Assembly: GCA_037783545.1 (NCBI GenBank)
Contig: JBBELK010000024.1
Coordinates: forward strand, 992,001 to 1,056,000
Source of the DNA: Henricia sp. BOLD:AAB3569
Lineage: Eukaryota > Echinodermata > Asteroidea > Spinulosida > Echinasteridae
Direction: 5' to 3'
Length of the DNA: 64,000 nt
Shown piece after piece: positions 1 through 64,000 of the stretch. Within the stretch, counting starts at the first letter, position 1. Each line of letters starts with the position of its first letter. Position numbers and translations under genes: made by a program. The notes beneath the pieces were generated by a model that had not been told where the DNA came from, did no database searches, and saw nothing but the letters and a program-made list of their open reading frames with translations.

Positions 1-565
1 AATTCAAGGACAAAACTCAACAGTGGATAGTTAAATCTCTTGGCGCAATGTGGCCGATTTTATATAAAAGGCATGGTCTACATGTACCTTTTATGGTAGG
101 ATGCTCCACCAAACATGAACTGGGTAATTTTCAAGTGCTTTTCATCAGATTTTCTACGAACAAAGATTGAGGCATACTTTGCTGACGATCCACATATTAA
201 ATAATGTCTTCGTACTATGGGCAGTGTAGCTCTGGAAATAACTGACTTTGTCGGGATGATCGTCATTCACCCATGGGATAAATTATGAACAATATTTCAG
301 TGCTGTTTCGTCAAAAGCTAAAAATTCGCGGGGCATAATTTGTGCTGAGAGAGGTTTCGGCGTGAACGGATTGTGTTCAGTAAATGTCACCTTTCTTTAT
401 ATCCGTTTTTACGTTCGCACAGAACGTACCCACACACCGACGGCGTAAAAGACATTAAAAGTCGTCGCATTGGCTAACCGATTGCGACGAAAACCTTGCT
501 AAAACATTTTGCCTTCCTCCATGTTTTGACTGGCAAGTTGGCCCAAGATATTACTTGGAACCAAG

Positions 566-1551
566 ATGACAGCAGGGACGAAGCCAGCCCATAAGGGTAC
601 CGTCGATTTGGATAGTTTGCGAGGACACACACCCGATTCGGTGAGGATACATCCGTACAACCCGGCCCTTCATGCTGCCTCGAGATACGAGATGGAGCCG
701 GACACACAACCGCCGGTAAGTTTAAGATGCCGCCCAGTTTCCACTTAAGTCTTAAAGATGCAATGACATCTGCAATGACCCTAAATTGTACTTCTTGAAG
801 GGACAAAAAAACACTTTCTGCTGTTACCCATTGTTGATAGCATCGACAACAAGCATGACATGAGTTTACTTCCGTCCAAGATGGTACTTTTATTGTAAAA
901 AGATAACAACTGAAGGTGGTATTAAAAAGTGTGTGCACACATATTTTTATTATTTTTTTTACATTCCTTTAACACAAAAACCATGCATGGATTTTGAAAG
1001 ATTTCTGAAGCATTGAAACTTCTGCAGCTAGTTTACCAACATTTCTTATATAAACTCCTCAAAAAGAGTTCGGAAACTCAAGTTGCACCATATTCAGCTG
1101 TGCTGCACATTCCTCAATTGCTTATTCGTAACAAATGACACATCATTGTAAAGAGGAATAGCATGGCTTTCCAATGATACCAATTTCAAGGTTCTTGGTA
1201 ACAAGAGAGAAATAATCAGTCAAACGTAAGTTTCCGAACTTTTTTTGAGGAGTTTATGTTATGCCCTTATTCCAGGAAGAAAAAACAGTTGTATGGAGTC
1301 AAATGGAAGTAGGTTGAAGCAGCATGCTTCCACAAAAAGTAACCCCAATCACCTCGTTTTGTACCCATAGACTGTCTGCCATCTTGTGGGGCAGTTTCTT
1401 TGTTCCTTGCTTGAGGATACGCTTGGTTGCACATTTTGTGCTTACATTGTAGACAATTTTAAACAACAATACCTGTCCTACAAGATGGCAGCTATTCGAT
1501 ACGGTCTATTCATTTTGGCAGAGTCGAGACCAAACACTATACACAGTCTCG

Positions 1552-1604
<53 letters not shown>

Positions 1605-2724
1605 TGCAGAGCAAACTTTTAGACCAGCTCGGCCGGTACTGAATAGCCGTTTCAGAATGGATATCTAAAAACTAATCAACCGGTTATTATATTTCTCTGT
1701 GCCAGAATTATAGACCCAGTAAGGATATCTACTTCAACATCGCCAAAAGGAAACTGTACGCACTTCTGCTTGGGCTGGTAGTTGGTGGTATAATCACCGG
1801 GGCGTTTACTGCATTAATAGTGATCATATGCAGTAAGTGCTAATGGTTTGTATGCAATTGTTGCACTTGATTTCCGCTCGAAAATTCAGTCGTATACCCT
1901 TTTTTTAAAAATTTATTCCAATTTCTTTGCGCACAAGAAAAGCTTTAAAATCGTATTGATTTTGGAAGATTGAAGAGTGCACTTTAGGCTGGGATAATCG
2001 CACGGCAAAGATTCCATGTAGTCGATTTTATTTTCCGACATTTATTTCTCTAAATTTGAACTGTATACACATATGACTCATTATTCTTGGGTTTCACTTT
2101 CTTGACAACTGGTTGCTATCCGCCATTACTGTGTCCATATTATGGCACGCCAAAGCGAAAAATATGTCAACAGTTAATTTAATGTTGACGCATATTTTCG
2201 CAAGGCAGAAATAACTCAACACTGATAAATCTGCCATCAACCCTGAAAAACAAGTCTCAACATTTTTTAAAACTTGCCAACAAAAGCATGGTATGCCAGT
2301 TTCAAACAGTCTATAAACATTTAAAAGTCATGCCAACCTTTTTTTTTTCTTGCGCAACATTTGCGAAAATATGCGTCAACATTAAATTATCAGTGTTGAA
2401 TTATTTTTCGCTTTGGCGCGCCATAGTACGGACACAGTAATGGCGGATATAGCAACCGGTTGTCAAGAAAGTGAAAACCAAAAATGTGTACATATCATAT
2501 GTGTCTGAATAATATTGCTCCGTTCGAAAAAATGCCGTTTTGAAATTACACAAGAGTCAATGGTAAATTGCCAGATAGACATCCTAATTGTATTCCATAA
2601 GCCCATGTGTGATTTTAAGACGTGCCATTATTCAGATATACGTGTACCACTTAATTGTCATATATATTGGGAACTGAGCCAATTTATTTTCTTTTTATAT
2701 TCAGAAAATAAAGCCAAGCCATAG
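566..2724 (+). CDS. Small single-pass membrane protein, unrecognised (3 exons)
   Basis: The coding exons are 566-715, 1706-1832 and 2705-2724, with good GTAAGT-type donors after 715 and 1832 and CAG acceptors before 1706 and 2705. Phases agree across both introns (0, then 1). The product is 98 residues. Residues 1-60 are polar and rich in His, Pro and Arg. Residues 67-92 are a hydrophobic, glycine-rich helix preceded by a basic stretch (AKRKL). The tail is short and basic (CKNKAKP). This fits a single-pass membrane protein; no signal peptide is evident. I do not recognise the family. The PPNY at the exon 1/2 junction faintly recalls CD225/dispanin proteins, but the usual first membrane segment is missing, so I do not use that name. 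Intron 1 carries two MITEs and a 49-nt C run; intron 2 carries a foldback element. The exon model is fairly sure, the function unknown. Confidence 0.6.
1050..1257. mobile_element. Foldback MITE, ATAAACTCCTCAAAAA ends
   Basis: The two ends are inverted copies of an ATAAACTCCTCAAAAA-type sequence, and the inner parts pair as well. A second, longer copy lies at 11906-12419. It sits in intron 1 of the small membrane-protein gene. It is non-coding. Confidence 0.6.
1367..1509. mobile_element. MITE, ATAGACyGT...CCATCTTG ends
   Basis: The ends are inverted copies containing CCATCTTGT and its complement. Related copies are at 47285-47413 (JMJD4 intron 1) and, one-ended, at about 38441-38620. All share an internal stretch with TTTCTTTGTTCC and GGTTGCACA. 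Confidence 0.6.
1554..1602. repeat. Poly-C run, 49 nt
   Basis: An uninterrupted run of C, in intron 1 of the small membrane-protein gene. Assembly length may be unreliable here. Confidence 0.9.
2088..2479. mobile_element. Foldback element of about 0.4 kb
   Basis: Long imperfect inverted arms: TTTCACTTTCTTGACAAC on the left is matched in reverse on the right, followed inward by CGCCATTACTGTGTCC, CAAAGCGAAAAAT and TGTTGACGCATATTTTCGC motifs, each with its complement. No coding capacity. It lies in intron 2 of the small membrane-protein gene. Confidence 0.6.
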
Positions 2725-2873
2725 AAGGGCATCAACAAGTTGGAACAACCTTGCCAACAACCACCAAGAACCACCGTCCATTGCAAAATAATAATTTATT
2801 TCATGTGGGCTTTTGCATAACATTCAATGAGGTCGCACACAATTGACTACTAAAGTTGACGTCAGTTACCATA

Positions 2874-3006
2874 ATAATTGGGTCTAAACATTCGCTGGTA
2901 ATCTCAAACGTCCATTGCTAAAGCGCAGAGAAAATGTTCACTGGATTTAGTGTAGCCCCAATAACCATAGAAACACACAAAGGGTGACATTTTCACTTTA
3001 GTGCTC
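2874..3006. mobile_element. MITE, GGGTCTAAACATTC family
   Basis: One end reads GGGTCTAAACATTC and the other carries a GTTTTAGTGTAG-type complement. Related copies are at about 16678-16760 (NOP58 intron 5), 46477-46568 (just upstream of JMJD4) and 60268-60330. Confidence 0.5.
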
Positions 3007-3182
3007 TATAGACAGCCGAAGTGTGACGTGGTTGCCATGGCAATTGGCTCTAACCTAACATGGCCGTCGGAAAAGTATCATTGCAAAAGCACAGGGACAC
3101 GGTTCAATGATTTTTAGTTTAGAGCCAATATTATTGCCTAGGCAACCAACAAAAGATGACGTATTCACTTCGGCAGTCTATT
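3007..3182. mobile_element. MITE, ATAGACTGCCGAAGTG ends
   Basis: Inverted ends ATAGACaGCCGAAGTG and CACTTCGGCAGTCTAT. A second full copy lies at 30705-30874 and a partial one at about 48256-48357. All contain TTGCCTAGGCAA or a close relative. Confidence 0.65.
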
Positions 3183-3206
3183 AAACTGATTCCTGTCCGA
3201 GAATAA

Positions 3207-3303
3207 GGGGCGGATTTATTTACAGGAATACAATGGGTTCAGGGAGCTGTAGCGCCCGCTTTCTTTTGTATTCCTGTTTTTTAATGAGGCTGGATCCGCC
3301 ACT
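3207..3303. mobile_element. Short MITE ending in GGATCCGCCACTG
   Basis: Short inverted-repeat element with a GGCTGGATCCGCCACTG right end and a weaker GGGGCGGAT left end. A better-preserved copy is at 55155-55264, where both ends read GGCGGATCCAGCCT or its complement. Confidence 0.5.
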
Positions 3304-3573
3304 GAAAATACATATAAAGACTGGGAGACTGTTAAAAAAAAGTGCAATGTAAAGTTTTAGAGTCTTAGTTAAAACTCCGTTTTGGAGCATATTTTGTGGA
3401 TAAACCACAAAAAGGTGGGAGTGTAAATTATAACTGTACATGTGTTTTCATAAAATATACCATATTAAATATCCATTTTGTCGGGTAACTGTTATAATTG
3501 GTCAGCAATGCGAGTACGAAAAGTGCAACCATGCATGTCATTAAGAAAGAAACTACCCACACTATCTTTGGTA

Positions 3574-4061
3574 CACTGACCAAAACAGTTCTGTCACCAG
3601 TAAGACATTTGTAGATATTTATTATGAAATTGGATTTAATGTAGGAAAATAATATATCAAACTTTAGCTGAACATATCACTCAAAGGAATAGAGCTTAAC
3701 GGAGTCCATGATGGCAAGCTTCACGGAGCAGGAATGCAACAAAGGAGTGTGGGGTCAGAATAAAAAAAACACCAACAAACAACGATGTCAACTTCCATTT
3801 TGATTTGGATGTTTTTGACAAGATATTGATAAATCCAAACTCACTTAAAAATTTCCTAACTGTCAAATCACAAGTTGCATTGTTCTTTGGTGTTTTTCAT
3901 TCTGACCCCACACTCCTTTGTTGCATTCCTGTTCAGTGAAACTTACCATCATGATCTCTCTTTAGCTCTATTCCTTTGAGGGATATGTTCAGCTAAAATT
4001 TGATATATTATATTCCTACATTAAAATGTCTTATGGGCGACAGAACTTTTTTGGTTGAGTG
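3574..4061. mobile_element. Foldback MITE, about 0.49 kb
   Basis: Inverted arms more than 150 nt long: the TTCTGTCrCC end, TAAGACATTT, ATATATCAAA, TTAGCTGAACATAT and CTCAAAGGAATAGAGCT on the left all recur inverted on the right. Toward the centre the arms carry CACACTCCTTTGTTGCATTCC. Confidence 0.7.
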
Positions 4062-4278
4062 TATATAGTACATGTTTGCTGATGTTTATTTTATCTGCCG
4101 TTTCGAAATAATGTATTGTGCCACATTTGTTGGTGAATTTGGGATAATAAAATTGACAAATAGTCCGTCTCTATGCACTGGTGCCCGATCCACTTCTTAC
4201 AATGTTTTGGTCCCAATCCTTTCGTCATTCCTGGTAAAACATGTAAAATGTTCCTGTTATAACAAAGTCCCAACTGTA

Positions 4279-4432
4279 TAGGGCGCTTTCACAGTGGGTA
4301 AAAAGGTTACGGGTCACTATTGCTTGTCCTCCAGCCAAGTGCGTTTCCCCACGTGGCTCTATTGTTCTCTCCCGATCTGGAGGACAAGCAATAGTTACCC
4401 GTGACCTTTTGGCCCCCTGTGAAAGCGCCCTA
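4279..4432. mobile_element. MITE, TAGGGCGCTTTCACAG ends
   Basis: Near-perfect inverted repeat: TAGGGCGCTTTCACAG at the left and its complement at the right, with GTCCTCCAG and CTGGAGGAC inside. Relatives are at 38751-38936 and within 62920-63603. Confidence 0.75.
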
Positions 4433-5789
4433 TTGAGGACCAGCACTATATAGTATACTATACAAAGAAACACTAAATGCTTTAACCGGTATCACCGTCA
4501 TTTGAGTGTTGAGCATAGATTGCTAAGCGAAACTATGGTGACAGAGGGTCAAATTTTTGTCAGACATGGCTTCTTGGTAGGCCCTACTAGTCTTTTAATT
4601 GTTAAGAGGCAGACCAGGAACCAGTCTATTTAAAACCTTATTTGTTGCCCGTTAATAAAATTAATTCGCGACAAATTGACAAAAAACATGCGTTATTATT
4701 TGTATCTTGTTTATTTCCCTCACGAAAATAAGTGTGCCTAGAACAAAATGTTAGACACTTTTGAATACAATACAGACAGAAACTGTCAGAAAATAACTCT
4801 TGGTAAGAACAGTGAAGCACAAAATTCTGCTGAATATGATAATCCTCGATACATTGGAACCCTGTTAAGTAGTCTGTGGGACTTTGCAGATTACCTTGTT
4901 ATTAGAAGGACCTTGTATTATCAGGAATAAAAATGGGAAACCATGAAGAAGGATCGGAGGACCTGAAATATTCCACGTTTCTTGTTCTGCAAGCAGAATA
5001 TTGTATTGTATTATCAAGGTTTGACTGTACGTGCTCTTTTGACATTTCACTACACATTCCAGTAATCCACAACAATCAGACTTACTTAACAAGGTTAAAA
5101 CTTCATGACCTCCGTGATATTTAGGCTGGCATTGTTAATTCCAAGTAGCTTCCGATTATAAGCATAAATTTACAATCCGATTGTGTTCATGGTTGAATGA
5201 GAAGTTGTGGGGTAACAAAAATGCACTAAGGTTAATTCACTATTCAAGGTCTCACTTTGCAGTGACTAAACACAACAGGTGTTTATATCAAATGGTTATC
5301 AATCAAGGTTTTATTTGGTTCTCGCCATAATTAAAATTTTAAAAATATACTCAAAGTTTGAAAAATGGAGGCACAAAAATAATGTTAAGGTTATTCGAGC
5401 CAATGTAACTTTTTAATTAATTTTTTCCCCGTGTTTAACTGATCCCGACAAACAAAGATATTAGCACCCAACAGAAAATACATAGTGGCATCAGAACACA
5501 CGATTTATTCAAAAATAAGTGTCCATGAACAGGGACGACATACGTACATACTAACCAGAAACTGAAGACATTTATTTTGGCATTATTGACACAAATCAAA
5601 TCTGCACCAAATTTAAATTCTTAAAATGAAAAAGAAAATACAAAAAGAAAACAGTACTCGGTGTGTTGTGCGAGCATGTGTGCCTTTGAAGAAATTCTCA
5701 GACATTAGTTACAAAGCAATTTTATTCACGTCCCCAGAATCAGTTCCGTATATTGCAAACTGTTTGCTAAACTGTTGAGGCCAAACCTT

Positions 5790-6230
5790 GACCCCGTTCT
5801 TACTAGAGAAATCGCTCTGTTCGATGAAGATTAATTAATCATTGTTAGTTAATGAAGCGTGCGTTCACATCTGTCCGAATGAAGATCGAATAAAGATAGA
5901 TCGAAGAGCGGTACCGTACACATTATAAGCGATCGCTAACGAAGATCGAATGAAGCTGTGGGAGGTCGTACATGCGCGTCTAGACGCGCTGTGTGGTTTT
6001 CCAGTGGCGCGTCAAAAATAACGCTGGCTAGGCGCTTGACACACAACACGCTTGTGCAACCAGGCCTGCTAAATTGCTTCATCGAACTAATAAATTTGCT
6101 TCATCGAATGAAGCCATGTCTTCATCGAATGAAGCGCTGTCTTCGTCGAATGAAGCGGCATGCTTTTACATCAGGAAAACTCTTCGTCGAATCATTGTCG
6201 AACGAAGCGCTTTCTCTAGTGAGAACGGGG
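5790..6230. mobile_element. Inverted-repeat element with internal TCGAATGAAG repeats
   Basis: The left end GACCCCGTTCTTACTAGAG is mirrored by CTCTAGTGAGAACGGGGTC on the right. The interior is built from many TCGAATGAAG or GATCGAAxGAAG motifs, including a tandem run of about 20-bp units near 6070-6160. Open frames here are products of the repeat and do not look like genes. Confidence 0.65.
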
Positions 6231-6264
6231 TCCTTGTCTTTGCAATGAGGGTTTTAGCTTTGTG

Positions 6265-6400
6265 TCAATTAAGCGGGCCTCCCACTGTGCAATTTTTGCC
6301 ACGATTTGGTACGATTTGCTGAGATTACCAGAGACTGTCTATAGACTCTATACACAATTGTAGCTAATTGTACCTAATTCGAAATGTTAGTTTGCTCAAA
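6265..6400. mobile_element. One-ended copy of the GCGGGCCTCCCACTGTGC MITE
   Basis: Begins TAAGCGGGCCTCCCACTGTG and shares the TATAGACTCTA core of the intact copies at 35991-36129 and 36857-36996. The right end is not recognisable. It lies just beyond the 3' end of NOP58. Confidence 0.5.
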
Positions 6401-6409
6401 GAATATTCA

Positions 6410-6415
6410 TTTATT
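6410..6415 (-). promoter_or_regulatory. Probable poly(A) signal of NOP58
   Basis: AATAAA on the minus strand, about 170 nt past the NOP58 stop codon at 6587-6589. It is the nearest canonical signal I see. Confidence 0.45.
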
Positions 6416-6586
6416 ATAAGGACACCATCAAGTAACAACTCAAGTCCAACTGACTACTGAGTACTGTAATAAATCTTCCAGTGCCTACTGTAGACTGAAT
6501 TCCAATTAAAGTAATTAAACGGTTGGAAGATAAAAATGTTAGCATTTTATACAAGGAAATAAAAAAGGCAGTTTTAAGTGGAAGGC

Positions 6587-7429
6587 TTACTCCATTTCTT
6601 TCTTCTTTTTCTTTTTCTTCTTTTCTGAACTCGGCTGCAAAGAAAGTAAAACAAGAAATTTATAGTATTTATGAAGGCCCCAAATCCTCTCCGAAGTCAA
6701 TTAGAATTGATTTAGTTCGGAATCAGAATTCCAATTCTGTCTTTTGGAGGAATTAATTCCCATTATCTTTGCAATATTCAAGGAATTTAGCAGCGTTCTA
6801 TATTTGGTTTTGAAAATGGAATAAAATGTTAATGGAATCGCAATTCCTGAGTGGTGAAACACGACAGTAAATATTTTCTCCTGTTCCACTTAATTATTAA
6901 TACATGGATTCTGTCATACCTTTGTCTGTGTATATATGCAATGGGAACCAAACCCAGTAATTATAACCCCATGTATATGTGCATTCCGAACATTACAAAT
7001 TGATAAGAATTGTGTTCCATGTGTACACTGCCAATCAGAGTTAGATTGATATTGTCTTCACAATTCAGACGGCACTTCCTTGTCATCATTTTGGCAGTGA
7101 CGATTCTATTATCTTATTTAAACTCCCCAAAATCTTATTAATTGAATAGTTTTGACTTTCACTTCTGTGGAGTACAGAAACAATTTGTGATAATATTGGA
7201 AAAATGGAAGACTCAAATTTTACTTAGCCTTTGAATAGGACTCCTAGAGAATGTGAGCCCACTAATTGGACAGTGTGATTTTACTTCAGGTCATGCTAGT
7301 TGGCATTTTGCTATAGTGTATAATTAATTGTTTACCCTTAAAAAGACAATCTTGGGAAGAGCATCTAATGTATAAGGGCCATCCAAAGTTGTCAAAATTT
7401 TTACGGTTCTACAAAGCGTAGGAAGGAGG

Positions 7430-7467
<38 letters not shown>

Positions 7468-10400
7468 GTTTGTTGAAGGGTCGCGTTGAACTTTACATGC
7501 ACTGTAAAATGTTGACATTTCATGGTACTGACAGAAAAATGTTGATAAGTAGTATTTCAGGGCGAGGGAAGGGGGTCTTGAATAATAATACATTCTGTAT
7601 AACTCTTAAAATGTTGACAACTTTGGACAGCCCCTAATCCGAGTTGAGCTTACCGTTTCTGGTTCGGTGGGAGCCATCTCAGATTCAGCGACTTCTTCTG
7701 CCAATCGCTTCTTTTTCTTCTTTTTCTTCTCAGATTTGGAGGCTGGTTCGGGTTCCGACAAAAAAATTATAAACATGTTTTTAGCATAAAGCTCATATTC
7801 TGTGCAAAATAGCTATAATGGGTTGTGGCATGTGTTCTTGACAACACTTGAAGTAAACTTGTCACTTCTACCAAGCCCACTTGTATCCCGAGAACTCTAG
7901 TTTGTTGGTGCAAGGAATGTAGAGCTGGTTCCTTTAGCTATTATGCAAGCTTTTGACGAAGCTTATGAACTGTGTGCAGTTTACTTGAAATATGCTTCAC
8001 ATGATTGTCCTTCGTACTTTTGCTGGGTCAAAAATCTGAACAATATTTTTGCTTTTGAAAATGAAATGTGGATTATTTCCAAAGCCTTTTTGGTTATTAA
8101 TTATCAACAAGAATATTATTTGCAATTGATACTTTCTGCCTGTAAAATGTAGTTACTTAAAATTGATTACATGAAATATTTGACAACGACACAAAGTTTT
8201 AAACAACACTGCTGATCAGGGTTGGATTGACTGAGTCATCAGATTTCAGACGGCAATTCCTTGGTCATCATTTCAGCAATGAGAGCTTAAAACATTTAAT
8301 TCTTAAAGAATGTGTTCAGATTTTTCCAGTAAATGGATTTAACTTTAACCTAACAATCATATAAAATACCTCCCCAAGTTCTATCCATGGGAAGGAAACG
8401 GAAATTTGCAATCTCCAATTTGGATGTGGAAGCAAAAGGTTGGTGTAATTTACTGCTTTATGGAATTGATAAATTAGTCCACAAAAACATTGGTTTTTTG
8501 ACGATATCCTTGAAGATATATGGATTGAGAGCGCGAAATTTCAGAATGGTAAGAAAAATTTGACACATGTTATCAAAATCTCAACATCCGTGTGAAAAAT
8601 GGGGGGTTCAAAAATGTAATATTTTAATTCCTAATCCTTCAAATCCTAACAAATAATATTTGTACATACCTTCTGTTGGTTCCTCTTTAACTTGTGCAGG
8701 TTGTACTTCCTCTTCTTCCAGTGATTTCTTTCTCTTTTTCTTTTTCTTTGGTGTCACAGCATCCCCATCCTCCCCAACTTCCACTTTCATCTTCTTAGTT
8801 TGTGTTTTTGTTTCTTCATCGCTTTCTTCTAATTTCCTCTTTTTGGGCACGGAGGGTAGTGTGGAGTCGTCGGCAGCGCTGTAGGTTCGAATCTCACTCT
8901 TATGCTGGTACTTATCAGCACGAGCTTTGGCTTTCCCGGTTCCGCTGATTCGATGCATCTGCAGGTTTAAGATCACAATGCATAACCGATCGACTGTTAG
9001 CAAGAACATCTGACCAAAAGCTAACCACTTGACGCCGGAGGACGTTTAAACACGCTAAGATTTCCGCATCGGTGTAGCGGAGGACTTGTTAACACGTTTA
9101 GGGGAAATTAACTTGTTACTGCTTTTGACGTCTACACTTGCAGTAATTTACGAGGAAAATGGGCAAAACAGTTTATAACAAAGCGGTACTGGGGTGTACA
9201 AAGTCGGTGCATCGACATAACAATATTTTACCGCGCATGGTTAATGAGTTTAGTTGTTTTCCTTCCTCCATGCTTCAACTAAAAATAATCCTGTGCGGAC
9301 AGCAATGTTTGAAATTGGAGAGATGTGCACTGTATGATTTTTTTGATTAAAATGCTTTACATGTATATAAACCTAGAGCTGGTAGTAGTAATAATGGAAA
9401 GAATGGAACAACTGAAATAAGACATAAATAACCAGATTGCACGCAGAATGCCAAAGTATGTACAAAGTATTGTACTACAAGGAATGCCAAATGAACGCAC
9501 AGAACTGATGAAGTTTCGGCGTGCACGGTTAGTGATTCCGATGTTTAGCTAACTCCAAAAAGACTTAATGATTTGCTACAATATGAATGCCTTAGGATGA
9601 GAAAAATATAGAAAAATTTGTAAAAGGACAATCAATTTTGCAAGCATACTATGTGGTTTTTCTTGGGTTTGGTCAAGAGAAATAATTGGTTGAAAAAAAT
9701 GGACTATGCGGAATATTTGAAGTTGAGTAACGCTGCTGATCAGGGTTGGATTGACTGAGTCATCAGATTTCAGACGGCAATTCCTTGGTCATCATTTCAG
9801 CAATGTCGGCCTAAACTTTATATTTAATTCTTCTACATCAACACAATTTCTTTGCTGGTTCTTACATAAAAATCACGTGGGCAGTCTTAAACTAGTGATG
9901 ATGACATAAATAACCAGATTGCACGTAGAATGCCAAAGTATGTACACAATGTATTGTACTACAAGGAATGCCAAATGAATGCAAGGAAATGGTGAAGTTT
10001 CGACAATCTTACCGTTCCTTCTTCCAGCTGTCTTAACCTTGCTTCAATCTTGGCTCTGCTCTGAATACCGATTTCTAAATTATTGTCCTCACCGAGTGCG
10101 TCAACACGGATTGCCAATGAAGCCTTGGCTGCGAGCATTCGGGACACCTGGTAAAAACAAAATGGACAAACGTTTCACTCAAATTAAGCATGTTGGGGTT
10201 TTCAAATCCATTACACGGGGGTGAAACCTGTTCCACGTTTCCGCAGGAAAAGTCTGAGACAAAGACTTCCGCGGAAATGCAGAACCAGTTTCATCCCTGA
10301 TTACAGGAAAATTTCACTCGAGTAAGTAGTTAGTTTGTTTAATACCACCTTTATCTATGGTATTTGGAACACATTTGCTTTTCAAAAGAAACCTTTTCAA

Positions 10401-13400
10401 TGTACTGTAAGCTGCCAACACATTACATTACCAATATTTCCCCGAGTATTTATCAGGGATGCCAGTGGCTCTTACCTTCAGGGCCGGAACAAAAATCATA
10501 ACTGCATGTGTGCACATGGACTCGCCAGCACAGTATACTGTACAGTATACGTACATGGACAGTGTGCAATACATGCAATGGATATGTCAGTATGTATGTG
10601 ATGACTGCTGTATGGATACAGCGCCCTCTGATCAATAGTCTGGTTTCCTGGTACTTTAGCTGTGAATGATTATGGCCAGGATACAGACATACTGCATGTG
10701 TGCAAATCATGTACATGTACATAGGCTGTACATGCATGACATAGGGCATATCCAGACATCGTTAATCAGTAAGTGAGACAATTTTCCACGTTTTTTTGGA
10801 CTTGGAAATATATTCGCTGTTTACTTTTCTGGCCTGGAAAAAAGTCTTTGCCAGGTTTCTTTTTCCAAAATAAGAAAAGCCGGAATTCCGGCTATAGCCG
10901 GAAGACTGGCATCCCTGATTTATACCAAGCACGATCTGTGGTGGAGGGAATCCCCTACTGCCCTTATAAACCAATTTTCCTCAAAACCTAAAATAAAATT
11001 CTTCAACATTCATTGGCTGCAACGGACAACCAAATACAAAGTCTTGTTAAGTAGAATCACAAAGCAAAATGTTTCAATTTTTAATTCAGAAGTATATTTG
11101 TACCTGGTTTAATATGCATTTTATGGGAATGTATTAACAGTATTTTTAAGATGGCAAAATTTACATTTCACTGTGACATTTCTATTTGGTTTTAAATGCC
11201 CTGAATACTTTTGTTTTTGCCCTGAAAGTTTTGAGCAACACTGCTGATCAGGGTTGGATTGACTGAGTCATCAGATTTCAGACGGCAATTCCTTGGTCAT
11301 CATTTCAGCAATGTCGGACAAAACGTTGGATTTAATACTTCTGCGTCAAGTTTGTTAACAAATAAATATATTTTTTTGTTGGTTCTTACATAAGAATGAC
11401 AGAAGTGGAAAACTCCATTCAAGATAAATAATAAGCAAATCCTTGAAGATTTAACTCCACAATAGAGCCTTTGCACGGCGGCCATGACAGGGGGCAGTCA
11501 CATTGTTACCATGTGTCATGCGTGAGTAGGTGCTTTGTGGTTCTATTGTTACATCATTTAGATAAGAAAACCTGCCCCCTGTCATGGCCGCCGGTGCAGA
11601 AGCTCTATTAGCATAATTTTGCAGACCTTTTTTCACTGACCTTTCCTTTGTTCTTTGGATTTGTCTGCCCAACTAACGAGGCGTGGTAAATCAGACCATA
11701 TTTGGGAGTATCTTTTTTGGTCTTGAGTGCCCTGAACAGTGCTTTCTCTGCTCCCAGAATTTGGACTGTGGAGGCTGGGTGTTTGGCGAGATTCATCAAG
11801 GAACCTGCATTTTGAGGATATTAAAAAAAATTGAGCAATTATTTAATTCAGGCATCGGCATCATAAAAATAAGAAACAGGTCACTCTGACCTTTATTTTC
11901 TCTAAATAAACTCCTCAAAAAAAGTTTGGAAAGTCAAGTTTGACTGACGATTTCTCTCTTATTGCAAAATAATTTTCCTTGAATTTTATATTATTCGAAA
12001 GCCCTGTTATTCCTCTTTACGATGCTGTGTCATTTGTTATGATTAAGCAATTGGGGGATGTGCAGCACAGCTGAATACGGGGGCGGGTGTAAAGTGAAAT
12101 GTCACAAAATGCATTGCTATTGTCAAAAAGTGCATTGACACATTCCCATCCTCCCAGCAAAAGGGGAATGCACTGCATGACAATAGCAGTAAATTTTGTG
12201 ACATTTCACTTTTCACCCACCCCTGTATTCCGCTATACTGTACATCCCCCACCGCTATACTGTACATCCCCCAATTGATTAATCATAACAAATGACACAT
12301 CACTGTAAAGAGGAATAACGGGGCTTTCCAATGATACAAAATTCAAGGCAAATTATTTGGTAACAAGAGAGAAATCGTCAGTCAAACTTGACTTTCAGAA
12401 CTTTTTTTGAGGAGTTTATATCAAATGGGGCTCCATGGCCAACTTTGACCGAGACCTGGTCAAACAGGTTTCGCGAAGTAGTCCAAAAGTGTCAACTGAG
12501 TCTGGTTATCAGAATATGAAATTTAAGAGAATTTGGCCAAGTTGGCCTTAGAAATTACATGACGGGGGAATGGGCCAACTTAGCAGGGTATGAGGTCATT
12601 TAACTCAGTTAATGTCTAGATTTATGATTTGCTACAATATGAGTGCCTTAGGATGGGAAAATATGGAAAAATTTGTAAAAGGACAATCAATTTTGCAAGC
12701 ATACTATGTGGTTTTTCTTGGGTTTGGTCAAGAGAAAAAATGGGTAGAAAAAATGGACTATACGGAATATTTAAAGTATTGAGCAACACTGCTGATCAGG
12801 GTTGGATTGAATGAGTCGTCAGATTTCAGACGGCAATTCCTTGGTCATCATTTCAGCAATGTCAGCCTAAACTTTGGATTTAATTCTTCTATATCTACAC
12901 AATTTCTATGCTGGTTCTTACATAAAAATCACGTGGGCAGTCTTAAACTAGCGATAATGACCAGTGATAATGCCCGGCCGGCTGGCCCGTTTTTGTGCCC
13001 TAGTCAGCGCGTATACGGAACACGCACATGCACAAAGTCAAAGAAACTGCAGGCGCCCGAAAGCAAATTGTGCACTTATATTATATATACTTCCGCGACT
13101 TATATTCGGTCGTGTGCGTGAGCGCGAAACACACATGCGTAACTTGCGCGATCGAACAAAAACATGGCGAACAGCTAGCAGTTGTACGTAATTTACTTAG
13201 TCGGTGAAAGTTAAAGAAATTTTATTTTACCTGCATGTGATATAAGTCTTGCGCCAACAAGGTCCCCAACTAGTGTTGTAAGGTTCGGTGCCACAGCCTG
13301 CATTCTGTTCTTCAAATAGTCGTACAACTGAGCTCTGTATTCAGTTATCTCAACGATCTGGAAAGGGAAAGGAACGGGAAAATGACAATCGGGGTATAAA

Positions 13401-16400
13401 CTAATAACAACAAGAACTTTCCAATCTCAACGATTCTAATCAAAATCTCAACAGAAATGTGTAATTTCTTTGTCATTTTGAGTGTGCTTAATTTAACAAC
13501 ATGTGTTATATAACGCCCAAGTAGATCCTTGTCATCTGATTGGATGATAGCAGGTCACGTGTCGTTCAATAATTAATCCATTTAAAGCTACGTCACTAAC
13601 CGTGCAGCTTTGTTCCATTTGCCGTGTGCAATTTTGTTCCATACTTTTTTTCCATTGCACGATGTGCCCACTGTATGTGCGTGTCAAATGTGACGACCCC
13701 CGACACCAACAATTTTTACAACTCACAAGCAACATGGCGGGTTTTGTAATATGACGGCAATGAAATAGCTGAGCTTTGAGACAATTCTGATGCCACCAAC
13801 ATCAAAATAAACTACAAGGGTAAGCCTGAATAATTTATTTTTAAAAATGTAAGATGACAAGGGCGTTATATAAAACAAATAATGAATGACTTTTTGGAAG
13901 GAATGGAAGGAATATTTTCATTCGGTGAAATATGGAATATGTTCTATTCAACTATGTGGTTTTTCTTGGGTTGGATCAAGAGAAAAAATGGGTAGAAAAA
14001 ATATGGAACATTTAAAGTTTTGAGTAACACTGCTGATCAGGGTTGGATTGACTGAGTCATCAGATTTCAGACGGCAATTCCTTGGTCATCATTTCAGCAA
14101 TGTCAGACTAGACTTTATATTTAATTCTTCTACATCAACACAATTTCTTTGCTGGTTCTTACATAAAAATCACTGCTTTATGTAACCGGATATATTGGGG
14201 GCCGTCCATAAAGTACGTAAGCACGAAATGCAGACTTTTTAGACCGACCCACCCTCCCCCCCGTAGAGAAAATTTGGGTGTAAGCATGGTCTCTAACCCC
14301 ACTCCGTGCGTACATACATGTGATTTATGGATGGCTCCTAATCTAATGTTTAATACCAGTATGTGAGTATCAGTTGCAACAGACGTGCATTCTGGGATTG
14401 CTTATTTTCTTTCATTTCAAAATGGCCGTCTTTGCACATCATGTAAAATTGCCCTAAAAACGTGTGATTCTGGGTCTGGTTTTTCCGACAAGACAAAATC
14501 ATAAATTGTGCTATTGTCTCATCACTATGAGAACACTATGTATTTTACAGCATTTATAGTCGTCCAATGGTTTTACCTGTTCACAGAGATAATGAATATT
14601 CAAAAAGTCTTCGTCTGATATTTCCGTTCCCATGGAGATCTCGGCTGCTAGTTTGACATCTTTCTCCAAATCCTCCGGTAGAATATCGGAAAAATCTATA
14701 TCAACTGCTTTGGTTCGGTCTCCTGGTAAAAAAAAGAAAAGAAAACATTTTATGTACAAGTGAATGTCAAAAAATTTCCAGCATGAAATACCATTTTGGA
14801 TGGAAATAAATTTATGTGGTGTTTGTTACCATTGCTATCAGCACCTTGAGTAAGGTTTTTCTTGTCAACTCATGAAAAACAAAATTGGGTCATTGCAAAT
14901 GGCCCTTTAAACTGTAGTTGCACCAAAACTAAAGCACAACAAACAGCAATTTTACAAGAGAAGCAATATTTCTTAGCTATCATTCTCAAAATTAGTTCAA
15001 AATTACCCACTAATCATTACAAAAAACAAAATAAGGAACCTACCCATTAATCTGACTGTCTTGGCAAAGGCTAGATTATCAGTGATGATCTTGCCGAGTT
15101 CAGGAAAATGCCAGCCGTACCACTCACGGCATCGCATTATGTAGTTGTTTAGTTCCTTGTCCAAATCATCCAACAACGCTGTGTGAAATTATGAGAAATG
15201 AAGTTTGTTAAATATTGACCCCTTTCCAATGACGTAATTTTGGGAGTCAAATAATGCCGCATCATTGTGGAAGCAATGTGCGTGCGCGTTCTGTGTGTCC
15301 ATAGTACGCGTAACGCGCTATACTAAGGCTCCCATTGGTGAATTAAACCGCGTTATGCCCACCGCACGCACATCGCTTCCACAATGACTCAGCATTATTT
15401 GACTCCCAAAATGGCGTAATCCCACATGTTCAAAAGAGGTCAATACACTGATTGTGCTCAAAGAAAGGAAATTTGAATTAATTTGAAATTATTAGCCTTT
15501 TAAAAGAGGTATAAAATATCTTAAGAGGTTATGATACAAAAAGGCTTGGTGGTTAAACTTTTGATCCCACTTTGTGTGCCTTTAAAATTCATTTTAGTGA
15601 GGATAATGGAAAACAAATTGACATGACAAAATTGAACATGTTGACATGACAAAATTGAACATGTACCTTTACTATTGCTACTATGCCAGTCATCCTACAA
15701 ATGTACTTTGTACAGACAGTAGGGAGGTTTCGGTCGCATACGGTTAGGCAAAACGACGACTATTAGTGAATTTTACGTCATCAGTTTGTGCGTACTTGTG
15801 GCGTTCATACAAATATCCCAAGTGTTGTTTTGTTGTTTACACCGATAGTAACGCCTCTACACCTTAGTGAAAAACGGACAGCGAAAGGTAACGATTTTGA
15901 GGTTTGGCTAATCGTAGTCGTAATCACTAACCGTGCACACCGAAACCTCACTAGTGTTTCCTCTGTCACAGAAAACCAAAACAAGTCCCTGGCGTTATGC
16001 GGACACATCTAATTCTGCATATTTTTGGTTTGGAAATGAGGTCACGTCAAATCGTCTTTGAATTATGTAACCCTTGGCATTATTACCAAACCAAATCCAT
16101 ACATATATGATACAGGTATGTTGACAATGACTAACTTAACAGAGGGAGGTTTAGGCATCAACAGAGCACATCCTCTGTATAAAGAATGTATTTTTATTTT
16201 TGGAAGTAGTAGTTTTATGCTCAGAGATGCTGTCGTCACCTTAGCGAGCTGGCTTAATTGACAGAGGCAATCCGTCACCAGCTCGCCATCAGGCGCAAAT
16301 TATCTCATCACAGCAATGTTATTAATTATCTCTTGTAGATGTATTTACTTTCATATTCTCAACTTTAATTTTAGGAACTTAGTTTCAAAGATACAAATAC

Positions 16401-19400
16401 GGAAAACTGAAACTTACAAATTGCTTGCACGATCATTGTGTCCACTTTATCTGGGCTGAACTTCAGTTTATATCTTGAAAGACTGCGGAGAGAAAGAAAC
16501 AAAATATAAAGGAAAATATGGATGGTAACATTTGTGTCTCTTTGGGATGAAAACAACTTATGGGGATGCTACCACCAAAGTTCATACAGCATTTGCTTCC
16601 TGCGTTGGGTTTGAAACTGCGTTCGGTTTTTTTATTCACCACTTACACTTAGTGTGATGTGATTTGCCAGGGTAACTGGTCTAAACATTCACTGGTAATC
16701 TAAAACATCCATTACTAAAGCACAGGAAAACAGTTCACTGGTTTTAGTGTAAACCCAGTAACTTTGGCAACACACAAAGGGGGACGAGTTCACTTTAGTA
16801 TTCTAGTGGTGCCAATGTTAAATTTGTTTAGCATTTAGCAACGAAATGTTGCCAGCCAAAATCATAAGTGATGTGTATGGAAAAGTATTACTAAGAACAC
16901 AAGCCGATATACAATTTTGGCTGGTAAATATATCTTTGCAAAAATGTTGGATGGCTTGTCTCAGAGGTAGTGACGAACATTTCTAATCTTCACTTAAAAT
17001 CTGACACTGAATATATGCATCATTGACAAAACCATCCAACATGTACTATCAGTGATATCTCAATGGAATGTGCGTCAGTCAGAAATCCTGTAAGAAAGAA
17101 TTTATCCCCGTGAAAAGAATAACAGAAGCTTAAAGTTCCACTGACCTATGGGCCAGACCAAGTGTCATCGCAGTCAGTTCCCTTTCTGGAAGTCCGGGAA
17201 CAAGATTACTGAATTGAGAGCGGATTCCCCGCATCAGCTCCGCAATAGCGGGGCTGTGAACGCATGATAGGTTGATTTTTTCCTAAGAAAATTCAAGAAG
17301 AGAAAACAATAACATTTATATGTATATACCTGCCAATTTGCAAACTTTGATAAATTTAGGCCGTGTTGTTCGACCTTAGCGGTCGCCCGCTCGCCAAATG
17401 CGAGTGAAAACAGCGGCGGGCGAGTCAAAACCCTTCTCTTTGTAGTCCGGCGGGCGAGTTAAAAAGGTTGAAAGGTCCATATTTCAGAAAGGCATGTACG
17501 GTGGATTTAACACAAAACTTCAGTCCTCATGTGTATTTAATTTATAAATTTCTCCTGTTGATATCCATATAATTTTGGGGCCTCTAGTCCGGCGCATTTG
17601 CCACCGATTTCCACAAGGCCGCTCGCGATCGCGCACGACGTACGTCCGCAGGTATAAAACAGTCTCGTGTACGTGGCATTATTATTTCTCCGGCGCCGAG
17701 GATCGTCGAATATTTCCATAAAAATGACGATCAAGCAAAACACGGTCGCTGCGATGCACGAAAAAACGATCACAAAAATTACGATCGACAACCCAGCTAC
17801 ATGTATGTCATGTAGGAAATGTATAAAAGTCAGAGGTACCCGGAGGTAGATGTTTTTGCTAACGTGTAGTTGGTGCGTTGACGGTGGCTCCGGAGCTACG
17901 TGGTATTGAAATAACAAGCCGGAGGTAGGTTGTAGCATGTACTACACGGTAACAAACAATTCTACCCGGGTCACCTCTGGGTTACTCCGTTACCTCCGGA
18001 CCGACCTCCAGGTTTCAACCACACCCCGTGCACGTGCAGGGGATTTCACGTGCAGGGGATTTCCCGATAAGAGTAAGAGGCCAACTCGTGTTGTAAAACG
18101 CATACTGATTGGCTGATAAAAATAATATGACCTGTTGCTTGTAAATTCTGGCCAATTACGTTCGGTGATCGGCATGAGTTGGACTGGTTACCGCCCCACT
18201 AAAGCCGGGAATTTTTTGTCCGGAAACCAGACTAGGCACGTTCCGGCGCCCGGTGGACCAGCACACGGTGGACCGGGCCGTCTGTACCGTATCGAGAGCT
18301 GTTTTTGGTCGAGCCGATACGCACGTTTGTACGTGGGGAGAACCTCAACGTTGGCCAACAACAGGTACCAGGCTTTCCATAGACGCGTGCACAAAAGCAC
18401 TGAAACCAGTGGCGGACGTTGGGCCAACGTTTGTGTGTTTGGAATGCAACCCATGTGTACGGCCATAATGCATAGGGAAGAAACAATGGCACATGTATCG
18501 ATACATGTACATGCACATGCATGTCCGGACATTCATCCGGTTTGTTTACACATGTGTACACATGCACATTAACCACGATGCTAACCACGTGCGCACGGCC
18601 AGCACGGGGCGTTCGTAAATGAAATTTTCGGAACGATTTAGAAGCTTTTAAAAGTAATAGATGAAAAAGAAATGGAAAACTACCTGTTTATTTTTACATT
18701 TGGAAGGAATTTAATACTTGGCAATTACCAGACCTTTACAAAACACATGAGAACAGAGTTTTTCCTAGTAAAGTTATTCCTGCTACATGTTGTTTCTGTT
18801 AAAATCTTCAATTTTTTTTTTTTTCACTATTATTTTTTTCCTCATCAAATGTGAACCTATTGATGCTTTGATAATTCGTTCTGTACCGCTGAAAATAAAA
18901 CTAAAGCCTTTTCTTTGCAAAATTCCACACTCGATAGATGTTGGTACAAAATGAAGAAATTTAGAAAAAAAAGGGTAAAAACATGCGGGCTAGTGAAACG
19001 GCTTGCGGACTACCTAAAATGTTGGTTTACTAGTCCGGCCGGCGAGTGAAAAAATAAGTTAAGGGAAACCCCTGAAATAGCCACTGGACTTGGGGCAATT
19101 AACGTAGGTCCCCTTTCACATTTAAAAGGTGAATTGCAACGTCAACAATTTGAAGACATTTCTTAATGCGAATGCAGGCCTCTTCAATTGAATAAGATTA
19201 GAATACCTTAGTTTGATTAAGTAAAACGGCTTATTCAACAAAGATAGCTTCATTTGATAAAGTAAATTTGCAACGTGTATGCCCCCTTGGTCCAATAAAG
19301 TAACTTGACAAGAGGGGGCACCCGCTTCAGACACAATTGGCAGGGCTGTATACTCCCCAGGGAGGCGAGACGGTTCTTAGCGATATTTCAAGATGCGTGT

Positions 19401-22400
19401 GCTTAACCATGTCATTATTGTAACTGGTTGCCATGACGCAAGTATGATTTCGGCCAGGTTTCTGCGACCAAATGAAAGCCCTCAGAGATGTTGTCGTCAC
19501 CTTAGCAGGACGGGCTTAATTGACAGAAGGCAATCTGTCACCAGCCCCGCCATCAGGCGCAAATTATCTCATCATTGTGCCCTGTCTATGTTCAACGTTT
19601 AATTCAGTTACTACCCGTTACTTTTCAGTGTTTCACGTTTATTATCAATTTAGAAATGAATATTTGAAGCTGCTAACAAGAAAAAGCAACTGATGAATTG
19701 ACTCAAAAATCAAACTAAAAATTGAGATTGGATGGATCATCTGTAGCTACATTGTATACAACTCGAAATCTGCCAAGGATCACTAATACTTTCATGTTTT
19801 CTTAAAAGTAATTAATACATGCGTAAACATTTAAGGTAAATACATTTGTTGATCCCTCATGTAACATATTACAAAACATTTTGACACATTTTGCATGATT
19901 TCCAGCATTCTGAAAATAATTATAGAACGTATCTAATATTTGACATCTTGTCTTTGAAAGTAACTTTGCTATACCAAGACACGATTTGTAGTCAAACTAG
20001 TCTTGTAAGACACATACCTTGATGATGCCACCAAGTTTGGCATCCGCCACAGCAAGCTCAGCGTGGGCATCTTTGGCAACTATTTTCTTAAGAATCTTCT
20101 TCAAACTCTTGTTGAGTTTTCCTTCTACAGCAGCTGTAGCAGCTATATGAAAAAGGAATGGAAAGAATTCCGTACACGGATGTCGACTATGTGGACTGAG
20201 ATACAATTACAGTCTTGTTTGTATGTGACAAAATAACGTAATGCTTAACACCTGGAAAACAAAATGCAGGGCTCTAATTCCACGACTGCAATGACCGTAA
20301 TTGCCTTCGTGCCCCTCTTGTAAAATTTAAAAATGCCCGTGTGTCCTTTAAAAGTGTCCCATACTTTTAGTGCTATCTTAGACAATCTTTGCAGAAATTG
20401 CAGTGCCCTCCTCGAATATGAATGTTGGACATTGGACACATGAAATTTGTCACACCAAATGTGACTCAAGGTTTTGGAAAGGTCCTAACTGCATCATTAT
20501 CAATGAGGACAACAATTAAAATAGACAATATACCTGCAAGTGCCTCTGTTGTGTCTTGAAATTTGTCAAACTGTTTCAGCTTTACTCTAAAAGAAAAAGT
20601 AGAAAACCAATGAACTATTAACGTCTTGAAATCTTGGAGAGAATATACAGTGACGTCATGTTGTTACATGTTTCGAACTCTCCTCTGTTTATCCTCCCGG
20701 GGGAGAAAAAAAATCAACTGCTACCAGGGTCATTGTTGAGTCCATCACAATTCTATCAAAAGTCCAGAGCCGATAAAATCACAAGTCCGCCACAAGTCCA
20801 GTAACAAGAAGCAAAGTATGAACATGCACAAAAGAATGCCTTTGTTAGAGTTCATTTGAAGAAGCTTGTGACTTGAATTAAGACCCACGGACTTGTGAGG
20901 ACTTGTGATGGACTCGCCTACAACCCTGCCTGCTTCGCCTGAAACACAGAGAAGTTTGTGACCTGTCAATAATGTGGAACTCCTCTAAACATTTAAAATT
21001 CACAACGAAAAAAGATAGAAAAAACGTCTATAAAAATTGTTTGAACTCACATTCTGCTTGCTCCTTCCGGGCTGGTAAAGTCTTGGTAGAGATTTTCAAC
21101 GGCATGTAGTTTCTTTTCATCAAGAAGCTACAAAAATTACAATTTTTTTAGTAAATCTTCATATTGCTAATTTTTCACGAGTTGGCCACAAAATTAAGTA
21201 ATTCTGAATTAGACTGCACTCGTGGCCCGAGTGGTTTGAGTCATTGATTTGCAACACTTGGGTGAAAATTTGGTTTAAAGGCATTTTGGACAATCAACGA
21301 CGAACAGATTTCTGTTTTTCTAAACCCATATTTTTCAATCGCCAAGCACATTTTCCGGCCGTGTGTGCGTGTGTGTGGGCCTACATAGACTTGTATGAGT
21401 CTGTGTGGTGTACGTGTACACGTATAGTCCTGTATTATAGTGCTGTATTAAACGTGTGCCATCTGAAAAGAAAAATAACAAAAGATTACGTAATAGGCCT
21501 ACCAGTTATTCCCAAATGTGCTGTTTTATGGGTCACTAAAACGTCGGTATCTCCTCTCAAAATGGTCCGATTTAAAAAAAAATCTTTTGGACTCCACAGA
21601 CATTGCCCTTCACATTGCTTATAAATTTGATGGCTTTAAGTTTAGGCCATCGGAATGAAAGTCATAGAATACCGTCCGGAAGATTTCAAAAACACATGAG
21701 GCTTTTTTTCATTATTCATTTTTTTTTATTTTGAAAAACAGGTGCCCGAGGGGTAGATAGACAATGTATGTGCTGCCCCCATATAAGGACAGCGTGCGAG
21801 TGAGACACGACTCGGATTAATCAGATCAACTCGCCAAATACCACGTTTTATTCTCACCATAAATTCATATGAAAACCTCTTACGGTTTCTTTAGTATTCT
21901 ATTTACGATTTGGTTTCATTATTTTTCTTTCATATTGATCATAAAGTGGACGAAATTTGGGAAATCGGGACTTTTCTTACGTTTTCGTCTTCAAATCGTT
22001 TTCACGTCTGCCATCATTGCATGACAGGCAGACACCGATGAGACGTAATTTTTCATTGGCCAAAATTCGATGTCGCGATGGCAACAGCCAATCAGAGACG
22101 GAATACATACGTGTACAGAACGTCCGAAGATTGCCGAAGTGAGATCGGGGGTGCGTTCAATAGCACAATACATACGTACGCCGGTAAGTATGGGTATTTT
22201 CCTATACCTTCACCGTTGAAGGTATTGTCGGTATGCATACGTATTGCGCTATTGAACGCGCCCCGGGACTTGCAGTCTCGCGCAGCTACACCGAAACGTA
22301 AAAACACGAACAGTGGAATTGTGTGTCAGCACTTGGATCTCGCGCTCAAGACTATCGTCTGCCGTCTGATTTCAAAAAATTTGGTTGATTGGTCGGAATT

Positions 22401-23009
22401 TCTCGGTTTGGCGCCATATATATCGATTTCTTTCATGAACAAGTATTGAAAGTACGTTGAAGTTCCAATTTTTTTGAAATAATGAAAAATTTGTGAATAA
22501 TGAAAAATTTCGGCGGCGGCCATTTGGTCATGCGGGCGGAGGACGGTATTCTATGACTTTCATTCCGATGGCCTTAGAGCAAAAATAAATTGACCGAAAG
22601 TGCCTAAATTACCTTTCCCTCCTAATTTTGCATTTTTATCATCAAACTAACATTTTTACATGGTTTTATAATTATATTATATAGGCCTACGACATAACAT
22701 GAAAAATCATGGGTGTCCGTGCACGGAAATGAACCCGAGTTGACAAAGGGTACGGGTTGTTCTAACTTAGCATGCTGCTACCACGCGTCATGACCGTGAA
22801 ACTAGCTAGACCCATCCCGGCCGGCCGGGCCCGGCTCCTTCACTAATCTACTGCCACGTGGTCATGGTGGTCGCGGTTCAGTCATGGTCATCATGGTCAT
22901 GGAGAAGAACGGAATGCTCCAAGCCTCACGTTATTTTTTCGTCATAACCTCCAAAATCACAAACCTTGAACACTGCATATCCCGCAGGAGATTCAAACAA
23001 CACCAGCAT
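6587..23009 (-). CDS. NOP58: NOP58, core box C/D snoRNP protein (14 exons)
   Basis: Coding exons in transcript order: 23009-22965, 21127-21051, 20586-20534, 20142-20018, 17282-17146, 16482-16418, 15178-15044, 14722-14577, 13357-13231, 11804-11641, 10147-10013, 8958-8670, 7742-7654 and 6634-6587. All junctions are GT-AG, phases agree, and the total is 1635 nt, or 544 residues (human is about 529). The start reads [15 protein letters not shown], the family's usual first exon. Residues 1-100 are the Nop5 N-terminal domain and about 100-260 the coiled coil ([30 protein letters not shown]). The Nop domain follows, with [11 protein letters not shown] near 321-331. From about 404 to the end is a KKE-rich tail ending in a lysine run plus EME. 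NOP58 with NOP56, fibrillarin and SNU13 forms the C/D snoRNP that methylates rRNA in the nucleolus. [17 protein letters not shown] and the exon 8 sequence separate it from NOP56. The gene looks intact. Its introns host nine C/D snoRNA candidates. Confidence 0.96.
7028..7097 (-). ncRNA. Box C/D snoRNA, divergent member of the NOP58 array (intron 13)
   Basis: Read on the minus strand: a 7-bp terminal stem CTGCCAA/TTGGCAG, box C ATGATGA (7083-7089), box D' CTGA, a C'-like TGAAGA and box D CTGA (7035-7038). The D' guide ends AAGTGCCGT and the D guide is close to ATCAATCTAACT. Both resemble the guides of the five near-identical copies in introns 8-12, but the stem is different and longer. Its differences in the D guide are C-to-T changes, which can keep pairing with a G in the target. 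Confidence 0.8.
7375..7636. mobile_element. MITE, GGGCCrTCCAAAGTTGTCAA ends, with a poly-G core
   Basis: Inverted ends GGGCCATCCAAAGTTGTCAA and GTTGACAACTTTGGACAGCCCC. It contains a 34-nt G run at 7433-7466. Relatives are at 39769-39951 and 58361-58905. Its end lies only 18 nt beyond the donor of NOP58 exon 13. Confidence 0.7.
8211..8277 (-). ncRNA. Box C/D snoRNA, NOP58 array copy (intron 12)
   Basis: Minus strand: terminal stem GCTGA/TCAGC, box C ATGATGA (8265-8271), D' CTGA, C' TGATGA, D CTGA (8216-8219); 67 nt. The D' guide is CCAAGGAATTGCCGT and the D guide ends GTCAATCCAACC. The mature region is base-for-base the same as the copies in introns 8, 10 and 11. I could not place either guide on 18S, 28S or 5.8S rRNA from memory. 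Confidence 0.88.
9735..9801 (-). ncRNA. Box C/D snoRNA, NOP58 array copy (intron 11)
   Basis: Same boxes, stem and guides as the intron 12 copy, with box C at 9789-9795. Its flanks match those of the intron 8 and 9 copies over more than 100 nt on each side, so a whole piece of intron was copied together with the snoRNA. Within this intron, about 95 nt next to the donor side (about 9902-10000) is repeated at about 9420-9515. Confidence 0.88.
10452..10919. mobile_element. Inverted-repeat element with CAGGGATGCC ends
   Basis: A perfect 15-bp end repeat, ATCAGGGATGCCAGT at 10452-10466 and its complement at 10905-10919, in NOP58 intron 10. ATTTAT flanks both sides of the CAGGGATGCC ends. The CAG start is hAT-like, but an 8-bp target duplication is not evident, so the superfamily is open. 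Confidence 0.55.
11243..11309 (-). ncRNA. Box C/D snoRNA, NOP58 array copy (intron 10)
   Basis: Identical mature region to the copies in introns 8, 11 and 12, with box C at 11297-11303. The flanks are more diverged than in introns 8, 9 and 11: only the nearest 20 nt on one side and a broken stretch around TTGTTGGTTCTTACATAA on the other are alike. Identity is therefore concentrated in the RNA itself. Confidence 0.88.
11463..11610. mobile_element. MITE in NOP58 intron 10, GCGGCCATGACAGGGGGCAG arms
   Basis: Arms of about 35 nt, beginning ATAGAGCC on the left and ending GCTCTAT on the right, with GGCGGCCATGACAGGGGGCA and its complement. The right end is only about 30 nt from the 3' edge of exon 10. 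Confidence 0.65.
11906..12419. mobile_element. Foldback MITE, second ATAAACTCCTCAAAAA copy, with nested repeat
   Basis: Arms as in 1050-1257. The centre (about 12080-12225) holds another inverted repeat with GTGAAATGTCACAAAAT and its complement, so it may be a nested insertion. It lies in NOP58 intron 9. Confidence 0.6.
12791..12857 (-). ncRNA. Box C/D snoRNA, NOP58 array copy with altered C' box (intron 9)
   Basis: Differs from the identical copies at two positions: C' reads TGACGA instead of TGATGA, and the base just 5' of the conserved D guide is changed (TTCAATCC instead of GTCAATCC). Box C is at 12845-12851. Terminal stem, D' and D are intact. Confidence 0.85.
14032..14098 (-). ncRNA. 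Box C/D snoRNA, NOP58 array copy (intron 8)
   Basis: Identical mature region to the copies in introns 10, 11 and 12, with box C at 14086-14092. Flanks shared with the intron 9 and 11 copies extend from about 13955 to 14173. Confidence 0.88.
14200..14340. mobile_element. MITE, GGGGGCCGTCCATAAAG ends
   Basis: Left end GGCCGTCCATAAAGTACGTAAGCAC; right end has a complement in GTGCGTACATACATGTGATTTATGGATGGC with small changes. NOP58 intron 8. Confidence 0.55.
15216..15443. mobile_element. MITE, TTGACC...TTTTGGGAGTCAAATAATGC arms
   Basis: Inverted arms with ATTTTGGGAGTCAAATAATG, CATTGTGGAAGC and GCGTGCG motifs on both sides of a GC-richer centre. NOP58 intron 6. Confidence 0.65.
16218..16315 (-). 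ncRNA. SNORD16: U16/SNORD16-like box C/D snoRNA, copy 2 (intron 6)
   Basis: Minus strand: box C GTGATGA (16305-16311), then TAATTTGCGC directly before CTGA, a long internal hairpin, and a final box D CTGA (16221-16224) closed by TGCT/AGCA. TAATTTGCGC is complementary to GCGCAAATTA of 18S rRNA. The fifth base before D' faces the A that corresponds to human A484, the known U16 target. The inner hairpin (GACGGA...TCTGTC around TTGCC) and the following AAGGTGACGA recall the extra stem of vertebrate U16. A second 9-bp stem, GCGAGCTGG/CCAGCTCGC, encloses it. Confidence 0.82.
16956..17029 (-). ncRNA. SNORD70: SNORD70-like box C/D snoRNA (intron 5)
   Basis: Minus strand: box C reads ATGATGC (last base off consensus, 17017-17023), C' is GTGAAGA-like and box D is CTGA (16961-16964). 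The terminal stem is TTGTC/GACAA, with a further external stem ATGTTGGATGG/CCATCCAACAT. The 13 nt before box D, TTCGTCACTACCT, are fully complementary to AGGTAGTGACGAA of 18S rRNA. The fifth base before D faces the A equivalent to human A512, the site of SNORD70, and SNORD70 also sits in a NOP58 intron in vertebrates. No clear D' box is seen. Confidence 0.82.
17537..17938 (-). other. Open frame of 133 codons with a membrane-like segment, nested in NOP58 intron 4
   Basis: The frame contains a stretch of about 25 hydrophobic residues ([20 protein letters not shown] and beyond) followed by a basic DPRRRR patch. The DNA is CpG-rich compared with its surroundings. It has no recognisable family, no evident splice context and overlaps inverted-repeat DNA at its 5' end, so it may well be chance. 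No gene is claimed. Confidence 0.2.
19487..19580 (-). ncRNA. SNORD16: U16/SNORD16-like box C/D snoRNA, copy 1 (intron 4)
   Basis: Same layout as the intron 6 copy: box C ATGATGA (19569-19575), TAATTTGCGC before CTGA, a hairpin GACAGA...TCTGTC, and box D CTGA (19492-19495). Compared with the other copy, bases on the two sides of the inner stems differ while pairing is largely kept, including G-U pairs. The short terminal stem is weak here, so this copy may be the less active one. Confidence 0.78.
21221..21275 (+). mobile_element. SINE fragment, tRNA-like head
   Basis: CGTGGCCCGAGTGG and the following 40 nt match the head of the longer SINE at 58497-58858. NOP58 intron 1. Confidence 0.5.
21645..22573. 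mobile_element. DNA transposon of 0.93 kb, GGCCATCGGAATGAAAGTC ends
   Basis: Inverted ends of at least 33 bp starting GGCCATCGGAATGAAAGTCA, flanked by TTA on both sides, which fits a 3-bp target duplication as in PIF/Harbinger elements. No transposase frame recognised, so it is non-autonomous. A smaller inverted repeat (22146-22264) is nested in it. It fills half of NOP58 intron 1. Confidence 0.7.
22146..22264. mobile_element. Short hairpin MITE nested in the 0.93-kb element
   Basis: GCGTTCAATAGCACAATAC on the left is mirrored by GTATTGCGCTATTGAACGC on the right; ACCGGTAAGTATGG-type inner arms pair too. Confidence 0.6.
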
Positions 23010-23150
23010 TTTGTTTTACTTGTTTAATTCCATCGATTAATCGACTTATTCCGAGGCCTCGGAGTACAAAAATCTCGGACACTTTCTTCGCACACGCTCT
23101 TCATGCAACAGTCCCACGCGGTTTACTGCCCAAATGGTTGTGCATGCTCA
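23010..23150 (-). promoter_or_regulatory. NOP58 5' flank with two short palindromes
   Basis: Immediately upstream of the NOP58 start codon lie TCGATTAATCGA (23033-23044) and CCGAGGCCTCGG (23051-23062), each a perfect 12-bp palindrome. No TATA box or clear 5'TOP start could be fixed. The assignment as promoter or leader rests on position only. Confidence 0.35.
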
Positions 23151-24036
23151 TGTGCGCAATTGGGCGTTATCAAGAGTTGGGCATACAATAACTAGACTGG
23201 TTCCCGCTCCACATATTCCACATACAACGACTGAATATGCACTAAGCATTACGTCATGCATTTATTTTTAGGAGCGCATAACCGTTAATTTTCAAAAGAG
23301 TGTATAACAATTTGAAAAGGGTTATTCCATATTTGGCAAATAAAACACATATGCCATTATAGCATCAAAATTCAAACCTTGTCTGCACCATCGTAAAATA
23401 AACACGCGGCGAAACACTGTCCACGAATATACCCGGCGATTAACGATAACGTCTGGACGACCGGACGTGCATTCGGGTAACTTCGGGAACCTTCGGAAAA
23501 AGAAGGAATTCCTCCTGTTTCAAAAAGGCGGAATTGGCGGTTGCCGGACCTTCAAATCAGTCCAGTCGAAAATAAAATTGGTCCGGGTATATATACAATT
23601 ATAAGTAAAGTTGGTCGGGTACCGGTACTCGCGTTGCGTTGCGTTCCATGCGGCGTGCAACGGGGAGCGCGAAATGCTTTAGGCACTTAAACAGATTATG
23701 ACCACAGTGCCATTTTGCGTTCAAGTTTGCGTTTTTATGTGCAACGCAAAGCATGCAACGTTTGCCAATAATTCTAGTACATGTGCGCGCAATGCCACCT
23801 GAACGCAGCACGTAACCAAAGAATGGCATAACTTTTGTTTCGCTTGACTGATTCTGATGCAATAAAGAGTATTTTTCATGCAAGACAAACTATTCCCTAT
23901 CATCAGGATCTGCGGAAAACAGGTTTATATTCTAAGGTTGCCTGGATCTGGACATTTGTTGGGGACTAATTAAGTGGCTTCCTTACGAGTTCCTTTTTTA
24001 AAATGTAGTGCAGGTCACTGAGCTTTAATCAGGGCC

Positions 24037-24436
24037 GGCTGCGTTCAAAACATGCGAACATTTGTCAACGTTGGTGCCAACGTTTTGCTCAATGTGAACG
24101 GATTGCTTCTAGTTGGCAAAATGGCCAAAATATATTGTCAAGATGGCAGTGCCCACAGTCCCAGCGCGCGACGTTGTAATGTGGCTCTCCGCTGCTTACA
24201 AAATTTGTGAGGAAATGTGACACGTTGCTATTGATTGTACAGGGAGAAAACCACGAAAGGTGCAAATTGAACTATCGTCTGTCATCTTTCATGTCGCGCA
24301 CGCCATTTTGAAATGACTCGCGAACACAGCGAACAATCCAAAAGTTTGTTGGCCAACGTTGGCGGCGCACAATTCGTTCCACTTGAAATTGTTGGCCAAC
24401 GTTTTCAAACGTTCGTGTATGTTAAACGCAGCCCAG
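24037..24436. mobile_element. Inverted-repeat element, GGCTGCGTTCAAAACATG ends
   Basis: The left end has a diverged complement at the right (CATGTTAAACGCAGCC-like), and CAACGTTGG motifs recur internally. Intergenic, upstream of NOP58. Confidence 0.5.
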
Positions 24437-25867
24437 GTTTCGAAGCAGACTTGAAAGCGATTTCAGAGCGATCAGGCGATCACAGTAAAAGTCAGTAAGG
24501 TTTTCTGTTTTCAACAAACTTTTTTTCTTGTCAATAGGCCCGGTAGAGCATATTAATTAGTGAAACAAATTATGACTACGCGTGTGCGTGCAGGGCGCTG
24601 AACTCAAATTTCCGAACTCACACTCCGAACTCCCACGACTGTGGTCTGCCCAACTTATGTGTCCGACCCAGTTTGGGTCGTTTCACGTCAGACTCAGTTG
24701 GGCCGCAAAGGTCATTTTTGTGGGGCAACCAAAAATAGGCGGCACGCGCACCAGAATTAACCAACGAAGCCGTCGCGTCGATCGATAACAGAAGCTGTTC
24801 ACTGGACCGGACCATGATTGGACGAACCAGTGATGAAGTCACGAAAATAGGCACCTGTACGTTCCAAGGCAAAGGTAAGACAAATGTGCAACCATGCGTG
24901 TCCTAAATGAACAAAGAAACTGCACCACAAGATCTGAAGACAACATCTGCATACCAATTTTGTAAAGCTTTTTAAAGGAGTGTGTTCATAAAATTTGCAA
25001 TCACCAATTTAGATGTGAAAGCAAAAGGGCATTTTTTTTCTCGTATACATTGAACAAAGATTTTAAGGAAATTACCTCCTGGAATCAACAGATAATGTAA
25101 TTTTAAGATAGGCCCCCTATATCCTACTTCCCACTTGCACTTTTGTCGCAAATGTTGCTTTTCTGTAGAAAAATCACATTTTTTCCTTCAAAAATTGCAT
25201 TCAGTTAGTGCACAGGAACCATTCACACGCGCGCACAGCGCCCTCTGTTGTCGCACTTACGCACAGACTGCTCGCCGCGTCATTTCGTGCATTACTTTAT
25301 GCAGTAATTTTATCATTTATTTATCTCAGAAATGCAACATTTGCGACAGAAGTGCAAGTGAGAAGTATATCTTAGAATTCAATTTCCTTAAAATCTTTGT
25401 TCAATGTATTAGAAAAATACAGAAAAGGTTGGTAGGCCCGTATATTTCACTGCACTGCTTTAATGGAACCGGATAAATTAGTTTACAAAACATCGGTGTT
25501 TTTTTTACGATATCCTTCAAAATATGAGGATTGAGTGCGTGAAATTTCAGAATGGTAATCAGAAAAATATGACATACTTATACATGGTATAAAAAATCTC
25601 AAACCCATGGGGAAAATGGGTTCAAAAATGTGATCTGGTCACGCTCCTTTAATAATAGCACAAGATTTTACCGAGCACAAATTTATATAATTTGGTTTGT
25701 AAAACAGGGAACCGGTTTCTTCGTAATAAACATCAGACGATTAAAAATTGGCTGGTATTAAAAGGAAGCAATTTTTGTGCTAAGCAAATTTTAGTGCAAA
25801 ACAGCTTTATGATATTGGCTGTTTATTGACACAGCCTTCCTACAAATTAGATCCTAGTCCTCCGTAT

Positions 25868-26008
25868 TTAAAGGCACAGGCTCGTCAATGCGCACCCGAG
25901 GCCAAATTCGTGCTTCGTAATATGCAGCTCCATACCTTTGCTATGGAGCTGCGTATTTCGTGGCACGAATTTGGCCTCGCGCGCATCGACGAGCCTGTGC
26001 CTTTAATT
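25868..26008. mobile_element. Near-perfect 140-bp palindrome (hairpin MITE)
   Basis: TTAAAGGCACAGGCTCGTC at the left is mirrored at the right, continuing through GAGGCCAAATTCGTGC and CAGCTCCATA to a loop of about 7 nt (CCTTTGC). Almost the whole element is one stem. Confidence 0.7.
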
Positions 26009-26446
26009 TGCCAGACTGTCCAACACAACAGTCACCGAGTGATAGTCTTTTTGTTGGACACTTGGCTTTTTGCATGCAACTTTTGCATAGTATATATGGC
26101 ACCACAAATTCTTGGCTTTAAAATGGAAGTGCAGTCTAAAGTCGCATACTATGCTGTTGTTGCTAAGTGGTGCACATCAATGCCTAGCAACCAACAATCT
26201 GGTTTGCTTTATGCCATTCTCTCCTACAGCAAATCCGGTATTGGTTCTGTACTTCATACCCGAGGTATGCACCACATAGCAACAACAATTTAGTCTGGTC
26301 AAGTGGATACCAAGTGTGCATATTAAAGTATGTCGGTACACTCATCTCGATCTATTATGAATGCAAAATATGCAAAAGGCCAATTTTGTTCAAGTCTGCG
26401 ACAAGTTCAATAATTTCTGTATGTCCACACCAAGTCAAGTCATTTG

Positions 26447-26665
26447 AGGTTGAAGGTTTAGGAGGGGAGGGTGGGGGTTTGGGAGGGGAGGGTGGGGGTT
26501 TGGGAGGGGAGGGTGGGGGTTTGGGAGGGTGGGGGTTTGGGAGGGTGGGGGTTTGGGAGGGTGGGGGTTTAGGAGGGGAGGGTGGGGGTTTAGGAGGGGA
26601 GAGGGGACAGGGAGACAGGAGAGGCTATGGAGGGTGGGGGTGCGGGTGGGGGTGCGGGTGGGCGA
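26447..26665 (+). repeat. G-rich minisatellite, GGGAGGGTGGGGGTTT units
   Basis: Repeats of about 13 and 21 bp (GGGAGGGTGGGGGTTT with or without an extra GGGAG). The G runs are dense enough to form G-quadruplexes. Long open frames over it are glycine-rich products of the repeat. Confidence 0.85.
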
Positions 26666-27909
26666 CTGGGGAAAGACAGTAAAGTTAGCAGCTCTCGCGT
26701 ACTGTCAAAATACAAACAATTCAAGTTGAATACAGGGTATTTGGTACCACTGTGCAGCAGTGGGTGATTTTGTTTTGGGTGAAATTTGCCAAGCAAGATC
26801 TTGGGTTACAATGATAGTACACTGCTCCAGATCTCTAAAGACTTCACAAGCACAGACAATGTTAGTCCAGTTCTCGGTAGTAACTTTCCTGCAGGATGGA
26901 ATGGCATTATGTACACAAAATAACAGGTCAAGTGTTGAAGCATAAAAGTCAACTCGCAAACTTGGAAGAATCTCTTTACTTCTGCATGTGGTGCAGAATT
27001 CTTAGAGTTTCTACCAATTGTGTCTCGTGGGATGTACAGCTAGTAATAAGCAGAGTGCAAATTTGTCCATCTTTATCATTATTTATTTACATGTACTGTA
27101 TCATAGAAACAAGTCTGAGCAACAAATTTAGTACAAGAGTCGATTCCTTGCTATCAAAAAATGAAGCCGAATTAATAATTAAATAAACATTACAAAAACA
27201 ATTTACACTTTCATTATTTGGTTGTGTTGGTCTCATTTCGCACAACCTTTCTGTTTAATACAACTTAATATAAATAAATATAATAATCTTATTTCAAATC
27301 AACCTTGGTTTTATCTGACACAATTTGATCGTCTTGGCAAATTACAAAATATAAATTGTCTTTGTGACTGAAAATAGTTCTGCTAATTTCAAACTGAGCA
27401 AATTATCCCTGCTGCAGATAACCGCAAGAACCAACCGTGATAGTAGCCGGCTACGAAAACTCGAAAAAGAAAATTGAGAACGTAGTTTGGCTCCAGGCTT
27501 GCTATCTCTTGCCAACCAGATGATTGGATTCTCCCAAAGTGGATCGTACCAAGATAAATTACGAAAACAAATAGTTTAACAAAATTATTTTCAATAAAAT
27601 TACACGTCTGCTGGGTGGAGCGAGCCGAAGTGACGGTCCCGCCACAACCAGGTCACCCTCGAAATACGCAGCTAACATTCTTACAGGCAATCAACTGCAC
27701 ATTTGTTTTTTTGAGGTCTGGCAGACAACAGAAGAGTGCAAATTTCGATTTGGATATAAATTTTAAAAAATAAAAACAAAATAGAATTGTTAAATTGTTG
27801 AATTTAGAAACCTTTTTGGTATAAAAATATACCCAAATGAAACTGCACCTTATTTTGTGTCTGCCTTACTTCAAATAAACTAATTATATGTAGACTTAAA
27901 ATTGAGTAC

Positions 27910-28480
27910 ATCACGGAGTGATTCCTTGTTCAATATAAATGTAATTTTTTTTAAAATCCTGGCCGAATCCCGAGATCAGTCGCGAAAACCACCAGAGAGA
28001 GCCTCGCTTTGTGAATGCGGGGCGGCCGGTTACCCGCACTCACTACCGAACGAGTACAAGGCGGCTCCCTGCACTTTGCGGACCGAGTACGGGGCGGTTC
28101 CCCGCACTTCGCGCGCGAATAAAACAAAATAAGAAATAAACAATAAAAACCCTACGCGACTAACGCGACGAGGCTAGCGACGACCGGATACCACCAGAGA
28201 GCCTCGCTTTGTGAGTACAGGGCGGGCCGGTTACCCGCACTCACTACCGACCGAGTACAGGGCAGTTCCCTGCACTTTGCGGACCGAGTACGGGGCGGTT
28301 CCCCGCACTTTGCGATAACTAAGCACGAGGCGGTTCCCCACACTTCGCGAGCGAATAAATAATAATAAATAACCAATAAAACCCTACACGACTACGCGAC
28401 GAGGCTGATACCGAAAATCAAGACTGGGCCAAGAACAGTTCAAAACTGGCCTAAGTTATGTATTGCACTCCGTGATTCCC
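27910..28480. mobile_element. Element with a GC hairpin array, ATCACGGAGTG ends
   Basis: An 11-bp inverted repeat ATCACGGAGTG closes a 0.57-kb unit. Inside, two long direct copies (about 27985-28175 and 28190-28400) each contain several units of the type GAGTACGGGGCGGTTCCCCGCAC ending in TTTGCG or TTCGCG. No coding sequence recognised. Confidence 0.5.
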
Positions 28481-28552
28481 CATGATATAAACAAATTAGC
28501 TGAATTAAAACATTTCAAATTGATCTGAATATTATTTTGCATTAGGGCAATT

Positions 28553-29093
28553 CCATGCAAACAGGGACATGGTCCCAAAAAATCAAATTCACTTATCTCT
28601 AAAAGTAATGGACCTATAGAGATAAACTTTACATAATTTGAAAGCTCTTGTAATAGCCTTTATTTTATAAGATAACATCAAAATTGTATCTCGTACCACA
28701 AAAATGTTATGTAAATTTATAACTTTTGACCTTGATTTGCAAAAATGCATATTTTTCAAAATGCGTAATTGTTTTTTTATCTGTTAGCTTAAGATGCAAG
28801 GAACATTTCTAGAAAAATTTGGGATGGGCACTCTTACAGTTTTTAAGTTGAAACCAAGACAATTTTTGGCATGTCCATTTCACAAAATGCGAGTGACGGT
28901 TTTGTCGAACAGTGTCATGCTCATATTTAGTATCGTTAAATTTTCTTAATATCATTGGGTTAATGCCTTAAATATTGAGTATTGCCATACCAAAAATAAG
29001 AGAAATTCCCTGTATTTTAAAAACTACATCACTAAGATTGTAAAAGTGTGCAAAAAAGTGAAATGCGAGCGACGCTGGAATGGCCCATTACAT
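28553..29093. mobile_element. Non-autonomous DNA transposon, GGGCAATTCCA ends
   Basis: Left end GGGCAATTCCATG, right end TGGAATGGCCC, flanked by ATTA on both sides. AT-rich body without a recognisable gene. Confidence 0.5.
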
Positions 29094-29888
29094 TTTTCAT
29101 TTGTGTTTAACTTTGCGTAAATTTAATTACCTATCTGCAACCTCGGATTATTCTTTTAAACTTTGTTTATTAACACGCTAAGTGAAAATTAAAATTAGCT
29201 TTTTGAAAGCGATGCGGTTTCTTGTTATAGCCAATGTTGAATGGTTTTAAAACTCTTTAATAAAATAAACAGCCTGATTAGGCCTTGCGTTAATTAATGC
29301 ATTGAAATCTGCATACTCTTTGCAAAATCCGTACTAGAACATGACGTTTTCTTCATATGTTACTCCGACAGAGATGCCAACATTGCAATTTGAAAAAGAG
29401 TAATTTGCCACAGGGCACTCACTTTGGATGCGGAATTTTATAATTTAAACCCTACATTTGAAGCTATGCATTCTAGAATTATGTCACAATACCGATTGTC
29501 ATTGGGCGCAATAATTGTACAAATGCCTAAATCATAAATGTTGGCATCTCTGCTCTGACATTTAGTATTAATAGAAATTACAACCTACAATTATGTTGTT
29601 GCTCTTGCATGCACTCGTCTTGGCACCAGTTCTGGCAGATATCCTTGGCAACAAGCAGTCTTGGAAATGCGTTTTGAAACGGGCAACTGGTGAAAGCTGA
29701 AACATTTTCAACAAGGCAGGACAGATTCATGTTAATTACTTGAGGAATGCAATATCCTGTATGGTCAGGTGCCTAATCAACATGAAATGTAACAACATAA
29801 CTTGGAATATTACGTTTGTTACTTTGGCCAGTTGCGCTCCATGCAACACCGAGAGACAAATTGGGTTCATAGGGGGAACTTCAGTATA

Positions 29889-29962
29889 CCACTGTGCCTT
29901 ATAGCTCAGCTGGTAGAGTGTCTGCCCAGCAAGTCAGAAGTCTCGGGTTCGAATCCCAGGCT
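29889..29962 (+). pseudogene. tRNA-like sequence (SINE head or decayed tRNA)
   Basis: A perfect A box (TAGCTCAGCTGG) and B box (GGTTCGAATCC) with an AGC (Ala) triplet in the loop position. The acceptor arm does not pair and the T stem has one mismatch, so a working tRNA is unlikely; a tRNA-derived SINE head is more likely. Confidence 0.5.
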
Positions 29963-30704
29963 CTTGTGATTTTTCGCTCATCCCAAGTTTACTTGACAGT
30001 GTAAATGCATGAACGTGTTAAGTCATACAAAGCAAGGTCCTTAAAGTGTTTTGAACTCATTACGTGTATATTTTCTTAGAAAATTGAGAGAAAATGCCCT
30101 TAAGCATTTACGTAGTTAAAAGAATCAAAATTACCTTTAAAAATAACACTTTCTTCTGCAAGAGGTCATCAGATACTGGAAGCAAGATGATATTTTCTCC
30201 TATGCAGGGCTTCCCCATAACTTGTTTTAACACTGGCCACCCGGACCACTGTGGTCACATCTTGACTGGTCAGCCAGCATCTTGAGTGCTCCTCCATTTT
30301 TTACATGTAAAAATGCCACCCATGATGCGCTTGTGGCCTTAGTTGTTTTGAAGAACTGAAGTACCAGATTATCTTGACTGGTCCACCGGACTTTTTGAAC
30401 ACTGTTTTGACTGGTCCGCCAGAGTTTTGACTGGCATTTGGCAACCGGACCACTGTTATGTTCGAGCCCTGCTATATCTCATTCTTTCGAATTCCAAAGG
30501 GTCAGAAAAACTGTGCTGGGGAAAAAAATAAAAATGAAAGTACACATTACACAGTATATTCACGATAAAAGTTTGGTTGTAACAAAATTATTTCTTGATC
30601 TGGTCTCATTGTTCAACCAACATTTATGAGTAATCAATTTCAGCCAAATGGTTAAGGGGGTCCCAAGTGCAAACTACAAGACTTAATTTTTGTTAAATGA
30701 TGTA

Positions 30705-30874
30705 ATAGACTGCCAAAGTGAATACGTAATCTTTTGTTTGTTGCCTAGGCAATTGGCTCTAAACTAAACATCACTGAACCGTGTCCCTGTGCTTTTGCTA
30801 TGGTACTTTTTTCGACAGCCATGATAGTTTAGAGCCAATTGCTATGGCAACCATGTCATACTTCGGCTGTCTAT
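30705..30874. mobile_element. MITE, ATAGACTGCCrAAGTG copy 2
   Basis: Second full copy of the family at 3007-3182, in the opposite arrangement, with both ends intact. Confidence 0.65.
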
Positions 30875-30954
30875 TTGTCCCAACACGATGTGGTATATAC
30901 ATTTGTATACTTGTAATATAAATGGTTTTTCCCAAGAACATGCTAAAAACCCAC

Positions 30955-31034
30955 AGCATGCTTGGGCGAGACTCGAACCCACAACCTCATGCATACTATA
31001 GGTAGATATCTTAATTACTCGATCACCAAGCATG
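30955..31034 (-). other. tRNA-like sequence on the minus strand
   Basis: Minus-strand GCATGCTTGG pairs with CCAAGCATGC at the other end, and GGTTCGAGTCT resembles a B box. The D arm and anticodon arm are poor. It may be a tRNA-derived repeat. Confidence 0.3.
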
Positions 31035-31309
31035 CCAGTGCTGAATGCCAATTTTGATGTTCCTACAGCGGGCAACGGTACAGCAAGGATTTAGGTGCAG
31101 TTGAATTAAAATTTTGGGGGGTGGAGAAAAAAAATATTGGCACTTGATTGCCGATTGGAAGAGTTAATTTGATTGACATCCAACTTACATTGTAGGTTGT
31201 CCAGGCATGGTTATTGGGAATCACAGACGTCAGTCGCTCACCAGTCATCATGGTAGTCCATCCTCCCACGCCGGCTGGCTGACCACACCCCAAAAAGGAT
31301 TACCAAAGC

Positions 31310-32440
31310 CGTAGCCAAATGGCTGTTGGTCAGGGGCGGGTGTAGAAACCCCTTTTTTTGTCAAAGGGTGATTTTTAATCCTACTGGTCCCTAATTAGAG
31401 GTCACCCAAGTTAAACTCCAATATCCTAACTTAGCAGACTTGGGATTGGGTAATCCCAGTCTCTTGGAATGGGGCTGTGACACCTCATTGTTTGAGTGAA
31501 GGTGGATGAAGATGATCCCCTTCGGCTAAAAGTGATCCACGAATAAAAAATAAAAGGTTCCCTAGGGTGGTTTGTTTATGCCCTAAAGGCGGTGCACCAC
31601 TGTTGACTAAATTACTTGGCCGATGACTTGCAGCAGGGGCGAACCCTTGGGGTAATCCCTCCCAAAAATATCACAGGTACCTGTAGGCCCACAGGATTCA
31701 ACACTCCACCAAGGAGAATGTATGCAATTTTATCCCCTGCCCCTCAGATCCGCCCCCGGATGGACATAGGGATATATCAGATCCCATAGTCCCGATGAGA
31801 TGATGCTGACGTGGGTACAGGGATATAACTAATCCCATAACCCGATGCGAGGCAGGACTTGGGGATATACAGATCCCATCGTCCGCTGCTGATCTTGATG
31901 TCTTCTTGCTCAATTTGAGCCGACGCCACCACCACAGACAATCACAACATACAGGAAAGCGCGCGCATTTAGTAACTGCCACCAAGGCTGTGATTTACCA
32001 TGCACCACCCAGGATACCAGGGAGCCAACTTTTGTTGATGATCAAACACTGGGGGTATAATGCACCAAAGTTACAAAGGGCCCTACGCATTGTTTGCGCC
32101 ACCCAATAAGGACCCAACCACCATTCCCTCACAGGACAACCATAAAGAAGAGAAAGAGGCACGACCCACCCGCCAGGAGTGTGTAGTCGTGGAGAAAAAG
32201 GGATCCAATCGAACAAATCCAATCGAACAAATTCCACTGAAAACAGCCAGATCCAGTTCCATTGAATCTCGAGCGATTCTGTTCACCCACCCAACTCAAT
32301 TTGAGTCTCTGAAAGAGAGGCGCTTGTGTTCAGTGGCCCATCTGGGTTGAGGCGGGAGATACCGAGGAGGTTCACTACTGCGGAAACTGTAGGACGACTT
32401 TGTTTCATTTGCTTTTCATTTATAGTGCAGTTTTTCCCGT
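31310..32440. other. Repeat-like intergenic stretch, no gene recognised
   Basis: Contains several GGGATATA...GATCCCAT motifs between 31760 and 31890, and a doubled CCAATCGAACAAAT near 32210. Frames are open on both strands for up to 100 codons but none resembles a known protein. Confidence 0.35.
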
Positions 32441-32449
32441 ATTTGGATG

Positions 32450-32645
32450 TTAAAAGAATCTCGAGCCACCCGAAATTACGTGCAACTTTTGAAAAATGTT
32501 TTCACGGGATAATGCTCTCACAGTGACTTTTTATGGCAAAATTTGAAGGTGTGCGACATATTTGGATAATTTAAAAGAATCTCGAGCCACCCGAAATTAC
32601 GTGCAACTTTTGGAAAATGTTTTCACGGATAATGCTCGCACAGTG
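32450..32645. repeat. Tandem duplication of about 118 bp
   Basis: AAAAGAATCTCGAGCCACCC and about 75 following bases occur twice, 118 nt apart. Confidence 0.8.
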
Positions 32646-34559
32646 TCGTTTTTTTATTTTTATGGCAATTTGGTGGTGTGTGCGAGGTTGCTAGTGCCAT
32701 TTTGAAATTTGTCAATTCTATGCTCAGATCTCCCGCCTCTGGTTTTATCAGACTTACACTACTCACAATAAGTTAGGGATATCTCTAACTTATTGTGACT
32801 AGTGTAGGCCTACACTACACTTATCTTACTTACATTACACATCCTACTTAGACAGCGTATCCTACTTATTACAATACTACGAATGTACATGTAGAATGCA
32901 TATGAAAACAACATCTTAATCTTTTTGAACCACTGAAACCAATACCGAGATACACCACTGAACTGATAACTATCCACTAACCATAAAGGGTGAACGGTAG
33001 TACTTGCTTCTTCGCTTGCCCCAGTCCTGCAGAAAATGACAAAAAAAGAAACATATTATAGAGTGACTGTGGTGCAAAAGTGCAAGTCTTTAAATGCAAC
33101 TTACTCAACAACAAAAATGGGTCAGCTGTATGACTGATGTGCTGTGACAGTCTGTGCTGTGTTGTGTTTTTGCAAGCACAAACTAACCAGTGAAAATACG
33201 AACAGTGTAAGTTTGGAGTAGAATTCTGCCTGGAATGTCCATCATATTTCCATGTTTTAGTGAGTAAATATTTGACAGAGTGGGTGACATTGGTGGTTGA
33301 GCGAAACATTTTCAAAGAGCCTACAGTGTTCAACTTTATAATTTCACATTTAAACCTGTCAAAATTTGAGTAAGAAACTGTGTACATTCTTTTTTTGAAA
33401 TAGGAGAAAAATCGTTAAATTGGTGCACTGGCAAGCTCCATAAGCAAGCACACTTGTCAAAATAAGACAAGCAAAATTGTCCTAAAATTGTCAAAATTAT
33501 GCTTCGTTAGATAATGTAAAAAATGGGTAACTTTAACGCAAACGAATGAAAATTTTGCCGAATTTTTTGCAGGCAGTAAATTTTTTTCTGGGTATCTGCA
33601 CACGGCAGTTACAGTCTAGTCATATTAACCAAATTGTTCATAAAAAGGAAACTAACTTGATTAAAAACTTACTTCTGTCGGGACACAGCCCCGCAACCCC
33701 TCAAGAGGGGGTTACTCCACTAGGACGAAACAGCCAGCGATGTCCCGGGGGGATGTCTGCAACATGTTCACTGCACAATTTGTGCGCCCATCGCTAGAGA
33801 GGGTTAGTGGGTTAGTACGTGAACATTTTCTTGGCCCCGGCCTCAACTGAAACAGAAAATAAAGTAAGAAAACTCATAAGTACCAACGGGAGAAATTAAT
33901 CATTGGAAAATAAGTGAAACTGCTGTATGTAATCCCGATAAATCCAGAATCTGTTCAGAAAGGAATGGTAGCTTTTTCATGTTTAATTGCTTAGAACCTG
34001 TATTTCTTCGAAATTTAAAGATAGTATACATGAAGTGGTTTGGGGCGAAATGGTTTTGGGGCAAATTGAATTTTCGTCTCATTTCTCAAAGACTATAGCA
34101 CTTCAGACAAAACCGTTTTCTACGGTCATCATGTTTATATTGTGTAAGTTAGGCGTAAATCTGTGAAAATTTCTGATTTTCGAGATTACCCATGATGTAT
34201 GCCTTTAATCAAAAATGATTCACTTTAATTTTAAAATTATAGTCTGTGGCAGGGGTTGTAGTCGAGTCCATTACAACTCCATCACGAGCCTTCACAAGTC
34301 CATGGGTCTTCATTCAAGTCACAAGCTATTCAAATTAATCTCCAACAAAGGCATTCTTTAATTGTGTGCATGTGTTCATCCTTTGCTTCTTGTGCGAGAC
34401 TTGTCACGGACTTTATTTTATCGGCTTTGGATTTTAATGGTTCTGGACCTGTGATGGACTTGTAGACTCGACTAATTGCAACCCTGGTCTGTGGTGTACC
34501 CACCCTGAAAAGCAAGATGTTTTTCTTTGATATATGAAATGCTTTGTGGCATTTCATGG

Positions 34560-34890
34560 TAGTTCCCCGGCTCAGGTAGTCCATCCCGGTAGTTCATCCT
34601 GGTAGTTCCCCGGCCCAGATAGTCCATCCCGGTAGTTCATCCTGGTAGTTCCCCGGCCCAGATAGTCCATCCCGGTAGTTCATCCTGGTAGTTCCCCGGC
34701 CCAGATAGTCCATCCCGGTAGTTCATCCTGGTAGTTCCCCGGCCCAAATAGTCCATCCCGGTATAGTTCCCCGGCCCAGGTAGTCCATCCAGGTAGTTCC
34801 CCGGCCCAGATAGTCCATCCCGGTAGTCCATCGGCCCAGATAGTTCCCCGACCCAGGTAGTCCATCGATCCCGGTAGATCCCTTCAGTAG
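34560..34890. repeat. Minisatellite, 43-bp unit with GGTAGTTCCCCGGCCCAG
   Basis: At least four regular 43-bp units, then shortened units, all built from a sub-motif of about 14 bp (GGTAGTTCC/GGTAGTCCATC). Since 43 is not a multiple of 3, the long minus-strand frames cycle through the unit and are not evidence for a gene. Confidence 0.85.
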
Positions 34891-34904
34891 TTCCCGCACC
34901 TCCC

Positions 34905-35035
34905 CACCACCATGGTAGTGTCCCATGGTACATGTAGTGTCCCCATGGTAGTGTCCCATGGTACATAGTAGAGTCTCCATGGTAGTGTCCCATGGTAATG
35001 TCTCATGGTAGTGTCCCATGGTAGTGTCCACCTCC
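34905..35035. repeat. 13-bp repeat, CCATGGTAGTGTC units
   Basis: About eight units of CCATGGTAGTGTC with small changes; each contains the palindrome CCATGG. It adjoins the 43-bp minisatellite and shares its GGTAGT core. Confidence 0.8.
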
Positions 35036-35990
35036 AAAGCTCCCCCAGTAGTGCCCCGGTAGTTCATCACTGTAGAACCCCAGTAGTTCCTCCAGTAGCC
35101 TCTTGGTAGCTCTTCCAGTAGTTCCACCATTTTTGATACTTCTGAAGTGTTTACAATGCTCCATTCCACCACTGTCAAAATGACTATTCCTTCTCAGTGA
35201 TCTTGCGATGCATGCCTGTTAAAGAAAAATTAGAAATTGTCCTGAAATGAGCAGTGTAAAGTACAATCCAAAATTCATATGCCCCAGGTTCTCATGTCAT
35301 TTATCAGTGCGTTTGTTGCAGTTCTTAATTGTTTTTAGTTACTGCACAAGTACTATTGTTCCTTCCCCCAACCCCCCCACTTCAAAATTAATATGCCTCT
35401 GGTGTGATTCGTTTTATTTCACTATGGTCCAACCCGATTGAATTTTCGCCACATTTCTAGTTGTGGACTTTGCAGTTGAAAATCTCCCCAAACCAAACAT
35501 TAGGTTTATATTTTTGGCCCAGATTGAACTTCCACTCCCAACTACTGTGCCCCAAAGGAAAATGAAATTTGTATACTAAACCACTCTGCACTTGTTCGGT
35601 TCTTCGGCAAGGAGCTAGGAGCACACCGGGACTTCTCCACATGGTAGGCAGGGAGGGAACATGTGCAAAACTGAAACAAAGAATGGTTATTTTTAACATT
35701 TCTGGTTACGCGCCCATCCCCAACATCGCATCCCCCCCAGTTTAAATTTATTTTGCAACAGTGTTCCCTCCCAAAGGATCATCCAGTTCATATGGCTGAA
35801 AAGAAGAACGAAAAGACGTCCCAACATATTGAGTTGGGGACAGGTAGGCCCGTGGGGAGGGAAATTTTGAAGACCGAGCTGAAATAACATCCTAACATCT
35901 TACCAATTCCCTCCCCACGCATCCATCTGTAGCGGGTCCTGAAACAAAACAAAAATCAAACTATTATTGTTAAGAGCAGTGCAGGACTAA

Positions 35991-36129
35991 AGCGGGCCTC
36001 CCACTGTGCGATATTTGCCACGAATTTCCTACAAATTGGTACGATTATCGGAGACTGCCTATAGACTCTACACAATCGTAACCAATCGTAGCTAATTCGT
36101 GGCAAAAATCGCACAGTGGGAGGCCCGCT
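35991..36129. mobile_element. PIF/Harbinger-like MITE, copy in 867-bp unit 1
   Basis: Ends AGCGGGCCTCCCACTGTGCG and complement, flanked by TAA on both sides. Inner arms pair (GCCACGAATT, TACGATT). The 3-bp TAA duplication is typical of PIF/Harbinger. Confidence 0.8.
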
Positions 36130-36856
36130 TAACCCACGAAATTGTGTATACCTCCTCCCTTTCATAACTTTTGAATGTCCCAATTGAGAGCATGCAGTTG
36201 TCCTTTTTTGTTAACATGCATGGCCACTTACATTTCCCAGATGAAAGGTGCTCCCCTCTGGTGTGATTTGTTTTATTTCACTATTGTCCAAACTGATTTA
36301 ATTTTCCCCACAGTTCTAGTTGTGGACTTTGCAATTGAAAATCTCCCCAAACCAAACATTAGGTTTATATTTTTGGCCCAGATTATACTTCCACTCCCAG
36401 CATGCAACTACAGTGCCCCAAAGGAAAAGGAAATTTGTATACTAAACCACTCTGCACTTGTTCGGTTCTTCGGGAAGGAGCTAGGAGCACTCCGGGACTT
36501 CTCCACATGGTAGGCAGGGAGGGAACATGTGCAAAACTGAAACAAAGAATGGTTATTTTTAACATTTCTGGTTACGCGCCCATCCCCAACATCGCATCCC
36601 CCCCAGTTTAAATTTATTTTGCAACAGTGTTCCCTCCCAAAGGATCATCCAGTTCATATGGCTGAAAAGAAGAACGAACAGACGTCCCAACATATTCAGT
36701 TGGGGACAGGTAGGCCCGTGGGGAGGGAAATTTTGAAGACCGAGCTGAAATAACATCCTAACATCTTACCAATTCCCTCCCCACGCATCCATCTGTAGCG
36801 GGTCCTGAAACAAAACAAAAATCAAACTATTATTGTTAAGAGCAGTGCAGGACTAA

Positions 36857-36996
36857 AGCGGGCCTCCCACTGTGCGATATTTGCCACGAATTGGTACGAT
36901 TATCGGAGACTGCCTATAGACTCTACACACAATCGTATCCAATCGTACCCAATCGTAGCTAATTCGTGGCAAAAATCGCACAGTGGGAGGCCCGCT
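36857..36996. mobile_element. PIF/Harbinger-like MITE, copy in 867-bp unit 2
   Basis: Same insertion site, orientation and TAA duplication as in unit 1, so it was copied along with the unit. Confidence 0.8.
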
Positions 36997-38394
36997 TAAC
37001 CCACGAAATTGTGTATACCTCCTCCCTTTTATAACTTTTGAATGTCCCAATTGAGAGCATGCAGTTGTCCTTTTTTGTTAACATGCATGGCCACTTACAT
37101 TTCCCAGATGAAAGGTGCTCCCCTCTGGTGTGATTTGTTTTATTTCACTATTGTCCAAACTGATTTAATTTTCCCCACAGTTCTAGTTGTGGACTTTGCA
37201 ATTGAAAATCTCCCCAAACCAAACATTAGGTTTATATTTTTGGCCCAGATTATACTTCCACTCCCAGCATGCAACTACAGTGCCCCAAAGGAAAAGGAAA
37301 TTTGTATACTAAACCACTCTGCACTTGTTCGGTTCTTCGGGAAGGAGCTAGGAGCACACCGGGACTTCTCCACGTGGTAGGCAGGGAGGGAACATGTGCA
37401 AAACTGAAACAAAGAATGGTTATTTTTAACATTTCTGGTTACGCGCCCATCCCCAACATCGCATCCCCCCCAGTTTAAATTTATTTTGCAACAGTGTTCC
37501 CTCCCAAGGGATCATCCAGTTCATATGGCTGAAAAGAAGAACGAAAAGACGTCCCAACATATTCAGTTGGGGACAGGTAGGCCCGTGGGGAGGGAAATTT
37601 TGAAGACCGAGCTGAAAAAACATCCTAACATCTTACCAATTCCCTCCCCACGCATCCATCTGTAGCGGGTCCTGAAACAAAACAAAAATCGAACTGTTAT
37701 TGTTAAGAGCAGTGCAGGATTAACCCACAAAATTGTGTATACCTCCTCCCTTTCATAACTTTTGAATGTCCCATTTAAGATAATGCAGTTTTGTTCTTTT
37801 TTTTTTTAACAATTACATGCATGGGCCAGATGAAAGGTGCTCCCCTAATTGAAGTCCAGAGCCTCAAATATTCTTTAGTTATGTCATGTTTTTGGAATTT
37901 GTAAAAATATTTTTATCTGCAAGAGATATGTGTATTTAAGTTATATGAATTGTAGTTTATACCGACATGCAAATAATTTCCTCGGCTCACGCCTCGTGCT
38001 TCCAACTACTCACGCCTAGTGTGCCTGATCAAGCAAATTGCTCTACCAACAGAACATTTTATCTGAATACTTTCCCCAGAAAATACCAAGAATTTGGTTT
38101 GACACAAATTTCTTATGACCCAAAATTAGTTAAGTAAAATGAGCTTGTGATACTCCACCAATATGCAGCGTTGTTCAACAGCTCATTCAGTTGGTTGGGT
38201 AGTAGGAGTTGAGGCTTCCCGGTACTTCTCATGGTAGACATAGCAGGGAGGGAACATGTGCAAAGACTGGTTATATGGAGCAAGCTCGATCAAGCGAGTC
38301 GGCTGATCGAACTTGCTCTTTGCTTTAACTTAATTTGCAACATTGTTCCCTCCCAAGAGATCATCCAGTTCATAAGGTTGAAAAAAAGAAGCCC

Positions 38395-39010
38395 TGAACT
38401 CGTTCAGTTCTCAACTGAACGAGTTGAGGACTTCATATATATAGACCGTATCGAGTAGCCGCCATTTTGTAGGGCAGTTTCTTTGTTCCTTGAGGACATG
38501 CATGGTTGCACATATTGTGCTCCCATTGTTAAACAGTTTAACAAAAGGTGCACCACGAAATGGTTGTTAACAATGGTTTGTGCCCAATTCCCATTGTTAG
38601 TTGCTCATAGTGCTATAGCTGGAAAAAAAAACCGAACTCATTAAGTTGGGAACTGAACGAGTTGGAGACTTCATGTAGCTAAAAGAGGGGGGAAAAAGCC
38701 CTGAATTCGTTCAGTTGGTAACTGAACGAGTTGGGGACTTCATATAGAGCGGTTTCACACTGTCACGGGTCACTAAACATCTATGTTTGTCCTCCAGATC
38801 GGGAAGAGAATAGAACCTCATGCTTTTTGCTTGCAGCCACGTGCATTTCGGCACATGTCTCTTTTGTTCTCTCCCGATCTGGAAAGCCAAACAAGGAAGG
38901 GTTTTAGTGACCTGCGACAGTATGAAACTGCTCTATAGCTGAAAAGAGAAAGGAAAAAAGTCCCAAACTCGTTCAGTTGAGAACTGAACGAGTTGGGGAC
39001 TTGTCCACTT
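38395..39010. repeat. Cluster of four CTCGTTCAGTT/AACTGAACGAG hairpins
   Basis: Hairpins with stems of about 11 bp and short loops at about 38398, 38635, 38703 and 38957, each followed by GTTGrGGACTT. A MITE (38751-38936) sits between the third and fourth. Confidence 0.75.
38751..38936. mobile_element. MITE, GAGCGGTTTCACACTGTC ends
   Basis: Relative of the 4279-4432 element: inverted ends GAGCrGTTTCAyACTGTC, with CTCCCGATCTGGA inside. TA on both sides. Confidence 0.6.
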
Positions 39011-39768
39011 GGTAGGCTCATGGGGAGGGAAAGTTTGAAGACCAAGATTCCCTCCCCACGCATCCATCTGTAGCAGGTCTGAAACAAAACAAAACAAAAT
39101 CTAATTTTATTCTTGTGAAGAGCAGCACAGGACTAACCCACCAAATTGTGTATACCGTTACAGCCTCCCTTTCACAACTTTTGAATGTCCAATTTCAGAG
39201 CGTGCAGTTTTGTTAATGCCCTTCTGAAGTTATGAACTACTTGCCCCTTACACTCCCAGATTGCCCCTTACAGGGTCTCATTAGCCACATTTTACAGAAC
39301 ACGCAACCGCGAGGTCTTTTCCCCTCTTGCAATCGGACATAAAACCAGCATGCAAGGAAGATTTTGCACACCATGCATTACCATAATGTTGCATTTTTAT
39401 TATGGACCTGGCAGCAAGCAACCAACAATGGTCTGCTCGTTTAGCTGTGACCCTGTGCAGTATTTTCTACACAAAATTGTGAAATGCATTTAGCTCTTCC
39501 CAGCACCCTGTATATATGGGTGTTGAGTTCAAGCAAACCCTCCCCTACTTTTGAACATTCCATTTAAGAGCATGAAGATTTTAACCCATACTAAGCCCAA
39601 TGACTACACCCTGCTCATGCCTTGTAACATCCAACTAGCACTATATTTAGTTTGCTGCATGCACACATGTAATGAACACCCCCCCCCCTTCAACTGGTCA
39701 GGTCTATAGTAAGACCCCATCCCAATTGCTCATGCCTAAGAACCCCTTCCCGAATTTATACAAATTTA

Positions 39769-39951
39769 GGGGTCATCCAAAGTCAACATTTTCACGGTTC
39801 TAAAAATTTTAGTATTTTTCAAGACACCTCTCCCTCCCCCGAAATAATACTTAACATTTGCTGTCACTACTATGTAAAGTCCCACACAGCTCTCAACCCC
39901 CTCCCACCCCTTTGTAGAACCATGAAAATATTGACAGATTTAAACAGCCCC
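39769..39951. mobile_element. MITE, GGGGyCATCCAAAGT family copy 2
   Basis: Inverted ends as at 7375-7636: GTCAACATTTTCACGGTTCT and its complement near 39915-39940. Confidence 0.55.
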
Positions 39952-42224
39952 GTGTACTCCACCAATAGGAAACAATATATCTGAATACTCCAATGTCAGT
40001 GCATATATAGCTGGTTTATCTGGTTGTGTAGGCGAGACCTCATCAACATGCAGTAGTGTTCCCTCAGGAAGAATCGTCAACTGTGAATGGCAGAAAAAGA
40101 AAAAGAGGATTAACTTAAGAGCAGCACAAAGGTGCAGCCATTTGCAGTGAAAGCAATCTGAGCTATACATTCGTAAGATGCCTCCACAAATGTATAAACA
40201 TTACATTCTACACTGTCGGGGTGCAGCGTTTCCTCGTGTTCCTCGGACTAAATTACAGCTTTAAAAGACCAGTGTATAATTTGCAGTGACCAAACAATAT
40301 TCAAATTAAAGATAAGGAACCTTTTACTTACTTGGGTTTACCCAAAATGTGCTCCTTTGAGTCAACAGTGACTTGTATCCACAACTTGCTGGAACAATGT
40401 AGTCACCAACATGGGTTGAATCAATGAGAACCAATCTGTAGAGCACACTACTTTTGCAAAATATTCCTTAAGTTCAAGCCTTTATTCCCAAGACTTGTTC
40501 CGACAGTACCAATTGATCTATCTTGGAATCCTATTTGCCATAGGTGGATACGCTAAAAATGTACTTGTGCAGAATAGCACCAGCCAATTTTCCCTTTGGA
40601 CTATAACATGTTGAAAGAACAAAGGAATGGTGAAACCAGACCAAACCATGATATGAGAAAGGCTTGTGAGGATGCACACTGCCCACCTTGCATGTGTATG
40701 TGTTCAGCCAGTTGGTGTATGAAGTCGCATGAATTGCTTAAAGGCAATGCAGATGGACCATGGTAGTAAACAATCCCCCACGTTTGTCAGATGCTTGACA
40801 TTTGTGGATGTACCAAGTGTATTCAGAGTGGCAACGAAGGAAAGATTAAAGGATGAAAATCAGAGCTCACGATATGACAGATGGATGCAAAGTACTGAGG
40901 AAAAAGGCATTGGAAATGGCTTTCTGTCGAGGGGAAACTTTTATAAAGTAGCGTACTCTACAGACACATGTTCCTGGAAAGAGAAAACAGAAATTTTTTA
41001 TTATAGCATTTGTCTTCAAAATTTGCATCCAGCTGCTTCAAAATATGTAATGTTATTCCTGGTTGAGTATGTGCATTCACTAAACTCTGGCCTAAGTGTT
41101 TATAACTTAAATACCTATTGTTGGATTTTTGTGATTTCATCATTAAGAAGCCGTTAACTTTTAAAGCGAGAATTATTAACTGCATTTAATTTATCAACCT
41201 GAAGCACATTGCTAAAACAAAACAGCGCAATTTATCAGACTGCTTTTGAATCTTAAATTGCCTTAGCTGCACCAGATTGGTGCGGCTGTCTTGCTCATTT
41301 CAACTCTAGTTCAAACCTGATCTAGTCTCCTTTGTGAATTTAGCAGATTTCCCCCAAAAAAGTGCTTCCCTAATGAGTTTTATAAGTTGTGGTTGTCTGA
41401 AAGAAAGAAAAAAATATGGTCGGCACCAAACAAAATGTCATGTCTGCAGACATAACATTGAGTGTGTCGGTAAATGTTAAATATTTCCAGGATGATCACA
41501 TCTTGGTGGCCACAGTCATTAAGATGTGTTGACCAATTAACACAATTCTAAAACATCCCTAATTTCTCATTTAACCCTTAACTGCTCATGACCCATGTGC
41601 CTCAACTATATGCTACAGTATGCAACATTTTATTTGCATATACTCCACACTTCTGGTTGAGTTCTCAAACATGCAGGCAGAAGAGTCATCAATATGCAGT
41701 ACTGTTCATTTTTGAAGATGGTCAACTGTGAATGAAAGAAAAATAAAATGGAAATAGTCGTTACAGTAGCACATGGATTAATTTTTATCAATTTATCAAT
41801 TTATTTATTTATTTATTTTTTACTTTCTTACATAGCACCATCCCATTTTGTTTTTTAAGGCGTCATTTGAAGGCTTTGCATTTTAGAGGTGAAAAGCCTC
41901 CACAGTACAACTGTCTAAATATTAGTTTTTGGATGCTGTTTTTCTTTGGGGGTGTCTTGCGCTGTTTATGTCCTTGGACAAGAAATATCTTTAAGGAATT
42001 ATTGCGTCGGTCCAAATGATAACATTTCTTCTCCTAATTTTCTGACTATGGTTTGTGGTTACTGCATCATTTTCATTAGGTCTATTTATCATATCTGACA
42101 ATTGTTTTGTCCAACAGCAAAAGTAAGGTTTGCAAATTCTGGTACTCCTGGCTGGAAACGCGTCTCGGAGCTTGAAAGGTCTTATGGTTGTATTTCGAAA
42201 TTGTTTGTAAATAAGTCAGTTTAC

Positions 42225-42612
42225 AATACTGGAGAGACTTTTTCACCAGAATCATAACTCTATGCAATGCCAGTTATTTTCTCTCAAGATCGAGGAAGAC
42301 AACCTAAGCAACAAATAATGCAACAACATACCTTTCTGAAAACCATGTGTACAAATTTCCTATTCAACGTATGTAACACAAAACACATGTACATGTACTT
42401 TGTGACATTTTTTGGTGTCCTTGTTACATACGGTATATTGGAAATTTGCACACAGGGCTTTCAGGAAGGTATGTTGTGGCACTATTCGTTGCAGTTCTTT
42501 AGCTGAAGTTATCTCCTTGGATCTATCTTAAGATATTTCTTTTTGAGAGAAGATGAATGACATTGTCATTGTATAGAGATATAATCCTGGAGGAAAAGGT
42601 CTCTCCAGTATT
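42225..42612. mobile_element. Foldback MITE, TACTGGAGAGAC ends, copy 1
   Basis: AATACTGGAGAGAC at the left and GTCTCTCCAGTATT at the right. The two halves are inverted copies over their whole length, meeting near 42400. TA at both ends fits a Tc1/mariner-type target. Copy 2 is at 59758-60157. Confidence 0.7.
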
Positions 42613-42764
42613 AAAAACAGACAAATAAGCTTCCAGACAATGCTTTGTCATGCATCTGCTCACCTGGTATCACAGTTGATTTTAACAGGTCAGCAAAGAC
42701 TGGAAACTAAAATTGGTAGGTGAAATCCATGTGCATCTGTAAAAACATCCATCCACGCTTAACC

Positions 42765-42825
42765 AACTTGGGGCCGTAGCGCCCTCCATCGTCCTCTGTC
42801 CAGGGCCACCTCCCTGTACAAATAG
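42765..42825 (-). mobile_element. Possible LINE 3'-end fragment
   Basis: The minus strand encodes VALDRGRWRALRPQ, which resembles the C-terminal ALDRxRWR motif of many non-LTR reverse transcriptases. Only about 15 residues are seen, so this is weak. Confidence 0.3.
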
Positions 42826-43974
42826 GGCGACAAGAAAAGAGTGCACCCAATGACAAAGTCTTACATGTATGTGGGATACTTATGAAAATAAAACATTACC
42901 CTAATTGAACTGCATGAAAATATCAAGATAGGCCTACATGTGTAACTTCCTGGCAGCATGAAGGGAGGTCACATTGTAAGAAAAATGTTTACCATATTGA
43001 TGCATCCCAACCCCAAAAATAGTTCTAGTCGAGCATACTTATCAATTGGCCATTTGAAAAATAACCTAATGTTCACCCAACCCTTTAAAAATACCCTTCT
43101 ACAATCTGGTTTTAGGTAGTCCCCAACTACCAATTCACATTAACAACAGCACTTACACTTCATCCTGCATGAGCACCGAACTCGCATTAATGAACAGACT
43201 CTCCATCCAGTTCATGTGCCAGTCATAACTTTCTAGAGTAATTTCTAGATTTTAAACTGTCATCAGCAACTAGGGTTCGGAAACTGGTTCATTTCATTCA
43301 TCTATTTGAAGCCGTTCGATGATCAGTGGGCTTGAAATTTATAACAAAGTTTGAAATTCTGGACTGAAAGCTTTAATGCTACTTGGCGAGGAAAACAGTT
43401 TTTATAAAACGGATGTTACTTGATAAAGTTGCGTTTTTCTTATATTTATTGCCGACTATTTATATTAGAGAGAAAAATGAAAAATTAGACCGTGTTCGTC
43501 AACCGGCCAAAATGAAAAACGGGGTGATGAAGTCTTAATGATATGCATTGACCCGCCACGTCACAGCGAGGAGACAGTCACTATTTTGCAAAGCAAGTTG
43601 CATGCTTTCCGCATAGCATAAACTACCAGTCGTTATTTTTCTGTAAAAACGTTATCAACGTTATCAACGTTTTCGGTGTATTTTCGCAGTGGTTACACTC
43701 GGTGTTTGCTGCAAGTAGCTATACACGACCACAATCAGTGAAGCAGCTCTGTGGTCTCCTCGCTATGACGTCACACGGTGTTGAAAACCATGAAAGTGAA
43801 GGGAGATTTCCACCCAGCTTTTAATAACCAATATTAAAGTGTGAAGCCTGTTCAAAATAATTTCCGGTTAAATTCCATATCCGAAGGTTTTGTCTTAATT
43901 AAAAATTCAAAACATCGTTCAAACAAATTTTAATATTGGTTCTTAAAAACTGCACTGTTCACAATTAATACCGT

Positions 43975-45160
43975 TTGAGCAACCCGTTTCAAACAATTTC
44001 TTACACCGCCGTTCGAAACCCAATTTCAAACCATTTTTTAACCGCCGTTCGAAACCCTGTTTCGAGTCATTTCACCCGTTTTGGAACCATTTCAATTTTT
44101 AACCGCTTTTCGAAACCCCATTTCAATTTTCAACCGCCGTTCGAAACCGTTTCGAACCATTTCCAGCGCCGTCCGAAACCCGTTTCGAACCATTTCAATT
44201 TTAAACCGCCGTTCGAAACCCCGTTTCGAACCATTTACACCGCCGTTGAATTTTTTACACCTGTCCGCCGTTCAAAACCCTGTTTCGAACCATTTCAATT
44301 TTCAACCGCCATTCGAAACCCCATTTCGAACCATTTCAATTTTCAACCGCCGTTCGAAACCCCGTTTCAAACCATTTCAATCTTCAACCGCCGTTCGAAA
44401 CCCTATTTCGAACCATTTAAATTTTCAGCCGCCGTTCGAAACCCTGTTTCAAACCATTTCAATTTTCAACCGCCATTCGAAACCCTATTTCGAACCATTT
44501 CAATTTTCAGCCGCCGTTCGAAACCCTGTTTCAAACCATTTCAATTTTCAACCGCCGTTCGAAACCCTATTTCGAACCATTTCAATTTTCAGCCGCCGTT
44601 CGAAACCCTGTTTCAAACCATTTCAATTTTCAACCGCCGTTCGAAACCCCGTTTCGAACCATTTCAATTTTAAACCACATTTCAATTTTCAACCGCCGTT
44701 CGAAACCATATTTCGAACCATTTCAATTTTCAGCCGCCGTTCGAAACCCTGTTTCAAACCATTTCAATTTTCAACCGCCGTTCGAAACCATATTTCGAAC
44801 CATTTCAATTTTCAGCCGCCGTTCGAAACCCTGTTTCAAACCATTCCAATTTTCAACCGCCATTCGAAACCCCATTTCGAACCATTTCAATTTTCAACCG
44901 CCGTTCGAAACCCTGTTTCAAACCATTTCGATTTTCAACCGCCGTTCGAAACCCCGTTTCGAACCATTTCAAGCGCCGTTCGAAACCCCGTTTCGAACCA
45001 TTTACACCGCCATTCGAAACCGGTTAACCCCATTTCGAACCATTTCAATTTTAAACCGCCATTCGAAAACCCCGTTTCGAACCATTTAACACCGCCATTC
45101 AAAACACCGTTTCGAACCATTTCAACCGCTGATCGAAACCTTTTTCGTACTATTACACCA
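43975..45160. repeat. Satellite of a 41-bp unit (about 28 units)
   Basis: Units of CCATTTCAATTTTCAACCGC plus CGTTCGAAACCCTGTTTCGAA. Each unit has a dyad GTTCGAAAC-CCCn-GTTTCGAAC. The unit has no stop codon in any forward frame and is not a multiple of 3, so two long overlapping forward frames (232 and 368 codons) arise by cycling. The array decays at both edges into shortened units. Confidence 0.9.
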
Positions 45161-46476
45161 CCATTTCTAACCAAACAAGAAAATTGAAAATACCCGTTCA
45201 ATGGTCATCTACTCAATTTTTCCCTACAACTTGGGCATAAGTAATTTCCTTTACAAAAACGGTTTACCGGTACACATACATACAAATACATACATGTAAG
45301 CTACATGTATATAGGCCTACCCAAGTTCTGTCCGTTTCTGTAGCCTGTAGGCTACTGCAAATACCTCCATGGTATGAATTCCGTTCACTGGTCGCCACTG
45401 AGGTGCCGTCCGTTAAGAAACAGGGCAGAAACAAGTTTATTTTCAAGGAAATTGTAATGTTGAATGTTTTTCACTCTTAAAATCACTTCCCCTCAACAAA
45501 TCTTACGTAGAACAAGCAATGTGAGGACGTGTGCTATCTCGTTCACCGCCGACATAAAAATGGTGGCCGCTTACGCTCAACATGTGTTGCGAGTACATAT
45601 TTGAAAGGGCGCGCATTCCAATACCCGCGCAGTAATACAACTAGACTGGTTCCCGTCCACATATTCCACACAGGAGAATATAAGGACAGGTAAAGGGCGC
45701 CTCATCTTGATCTGTATTGGTCGTCTTTGCGCGTGCACATTGTGTTTTTTATATTTAAAAATTGGCCAAGCTTTAGGCAATGTACTTTATTAACATAATT
45801 TGATATGTTCGACACGCACGGCCAAGTTACAAATGTCAATGCAAAATCTGCGCACTTACTAAAATAATAATAATAATAATAACCACGTGACGGGCAGAAT
45901 TCTGCCCGTCATGGCTGCCCTTTACCGATCCCTATATTTTCGCAATAAGCGAACCAATCTCTAGGGATCGGGAACCAATCTATAATACAACCTCCTCGCA
46001 AAACGCTGATTGGCTGGCTGAATTTTCCCTCAAAGCTAGAGTCAATAGAAATATTTCAAATAGCACTGATGATGTATGCAGCTGAGCTTGCTGAGCCACG
46101 CATTTAATAATACGCCACGTGTCTTTTTGTTCGCCAATTTGAAATTCCCACAGAACTCCATTAACAATAGAAATTCCTCAATTCTCACGTGACAACTGAT
46201 AGCTCTACCGCTCTAGCCCTTTTCGATCAAATGCCATGTAGGGGTTCGCCATAAAAAGTAGTCCCTCTTTTCGCAAAAAGAAAATGGAATAACAAAGTTT
46301 GTTTTTTTAGTGGTTGCCGAACTTATTAGACTTCGATTGAGATATAGATACCATGAAAACATATTTACGGGACTCTAATTTTCACAAAAGGTGAATGTGT
46401 AAGGTCAATAAATATTATTCTCCCATGGCGAAAAAGGTAGCTAGCCACGTGCTAAAACGTCAGTTGCCATTGTAAT

Positions 46477-46568
46477 TGGGTCTAAACATTCTCTGGTAAT
46501 CTGAAATGTCCATTGCTAAAGCGCAAGAAAAAGGTTCACTGGTCATGCTGGTTTTAGTGTAGGCCCGC
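46477..46568. mobile_element. MITE copy, GGGTCTAAACATTC family, upstream of JMJD4
   Basis: Begins TTGGGTCTAAACATTCTCTG and carries GTTTTAGTGTAGG near its end. About 200 nt before the JMJD4 start codon. Confidence 0.5.
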
Positions 46569-46778
46569 GGTAACCAACCCTTACCAAAAATGCCAATTAA
46601 ATTTCCAATTGGATCCAATTAGTTTTAATTGGATCTCCGATTGAAAAATGGGTTGATTTGAATTTATTTGAATTGGATTTGGTTGGGAATCGAGTAGGAA
46701 ATTGAATTGGACCTAACTTCAATAACTGATATTATTGGATGTTTATTCTTTTAGACCCCTGTGAATTACTGCATCGGC

Positions 46779-49700
46779 ATGGCAACACTGAGCGAAGACA
46801 CATTCAAGACCCTTGCCTCAGCAGACCCGAAACAGCTACGCATTGAGGAGGTACATGAAGTGGAATACATCGATAGTTGCATCAGTTACAATGAATTCTT
46901 CACAAGATACCTCATCCGCAATAAGCCTTGCGTGTTTGGGCCTTACATCACGAAGGGATGGCGAGCGCTTAGGGACTGGGTCTTGGAAGATGGCACTCCG
47001 AATCTAGACTTTCTCGCTGAAACATTTGGTGAGATCAAATGCAGTGAACAATTTTTACTTTTGCTTTATTTTGAAAATAATATTGCCACCTAAATATGAA
47101 AATCAGTGCAAAACTGTCCTTCATAATCTTGTCATATTTACCTCGAAAAGGTGCATTTTGCTGGGTTGAGGGGGGCACAACTTTTTTTAAAAAGCAAAAT
47201 TATCACTTCCCAGATCCCCCCTTTGAAGAATACATGTACTTACGTACTACTCTAACTTTTGAAAAGCAAGCCAGTGTCTAGCTAAAGACCGTAACGAATA
47301 GTCGCCATCTTGTGGAGCAGTTTCTTTGTTCCTTGAGGACATGCATGGTTGCACATTGTGTGCTTATATGTTGACCAATTTAAATGACAAATGTTGCTAT
47401 TCGATACGGTCTATATACCCTAGTCTGTATCATTCTATAAGAAGACCCTTGCTAAAGCCGGAAAATAGATTCAGCTGTCTTTCTGTTTCAAAATCTCCAG
47501 GAAATGCTGTAGTACCAGTGGCAGACTGCAAGAGGGTGGAATATTCTGCACAACCCAAGACTAGCATGCAGTTATCTCAGTACATCCAGTATTGGCGTGA
47601 ACTATGCAGTGCCGAGGGAACACCACATGCCTCATGCCTGTATTTGAAAGATTGGCATTTTATAAAGTAAAGCACTTGTGTTATACTTTTTGTCTGCTGT
47701 AAGGGGCTCTCCTAAGAAAGAAAGTCGAATCTACATTAAACTCTCAAGCAATATGGTATACCCTCTGTACAGTGTTGTAGTCGAGTCACCAATATCAAGT
47801 CCGAGTCTCGAGTCACTAGCCTCGAGTCCGAGTCCGAGTCCGAGTCACGAGTAACTTGTTCGCCAAATTAATGAAACTGAGCCTGCTATATTTCGTTCAC
47901 ACAATATGTGAAATGATGACTCATGCGCTCCTTGCCGGCCTGGTGGGGCAGTGTACATATTCACGCATCAGACTGTTTTTTTCATATATCTTTAAAAAAA
48001 AAAAAAAAAAATGTGACTCGTGAGTCAAGAGTCACCATGTTCGAGTCCGAGTCCGAGTCATTTTCCAATGTGACTCGAGTCGAGTCCGAGTCACGAAAAT
48101 TGTGACTCGAGTCTGAGTCCTGGACTCGAGTCCTACAACACTGCCTCTGTATAATACAGCTATTTGAACTGATATACAGTTCCTTTCTCCAAGTCATGGC
48201 ACTTTAATGATGTATACATGTATTTGTTATTGCACTGCTTTTGCACTGGATATAAGACTCGCATTGCAAAAGCATAGGGTCACGGTTCAGTGATTTTTAG
48301 TGTAGAGCCATTGCCTAGGCAACTAACAAAATATGACATTAACTTCGGCAGTCTATAGCTCTGGGCAAAAAAAACAATTCTGGTAACAAGTCCTGGCAAA
48401 GACACTCGTATTCATGAGGACTTGCTTGGCCCAGAGATGGCCTTGGCATTGGCAGTTTGTGAATTTTGAGGTTTAGAAAACTGAATAATAAACGAAGACA
48501 TCAGACAGCACTCATGAACAGTAAAGTGTCAAGATTTACTAAAATAAAGAAATACAAGGAACTTGAACCTGAACACACAATGTCTCATAAATGATAGCTC
48601 GTCTTACCTCCCCTATGTTTCTGGCCCCTCTCCCCTATACATAGGTTGTTTCCAGATTACAAAGCATACCAGACACCCATCTACTTCACTTCTGATTGGC
48701 TGAATGAATACTGGGATGCCAAGTCGGGCCAAAACGCTGATGACTACCGTTTTGTATACATGGGACCAAAGGGATCTTGGTAAGAAAACAAATCAGGACT
48801 AATATATATATATTTTTTTTTTCTTTGTTAAATAAAAGTAACCACATCACGATATCTAATTACAGACAGTGGGCAAACATAAACACATAAACACCATTGT
48901 TTTGGCAAAATATTCGGAATAATCTGTAATAATGAATTTTGTACTCGGCCATGGCCATAAGCACCCTCGCTAAAAATAGGATCCTCATCAATACTCCCTC
49001 ATCACTGCCTACCAATATATGCTTTCCAACCAAATTTTCTAAAATTATATCTTTTCTGTTCAACCGATTAATCTCATATTGACAGCTTCCAAATTGTCTT
49101 GGATTCTGGAGGATGAAAGAATGTTAGGTTGGAAAGATTCATTGTACTGCCACGAGACCTGTAAATACGAGACCAAGTCCAAAGACCAACAGCACCGAGA
49201 CCATGACTTTGGCACCCCAGAACTGAGACCGAGACACTTCCATCTGGGACTCAAACCTAACCTCATTAAACTGAGACATTAACAGGACAATATTGATACC
49301 GAGACCCAAGGAAAGGTCTCAAAACCGAGAACAAGTCTCGAGACCTCCATCACTGGAGCAATTTTATCCTGAACTTGTTTTTGATCTTGATAGGACACCT
49401 TTCCACGTTGATGTCTTCCGCTCATACTCTTGGTCGGCTAACGTCTGCGGACGCAAGAGATGGCTCTTATTCCCACCAGGCCAAGAAGACAAACTCAGGG
49501 ACAAACTTGGCAATCTGGCTTATGACGTTTTGTCTCCAGAGCTACACGATCACAACAAATATCCTTACTACCATAAATCGTGCAGACCACTTGAGGTTAT
49601 CCAGGGACCGGGAGAGATCATCTTTGTCCCAAGTGGATGGCACCATCAAGTGTTTAATATTGTGAGTGTGTGGTCTAGGTTAAAAATGCATTCATTTTGG

Positions 49701-51309
49701 AAGCATCTCTTTTGGTTTTTTCCCCTGTGCACGTTAAGAAAATGTATGACTGAATCAAACGTAGTTAATTTTAATAAATCTCTCAGCCATTTCTGACCAA
49801 TTAACATCCATTGCAATGGTTTAATTTCCTTATGAAATATTATGAATGACCTTTTCTATGAATAAAGTACAGTAAAAAGTAAAGCCACTTCATAAGCTTG
49901 CTGACTCATATAGCCGGTACTCGTCCCTGGTTTCATTGGAATATAATGACTTGCTACTCCCCCTGCCAGTAATTAAGGGGCGGATCCAGGGAGGGGTTTT
50001 GCCAGTGGCGCAATGAGAAAATTTGTCATGGGTGGACAAGCGGTGGGGGATCCGTACCTGCCACTCCATCGCATGTTTACCTCCAGCAATTAGTTGGGAT
50101 TCCATGGGATGGAGTGACTATAGGAGCAGTGGTACTCCTCAACAGTATTTGGTGGTACCTATATACACGTGTGGAGAGAGACAATGTGGAGTTAAGCGTC
50201 TTGTCTAAGCACACAATGCTTAATTAATATCTTCTGTGTGTCTTCCGTGTGTTGCAGGAGGACACTATATCAATCAACCACAACTGGCTGAACGGCTGCA
50301 ATCTGGACATCACATGGGCATTTCTACAACAGGAGCTCGCCTCCGTCAAGAATTCTATCAGTGATTGCAGGGACATGGACGGATGGGACCTGCAATGTCA
50401 GGTAATGTACACGACAAAAGGACACATTTATTTAGCTAGGCACTGAACTACTTTGTGTTTGCCGATCCGGCATTCAAGATAAAGATCAAAGAACAAACTT
50501 GTCATTATGTCGGTGTAACAAGCGGCATAGTTTTTATTATTTGGTGCTTTGGCTCTCGTGCAAAATTGTGAAATCAGACGGTCGTATTCGGTTTTTCATA
50601 ACCCGAAAATTCAGATATTTGGTTTCTCTCAAAACTAGTGTTGACCATGCAACCTTAGGATGGTTTTGCAATACGTTTTTAAGACAGTGACCCAAACTGT
50701 TTTGCCACAGTATCTTGCAATTTAAGAACCAATCATTCCAAAATAAGTGTCACTCTTTTTCTTGTATTGTTTCAGATGATAATGAAAGCGAACACAGGAA
50801 TAGATTACCGAGAATTCTTACAGTTATTGTGGAAAGTGGCCGAGCCTCGACTTGCTCAACTAAAACTCGACAACAAACACAATGGAAATCATTCTGAAAA
50901 TAGACCTGTCCTGGCTGAATTTGAAAAATCCCACGAAAGAACCATTAAACAAAGCAAATGTGAAAACAGTGTGCAGAAGACTCAAGCTCCAGATGTTGTG
51001 CTTCCAAGAAAGCAAGAAGTACCAAGTGACCCAGACGCTTCCACCGATTCCTCTGAACTGAGGACACCGAATCCACAAGGAGTATCGTGTGTTCATCAAA
51101 CGCATTCCATAAACAAGGCAAGAAGTCTTGATGAAACGACTGCACCTGAGCAATTCTTTCACTGGAAGTTTGACTTGTGTCGCATCCGTGAGATTTTAGT
51201 ATCGTTATTGAATGATGAAGACTTTAGTCAAATACAAAGAAGTTCTTTGTGCGTAGACCCACAGCAGTTGAGAGACGAAATTGATGGTGCAATAAATGAT
51301 TCAATTTAG
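46779..51309 (+). CDS. JMJD4: JMJD4, JmjC 2-oxoglutarate-dependent lysyl hydroxylase (6 exons)
   Basis: Coding exons: 46779-47028, 47501-47666, 48645-48779, 49394-49661, 50258-50401 and 50776-51309, all GT-AG with agreeing phases; 1497 nt, 498 residues. The family acts on translation termination factor eRF1, hydroxylating a lysine of its NIKS motif in the cytoplasm. Matches to human JMJD4 include CLYLKDWH, SDWLNE, DDYRFVY, NVCGRK, RWLLFPPGQE, PSGWHHQV and DTISINHNW. The iron ligands are visible as His188 and Asp190 in TPFHVDVF and His267 in GWHHQV. The start is the first ATG in frame; an in-frame TAG lies 27 nt upstream, and a TTTTAG there could also be the acceptor of a non-coding leader exon. 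The last exon has a hydrophilic linker (about residues 345-440) before the conserved C-terminal helix region, making the protein somewhat longer than human (about 463). Introns carry MITEs. The gene looks intact. Confidence 0.95.
47285..47413. mobile_element. MITE, AGACCGTAACGAATAG ends, in JMJD4 intron 1
   Basis: Inverted ends AGACCGTAwCGAATAG and complement; best-kept copy of the family also seen at 1367-1509. Confidence 0.65.
47771..48144. mobile_element. Element rich in GAGTCCGAGTC, in JMJD4 intron 2
   Basis: CAGTGTTGTAGTCGAGTC at the left and GACTCGAGTCCTACAACACTG at the right; between them many GAGTCC and CGAGTC repeats and an 18-nt A run. No gene. Confidence 0.65.
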
Positions 51310-51355
51310 GTTTTGTTTTATAATAATTGTATTTGTTTAATTATATTGTTTTATT

Positions 51356-51377
51356 GGGGGGGGGGGGGGGGGGGGGG
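51356..51377. repeat. Poly-G run, 22 nt, in the JMJD4 3' region
   Basis: Lies about 50 nt after the JMJD4 stop codon, probably within its 3' untranslated region. Confidence 0.85.
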
Positions 51378-51399
51378 TGTGTTAAAAACTGCTAAACAC

Positions 51400-52417
51400 A
51401 AATGAAATATTGTAGGGTTGGGGTGGGGGGGGTATTAACCCCCTTCACACAAAATGTTGCATAGATAATCACGCAAGAATTGGCTTTATGTCATGGTTTT
51501 TAGTTTTAAGTTTGGCTTTGGCCAATCAAACTGTTTTGATATGTTAGTTATTATTTAATTAACGCACAGAGAGCATATAAACGACATTTGATATGGAGAC
51601 AATTGAGCCTTTAGCTTTATAGAGATTTTTCTACACTTGTAATTTGTTATTTATCTTGTATCTTTTTTTGTGTATCTTTTTCTTGTTCAAGAAAATTTGG
51701 TTACCAAAAATAGGCATATGAAGAAACCTTGGCCAGGCTACTGAAATATAGGCCTATTGCTGTGCATAGAAAAGCAAATTAAATATCTATATTCAGAAAA
51801 TTATATCAAGAGCATAGCTTTAATTTTAGTTGCGAAGTCGGAAGCAAAATGCAGAAATTATAATTGTAAAAGTCTCATCCATTTCTTCTTTATGTAGACA
51901 CGCCCACCTCTCCGAACCCCCGCCCCCGCCCCCATTTTGTCCACCACAGATTCACAAGTGCGACCTCTAGTGCCCGCCCACAAAATCGAAACTGTTTTGT
52001 AAATGTACCCCAGCTTCATGTAGCGATGGCCACCCGGCCGTTGCGAAAATAGTTTAGGGGCCTGACTATCTCACAACGGCGTTGTTTTTGGGTACGTTCG
52101 CGCGGTTCCGGTTGCTTACTGCACTGTTTTTATCGTCTCAAGATCTAAGGCAAGTTCTTGAAACGCCTAGCACCTCATTTTGTTGGCAAAATTTCCACAA
52201 TTTATTGGTTTTGTGGCCTGCTAGAGATTTGTGGGAAAGAATTTACATAAACCTAGTAATATAAACCCTCCTGCGCTAAATAAACTCTTAATCTTCATAT
52301 TTTTTCCCATCCAAATTTTGGTTTCTTCAATGACATTTTTTTTTAGACATGTTACTGTTAGATTTGCACTTGTTGACATGGTTGATGCTTAATAAGCCAT
52401 TTTAGGAAAAAATAGTG
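51400..52417. other. JMJD4 3' side, no further gene recognised
   Basis: AT-rich sequence with an ATTAAA near 51779 that could serve as a poly(A) signal and a C-rich patch near 51915-51935. Nothing coding is supported. Confidence 0.4.
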
Positions 52418-52426
52418 ACGTCCGAG

Positions 52427-52898
52427 TACCCCTAGAACTATGGGGGATATACTCTCCCCCATAGGTAATGTTGTTTTTTCCCAATATGGCGGCGCCTGAA
52501 CTTTAAGATCGGACCGATACGGTTTCGGCTAGTGCAATAATCCGCTGCCTAATCTGGGATTTATTTTTGTCCCAGTAGTTCCGGCAACTCCGGGAGTTCC
52601 GGAAAATCCGACTTTTACCGAATGCATCGATCATGCATGTGGATGCATCGCACATGTTCCCGTTCATTTCCCAACATTATTTTCGGAGAATTTAGTGGAC
52701 AAATGGTACCGAAATTCCGTAGATACACGCAAGGTGAGTGTCTCAAGAACTATCAGACGGAGTTTGGTGCAATTGGGCAGCGGATTATTGCGCTAGCCGA
52801 AACCGTATCGGTCCGATCTTAAAGTTCAGGCGCCGCCATATTGGAAAAAAACAACATTACCTATGGGGGAGAGTATATCCCCCATAGTTCTAGGGGTA
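52427..52898. mobile_element. Foldback transposon with 123-bp arms and 9-bp target duplication
   Basis: Arms 52427-52549 and 52776-52898 are inverted copies differing at only a few positions, starting TACCCCTAGAACTATGGGGG. ACGTCCGAG flanks both ends (52418-52426 and 52899-52907). A 9-bp duplication with long arms suggests a Mutator-like or Merlin-like non-autonomous element. The unique centre of 226 bp has no gene. It sits about 380 nt upstream of the LRR gene. Confidence 0.85.
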
Positions 52899-53282
52899 AC
52901 GTCCGAGTACACAATTCTTTCTGTTTTGTTATCGAGTCTGACGCAATATATAGCCCCGCGAGCAGTGCTTCTGAAAACCTCAGCCCTGTCGCCTAATCTA
53001 CCCCAAATCTGTGGCAAACTCACGCAAATGAAATTTGTCCCATGGCTCTGATATTTGTTCAATAGGTGCACTCACCCCAGTTTGCAAATATTCCAAAGAG
53101 TACGCATCGATCCGATGTCTAGTTTCGGTAAAATCGTGGGCAAACTTGAGACCCTCCGGTCCGTGCGATAAAATACATGAATTTTGTATGCACGTCCAAC
53201 TATTTACAATTCTTTCCTTGTAAAATAGGTGCCACTTGCTTCACAATAACAATTTGACTTAAGAGACTACCAGAAGTCAATC

Positions 53283-53936
53283 ATGTTGAGAGGACGTACA
53301 AGAAATAACTTTGTGCAGCAATTGGACAAAGATGGAAACTTGGGCCCCGCTCTGGTCATGTCGGGGATGGATTTGGATGAAATCCCCGTCATTGACAACA
53401 ATCAGAGCTATAAAGTAATCGGCATCAACGTGAGCAGTAACCACATCAGTGAGTTGCCAGCTCAACTCAAGAACTTGAAGAAACTTGAGTTCTTGATTCT
53501 CTCCCATAATGAGTTTACAAGCCTCCCGCCGCTTATTGGTAATGTGTCCGGCCTGCGCTCGCTCAACCTGAGTCATAACCAGTTGACGACGCTCCCGGAT
53601 GAAATGGAAGATTTGGACGAGTTACAAGAACTCATCCTCAACAACAACAAGTTTGAAGAGATTCCCTCTGTGCTGTTTAAGATGCCTCGCCTTCGAGAGG
53701 TCCACATGCAGCATAACAACATCCAAGTTATTCCCATGGAGGTCACCAAGATGCTTGGGCTCAAGATCTTGGTGCTCGACTACAACAAGATCACGACGGT
53801 TCCCGACGAAGTCGGCCAGATGAAGCTGGATGAGTTATGGGTACAACACAACAAAGTAGAGACGGTTCCGGATGATGTGAAAATAGCTAAATTGAAGGTG
53901 CATGATAATCCTGTGGATCCCATAGAGCAGCCATAA
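53283..53936 (+). CDS. Leucine-rich-repeat protein, 217 residues, intronless
   Basis: A single uninterrupted frame. After about 35 N-terminal residues come seven repeats of the LxxLxLxxNxLxxLP type, e.g. LEFLILSHNEFTSLPPLIG, LRSLNLSHNQLTTLPDEM and LKILVLDYNKITTVPDEV, up to about residue 205; the tail ends PVDPIEQP. There is no signal peptide or membrane segment, so a cytosolic or nuclear binding scaffold is likely. The regular LP-type repeats are as in the LRRC57, LRRC40 and SHOC2 group, but I cannot match it to one member and give no symbol. The coding part is GC-richer than its surroundings, and repeats are intact. A non-coding leader exon is possible. AATAAA at 54136-54141 may be its poly(A) signal. 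Confidence 0.88.
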   Translation: MLRGRTRNNFVQQLDKDGNLGPALVMSGMDLDEIPVIDNNQSYKVIGINVSSNHISELPAQLKNLKKLEFLILSHNEFTSLPPLIGNVSGLRSLNLSHNQLTTLPDEMEDLDELQELILNNNKFEEIPSVLFKMPRLREVHMQHNNIQVIPMEVTKMLGLKILVLDYNKITTVPDEVGQMKLDELWVQHNKVETVPDDVKIAKLKVHDNPVDPIEQP

Positions 53937-54747
53937 AAAGTTGGTCAGATTTCCTGTGACTTCAGTCTTAAAGGCTCATTGTATCATTTGCAGATGAAAT
54001 ATTTTAATAATTCCGGGAACAATGTTGGTCAACTATCCTGCATAATTTAATTTTTAAATATAAATTTAATTACCGGCAAAACATTTTTGGTTCTTTCAAC
54101 TTCTTTGCAAATGATACACTGCCCCTTTAAAGCGGAATAAACACCGTGTACTGTTTGGAAATATGCAAATACCTGTACTACATTTAGGTAGTCAAATTGG
54201 TGGTTTAGCGAATAGCCTTTGTATTCTGAAGTGATTGGCATAAAGCAGTACCTAATGCCAAGAAAAAAAATAGCCGTGTTTTCTATTAGTACCCAACCTA
54301 GAAAATCTTGCAGAACCTATATCTTTTTGCTCAAAAACCAATAAAAAAATTTTGTCCCTACCTAAAACCTAAATTTTGTGTACATCGCCTTTATTTTGTT
54401 TACCCCTTCAAAGCATGAAAAAGTGGCTCACTCTTGTATATTTGCAATGTTGTAATGTGCAAGTGGTAAAAAAATACTGACCGTCATCCCAACCTAATAT
54501 ATTCGGCTGAAAAAAATTTAGAGCAAAATAAAAACATATTTCCCACCTACTCACACTGAATATTTTTTTGGTGTAATAGGAAACGGCTATTTTTTGTCTT
54601 GGCCTAATAAAAAGTTGAACTTTGCTCAAACATCTACAATGTAGTTAACACCATCAAAATTAGTCTTAATTACATGTATATTGCTGTGAGGTTTGACATA
54701 ACATTTGTGCGTATTATACAGCACTGAGTCTTGAGTGGTGTTCCCAT

Positions 54748-55078
54748 TGGACTATTTTTGGTAAAACTCCCGTGGTTGTGCGGGAGAGTAACAAAATGTA
54801 GTCCAATGGGGACGCACGGAAAATTAGCGTCCCTGTAAAGTTATCGTGACCACGATGTAAAACTTACAGGGCGAGAGAGGCCGCGGAAACTTTCCGCTCA
54901 TCCGCGGGAGTTTTACAGGGCCCTCGAAAAGTCCAATGGGAACAGTTTCGCCCTGTAAAATGAACACGACCCTGCAGTAAACTATGGACCTGCACGGCAA
55001 AAGTTTACTGCAATGTCGCGGTAGCTTTCCGCATGGGAAGATTACACGAAGGTCGCGGAAAAGAAAGTCCAATGCACT
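54748..55078. mobile_element. MITE-like repeats with CCCATTGGACT motifs
   Basis: TTCCCATTGGACTA at the left, GTCCAATGGGGAC and GTCCAATGGGAAC inside and AGTCCAATGCA at the right suggest two or more adjacent or nested copies. A relative occupies 57235-57572. Confidence 0.55.
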
Positions 55079-55154
55079 GATGAAGCACATATGGTGAAAT
55101 TTACGGTTTGAGTAGGCTGCTTGAATAATACAAAGTAGTTGTTTTAGAGCAACA

Positions 55155-55264
55155 TTGGCGGATCCAGCCTCAATAAAATACAGGAATAAAATGGAAAAGC
55201 GGAACTACAGCCCCCTGAAATTGATTGTTATCCTGTATTTTTATAAGGCTGGATCCGCCACTGA
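55155..55264. mobile_element. Short MITE, GGCGGATCCAGCCT ends
   Basis: Left TTGGCGGATCCAGCCT, right AGGCTGGATCCGCCACTG; core with TACAGGAATAAAAT and a matching complement. Same family as 3207-3303. Confidence 0.65.
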
Positions 55265-55299
55265 GCAAATGTATAATCGTGTACTGTTTGTATAATTTG

Positions 55300-57230
55300 T
55301 AATTTACTCCTACTCGGTAACAGGAAGTCATAAATGTTTAGTGACAGTATCCATCACAACATGCATGCTCTCACTGAGACCATCAAAGTTTATTCGAATT
55401 TACATTGGAGGTCCATTTTATTCCTAAGTGTTCTGCAAATCCAGGTCATACGTACCCACATGTACAGTGAATTGTTGGAATTAAAAACAAATACATTTTT
55501 AAAAAACGTTGTCGTGTAGTAAAATAGGAGTGAAAATATATTAGAACAATACATTTTTTCCCCCCAAATGTCAGTACTACTTAGTGAAAAATAATTTGTT
55601 CTTCAGCAGGGCTCAAATTTTTAATTAAAATTACTTGACCAAAGATTTTTATTTGGCGAAATGACAAATTCAGACCCAGCAGTCTACTGTAGCACAGAAA
55701 ACAGACCAATTTTTTAATTACTGGACACATGTATTTTGATCCCTGTTAAGTAATCATGAATGTTAATGTGATTCTTTATGTATGTAGTCTAATAATATGC
55801 ATTTTGTATTCGTGTGTTTGCAATGTTTAAAAAAATGTTTTAAATTGTACCTTTTTTTGGCTGAAAATGTGTGAATTTATGCTTTTTGTCGGTGTACTTA
55901 AAGATAGTATACATGATTGGTAAACTGTTACAAATAGTTTTATCCCCCCTGTGTGATTGAAGATATGCATGATTAAAACCAACCTGAGCAAAAACCAGCT
56001 CCGTACTTCGTCTAACTTTTGAGAAAACAGTCAAAAAATGGTTTACATTTACCCAAAACCACTTCGCCCTGAATCATTTCGCCCTGAACCACGGCCTGTG
56101 CACGAAGTTGTTTTGGGTCGAAGTGGCATTTGGGCGATGTAGTGTTTGGAGGAAGTAATTTGGGGCGAAATGATTTTGGGGCAAATTGAATTTGTCTCAT
56201 GAGACGAAACCTAATTGTTTTACTCATTTCTCAAAGACTATAGCACTTCAGACAAAACCATTTCAGGGGAAGTTTTCTACGGTCATCATGTTTATATTGT
56301 GTAAGTTAGGCATAAATCTGTGAACATTTCTGATTTTCGAGATTACCAATGATGTATACTGCCTTTAACAGTGCTCTTATCAAGGTTCGACTGTTTATGC
56401 CTTTAAAACTAAAGCTCGTAAAATTAATTTTTTTTATGAATGTCATAAATAGTAATTAATCGTAGCAAGTTTGAATTAAATATTGTTGTCAAATACGCTA
56501 ATTAATTTCAATTGGCATTCAAATGCAGTCTCATATTACTCATAAGATATTTTGCATGCATGTGTGTCCATAATGCTTTTCCCTTGGTGTATTCAATACT
56601 AAAACATGCATTCAGATTAGTGATTAATTTAAAACGTTAATTAAAATACAGTACATGTATCTAAACAATTTTACTGAAAGGAACTTGTATTAAAATGAAA
56701 AGTTACCATATAATGTGGTTTAATTTTTGAAACCCACTACATAATGTGCATGCACACGAATCTGTTTTCTAGATGCTTGAACAGGGAATAGGTCCTGTCG
56801 TTTTCAGACTTATTTCAAGTCTGACTTTGTATAATGTACCAGTTATGCATAGGATACTTCCCATAATTGGTGAAGTATATGTGATCTCAGACTTGAAATG
56901 AGTCTAAAAACGTCTACAAATTCTCTTACCGGTGAATGCAACTCCAGTAAACTTTATTTAAATTTACATGTACTGGGGGAAACACCATGCTATATCAAAT
57001 TAGAATAGCTTTTAAGATATTTGTGAAGATATTTTGCGCTTCAAAGTGTAACACAAATGCATTAATTTGTGATAAGTTGACAGGCGAGACTAAAAATAGA
57101 TAGGGATTCATGTGCATGCATATTCCAAAGAAATTATATCGTAAAAATGTAAAGTAAAGGAGCTGTTATGTCCGAATTATGCCAACAATAAGACAATGGA
57201 CCGTTGGCGTAGTTGGGGAATCACAGACTA
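55300..57230. other. AT-rich intergenic stretch, no gene recognised
   Basis: Only short frames. About 100 nt around 56220-56355 (GACTATAGCACTTCAGACAA onward) also occur at 34087-34200, so this is an interspersed repeat. Nothing else stands out. Confidence 0.4.
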
Positions 57231-57234
57231 AAGC

Positions 57235-57572
57235 CGTGTCCCCATTGGACTAGTTTTTCGGCAGATTTTACCGAGACGATGGAAAAATGACTAAATTTTA
57301 CTACTATCCGCATTTGGACTTTTTGGACACGGGAAAAATTACCGAGAGCATGCGCAGTGTCCCTTAGCAGGATGAACTTCACGGCCCGGATGTACGCTTC
57401 CAGAGCGCTTTTACCGAACTGATGTGTCCGCATTGGACTTATTGTCTCGGGAAAAGTTACCTGGTCAATTTTCCTGGGCAGCAGTTGGCGAGAGGAAAAC
57501 TTTCCAGGCTGTCGGCACTGGATTAAAAATCGGTAAGTTTTCCCAAAAAAAGTCCAGTGCGGATAGGCATTA
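57235..57572. mobile_element. MITE-like repeats with CCGCATTGGACT motifs
   Basis: GTGTCCCCATTGGACTA at the left and AGTCCAGTGCGGA at the right, with inner GTCCGCATTGGACTT. Related to 54748-55078. Confidence 0.5.
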
Positions 57573-58360
57573 AGTGTACCCAGGGGTGTACATTATACAA
57601 TACATGATGAACAGGATCATTAAATACTTTTGTCTACATTTTTCCCAAGTTATGAGTAGCAAGTCAGTTCATTTGTTTTCATCAAATAATAGATTAATCT
57701 TCATTATAATTTTACTGAAAGCAGCACCTTTTTGCACCCGATAAAAATAATTCAGGGTAAGATGCTTACCGAAATGGCCATGTGCCAATTTCATAGTTGT
57801 TTAGCAGAACAATTTCAGCATTCAGATATATGGTCTATTCCTGTAAGTTTGGTAAAGAAAGAAATCCGAGTTTAATGTACTGGACACAAATATCTCGGGC
57901 ACCTTGGCAACGAATCTTTGCAGATAACCTTGAAAACAGTGCTCGTATAGTGCTTACAGTGTGTACAAGGAATAAATTAATTTCACATCAAAAATTCACT
58001 ATGTTGATTTTGCTGAAAATGGTCCAAATACGCTACCTTTTGTTGTACCGACTGAGATTCTGAAATAGCATTTTGATAAAAGCCAGATTTTCACACAAGC
58101 AGAATAATAGCATTGAACATGCCAGCACGATGCCAGTAAGAAAGAACAGCTTAGTGGCACAAAGTGCGGGACACACCCTTGATTCCAATAAGTACAGAAC
58201 TACTACAAACATCTGGTGTATGTACACATTTATTGAACAAACAAGTTTGGGCTATGTACAGTTAATTATACATGTTTTATACTTTAATAATTGAACAGGT
58301 ATTAGGGTCTTTTTTTAATTGAACAATGCCCTGTTTAAACTAGACAATGTTAACATATAG

Positions 58361-58905
58361 CGGGCCGTCCAATGTTGTCAACATTTTCACAGAACTACAA
58401 AGCGTAGGACTTTTATACATTCACTGTAAAATGTTGACATTATGATACATGTAGTGACCAAAGATGTTGATGAGTAGTATTTCGGGGGAGGGAGGGGTGT
58501 CGTGGCCGAGCGGTTTAGGTCGTTGACTCGCAGTCATAGGTGAAAACTTGGGGTTGCAGGTTCGAACCTCCCCACGGCTACGGTACCTGTGCCCTTGGGC
58601 AAGGCACTCAACCACACTTGCTCCATCCTTCGGAAGGGATGTAAAGCCGTTGGTCCAGTGTGTTAGGTAATGGAAACGCACTCTAAAGATCCCAGAGCAT
58701 TCTTTCGTGAAGAGCAAGGGGGATCATCCCCGGTGTCTCTGGCCATGCATTTCTAATTATAATTCTTCATGGGTTTCCTCACGCTTGCGAGTGACAGTGC
58801 AATGAGCACTATTGAGGAATCCTTGGTATGAATACCAGAAATAATAATAATAATAATACTACTCTTTATAACAGTGAAAATATTGACAACTTTGGACGGC
58901 CCCTA
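58361..58905. mobile_element. MITE (GGGCCGTCCAA family, copy 3) split by a SINE
   Basis: Left end CGGGCCGTCCAATGTTGTCAA, right end GTTGACAACTTTGGACGGCC-type sequence (about 58875-58905). The SINE at 58497-58858 fills its middle. Confidence 0.7.
58497..58858 (+). mobile_element. tRNA-derived SINE
   Basis: Leu/Ser-type tRNA-like head with A box TGGCCGAGCGG (58503-58513) and B box GGTTCGAACCT (58559-58569), a unique body (about 58570-58840) and an (ATA)n tail. It is inserted in a MITE. A head fragment is at 21221-21275. Confidence 0.75.
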
Positions 58906-59424
58906 GATTCGTAACCACTGCATTTTGAATGAAATGCCAATATGCAAATACATTTGTACAATTGAATTTAGGCAGTCGTACAATGGTAAGTTCTATGGAA
59001 CTGGAGCGAACCAAAATGCTGTTGGTATATAGAGCGCACTGTGTGAAATTGTACGACAACAAAGAAAATCGATGAAAATGGTTTTCAGTATCCCTTAAAT
59101 CGAGGTCACATCACAGCAGAATATAGCACAGTGGACTTGATCCAAAGGCCTTGCCCTTGGGACCAAAACGATTCTTTGAAATCATGGTGCACCAAACTTT
59201 ATTGGGACCGATTAAAAGTGTCATGTATGTTTGGCTAGTATAGGAACAGAACAATAGTTATCATCCAAGTGGGATAAAGAGATATCTTTATGCATACACA
59301 TGCAGCAAATAATGCACAACATATAAAATTAACAATAATTGTACAGCTCTGAACTATTTCACAGACGATACGCCGAGTGCAATAATATAGATCGAGGAAA
59401 AGGTATATAAGTCTGTTTTCAATA

Positions 59425-59757
59425 CACCAATCCGATAATAAGGTCTTCTTCCCTGTACATCCGCCATAGCTGGGGGGCTTCCACTGAATGAACTGTATGT
59501 TTTTGTTGTTGCTGAAGCTGCATTTGTTTACTTCGAACAAGTTGCGCGTCTTTGTAGGGTTGTGTGCGCGCGAAGGCGGGCGCGTCGCGTGTACGCAAAG
59601 GCGGGCGCGTTGCGTATACGCGAAGGAGGCTCGTTCGTGCATGTAATGGATGAGCGCTTTTCGTTCTAACAGCAACACAAAACGCACAGCCCATGCACTG
59701 GACGCCCCCCAGCTATGGCGGATATGCAGGGAGGAGATATTAGTTACCGGATTGGTG
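59425..59757. mobile_element. MITE, CACCAATCCG ends, nested beside an older foldback MITE
   Basis: CACCAATCCG at the left and CGGATTGGTG at the right, followed inward by CCGCCATAGCTGGGGGGC on both arms. TA flanks both ends. The middle has two GGCGGGCGCGT repeats. Open frames here follow the repeat. Confidence 0.75.
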
Positions 59758-60157
59758 TATACTGGAGAGACTTTTTCACCAGGATCATAACTCTGTGCAA
59801 TGCCAGATATTTTCTCTCAAAACAAAAGAAATATAAGACAGATCTAAGAAGATAACTTAAACAACAAATAGTGCAACAACATACCTTTCTGAAAACCCTG
59901 TGTACAAATTTCCTATTTAACGTATGTAACATAGGACACATACTTTGTGACATTTGTTGGTGTCCTTGTTACATACGGTATATTGGAAATTTGCACATCT
60001 ATAGGGCTTTCAGGAAGGTATGTTGTGGCACTATTTGTTGCAGTTCTTTAGCTAAAGTTATCTACTTAGATCCATCTTAAGATATTTCTTTTGTTTTGAG
60101 AGAAGATGAATGACATTGTACCGAGATAAAATCCTGGAGGAAAGGTCTCCAGTATTG
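59758..60157. mobile_element. Foldback MITE, TACTGGAGAGAC ends, copy 2
   Basis: Closely similar to 42225-42612 over the whole length. Its left end directly adjoins the CACCAATCCG element. Confidence 0.7.
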
Positions 60158-60654
60158 AAAACGGACACATAGGCCTATATATGTACATGTATCATGGCTC
60201 CATCAATCAGGTTCAAGCAAAGTTTGATTGAAGAAAACAAAAAAAAGACTACTCAAGTGTGATGTCGAAACATTTGCTGGTAATCTGCAATGTCCATTGC
60301 TAAAGCACTGGGAAATGGTTCACCGTATCACACAAAGGATGACGTACGTTTTCACTTTTACATCCTGTAATGTGCACTCACATTTTAAGGCTGATAGTAG
60401 CGTAGTGCCGAACCTACAATGTCTATTTTTAACCTGTTTTTAACCAGTTTTTGTATTCACAAGCTGGCAGTAGCAGGTGGGCAAAATATTTGCCACTGCA
60501 CAAAACAGATCCTTTTACACTTCACTTGTGCATGGGGCATAGTAAAATAAACAAGCACATAACTCAATGTGCAGAATGTCGCAAGCTACACTTAAAAACC
60601 AAAGCATTTTTTTCTTCAATTTAACAGAATTCTGATTATTTAATCCTACAAAGC

Positions 60655-60918
60655 AATAGACCTTTATCACGGTGCGACCATCTTCCATTTTCCCCTATTA
60701 AAATGAACGTAACCAAAGCGAGGCTTGCAGAAAAAATAGTTTGGCCCCGTGTTGAAAAATGTTCATTGTGTGCATGACAAGAGCGCAGCGCGATCAAGAA
60801 AACGCGCAGCGCGGAGAGTGATTCTCTGAAAACGACAACGGAAGATTGCACGCGCAGATAGTGCCCGGCTTACTATGGGGAACAAGACAAAGATGGACGC
60901 ACCGTGATACCGGTCTAT
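60655..60918. mobile_element. Inverted-repeat element, ATAGACC..TATCACGGTGCG ends
   Basis: ATAGACCTTTATCACGGTGC at the left and GCACCGTGATACCGGTCTAT at the right; AAGATGG-type sequence next to both ends. Confidence 0.6.
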
Positions 60919-60989
60919 ACTACACCTAATCATATTTATTCTCTCTGAACTATATAATAATAATAAGATTTGTAAGAACTCTGAATGCC

Positions 60990-62370
60990 GCAATAGGGCG
61001 ACATTTCGGGAAGACTCTCCCCGGAGACCACCGAAATTTCGGCAAGAGTCACTCAAAATGACACCTTATTTTTCTACCCAAAGCTTCCAAAAATGGTTCC
61101 AGACCTAAGAGAAACAGCTCTAGTCCTAATAAAAATAGTTTTTGACCTAAAAAACTATTTTATATTAGGGCGACACCAAAATGTCGCCCTATTGAGCACG
61201 TCGCCCTAATATAGCTTTTTTACACACAAAATGTCGCCCTATCCTAGCATTCATAGTTTTTGTATAAATGCGCACATATCCACCCTGCTGGGTGTAAACT
61301 ATATGGAGTGTTTTCCCTAAATACTTTAAGTACACAGCACGTTTTATTGCCAGGTAAAGTTTTGTAAACTAAAAACACACCCACAAATTCCCACAGGTTT
61401 TATAGTTCAAGTTCAAAAATGTTTGGGGCCACTATCAGTCTGGCAACCCAGCTCCTTGTGTGGTACAAACATGTCAACTTGGCAGTGATTTACACAACAA
61501 TGTTTGCACTTGAGCTATTCTGCATGTCAGCGGGTTACAGAGCCATGCTCGAGGATTAGCTACAGCTGTGCAAAATTTGTAGTTTGGAAACCCCTTATCC
61601 ACGGGTCATGCTGCCCCTAATCTGCCCCTAATTGATAGTGTCATGCCATGATATCGCCAGATCCTCTCGAACAACTTAACATTCCATATTTTCTCTAACT
61701 TAGGCCTTATGTCTCTTTACTTTAGAGAACACAAGTTTACCCATGTTTAATCTTTCAGCTAATTTCTTCCGTTTTTTCCCCCCACATTTATAGTTTATGT
61801 GGTTAATTTATGGCATCTTCAGCAACTAAAAGGCCCTTTATGCCATAAACTATATGGTTTTAGCGTTACTCTACTTTGTTATCAACTTGAGATGACAAAG
61901 AAGGAGTTGCAGTTTTAGAAGTGGGAGGAGAAATCCCCGGGGGAAAACCCACCCAGTCACGTAGGGACTGCAAACCCAAGATACCAGAGGTAAAAGGCGA
62001 GGAACGAACCACCACGCCAACTCGACCACCCCCCTCTTTTTTATGTGGCTGGATTCCTATTTTCCTCTATCGTTTACTGCTTGCATCTTTGCAAGATTAA
62101 ATATTTTGTGTTCTTTAGCCATAGCCCTATTTTTCTTTATAATTTTTCAAATAATCCGGAGACAGGTTACAAATTAATTTGTGGGATTAAAACAAAATAA
62201 AATGAGATTGAAATAATAAAACAAATTAATTAAAATAGCATAATACTAATCAGTAATGAATCACAGTTTAAATGGATAATGCATACATTAATACATACAG
62301 GTCTACAAGTTTGTGCAAGATTCCGTTACAAAATATGTGAACATTTCCAGCGAACAATGTTCGCCTTTCT
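60990..62370. other. Intergenic; AGGGCGACAT repeats and a tRNA-like remnant
   Basis: Around 60993-61240 the motif AGGGCGACA and its complement occur five or more times, making local hairpins. Near 61910-62035 the minus strand has GTGGTCGAGTTGG and a TGGTTCGTTCC box, resembling a decayed tRNA-derived SINE. No gene is supported. Confidence 0.4.
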
Positions 62371-62919
62371 TCAACTCGTCAAATGATTCCGGATGTTCGT
62401 CGTGCGTGAACCATGAATATATGAACTATAAAAATACAATGGTTTACAGTTGCTAATAGGTTAATAACATGTGCGAATACATTTGACAAGATACATTTTG
62501 TTGAGACATGGCTCATCTTTCTGCAGAAATACTTCCAAACTACAAAAACCTGAAAAATCTTACTTAAAGGTTGAATTACACCGAGCTTCTTCACGTGTAC
62601 ATGTGACGTGTGTCGCTTTGAGAATAAGCAGTGTGGAGGGAAAGGACGCACTGAAAACCACAAAAACACTTGATTATGTGGTTTTCAGTTTCTTCCATGC
62701 TGCTTTTTCTCAGAGCGACACGGCTCAGTGTGTGTGAATTCAAACATACCTACTGCAACATTAAAATACTGGGACATACGTTTCAACATACTGAAAATTT
62801 TATAAGTCAATCATAAAAAAATATTGTACACACTATTTCAATAGCAAAAAATGGCAGTTTTGTTCTCAAAAACCACCGTGAATGTTTTTAGCTGAATGGT
62901 CTCAATAAAATCCACACTG

Positions 62920-63603
62920 GTTATCTATAGGGGTCAAAAGGTCACGGGCCACGATTGCCTGTCTTCCAGAATGGAAGAGAACAATACAGCCACGTGGGAA
63001 AACGCACATGGCTCTATTAATTGCTTTCTGGTGACGTCACTCCTTCCACCCACCATTTTGGTTGTCATTTTTCATGACCCACGTGGCCCGAGTAATAACG
63101 GGCAAAAAGAGCAAGAAAAGCACATTGGTTGCACTTACAGACGAACTCTGTTGCTATGTTGTTGCGCCATGGCTGTTGTATCGATAAAGATAAAAACGCA
63201 TTTCTTCAGGCTAAAAATCGCAATCAAGTAGAAGCACTTTCGTTTTTACAAGCCGAGTGCATGCTCAATAATTTTAACGTATCGCAACGCGCGCGGCTGG
63301 CATCTTCTAATGAAAATACGCTGGTGAGTATTTTTTATGCGTGTTCATGTGCGTCTTTTGGCACGCGCGTGACTGTTGAACACCAAACATTCCCGGATGT
63401 TCTACGTCACGGAAAGCAATCAATTGTTCTCTCCCATTCTGGAAGACAAACAATAGACTAATCGACAACTGCGGTGTATCTCCAATGCGTTTACGTGACG
63501 TCACAATAGACATACACCGCAATAACAATGGAATAACCACAAGAGGGCGGGCTCACTATATGTTATTCGGATTACACTATAGTGACCCGTGAAAGCGCCC
63601 TAC
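62920..63603. mobile_element. Composite of GTCACGGGyCAC / GTGAAAGCGCCCTA repeats
   Basis: The left side (AAAAGGTCACGGGCCACGAT, TGTCTTCCAG, CCACGTGG) and the right side (CATTCTGGAAGACAAACAAT, GTGACCCGTGAAAGCGCCC) are inverted relatives of the 4279-4432 family, separated by 0.5 kb of other DNA. Probably one element with an insertion. Confidence 0.45.
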
Positions 63604-63878
63604 TTTAACGACTAGAAACTGTTAGGGTGTAAAAGGCAGGAACAAGCTTTTGTTAACTACTGACGATTCGAAAGGGCAAAGGCATTTAGTTTGATGTTTG
63701 TGGGTTATATTGCAATGCTGTCTTCTTTATGTATGGTCTCAACTCTCTAACAGTCGCAATACTTTGTTTAATTTGGGAAAAAATTAAGTTATGCACAAAT
63801 GGGGAACAACTTTTTACATTTTACATTTGAACCTCGTCAATAAACCCTTTCACAGTTATCAACGCCATGTTGTTCACA

Positions 63879-63996
63879 GGGCAGTTTGAACACGCGTTGC
63901 TATGCTGTGTGCGTGCGCGGATCGTATACGAATGCATTGTTAGGTCACTGTGCATTAGCTACAATCCGCGCACGGCAACACGTGTTCAAAGTGCCC
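63879..63996. mobile_element. Short inverted-repeat element at the window edge
   Basis: GGGCAGTTTGAACACGCGTTG at the left and CAACACGTGTTCAAAGTGCCC at the right, with GCGCGGAT and ATCCGCGC inside. Confidence 0.6.
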
Positions 63997-64000
63997 AATG

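Follow-up and report, generated by a model that had tools for sequence, protein, structure and literature searches.

Six successive introns of the NOP58 gene of Henricia sp. each harbour one member of a C/D snoRNA family. Judged from its sequence, this array is real and most likely functional. We consider it likely that it represents a double-guide C/D snoRNA family which was duplicated within NOP58, whose copies have been kept alike, and whose guides are now partly split between them. The copies are predicted to direct methylation of two sites in 28S rRNA that are 38 nt apart.

The host gene and the six copies

The window is the whole stretch of 64,000 nt that was analysed; it comes from contig C24 of an assembly of 740 Mb, in which copy counts of repeats are to be read as lower bounds. 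All 13 introns of the NOP58 model (Table 1) are GT-AG. A PDB search with the 544-aa protein gave human NOP58 as the best match (E 1.1e-213), with human NOP56 at E 1.4e-96, and the protein has the Pfam domains NOP5NT and Nop.

A repeat search of the region returned six related stretches at a spacing of ~1.2-1.5 kb. Together with the 14-exon model, this confirms the report of the first-pass annotation that introns 8-13 contain one copy each, on the host strand. Its reading of the cores also holds in the window, with identical cores in introns 8, 10, 11 and 12, two changes in intron 9 and a divergent copy in intron 13. Its description as the same snoRNA in six-fold form applies to five copies (introns 8-12), the intron 13 copy being a relative with a different guide balance.

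Table 1. Coordinates of the features discussed in the text (positions in the window unless a contig is named).
Feature	Position	Strand	Basis or remarks
NOP58 coding region, 14 exons, 544 aa	6587..23009	(-)	GT-AG introns, open frame, PDB and Pfam matches
NOP58 exons 1-5	23009-22965, 21127-21051, 20586-20534, 20142-20018, 17282-17146	(-)	
NOP58 exons 6-10	16482-16418, 15178-15044, 14722-14577, 13357-13231, 11804-11641	(-)	
NOP58 exons 11-14	10147-10013, 8958-8670, 7742-7654, 6634-6587	(-)	
SNORD70, NOP58 intron 5 (other family than the array)	16949..17037	(-)	Rfam RF00575, 60.5 bits, cut-off 50
C/D snoRNA core, intron 8, 67 nt	14032..14098	(-)	boxes C, D', C', D and terminal stem
C/D snoRNA core, intron 9, 67 nt	12791..12857	(-)	C' box TGACGA and one further change
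C/D snoRNA core, intron 10, 67 nt	11243..11309	(-)	repeat search, motif scan
C/D snoRNA core, intron 11, 67 nt	9735..9801	(-)	repeat search, motif scan
C/D snoRNA core, intron 12, 67 nt	8211..8277	(-)	repeat search, motif scan
Divergent relative, intron 13, 66 nt	7030..7095	(-)	retains the SNORD49-type D' guide intact; in its SNORD69-type D guide, a U faces the (predicted) methylated G
Duplicated segment of ~340 bp comprising the intron 11 copy and its intron flanks	9565..9905	(-)	alignment, flank search
SNORD65/snR77-like C/D snoRNA, nine copies	C482:823749-853391	same as surrounding exons	pattern search
SNORD65-like snoRNA, two further copies	C58:215381 and 224517		pattern search

Read on the minus strand, the copies show ATGATGA (box C), CTGA (D'), TGATGA or a degenerate form of it (C') and CTGA (D), enclosed by an outer stem. 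Box C (RUGAUGA) and box D (CUGA), with a terminal stem of 7-12 positions, are present in 6/6 copies, as is the D' box CTGA. The C' box is TGATGA in four of the six, TGACGA in intron 9 and TGAAGA in intron 13. The C/D snoRNA anatomy proposed earlier (boxes C, D', C', D and a terminal stem) is supported by this motif reading and also by a strict scan of both strands of the 64 kb (box C [AG]TGATGA, CTGA in range, stem score >=5), which returned exactly the six NOP58 copies. When the stem score was lowered to >=4, seven candidates were returned. In 60 first-order Markov shuffles, the strict scan found 0.23 candidates on average and never more than 1. The scanner misses the window's SNORD70, whose box C differs. 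The box D guide of this SNORD70 (16949-17037), UUCGUCACUACC, is complementary to the species' own 18S rRNA (GGTAGTGACGAA).

In comparison to the other copies, the intron 13 copy has two stem pairs that are changed on both sides (U-A to C-G, G-C to A-U). This covariation, which was equalled in 26/500 shuffles and comes from only six distinct, closely related rows, is supportive of the snoRNA fold, not decisive.

Distances to the 5' splice site are 211-558 nt for the six copies, and those to the 3' splice site 395-1095 nt (478 and 674 nt, respectively, in intron 8). Vertebrate intronic snoRNAs typically lie ~70 nt from the 3' splice site, and the distance of 395-1095 nt was counted against the array. 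If expressed and processed, the copies are predicted to yield an RNA of 65-72 nt, with its 5' end at about GCTGAAATGATGA. As a box C/D snoRNA, it would be packaged with SNU13, NOP56, NOP58 and fibrillarin.

Guides and predicted rRNA targets

Over UCAAUCCAACCCUGA, the box D guide of introns 8-12 matches the Rfam consensus of SNORD69 (HBII-210; RF00574) exactly, and it shares the SNORD69 target register, while the D' half of SNORD69 is unrelated to the array. Correspondingly, the D' guide of the intron 13 copy has AGGAAGUGCCGUC and the target register in common with SNORD49 (U49A/B; RF00277), whose D half is unrelated to this copy. In pairing computed on human rather than Henricia 28S rRNA, the box D guide pairs with the stretch GUUGGAUUG, and the methyl group would fall on the equivalent of human G4464, which we take to be the SNORD69 site. 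The D' guide of intron 13 pairs 38 nt upstream, and the methylation predicted there corresponds to human C4426 (the SNORD49 site). For all four guide versions tested, the best register sets the fifth nucleotide on this same C or this same G. The human 28S stretch that was used is the one printed in the excerpted text of PMC12477938. The same targets would apply in Henricia if its own 28S rRNA reads, as expected, GUUGGAUUG at the G4464 site and GGCUCUUCC at the C4426 site. Avian 28S primers contain both target stretches as well (excerpt of PMC10864109). In chicken, U49 is assigned to 28S C3911 and HBII-210 to G3949, which are 38 apart (excerpt of PMC2653536), and 28S Cm4426 is listed with SNORD49A/B in the text available from PMC9941101.

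The copies differ in how well they pair at the two sites. At G4464, the D guide of introns 8-12 forms nine Watson-Crick pairs (n2-n10), and that of intron 13 has a G-U pair at n5. At C4426, the D' guide of intron 13 forms 10/11 pairs (n2-n12), with a U-U at n6 that is also seen with the SNORD49 consensus. The D' guide of introns 8-12 has two adjacent mismatches there, the one at n6 and a second at n7. Because copies 8-12 lost this D' pair and the intron 13 copy has a G-U at G4464, an ancestral double guide (G4464 and C4426) looks partly split. If divergence proceeded in this direction, the G4464 guide would survive in the copies of introns 8-12 and their C4426 guide would be largely lost, and the copy in intron 13 would have retained the C4426 guide, with its G4464 guide being weakened.

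The D' guide of introns 8-12 may have found a different target. With the species' own 18S rRNA near U585 (which we take to correspond to human U627), it forms 11 contiguous pairs, two of them G-U, at -17.5 kcal/mol, compared with -13.9 kcal/mol at 28S C4426. The fifth nucleotide faces U585, the SNORD65/snR77 site. We equate it with chicken U588, which has GGgCD16/HBII-135 as its assigned guide (excerpt of PMC2653536). We nevertheless regard a switch of the D' target to U585 as doubtful. The pair at the base to be modified is G-U, and the nine SNORD65-like copies on contig C482 (see below) share a guide that is fully Watson-Crick at this site (-23.9 kcal/mol for one representative).

An 18S target for the D guide was rejected. 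One match begins only at n5 (GGATTGAC). The strong 18S duplex of introns 8-12 (-16.1 kcal/mol, with -12.7 kcal/mol at the G4464 site) leaves n5-n7 unpaired and is therefore not in a methylation-guiding register.

A second array and the role of the host

A genome search with the U585-guide pattern returned 18 hits, of which nine on C482 and two on contig C58 look SNORD65-type (Table 1); the remaining seven have no CTGA in range. The nine copies on C482, one of which has CCGA for box D, have in common a 13-base complement to the species' own 18S rRNA around U585. RPL5 accounts for five of them: each of four is flanked by two successive detected exons, and the fifth precedes all detected exons, probably in intron 1. 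Four are found among minus-strand KH-like exons (one exon was checked in Pfam). The layout of one copy per successive intron recurs in the Henricia genome and is not special to NOP58. Since SNORD65-like copies are spaced along RPL5, this layout does not require that the host encode a C/D core protein.

It had been proposed in the first-pass annotation that the dose of the guide would be tied to that of the NOP58 core protein. This idea is weakened and is not adopted here, mainly because the RPL5 array shows the same layout. Multiple copies may still raise the guide yield per NOP58 transcript, and such an extra dose might be of advantage.

We also consider it unlikely that the array is a feedback device, in which NOP58 protein would bind the snoRNAs while they are still part of its nascent pre-mRNA and alter its splicing. 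The similar layout in RPL5 speaks against it. It would fit such a device that the host is NOP58 itself and that each transcript would offer six sites. There is a precedent in NOP56, another C/D core-protein gene hosting a C/D snoRNA (SNORD86). However, SNORD86 is described in the excerpted text of PMC11028025 as a single orphan that acts in cis in autoregulation, whereas the NOP58 copies carry rRNA guides. Less likely still is a combined account, according to which NOP58 would hold every detectable guide for the two 28S sites, the ancestral double guide would be split, and the array would be a multi-dose source and also a sensor, with NOP58 protein adjusting the splicing of its pre-mRNA as it packages the six snoRNAs there. 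Feedback on a C/D core-protein gene from its own hosted snoRNAs becomes testable with this locus, as does an effect of intron-by-intron copy number on the level of rRNA methylation.

Distribution in the genome and the two haplotypes

A genome search with a 99-base query of the main type gave 10 matches, which are the five NOP58 copies on C24 and five on contig C103. The query of the intron 13 type gave two matches, one on each of these contigs. No copies outside NOP58, which the first-pass annotation had named as evidence that would speak against its reading, were found in these searches (10/10 and 2/2 matches at NOP58), which score only the best candidates. A mobile repeat was rejected as an explanation: in the genome searches, the core occurred nowhere but at NOP58 (on two contigs), and the shared flank nowhere but in NOP58 introns 8, 9 and 11.

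Exact-pattern scans of the genome were made for the guides themselves; they miss guides that are one base off. For the SNORD49-type guide, there were two hits, both in NOP58 intron 13, and also two for the reversed control. For the SNORD69-type guide, 10 of the 11 hits are in NOP58 introns 8-12 (control: 0), and the eleventh does not resemble a snoRNA. C888:115153 was rejected as a further SNORD69-type gene, box spacing and stem not fitting when inspected by eye.

Up to base 60663, where the compared C103 stretch ends, most of the window aligns with C103 in the same order, in blocks of ~83-99.7% identity. The NOP58 exons of C103, when joined by similarity, code for 546 aa with no inner stop. 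Because of this collinearity and the open NOP58 exons, C103 is read as the other haplotype (haplotype B, with haplotype A in the window). Its interpretation as a second gene copy was set aside in favour of an allelic haplotype, given the collinear order and the open NOP58 reading.

Two further observations concern the comparison of the haplotypes. A stretch of 12.7 kb (36996-49681) shows 99.1% identity between them amid more diverged sequence. At 35396-37790 and C103:140014-142754, there are tandem units of ~0.87 kb, which align in more than one phase between haplotypes.

Identity pattern, duplication and probable gene conversion

The earlier statement that the RNA is better conserved than its flanks is confirmed, with 97-100% identity in the core among the copies of introns 8-12 and 33-93% in the flanks. 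For 20 paralogous pairs (ten per haplotype), the core matches in 67/67 positions in 10 pairs and in 65/67 in the other 10. In the same pairs, 45 upstream columns are 47-93% and 50 downstream columns 33-91% identical. When the haplotypes are compared, the cores of introns 9-13 show no difference, and those of intron 8 match in 65/67 positions. The haplotypes agree in only 22/44 columns of the downstream flank in intron 12, yet in 67/67 of the core.

Intron 8 carries the common core in haplotype A, and an intron 9-type core within intron 8-type flanks on both sides in haplotype B. We take this difference as probable short-tract gene conversion between introns, in which either haplotype may have changed; the exchanged tract comprises roughly 60-100 nt (by eye). 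The involvement of selection and/or gene conversion, as suggested in the first-pass annotation, thus gains support, one exchange being seen directly between the two haplotypes.

Selection must act besides conversion, because boxes, guides and stem pairing persist. Selection on its own would mean that the copies are old and independent and have stayed identical since every base is needed. The guides, boxes and stem are indeed the most conserved parts. However, 65/67 positions, spacers included, are invariant in the ten intron 8-12 sequences of both haplotypes (variation is confined to positions 40 and 47), and the intron 13 copy shows that some of these positions tolerate change. Moreover, the two changes typical of intron 9 are found linked to each other in intron 8 of haplotype B. 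We thus think it improbable that selection alone has acted. More probably, short-tract gene conversion and purifying selection have jointly kept the copies of introns 8-12 nearly identical.

Introns 9 and 11 share ~343 columns at 92.7% identity, snoRNA included, and intron 8 shares ~230 columns with them at 90-91%. All six matches of a genome search with a 163-base query from the intron 9 flank fall within NOP58, in introns 9 and 11 and, in part, intron 8 of each haplotype. Because core and flank matches are confined to NOP58 introns, and because of the shared segments of 343 and 230 columns, we conclude that the copies spread inside NOP58, presumably from intron to intron by duplication. The copies have the marks of cis-duplication: one host, different introns, one strand, shared flanks and no copy found elsewhere.

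The shared segments would also agree with very recent duplication alone, by which the copies would be alike simply because they are young. We consider this very unlikely. The flanks of introns 10 and 12 are only 33-75% identical to the others, in contrast to 65-67 of 67 positions in the core, and the disparity between flank and core in intron 12 recurs between haplotypes, as described above.

Rfam scores and family assignment

The Rfam gathering score was reached by 0/6 copies. With SNORD69 (RF00574), the six copies score 25.6-29.9 bits, all under the cut-off of 37. With SNORD49 (RF00277, cut-off also 37), the intron 13 copy scores 27.7 bits and the others 19.6-24. A relaxed Rfam search ranked SNORD69 highest for the main type; for intron 13, SNORD49 and SNORD69 were among the best. 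The top score of the intron 13 copy is that for SNORD44 (33.2 bits, cut-off 40), compared with 27.7 for SNORD49 and 26.7 for SNORD69. The SNORD44 alignment, as we read it, falls on the boxes and on no guide. With scores below both gathering cut-offs, the array is classed neither as SNORD49 nor as SNORD69; in guide function, it is predicted to act like both.

That the copies are decayed or passenger repeats with no function would be in line with the lack of an Rfam gathering hit, but boxes C and D and the stems in 6/6 copies, and a core identity far above that of the flanks, make this highly improbable.

Relation to known systems

Duplication of snoRNAs into neighbouring introns is established for chicken and other vertebrates (PMC2653536), human C/D families (PMC8178906) and sponges (PMC3412847), according to the excerpted text of these papers. 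The first-pass annotation knew of no described six-fold array of this kind in NOP58. The kind as such is described: chicken NOP5/58 already hosts duplicated C/D snoRNAs, namely SNORD11B-type copies in introns 8 and 9 and SNORD70-type copies in introns 3 and 6 (excerpt of PMC2653536). Host and one-copy-per-intron duplication are the same as in the array, but the families are others, the targets are in 18S rRNA, and there are two copies of each. A SNORD70-type snoRNA (HBII-234) is thus hosted by chicken NOP5/58, as SNORD70 is by intron 5 of the Henricia gene.

The chicken homologue of SNORD69 is a single copy in GNL3 intron 8, whereas the array occupies six introns of NOP58, and the chicken host of SNORD49 differs as well (excerpt of PMC2653536). 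Guides for 28S sites 38 nt apart are found in one RNA here and in two genes in the chicken list. Chicken GGgCD57, in introns 1-4 of one host, has likewise undergone cis-duplication, with fewer copies and in another host (PMC2653536), and the H/ACA copies of sponge RPL13A are likewise in neighbouring introns, again fewer and in another host (PMC3412847). A guide split is not reported for either of these in the excerpted text of the two papers.

As far as the searches show, what is new is the six-fold extent in NOP58, the combination of SNORD49 and SNORD69 guides in one RNA with their apparent split, and the haplotype with an exchange. A six-fold snoRNA array in NOP58 was named in none of the titles and abstract openings of the open-licence literature searched. 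The locus may offer a natural case of guide RNAs that multiply and divide labour, with six copies in one gene and an exchange caught between haplotypes.

Minor observations

Intron 9 also contains an inverted-repeat element (11903-12419), which looks MITE-type; related stretches are found at 1091-1261 and in the other haplotype. A hairpin within this element (12077-12236) has a weak mir-335 score (31.4 bits, cut-off 64). Long pure C and G runs are present at ~1554-1602 and 7431-7466 of the window. When COX1 is translated with the invertebrate mitochondrial code, a sensible protein results, in which AGA and AGG fall at Ser-like positions. At C424:329573, a 28S fragment is joined to other sequence, which holds a GC-rich repeat of ~12 bases.
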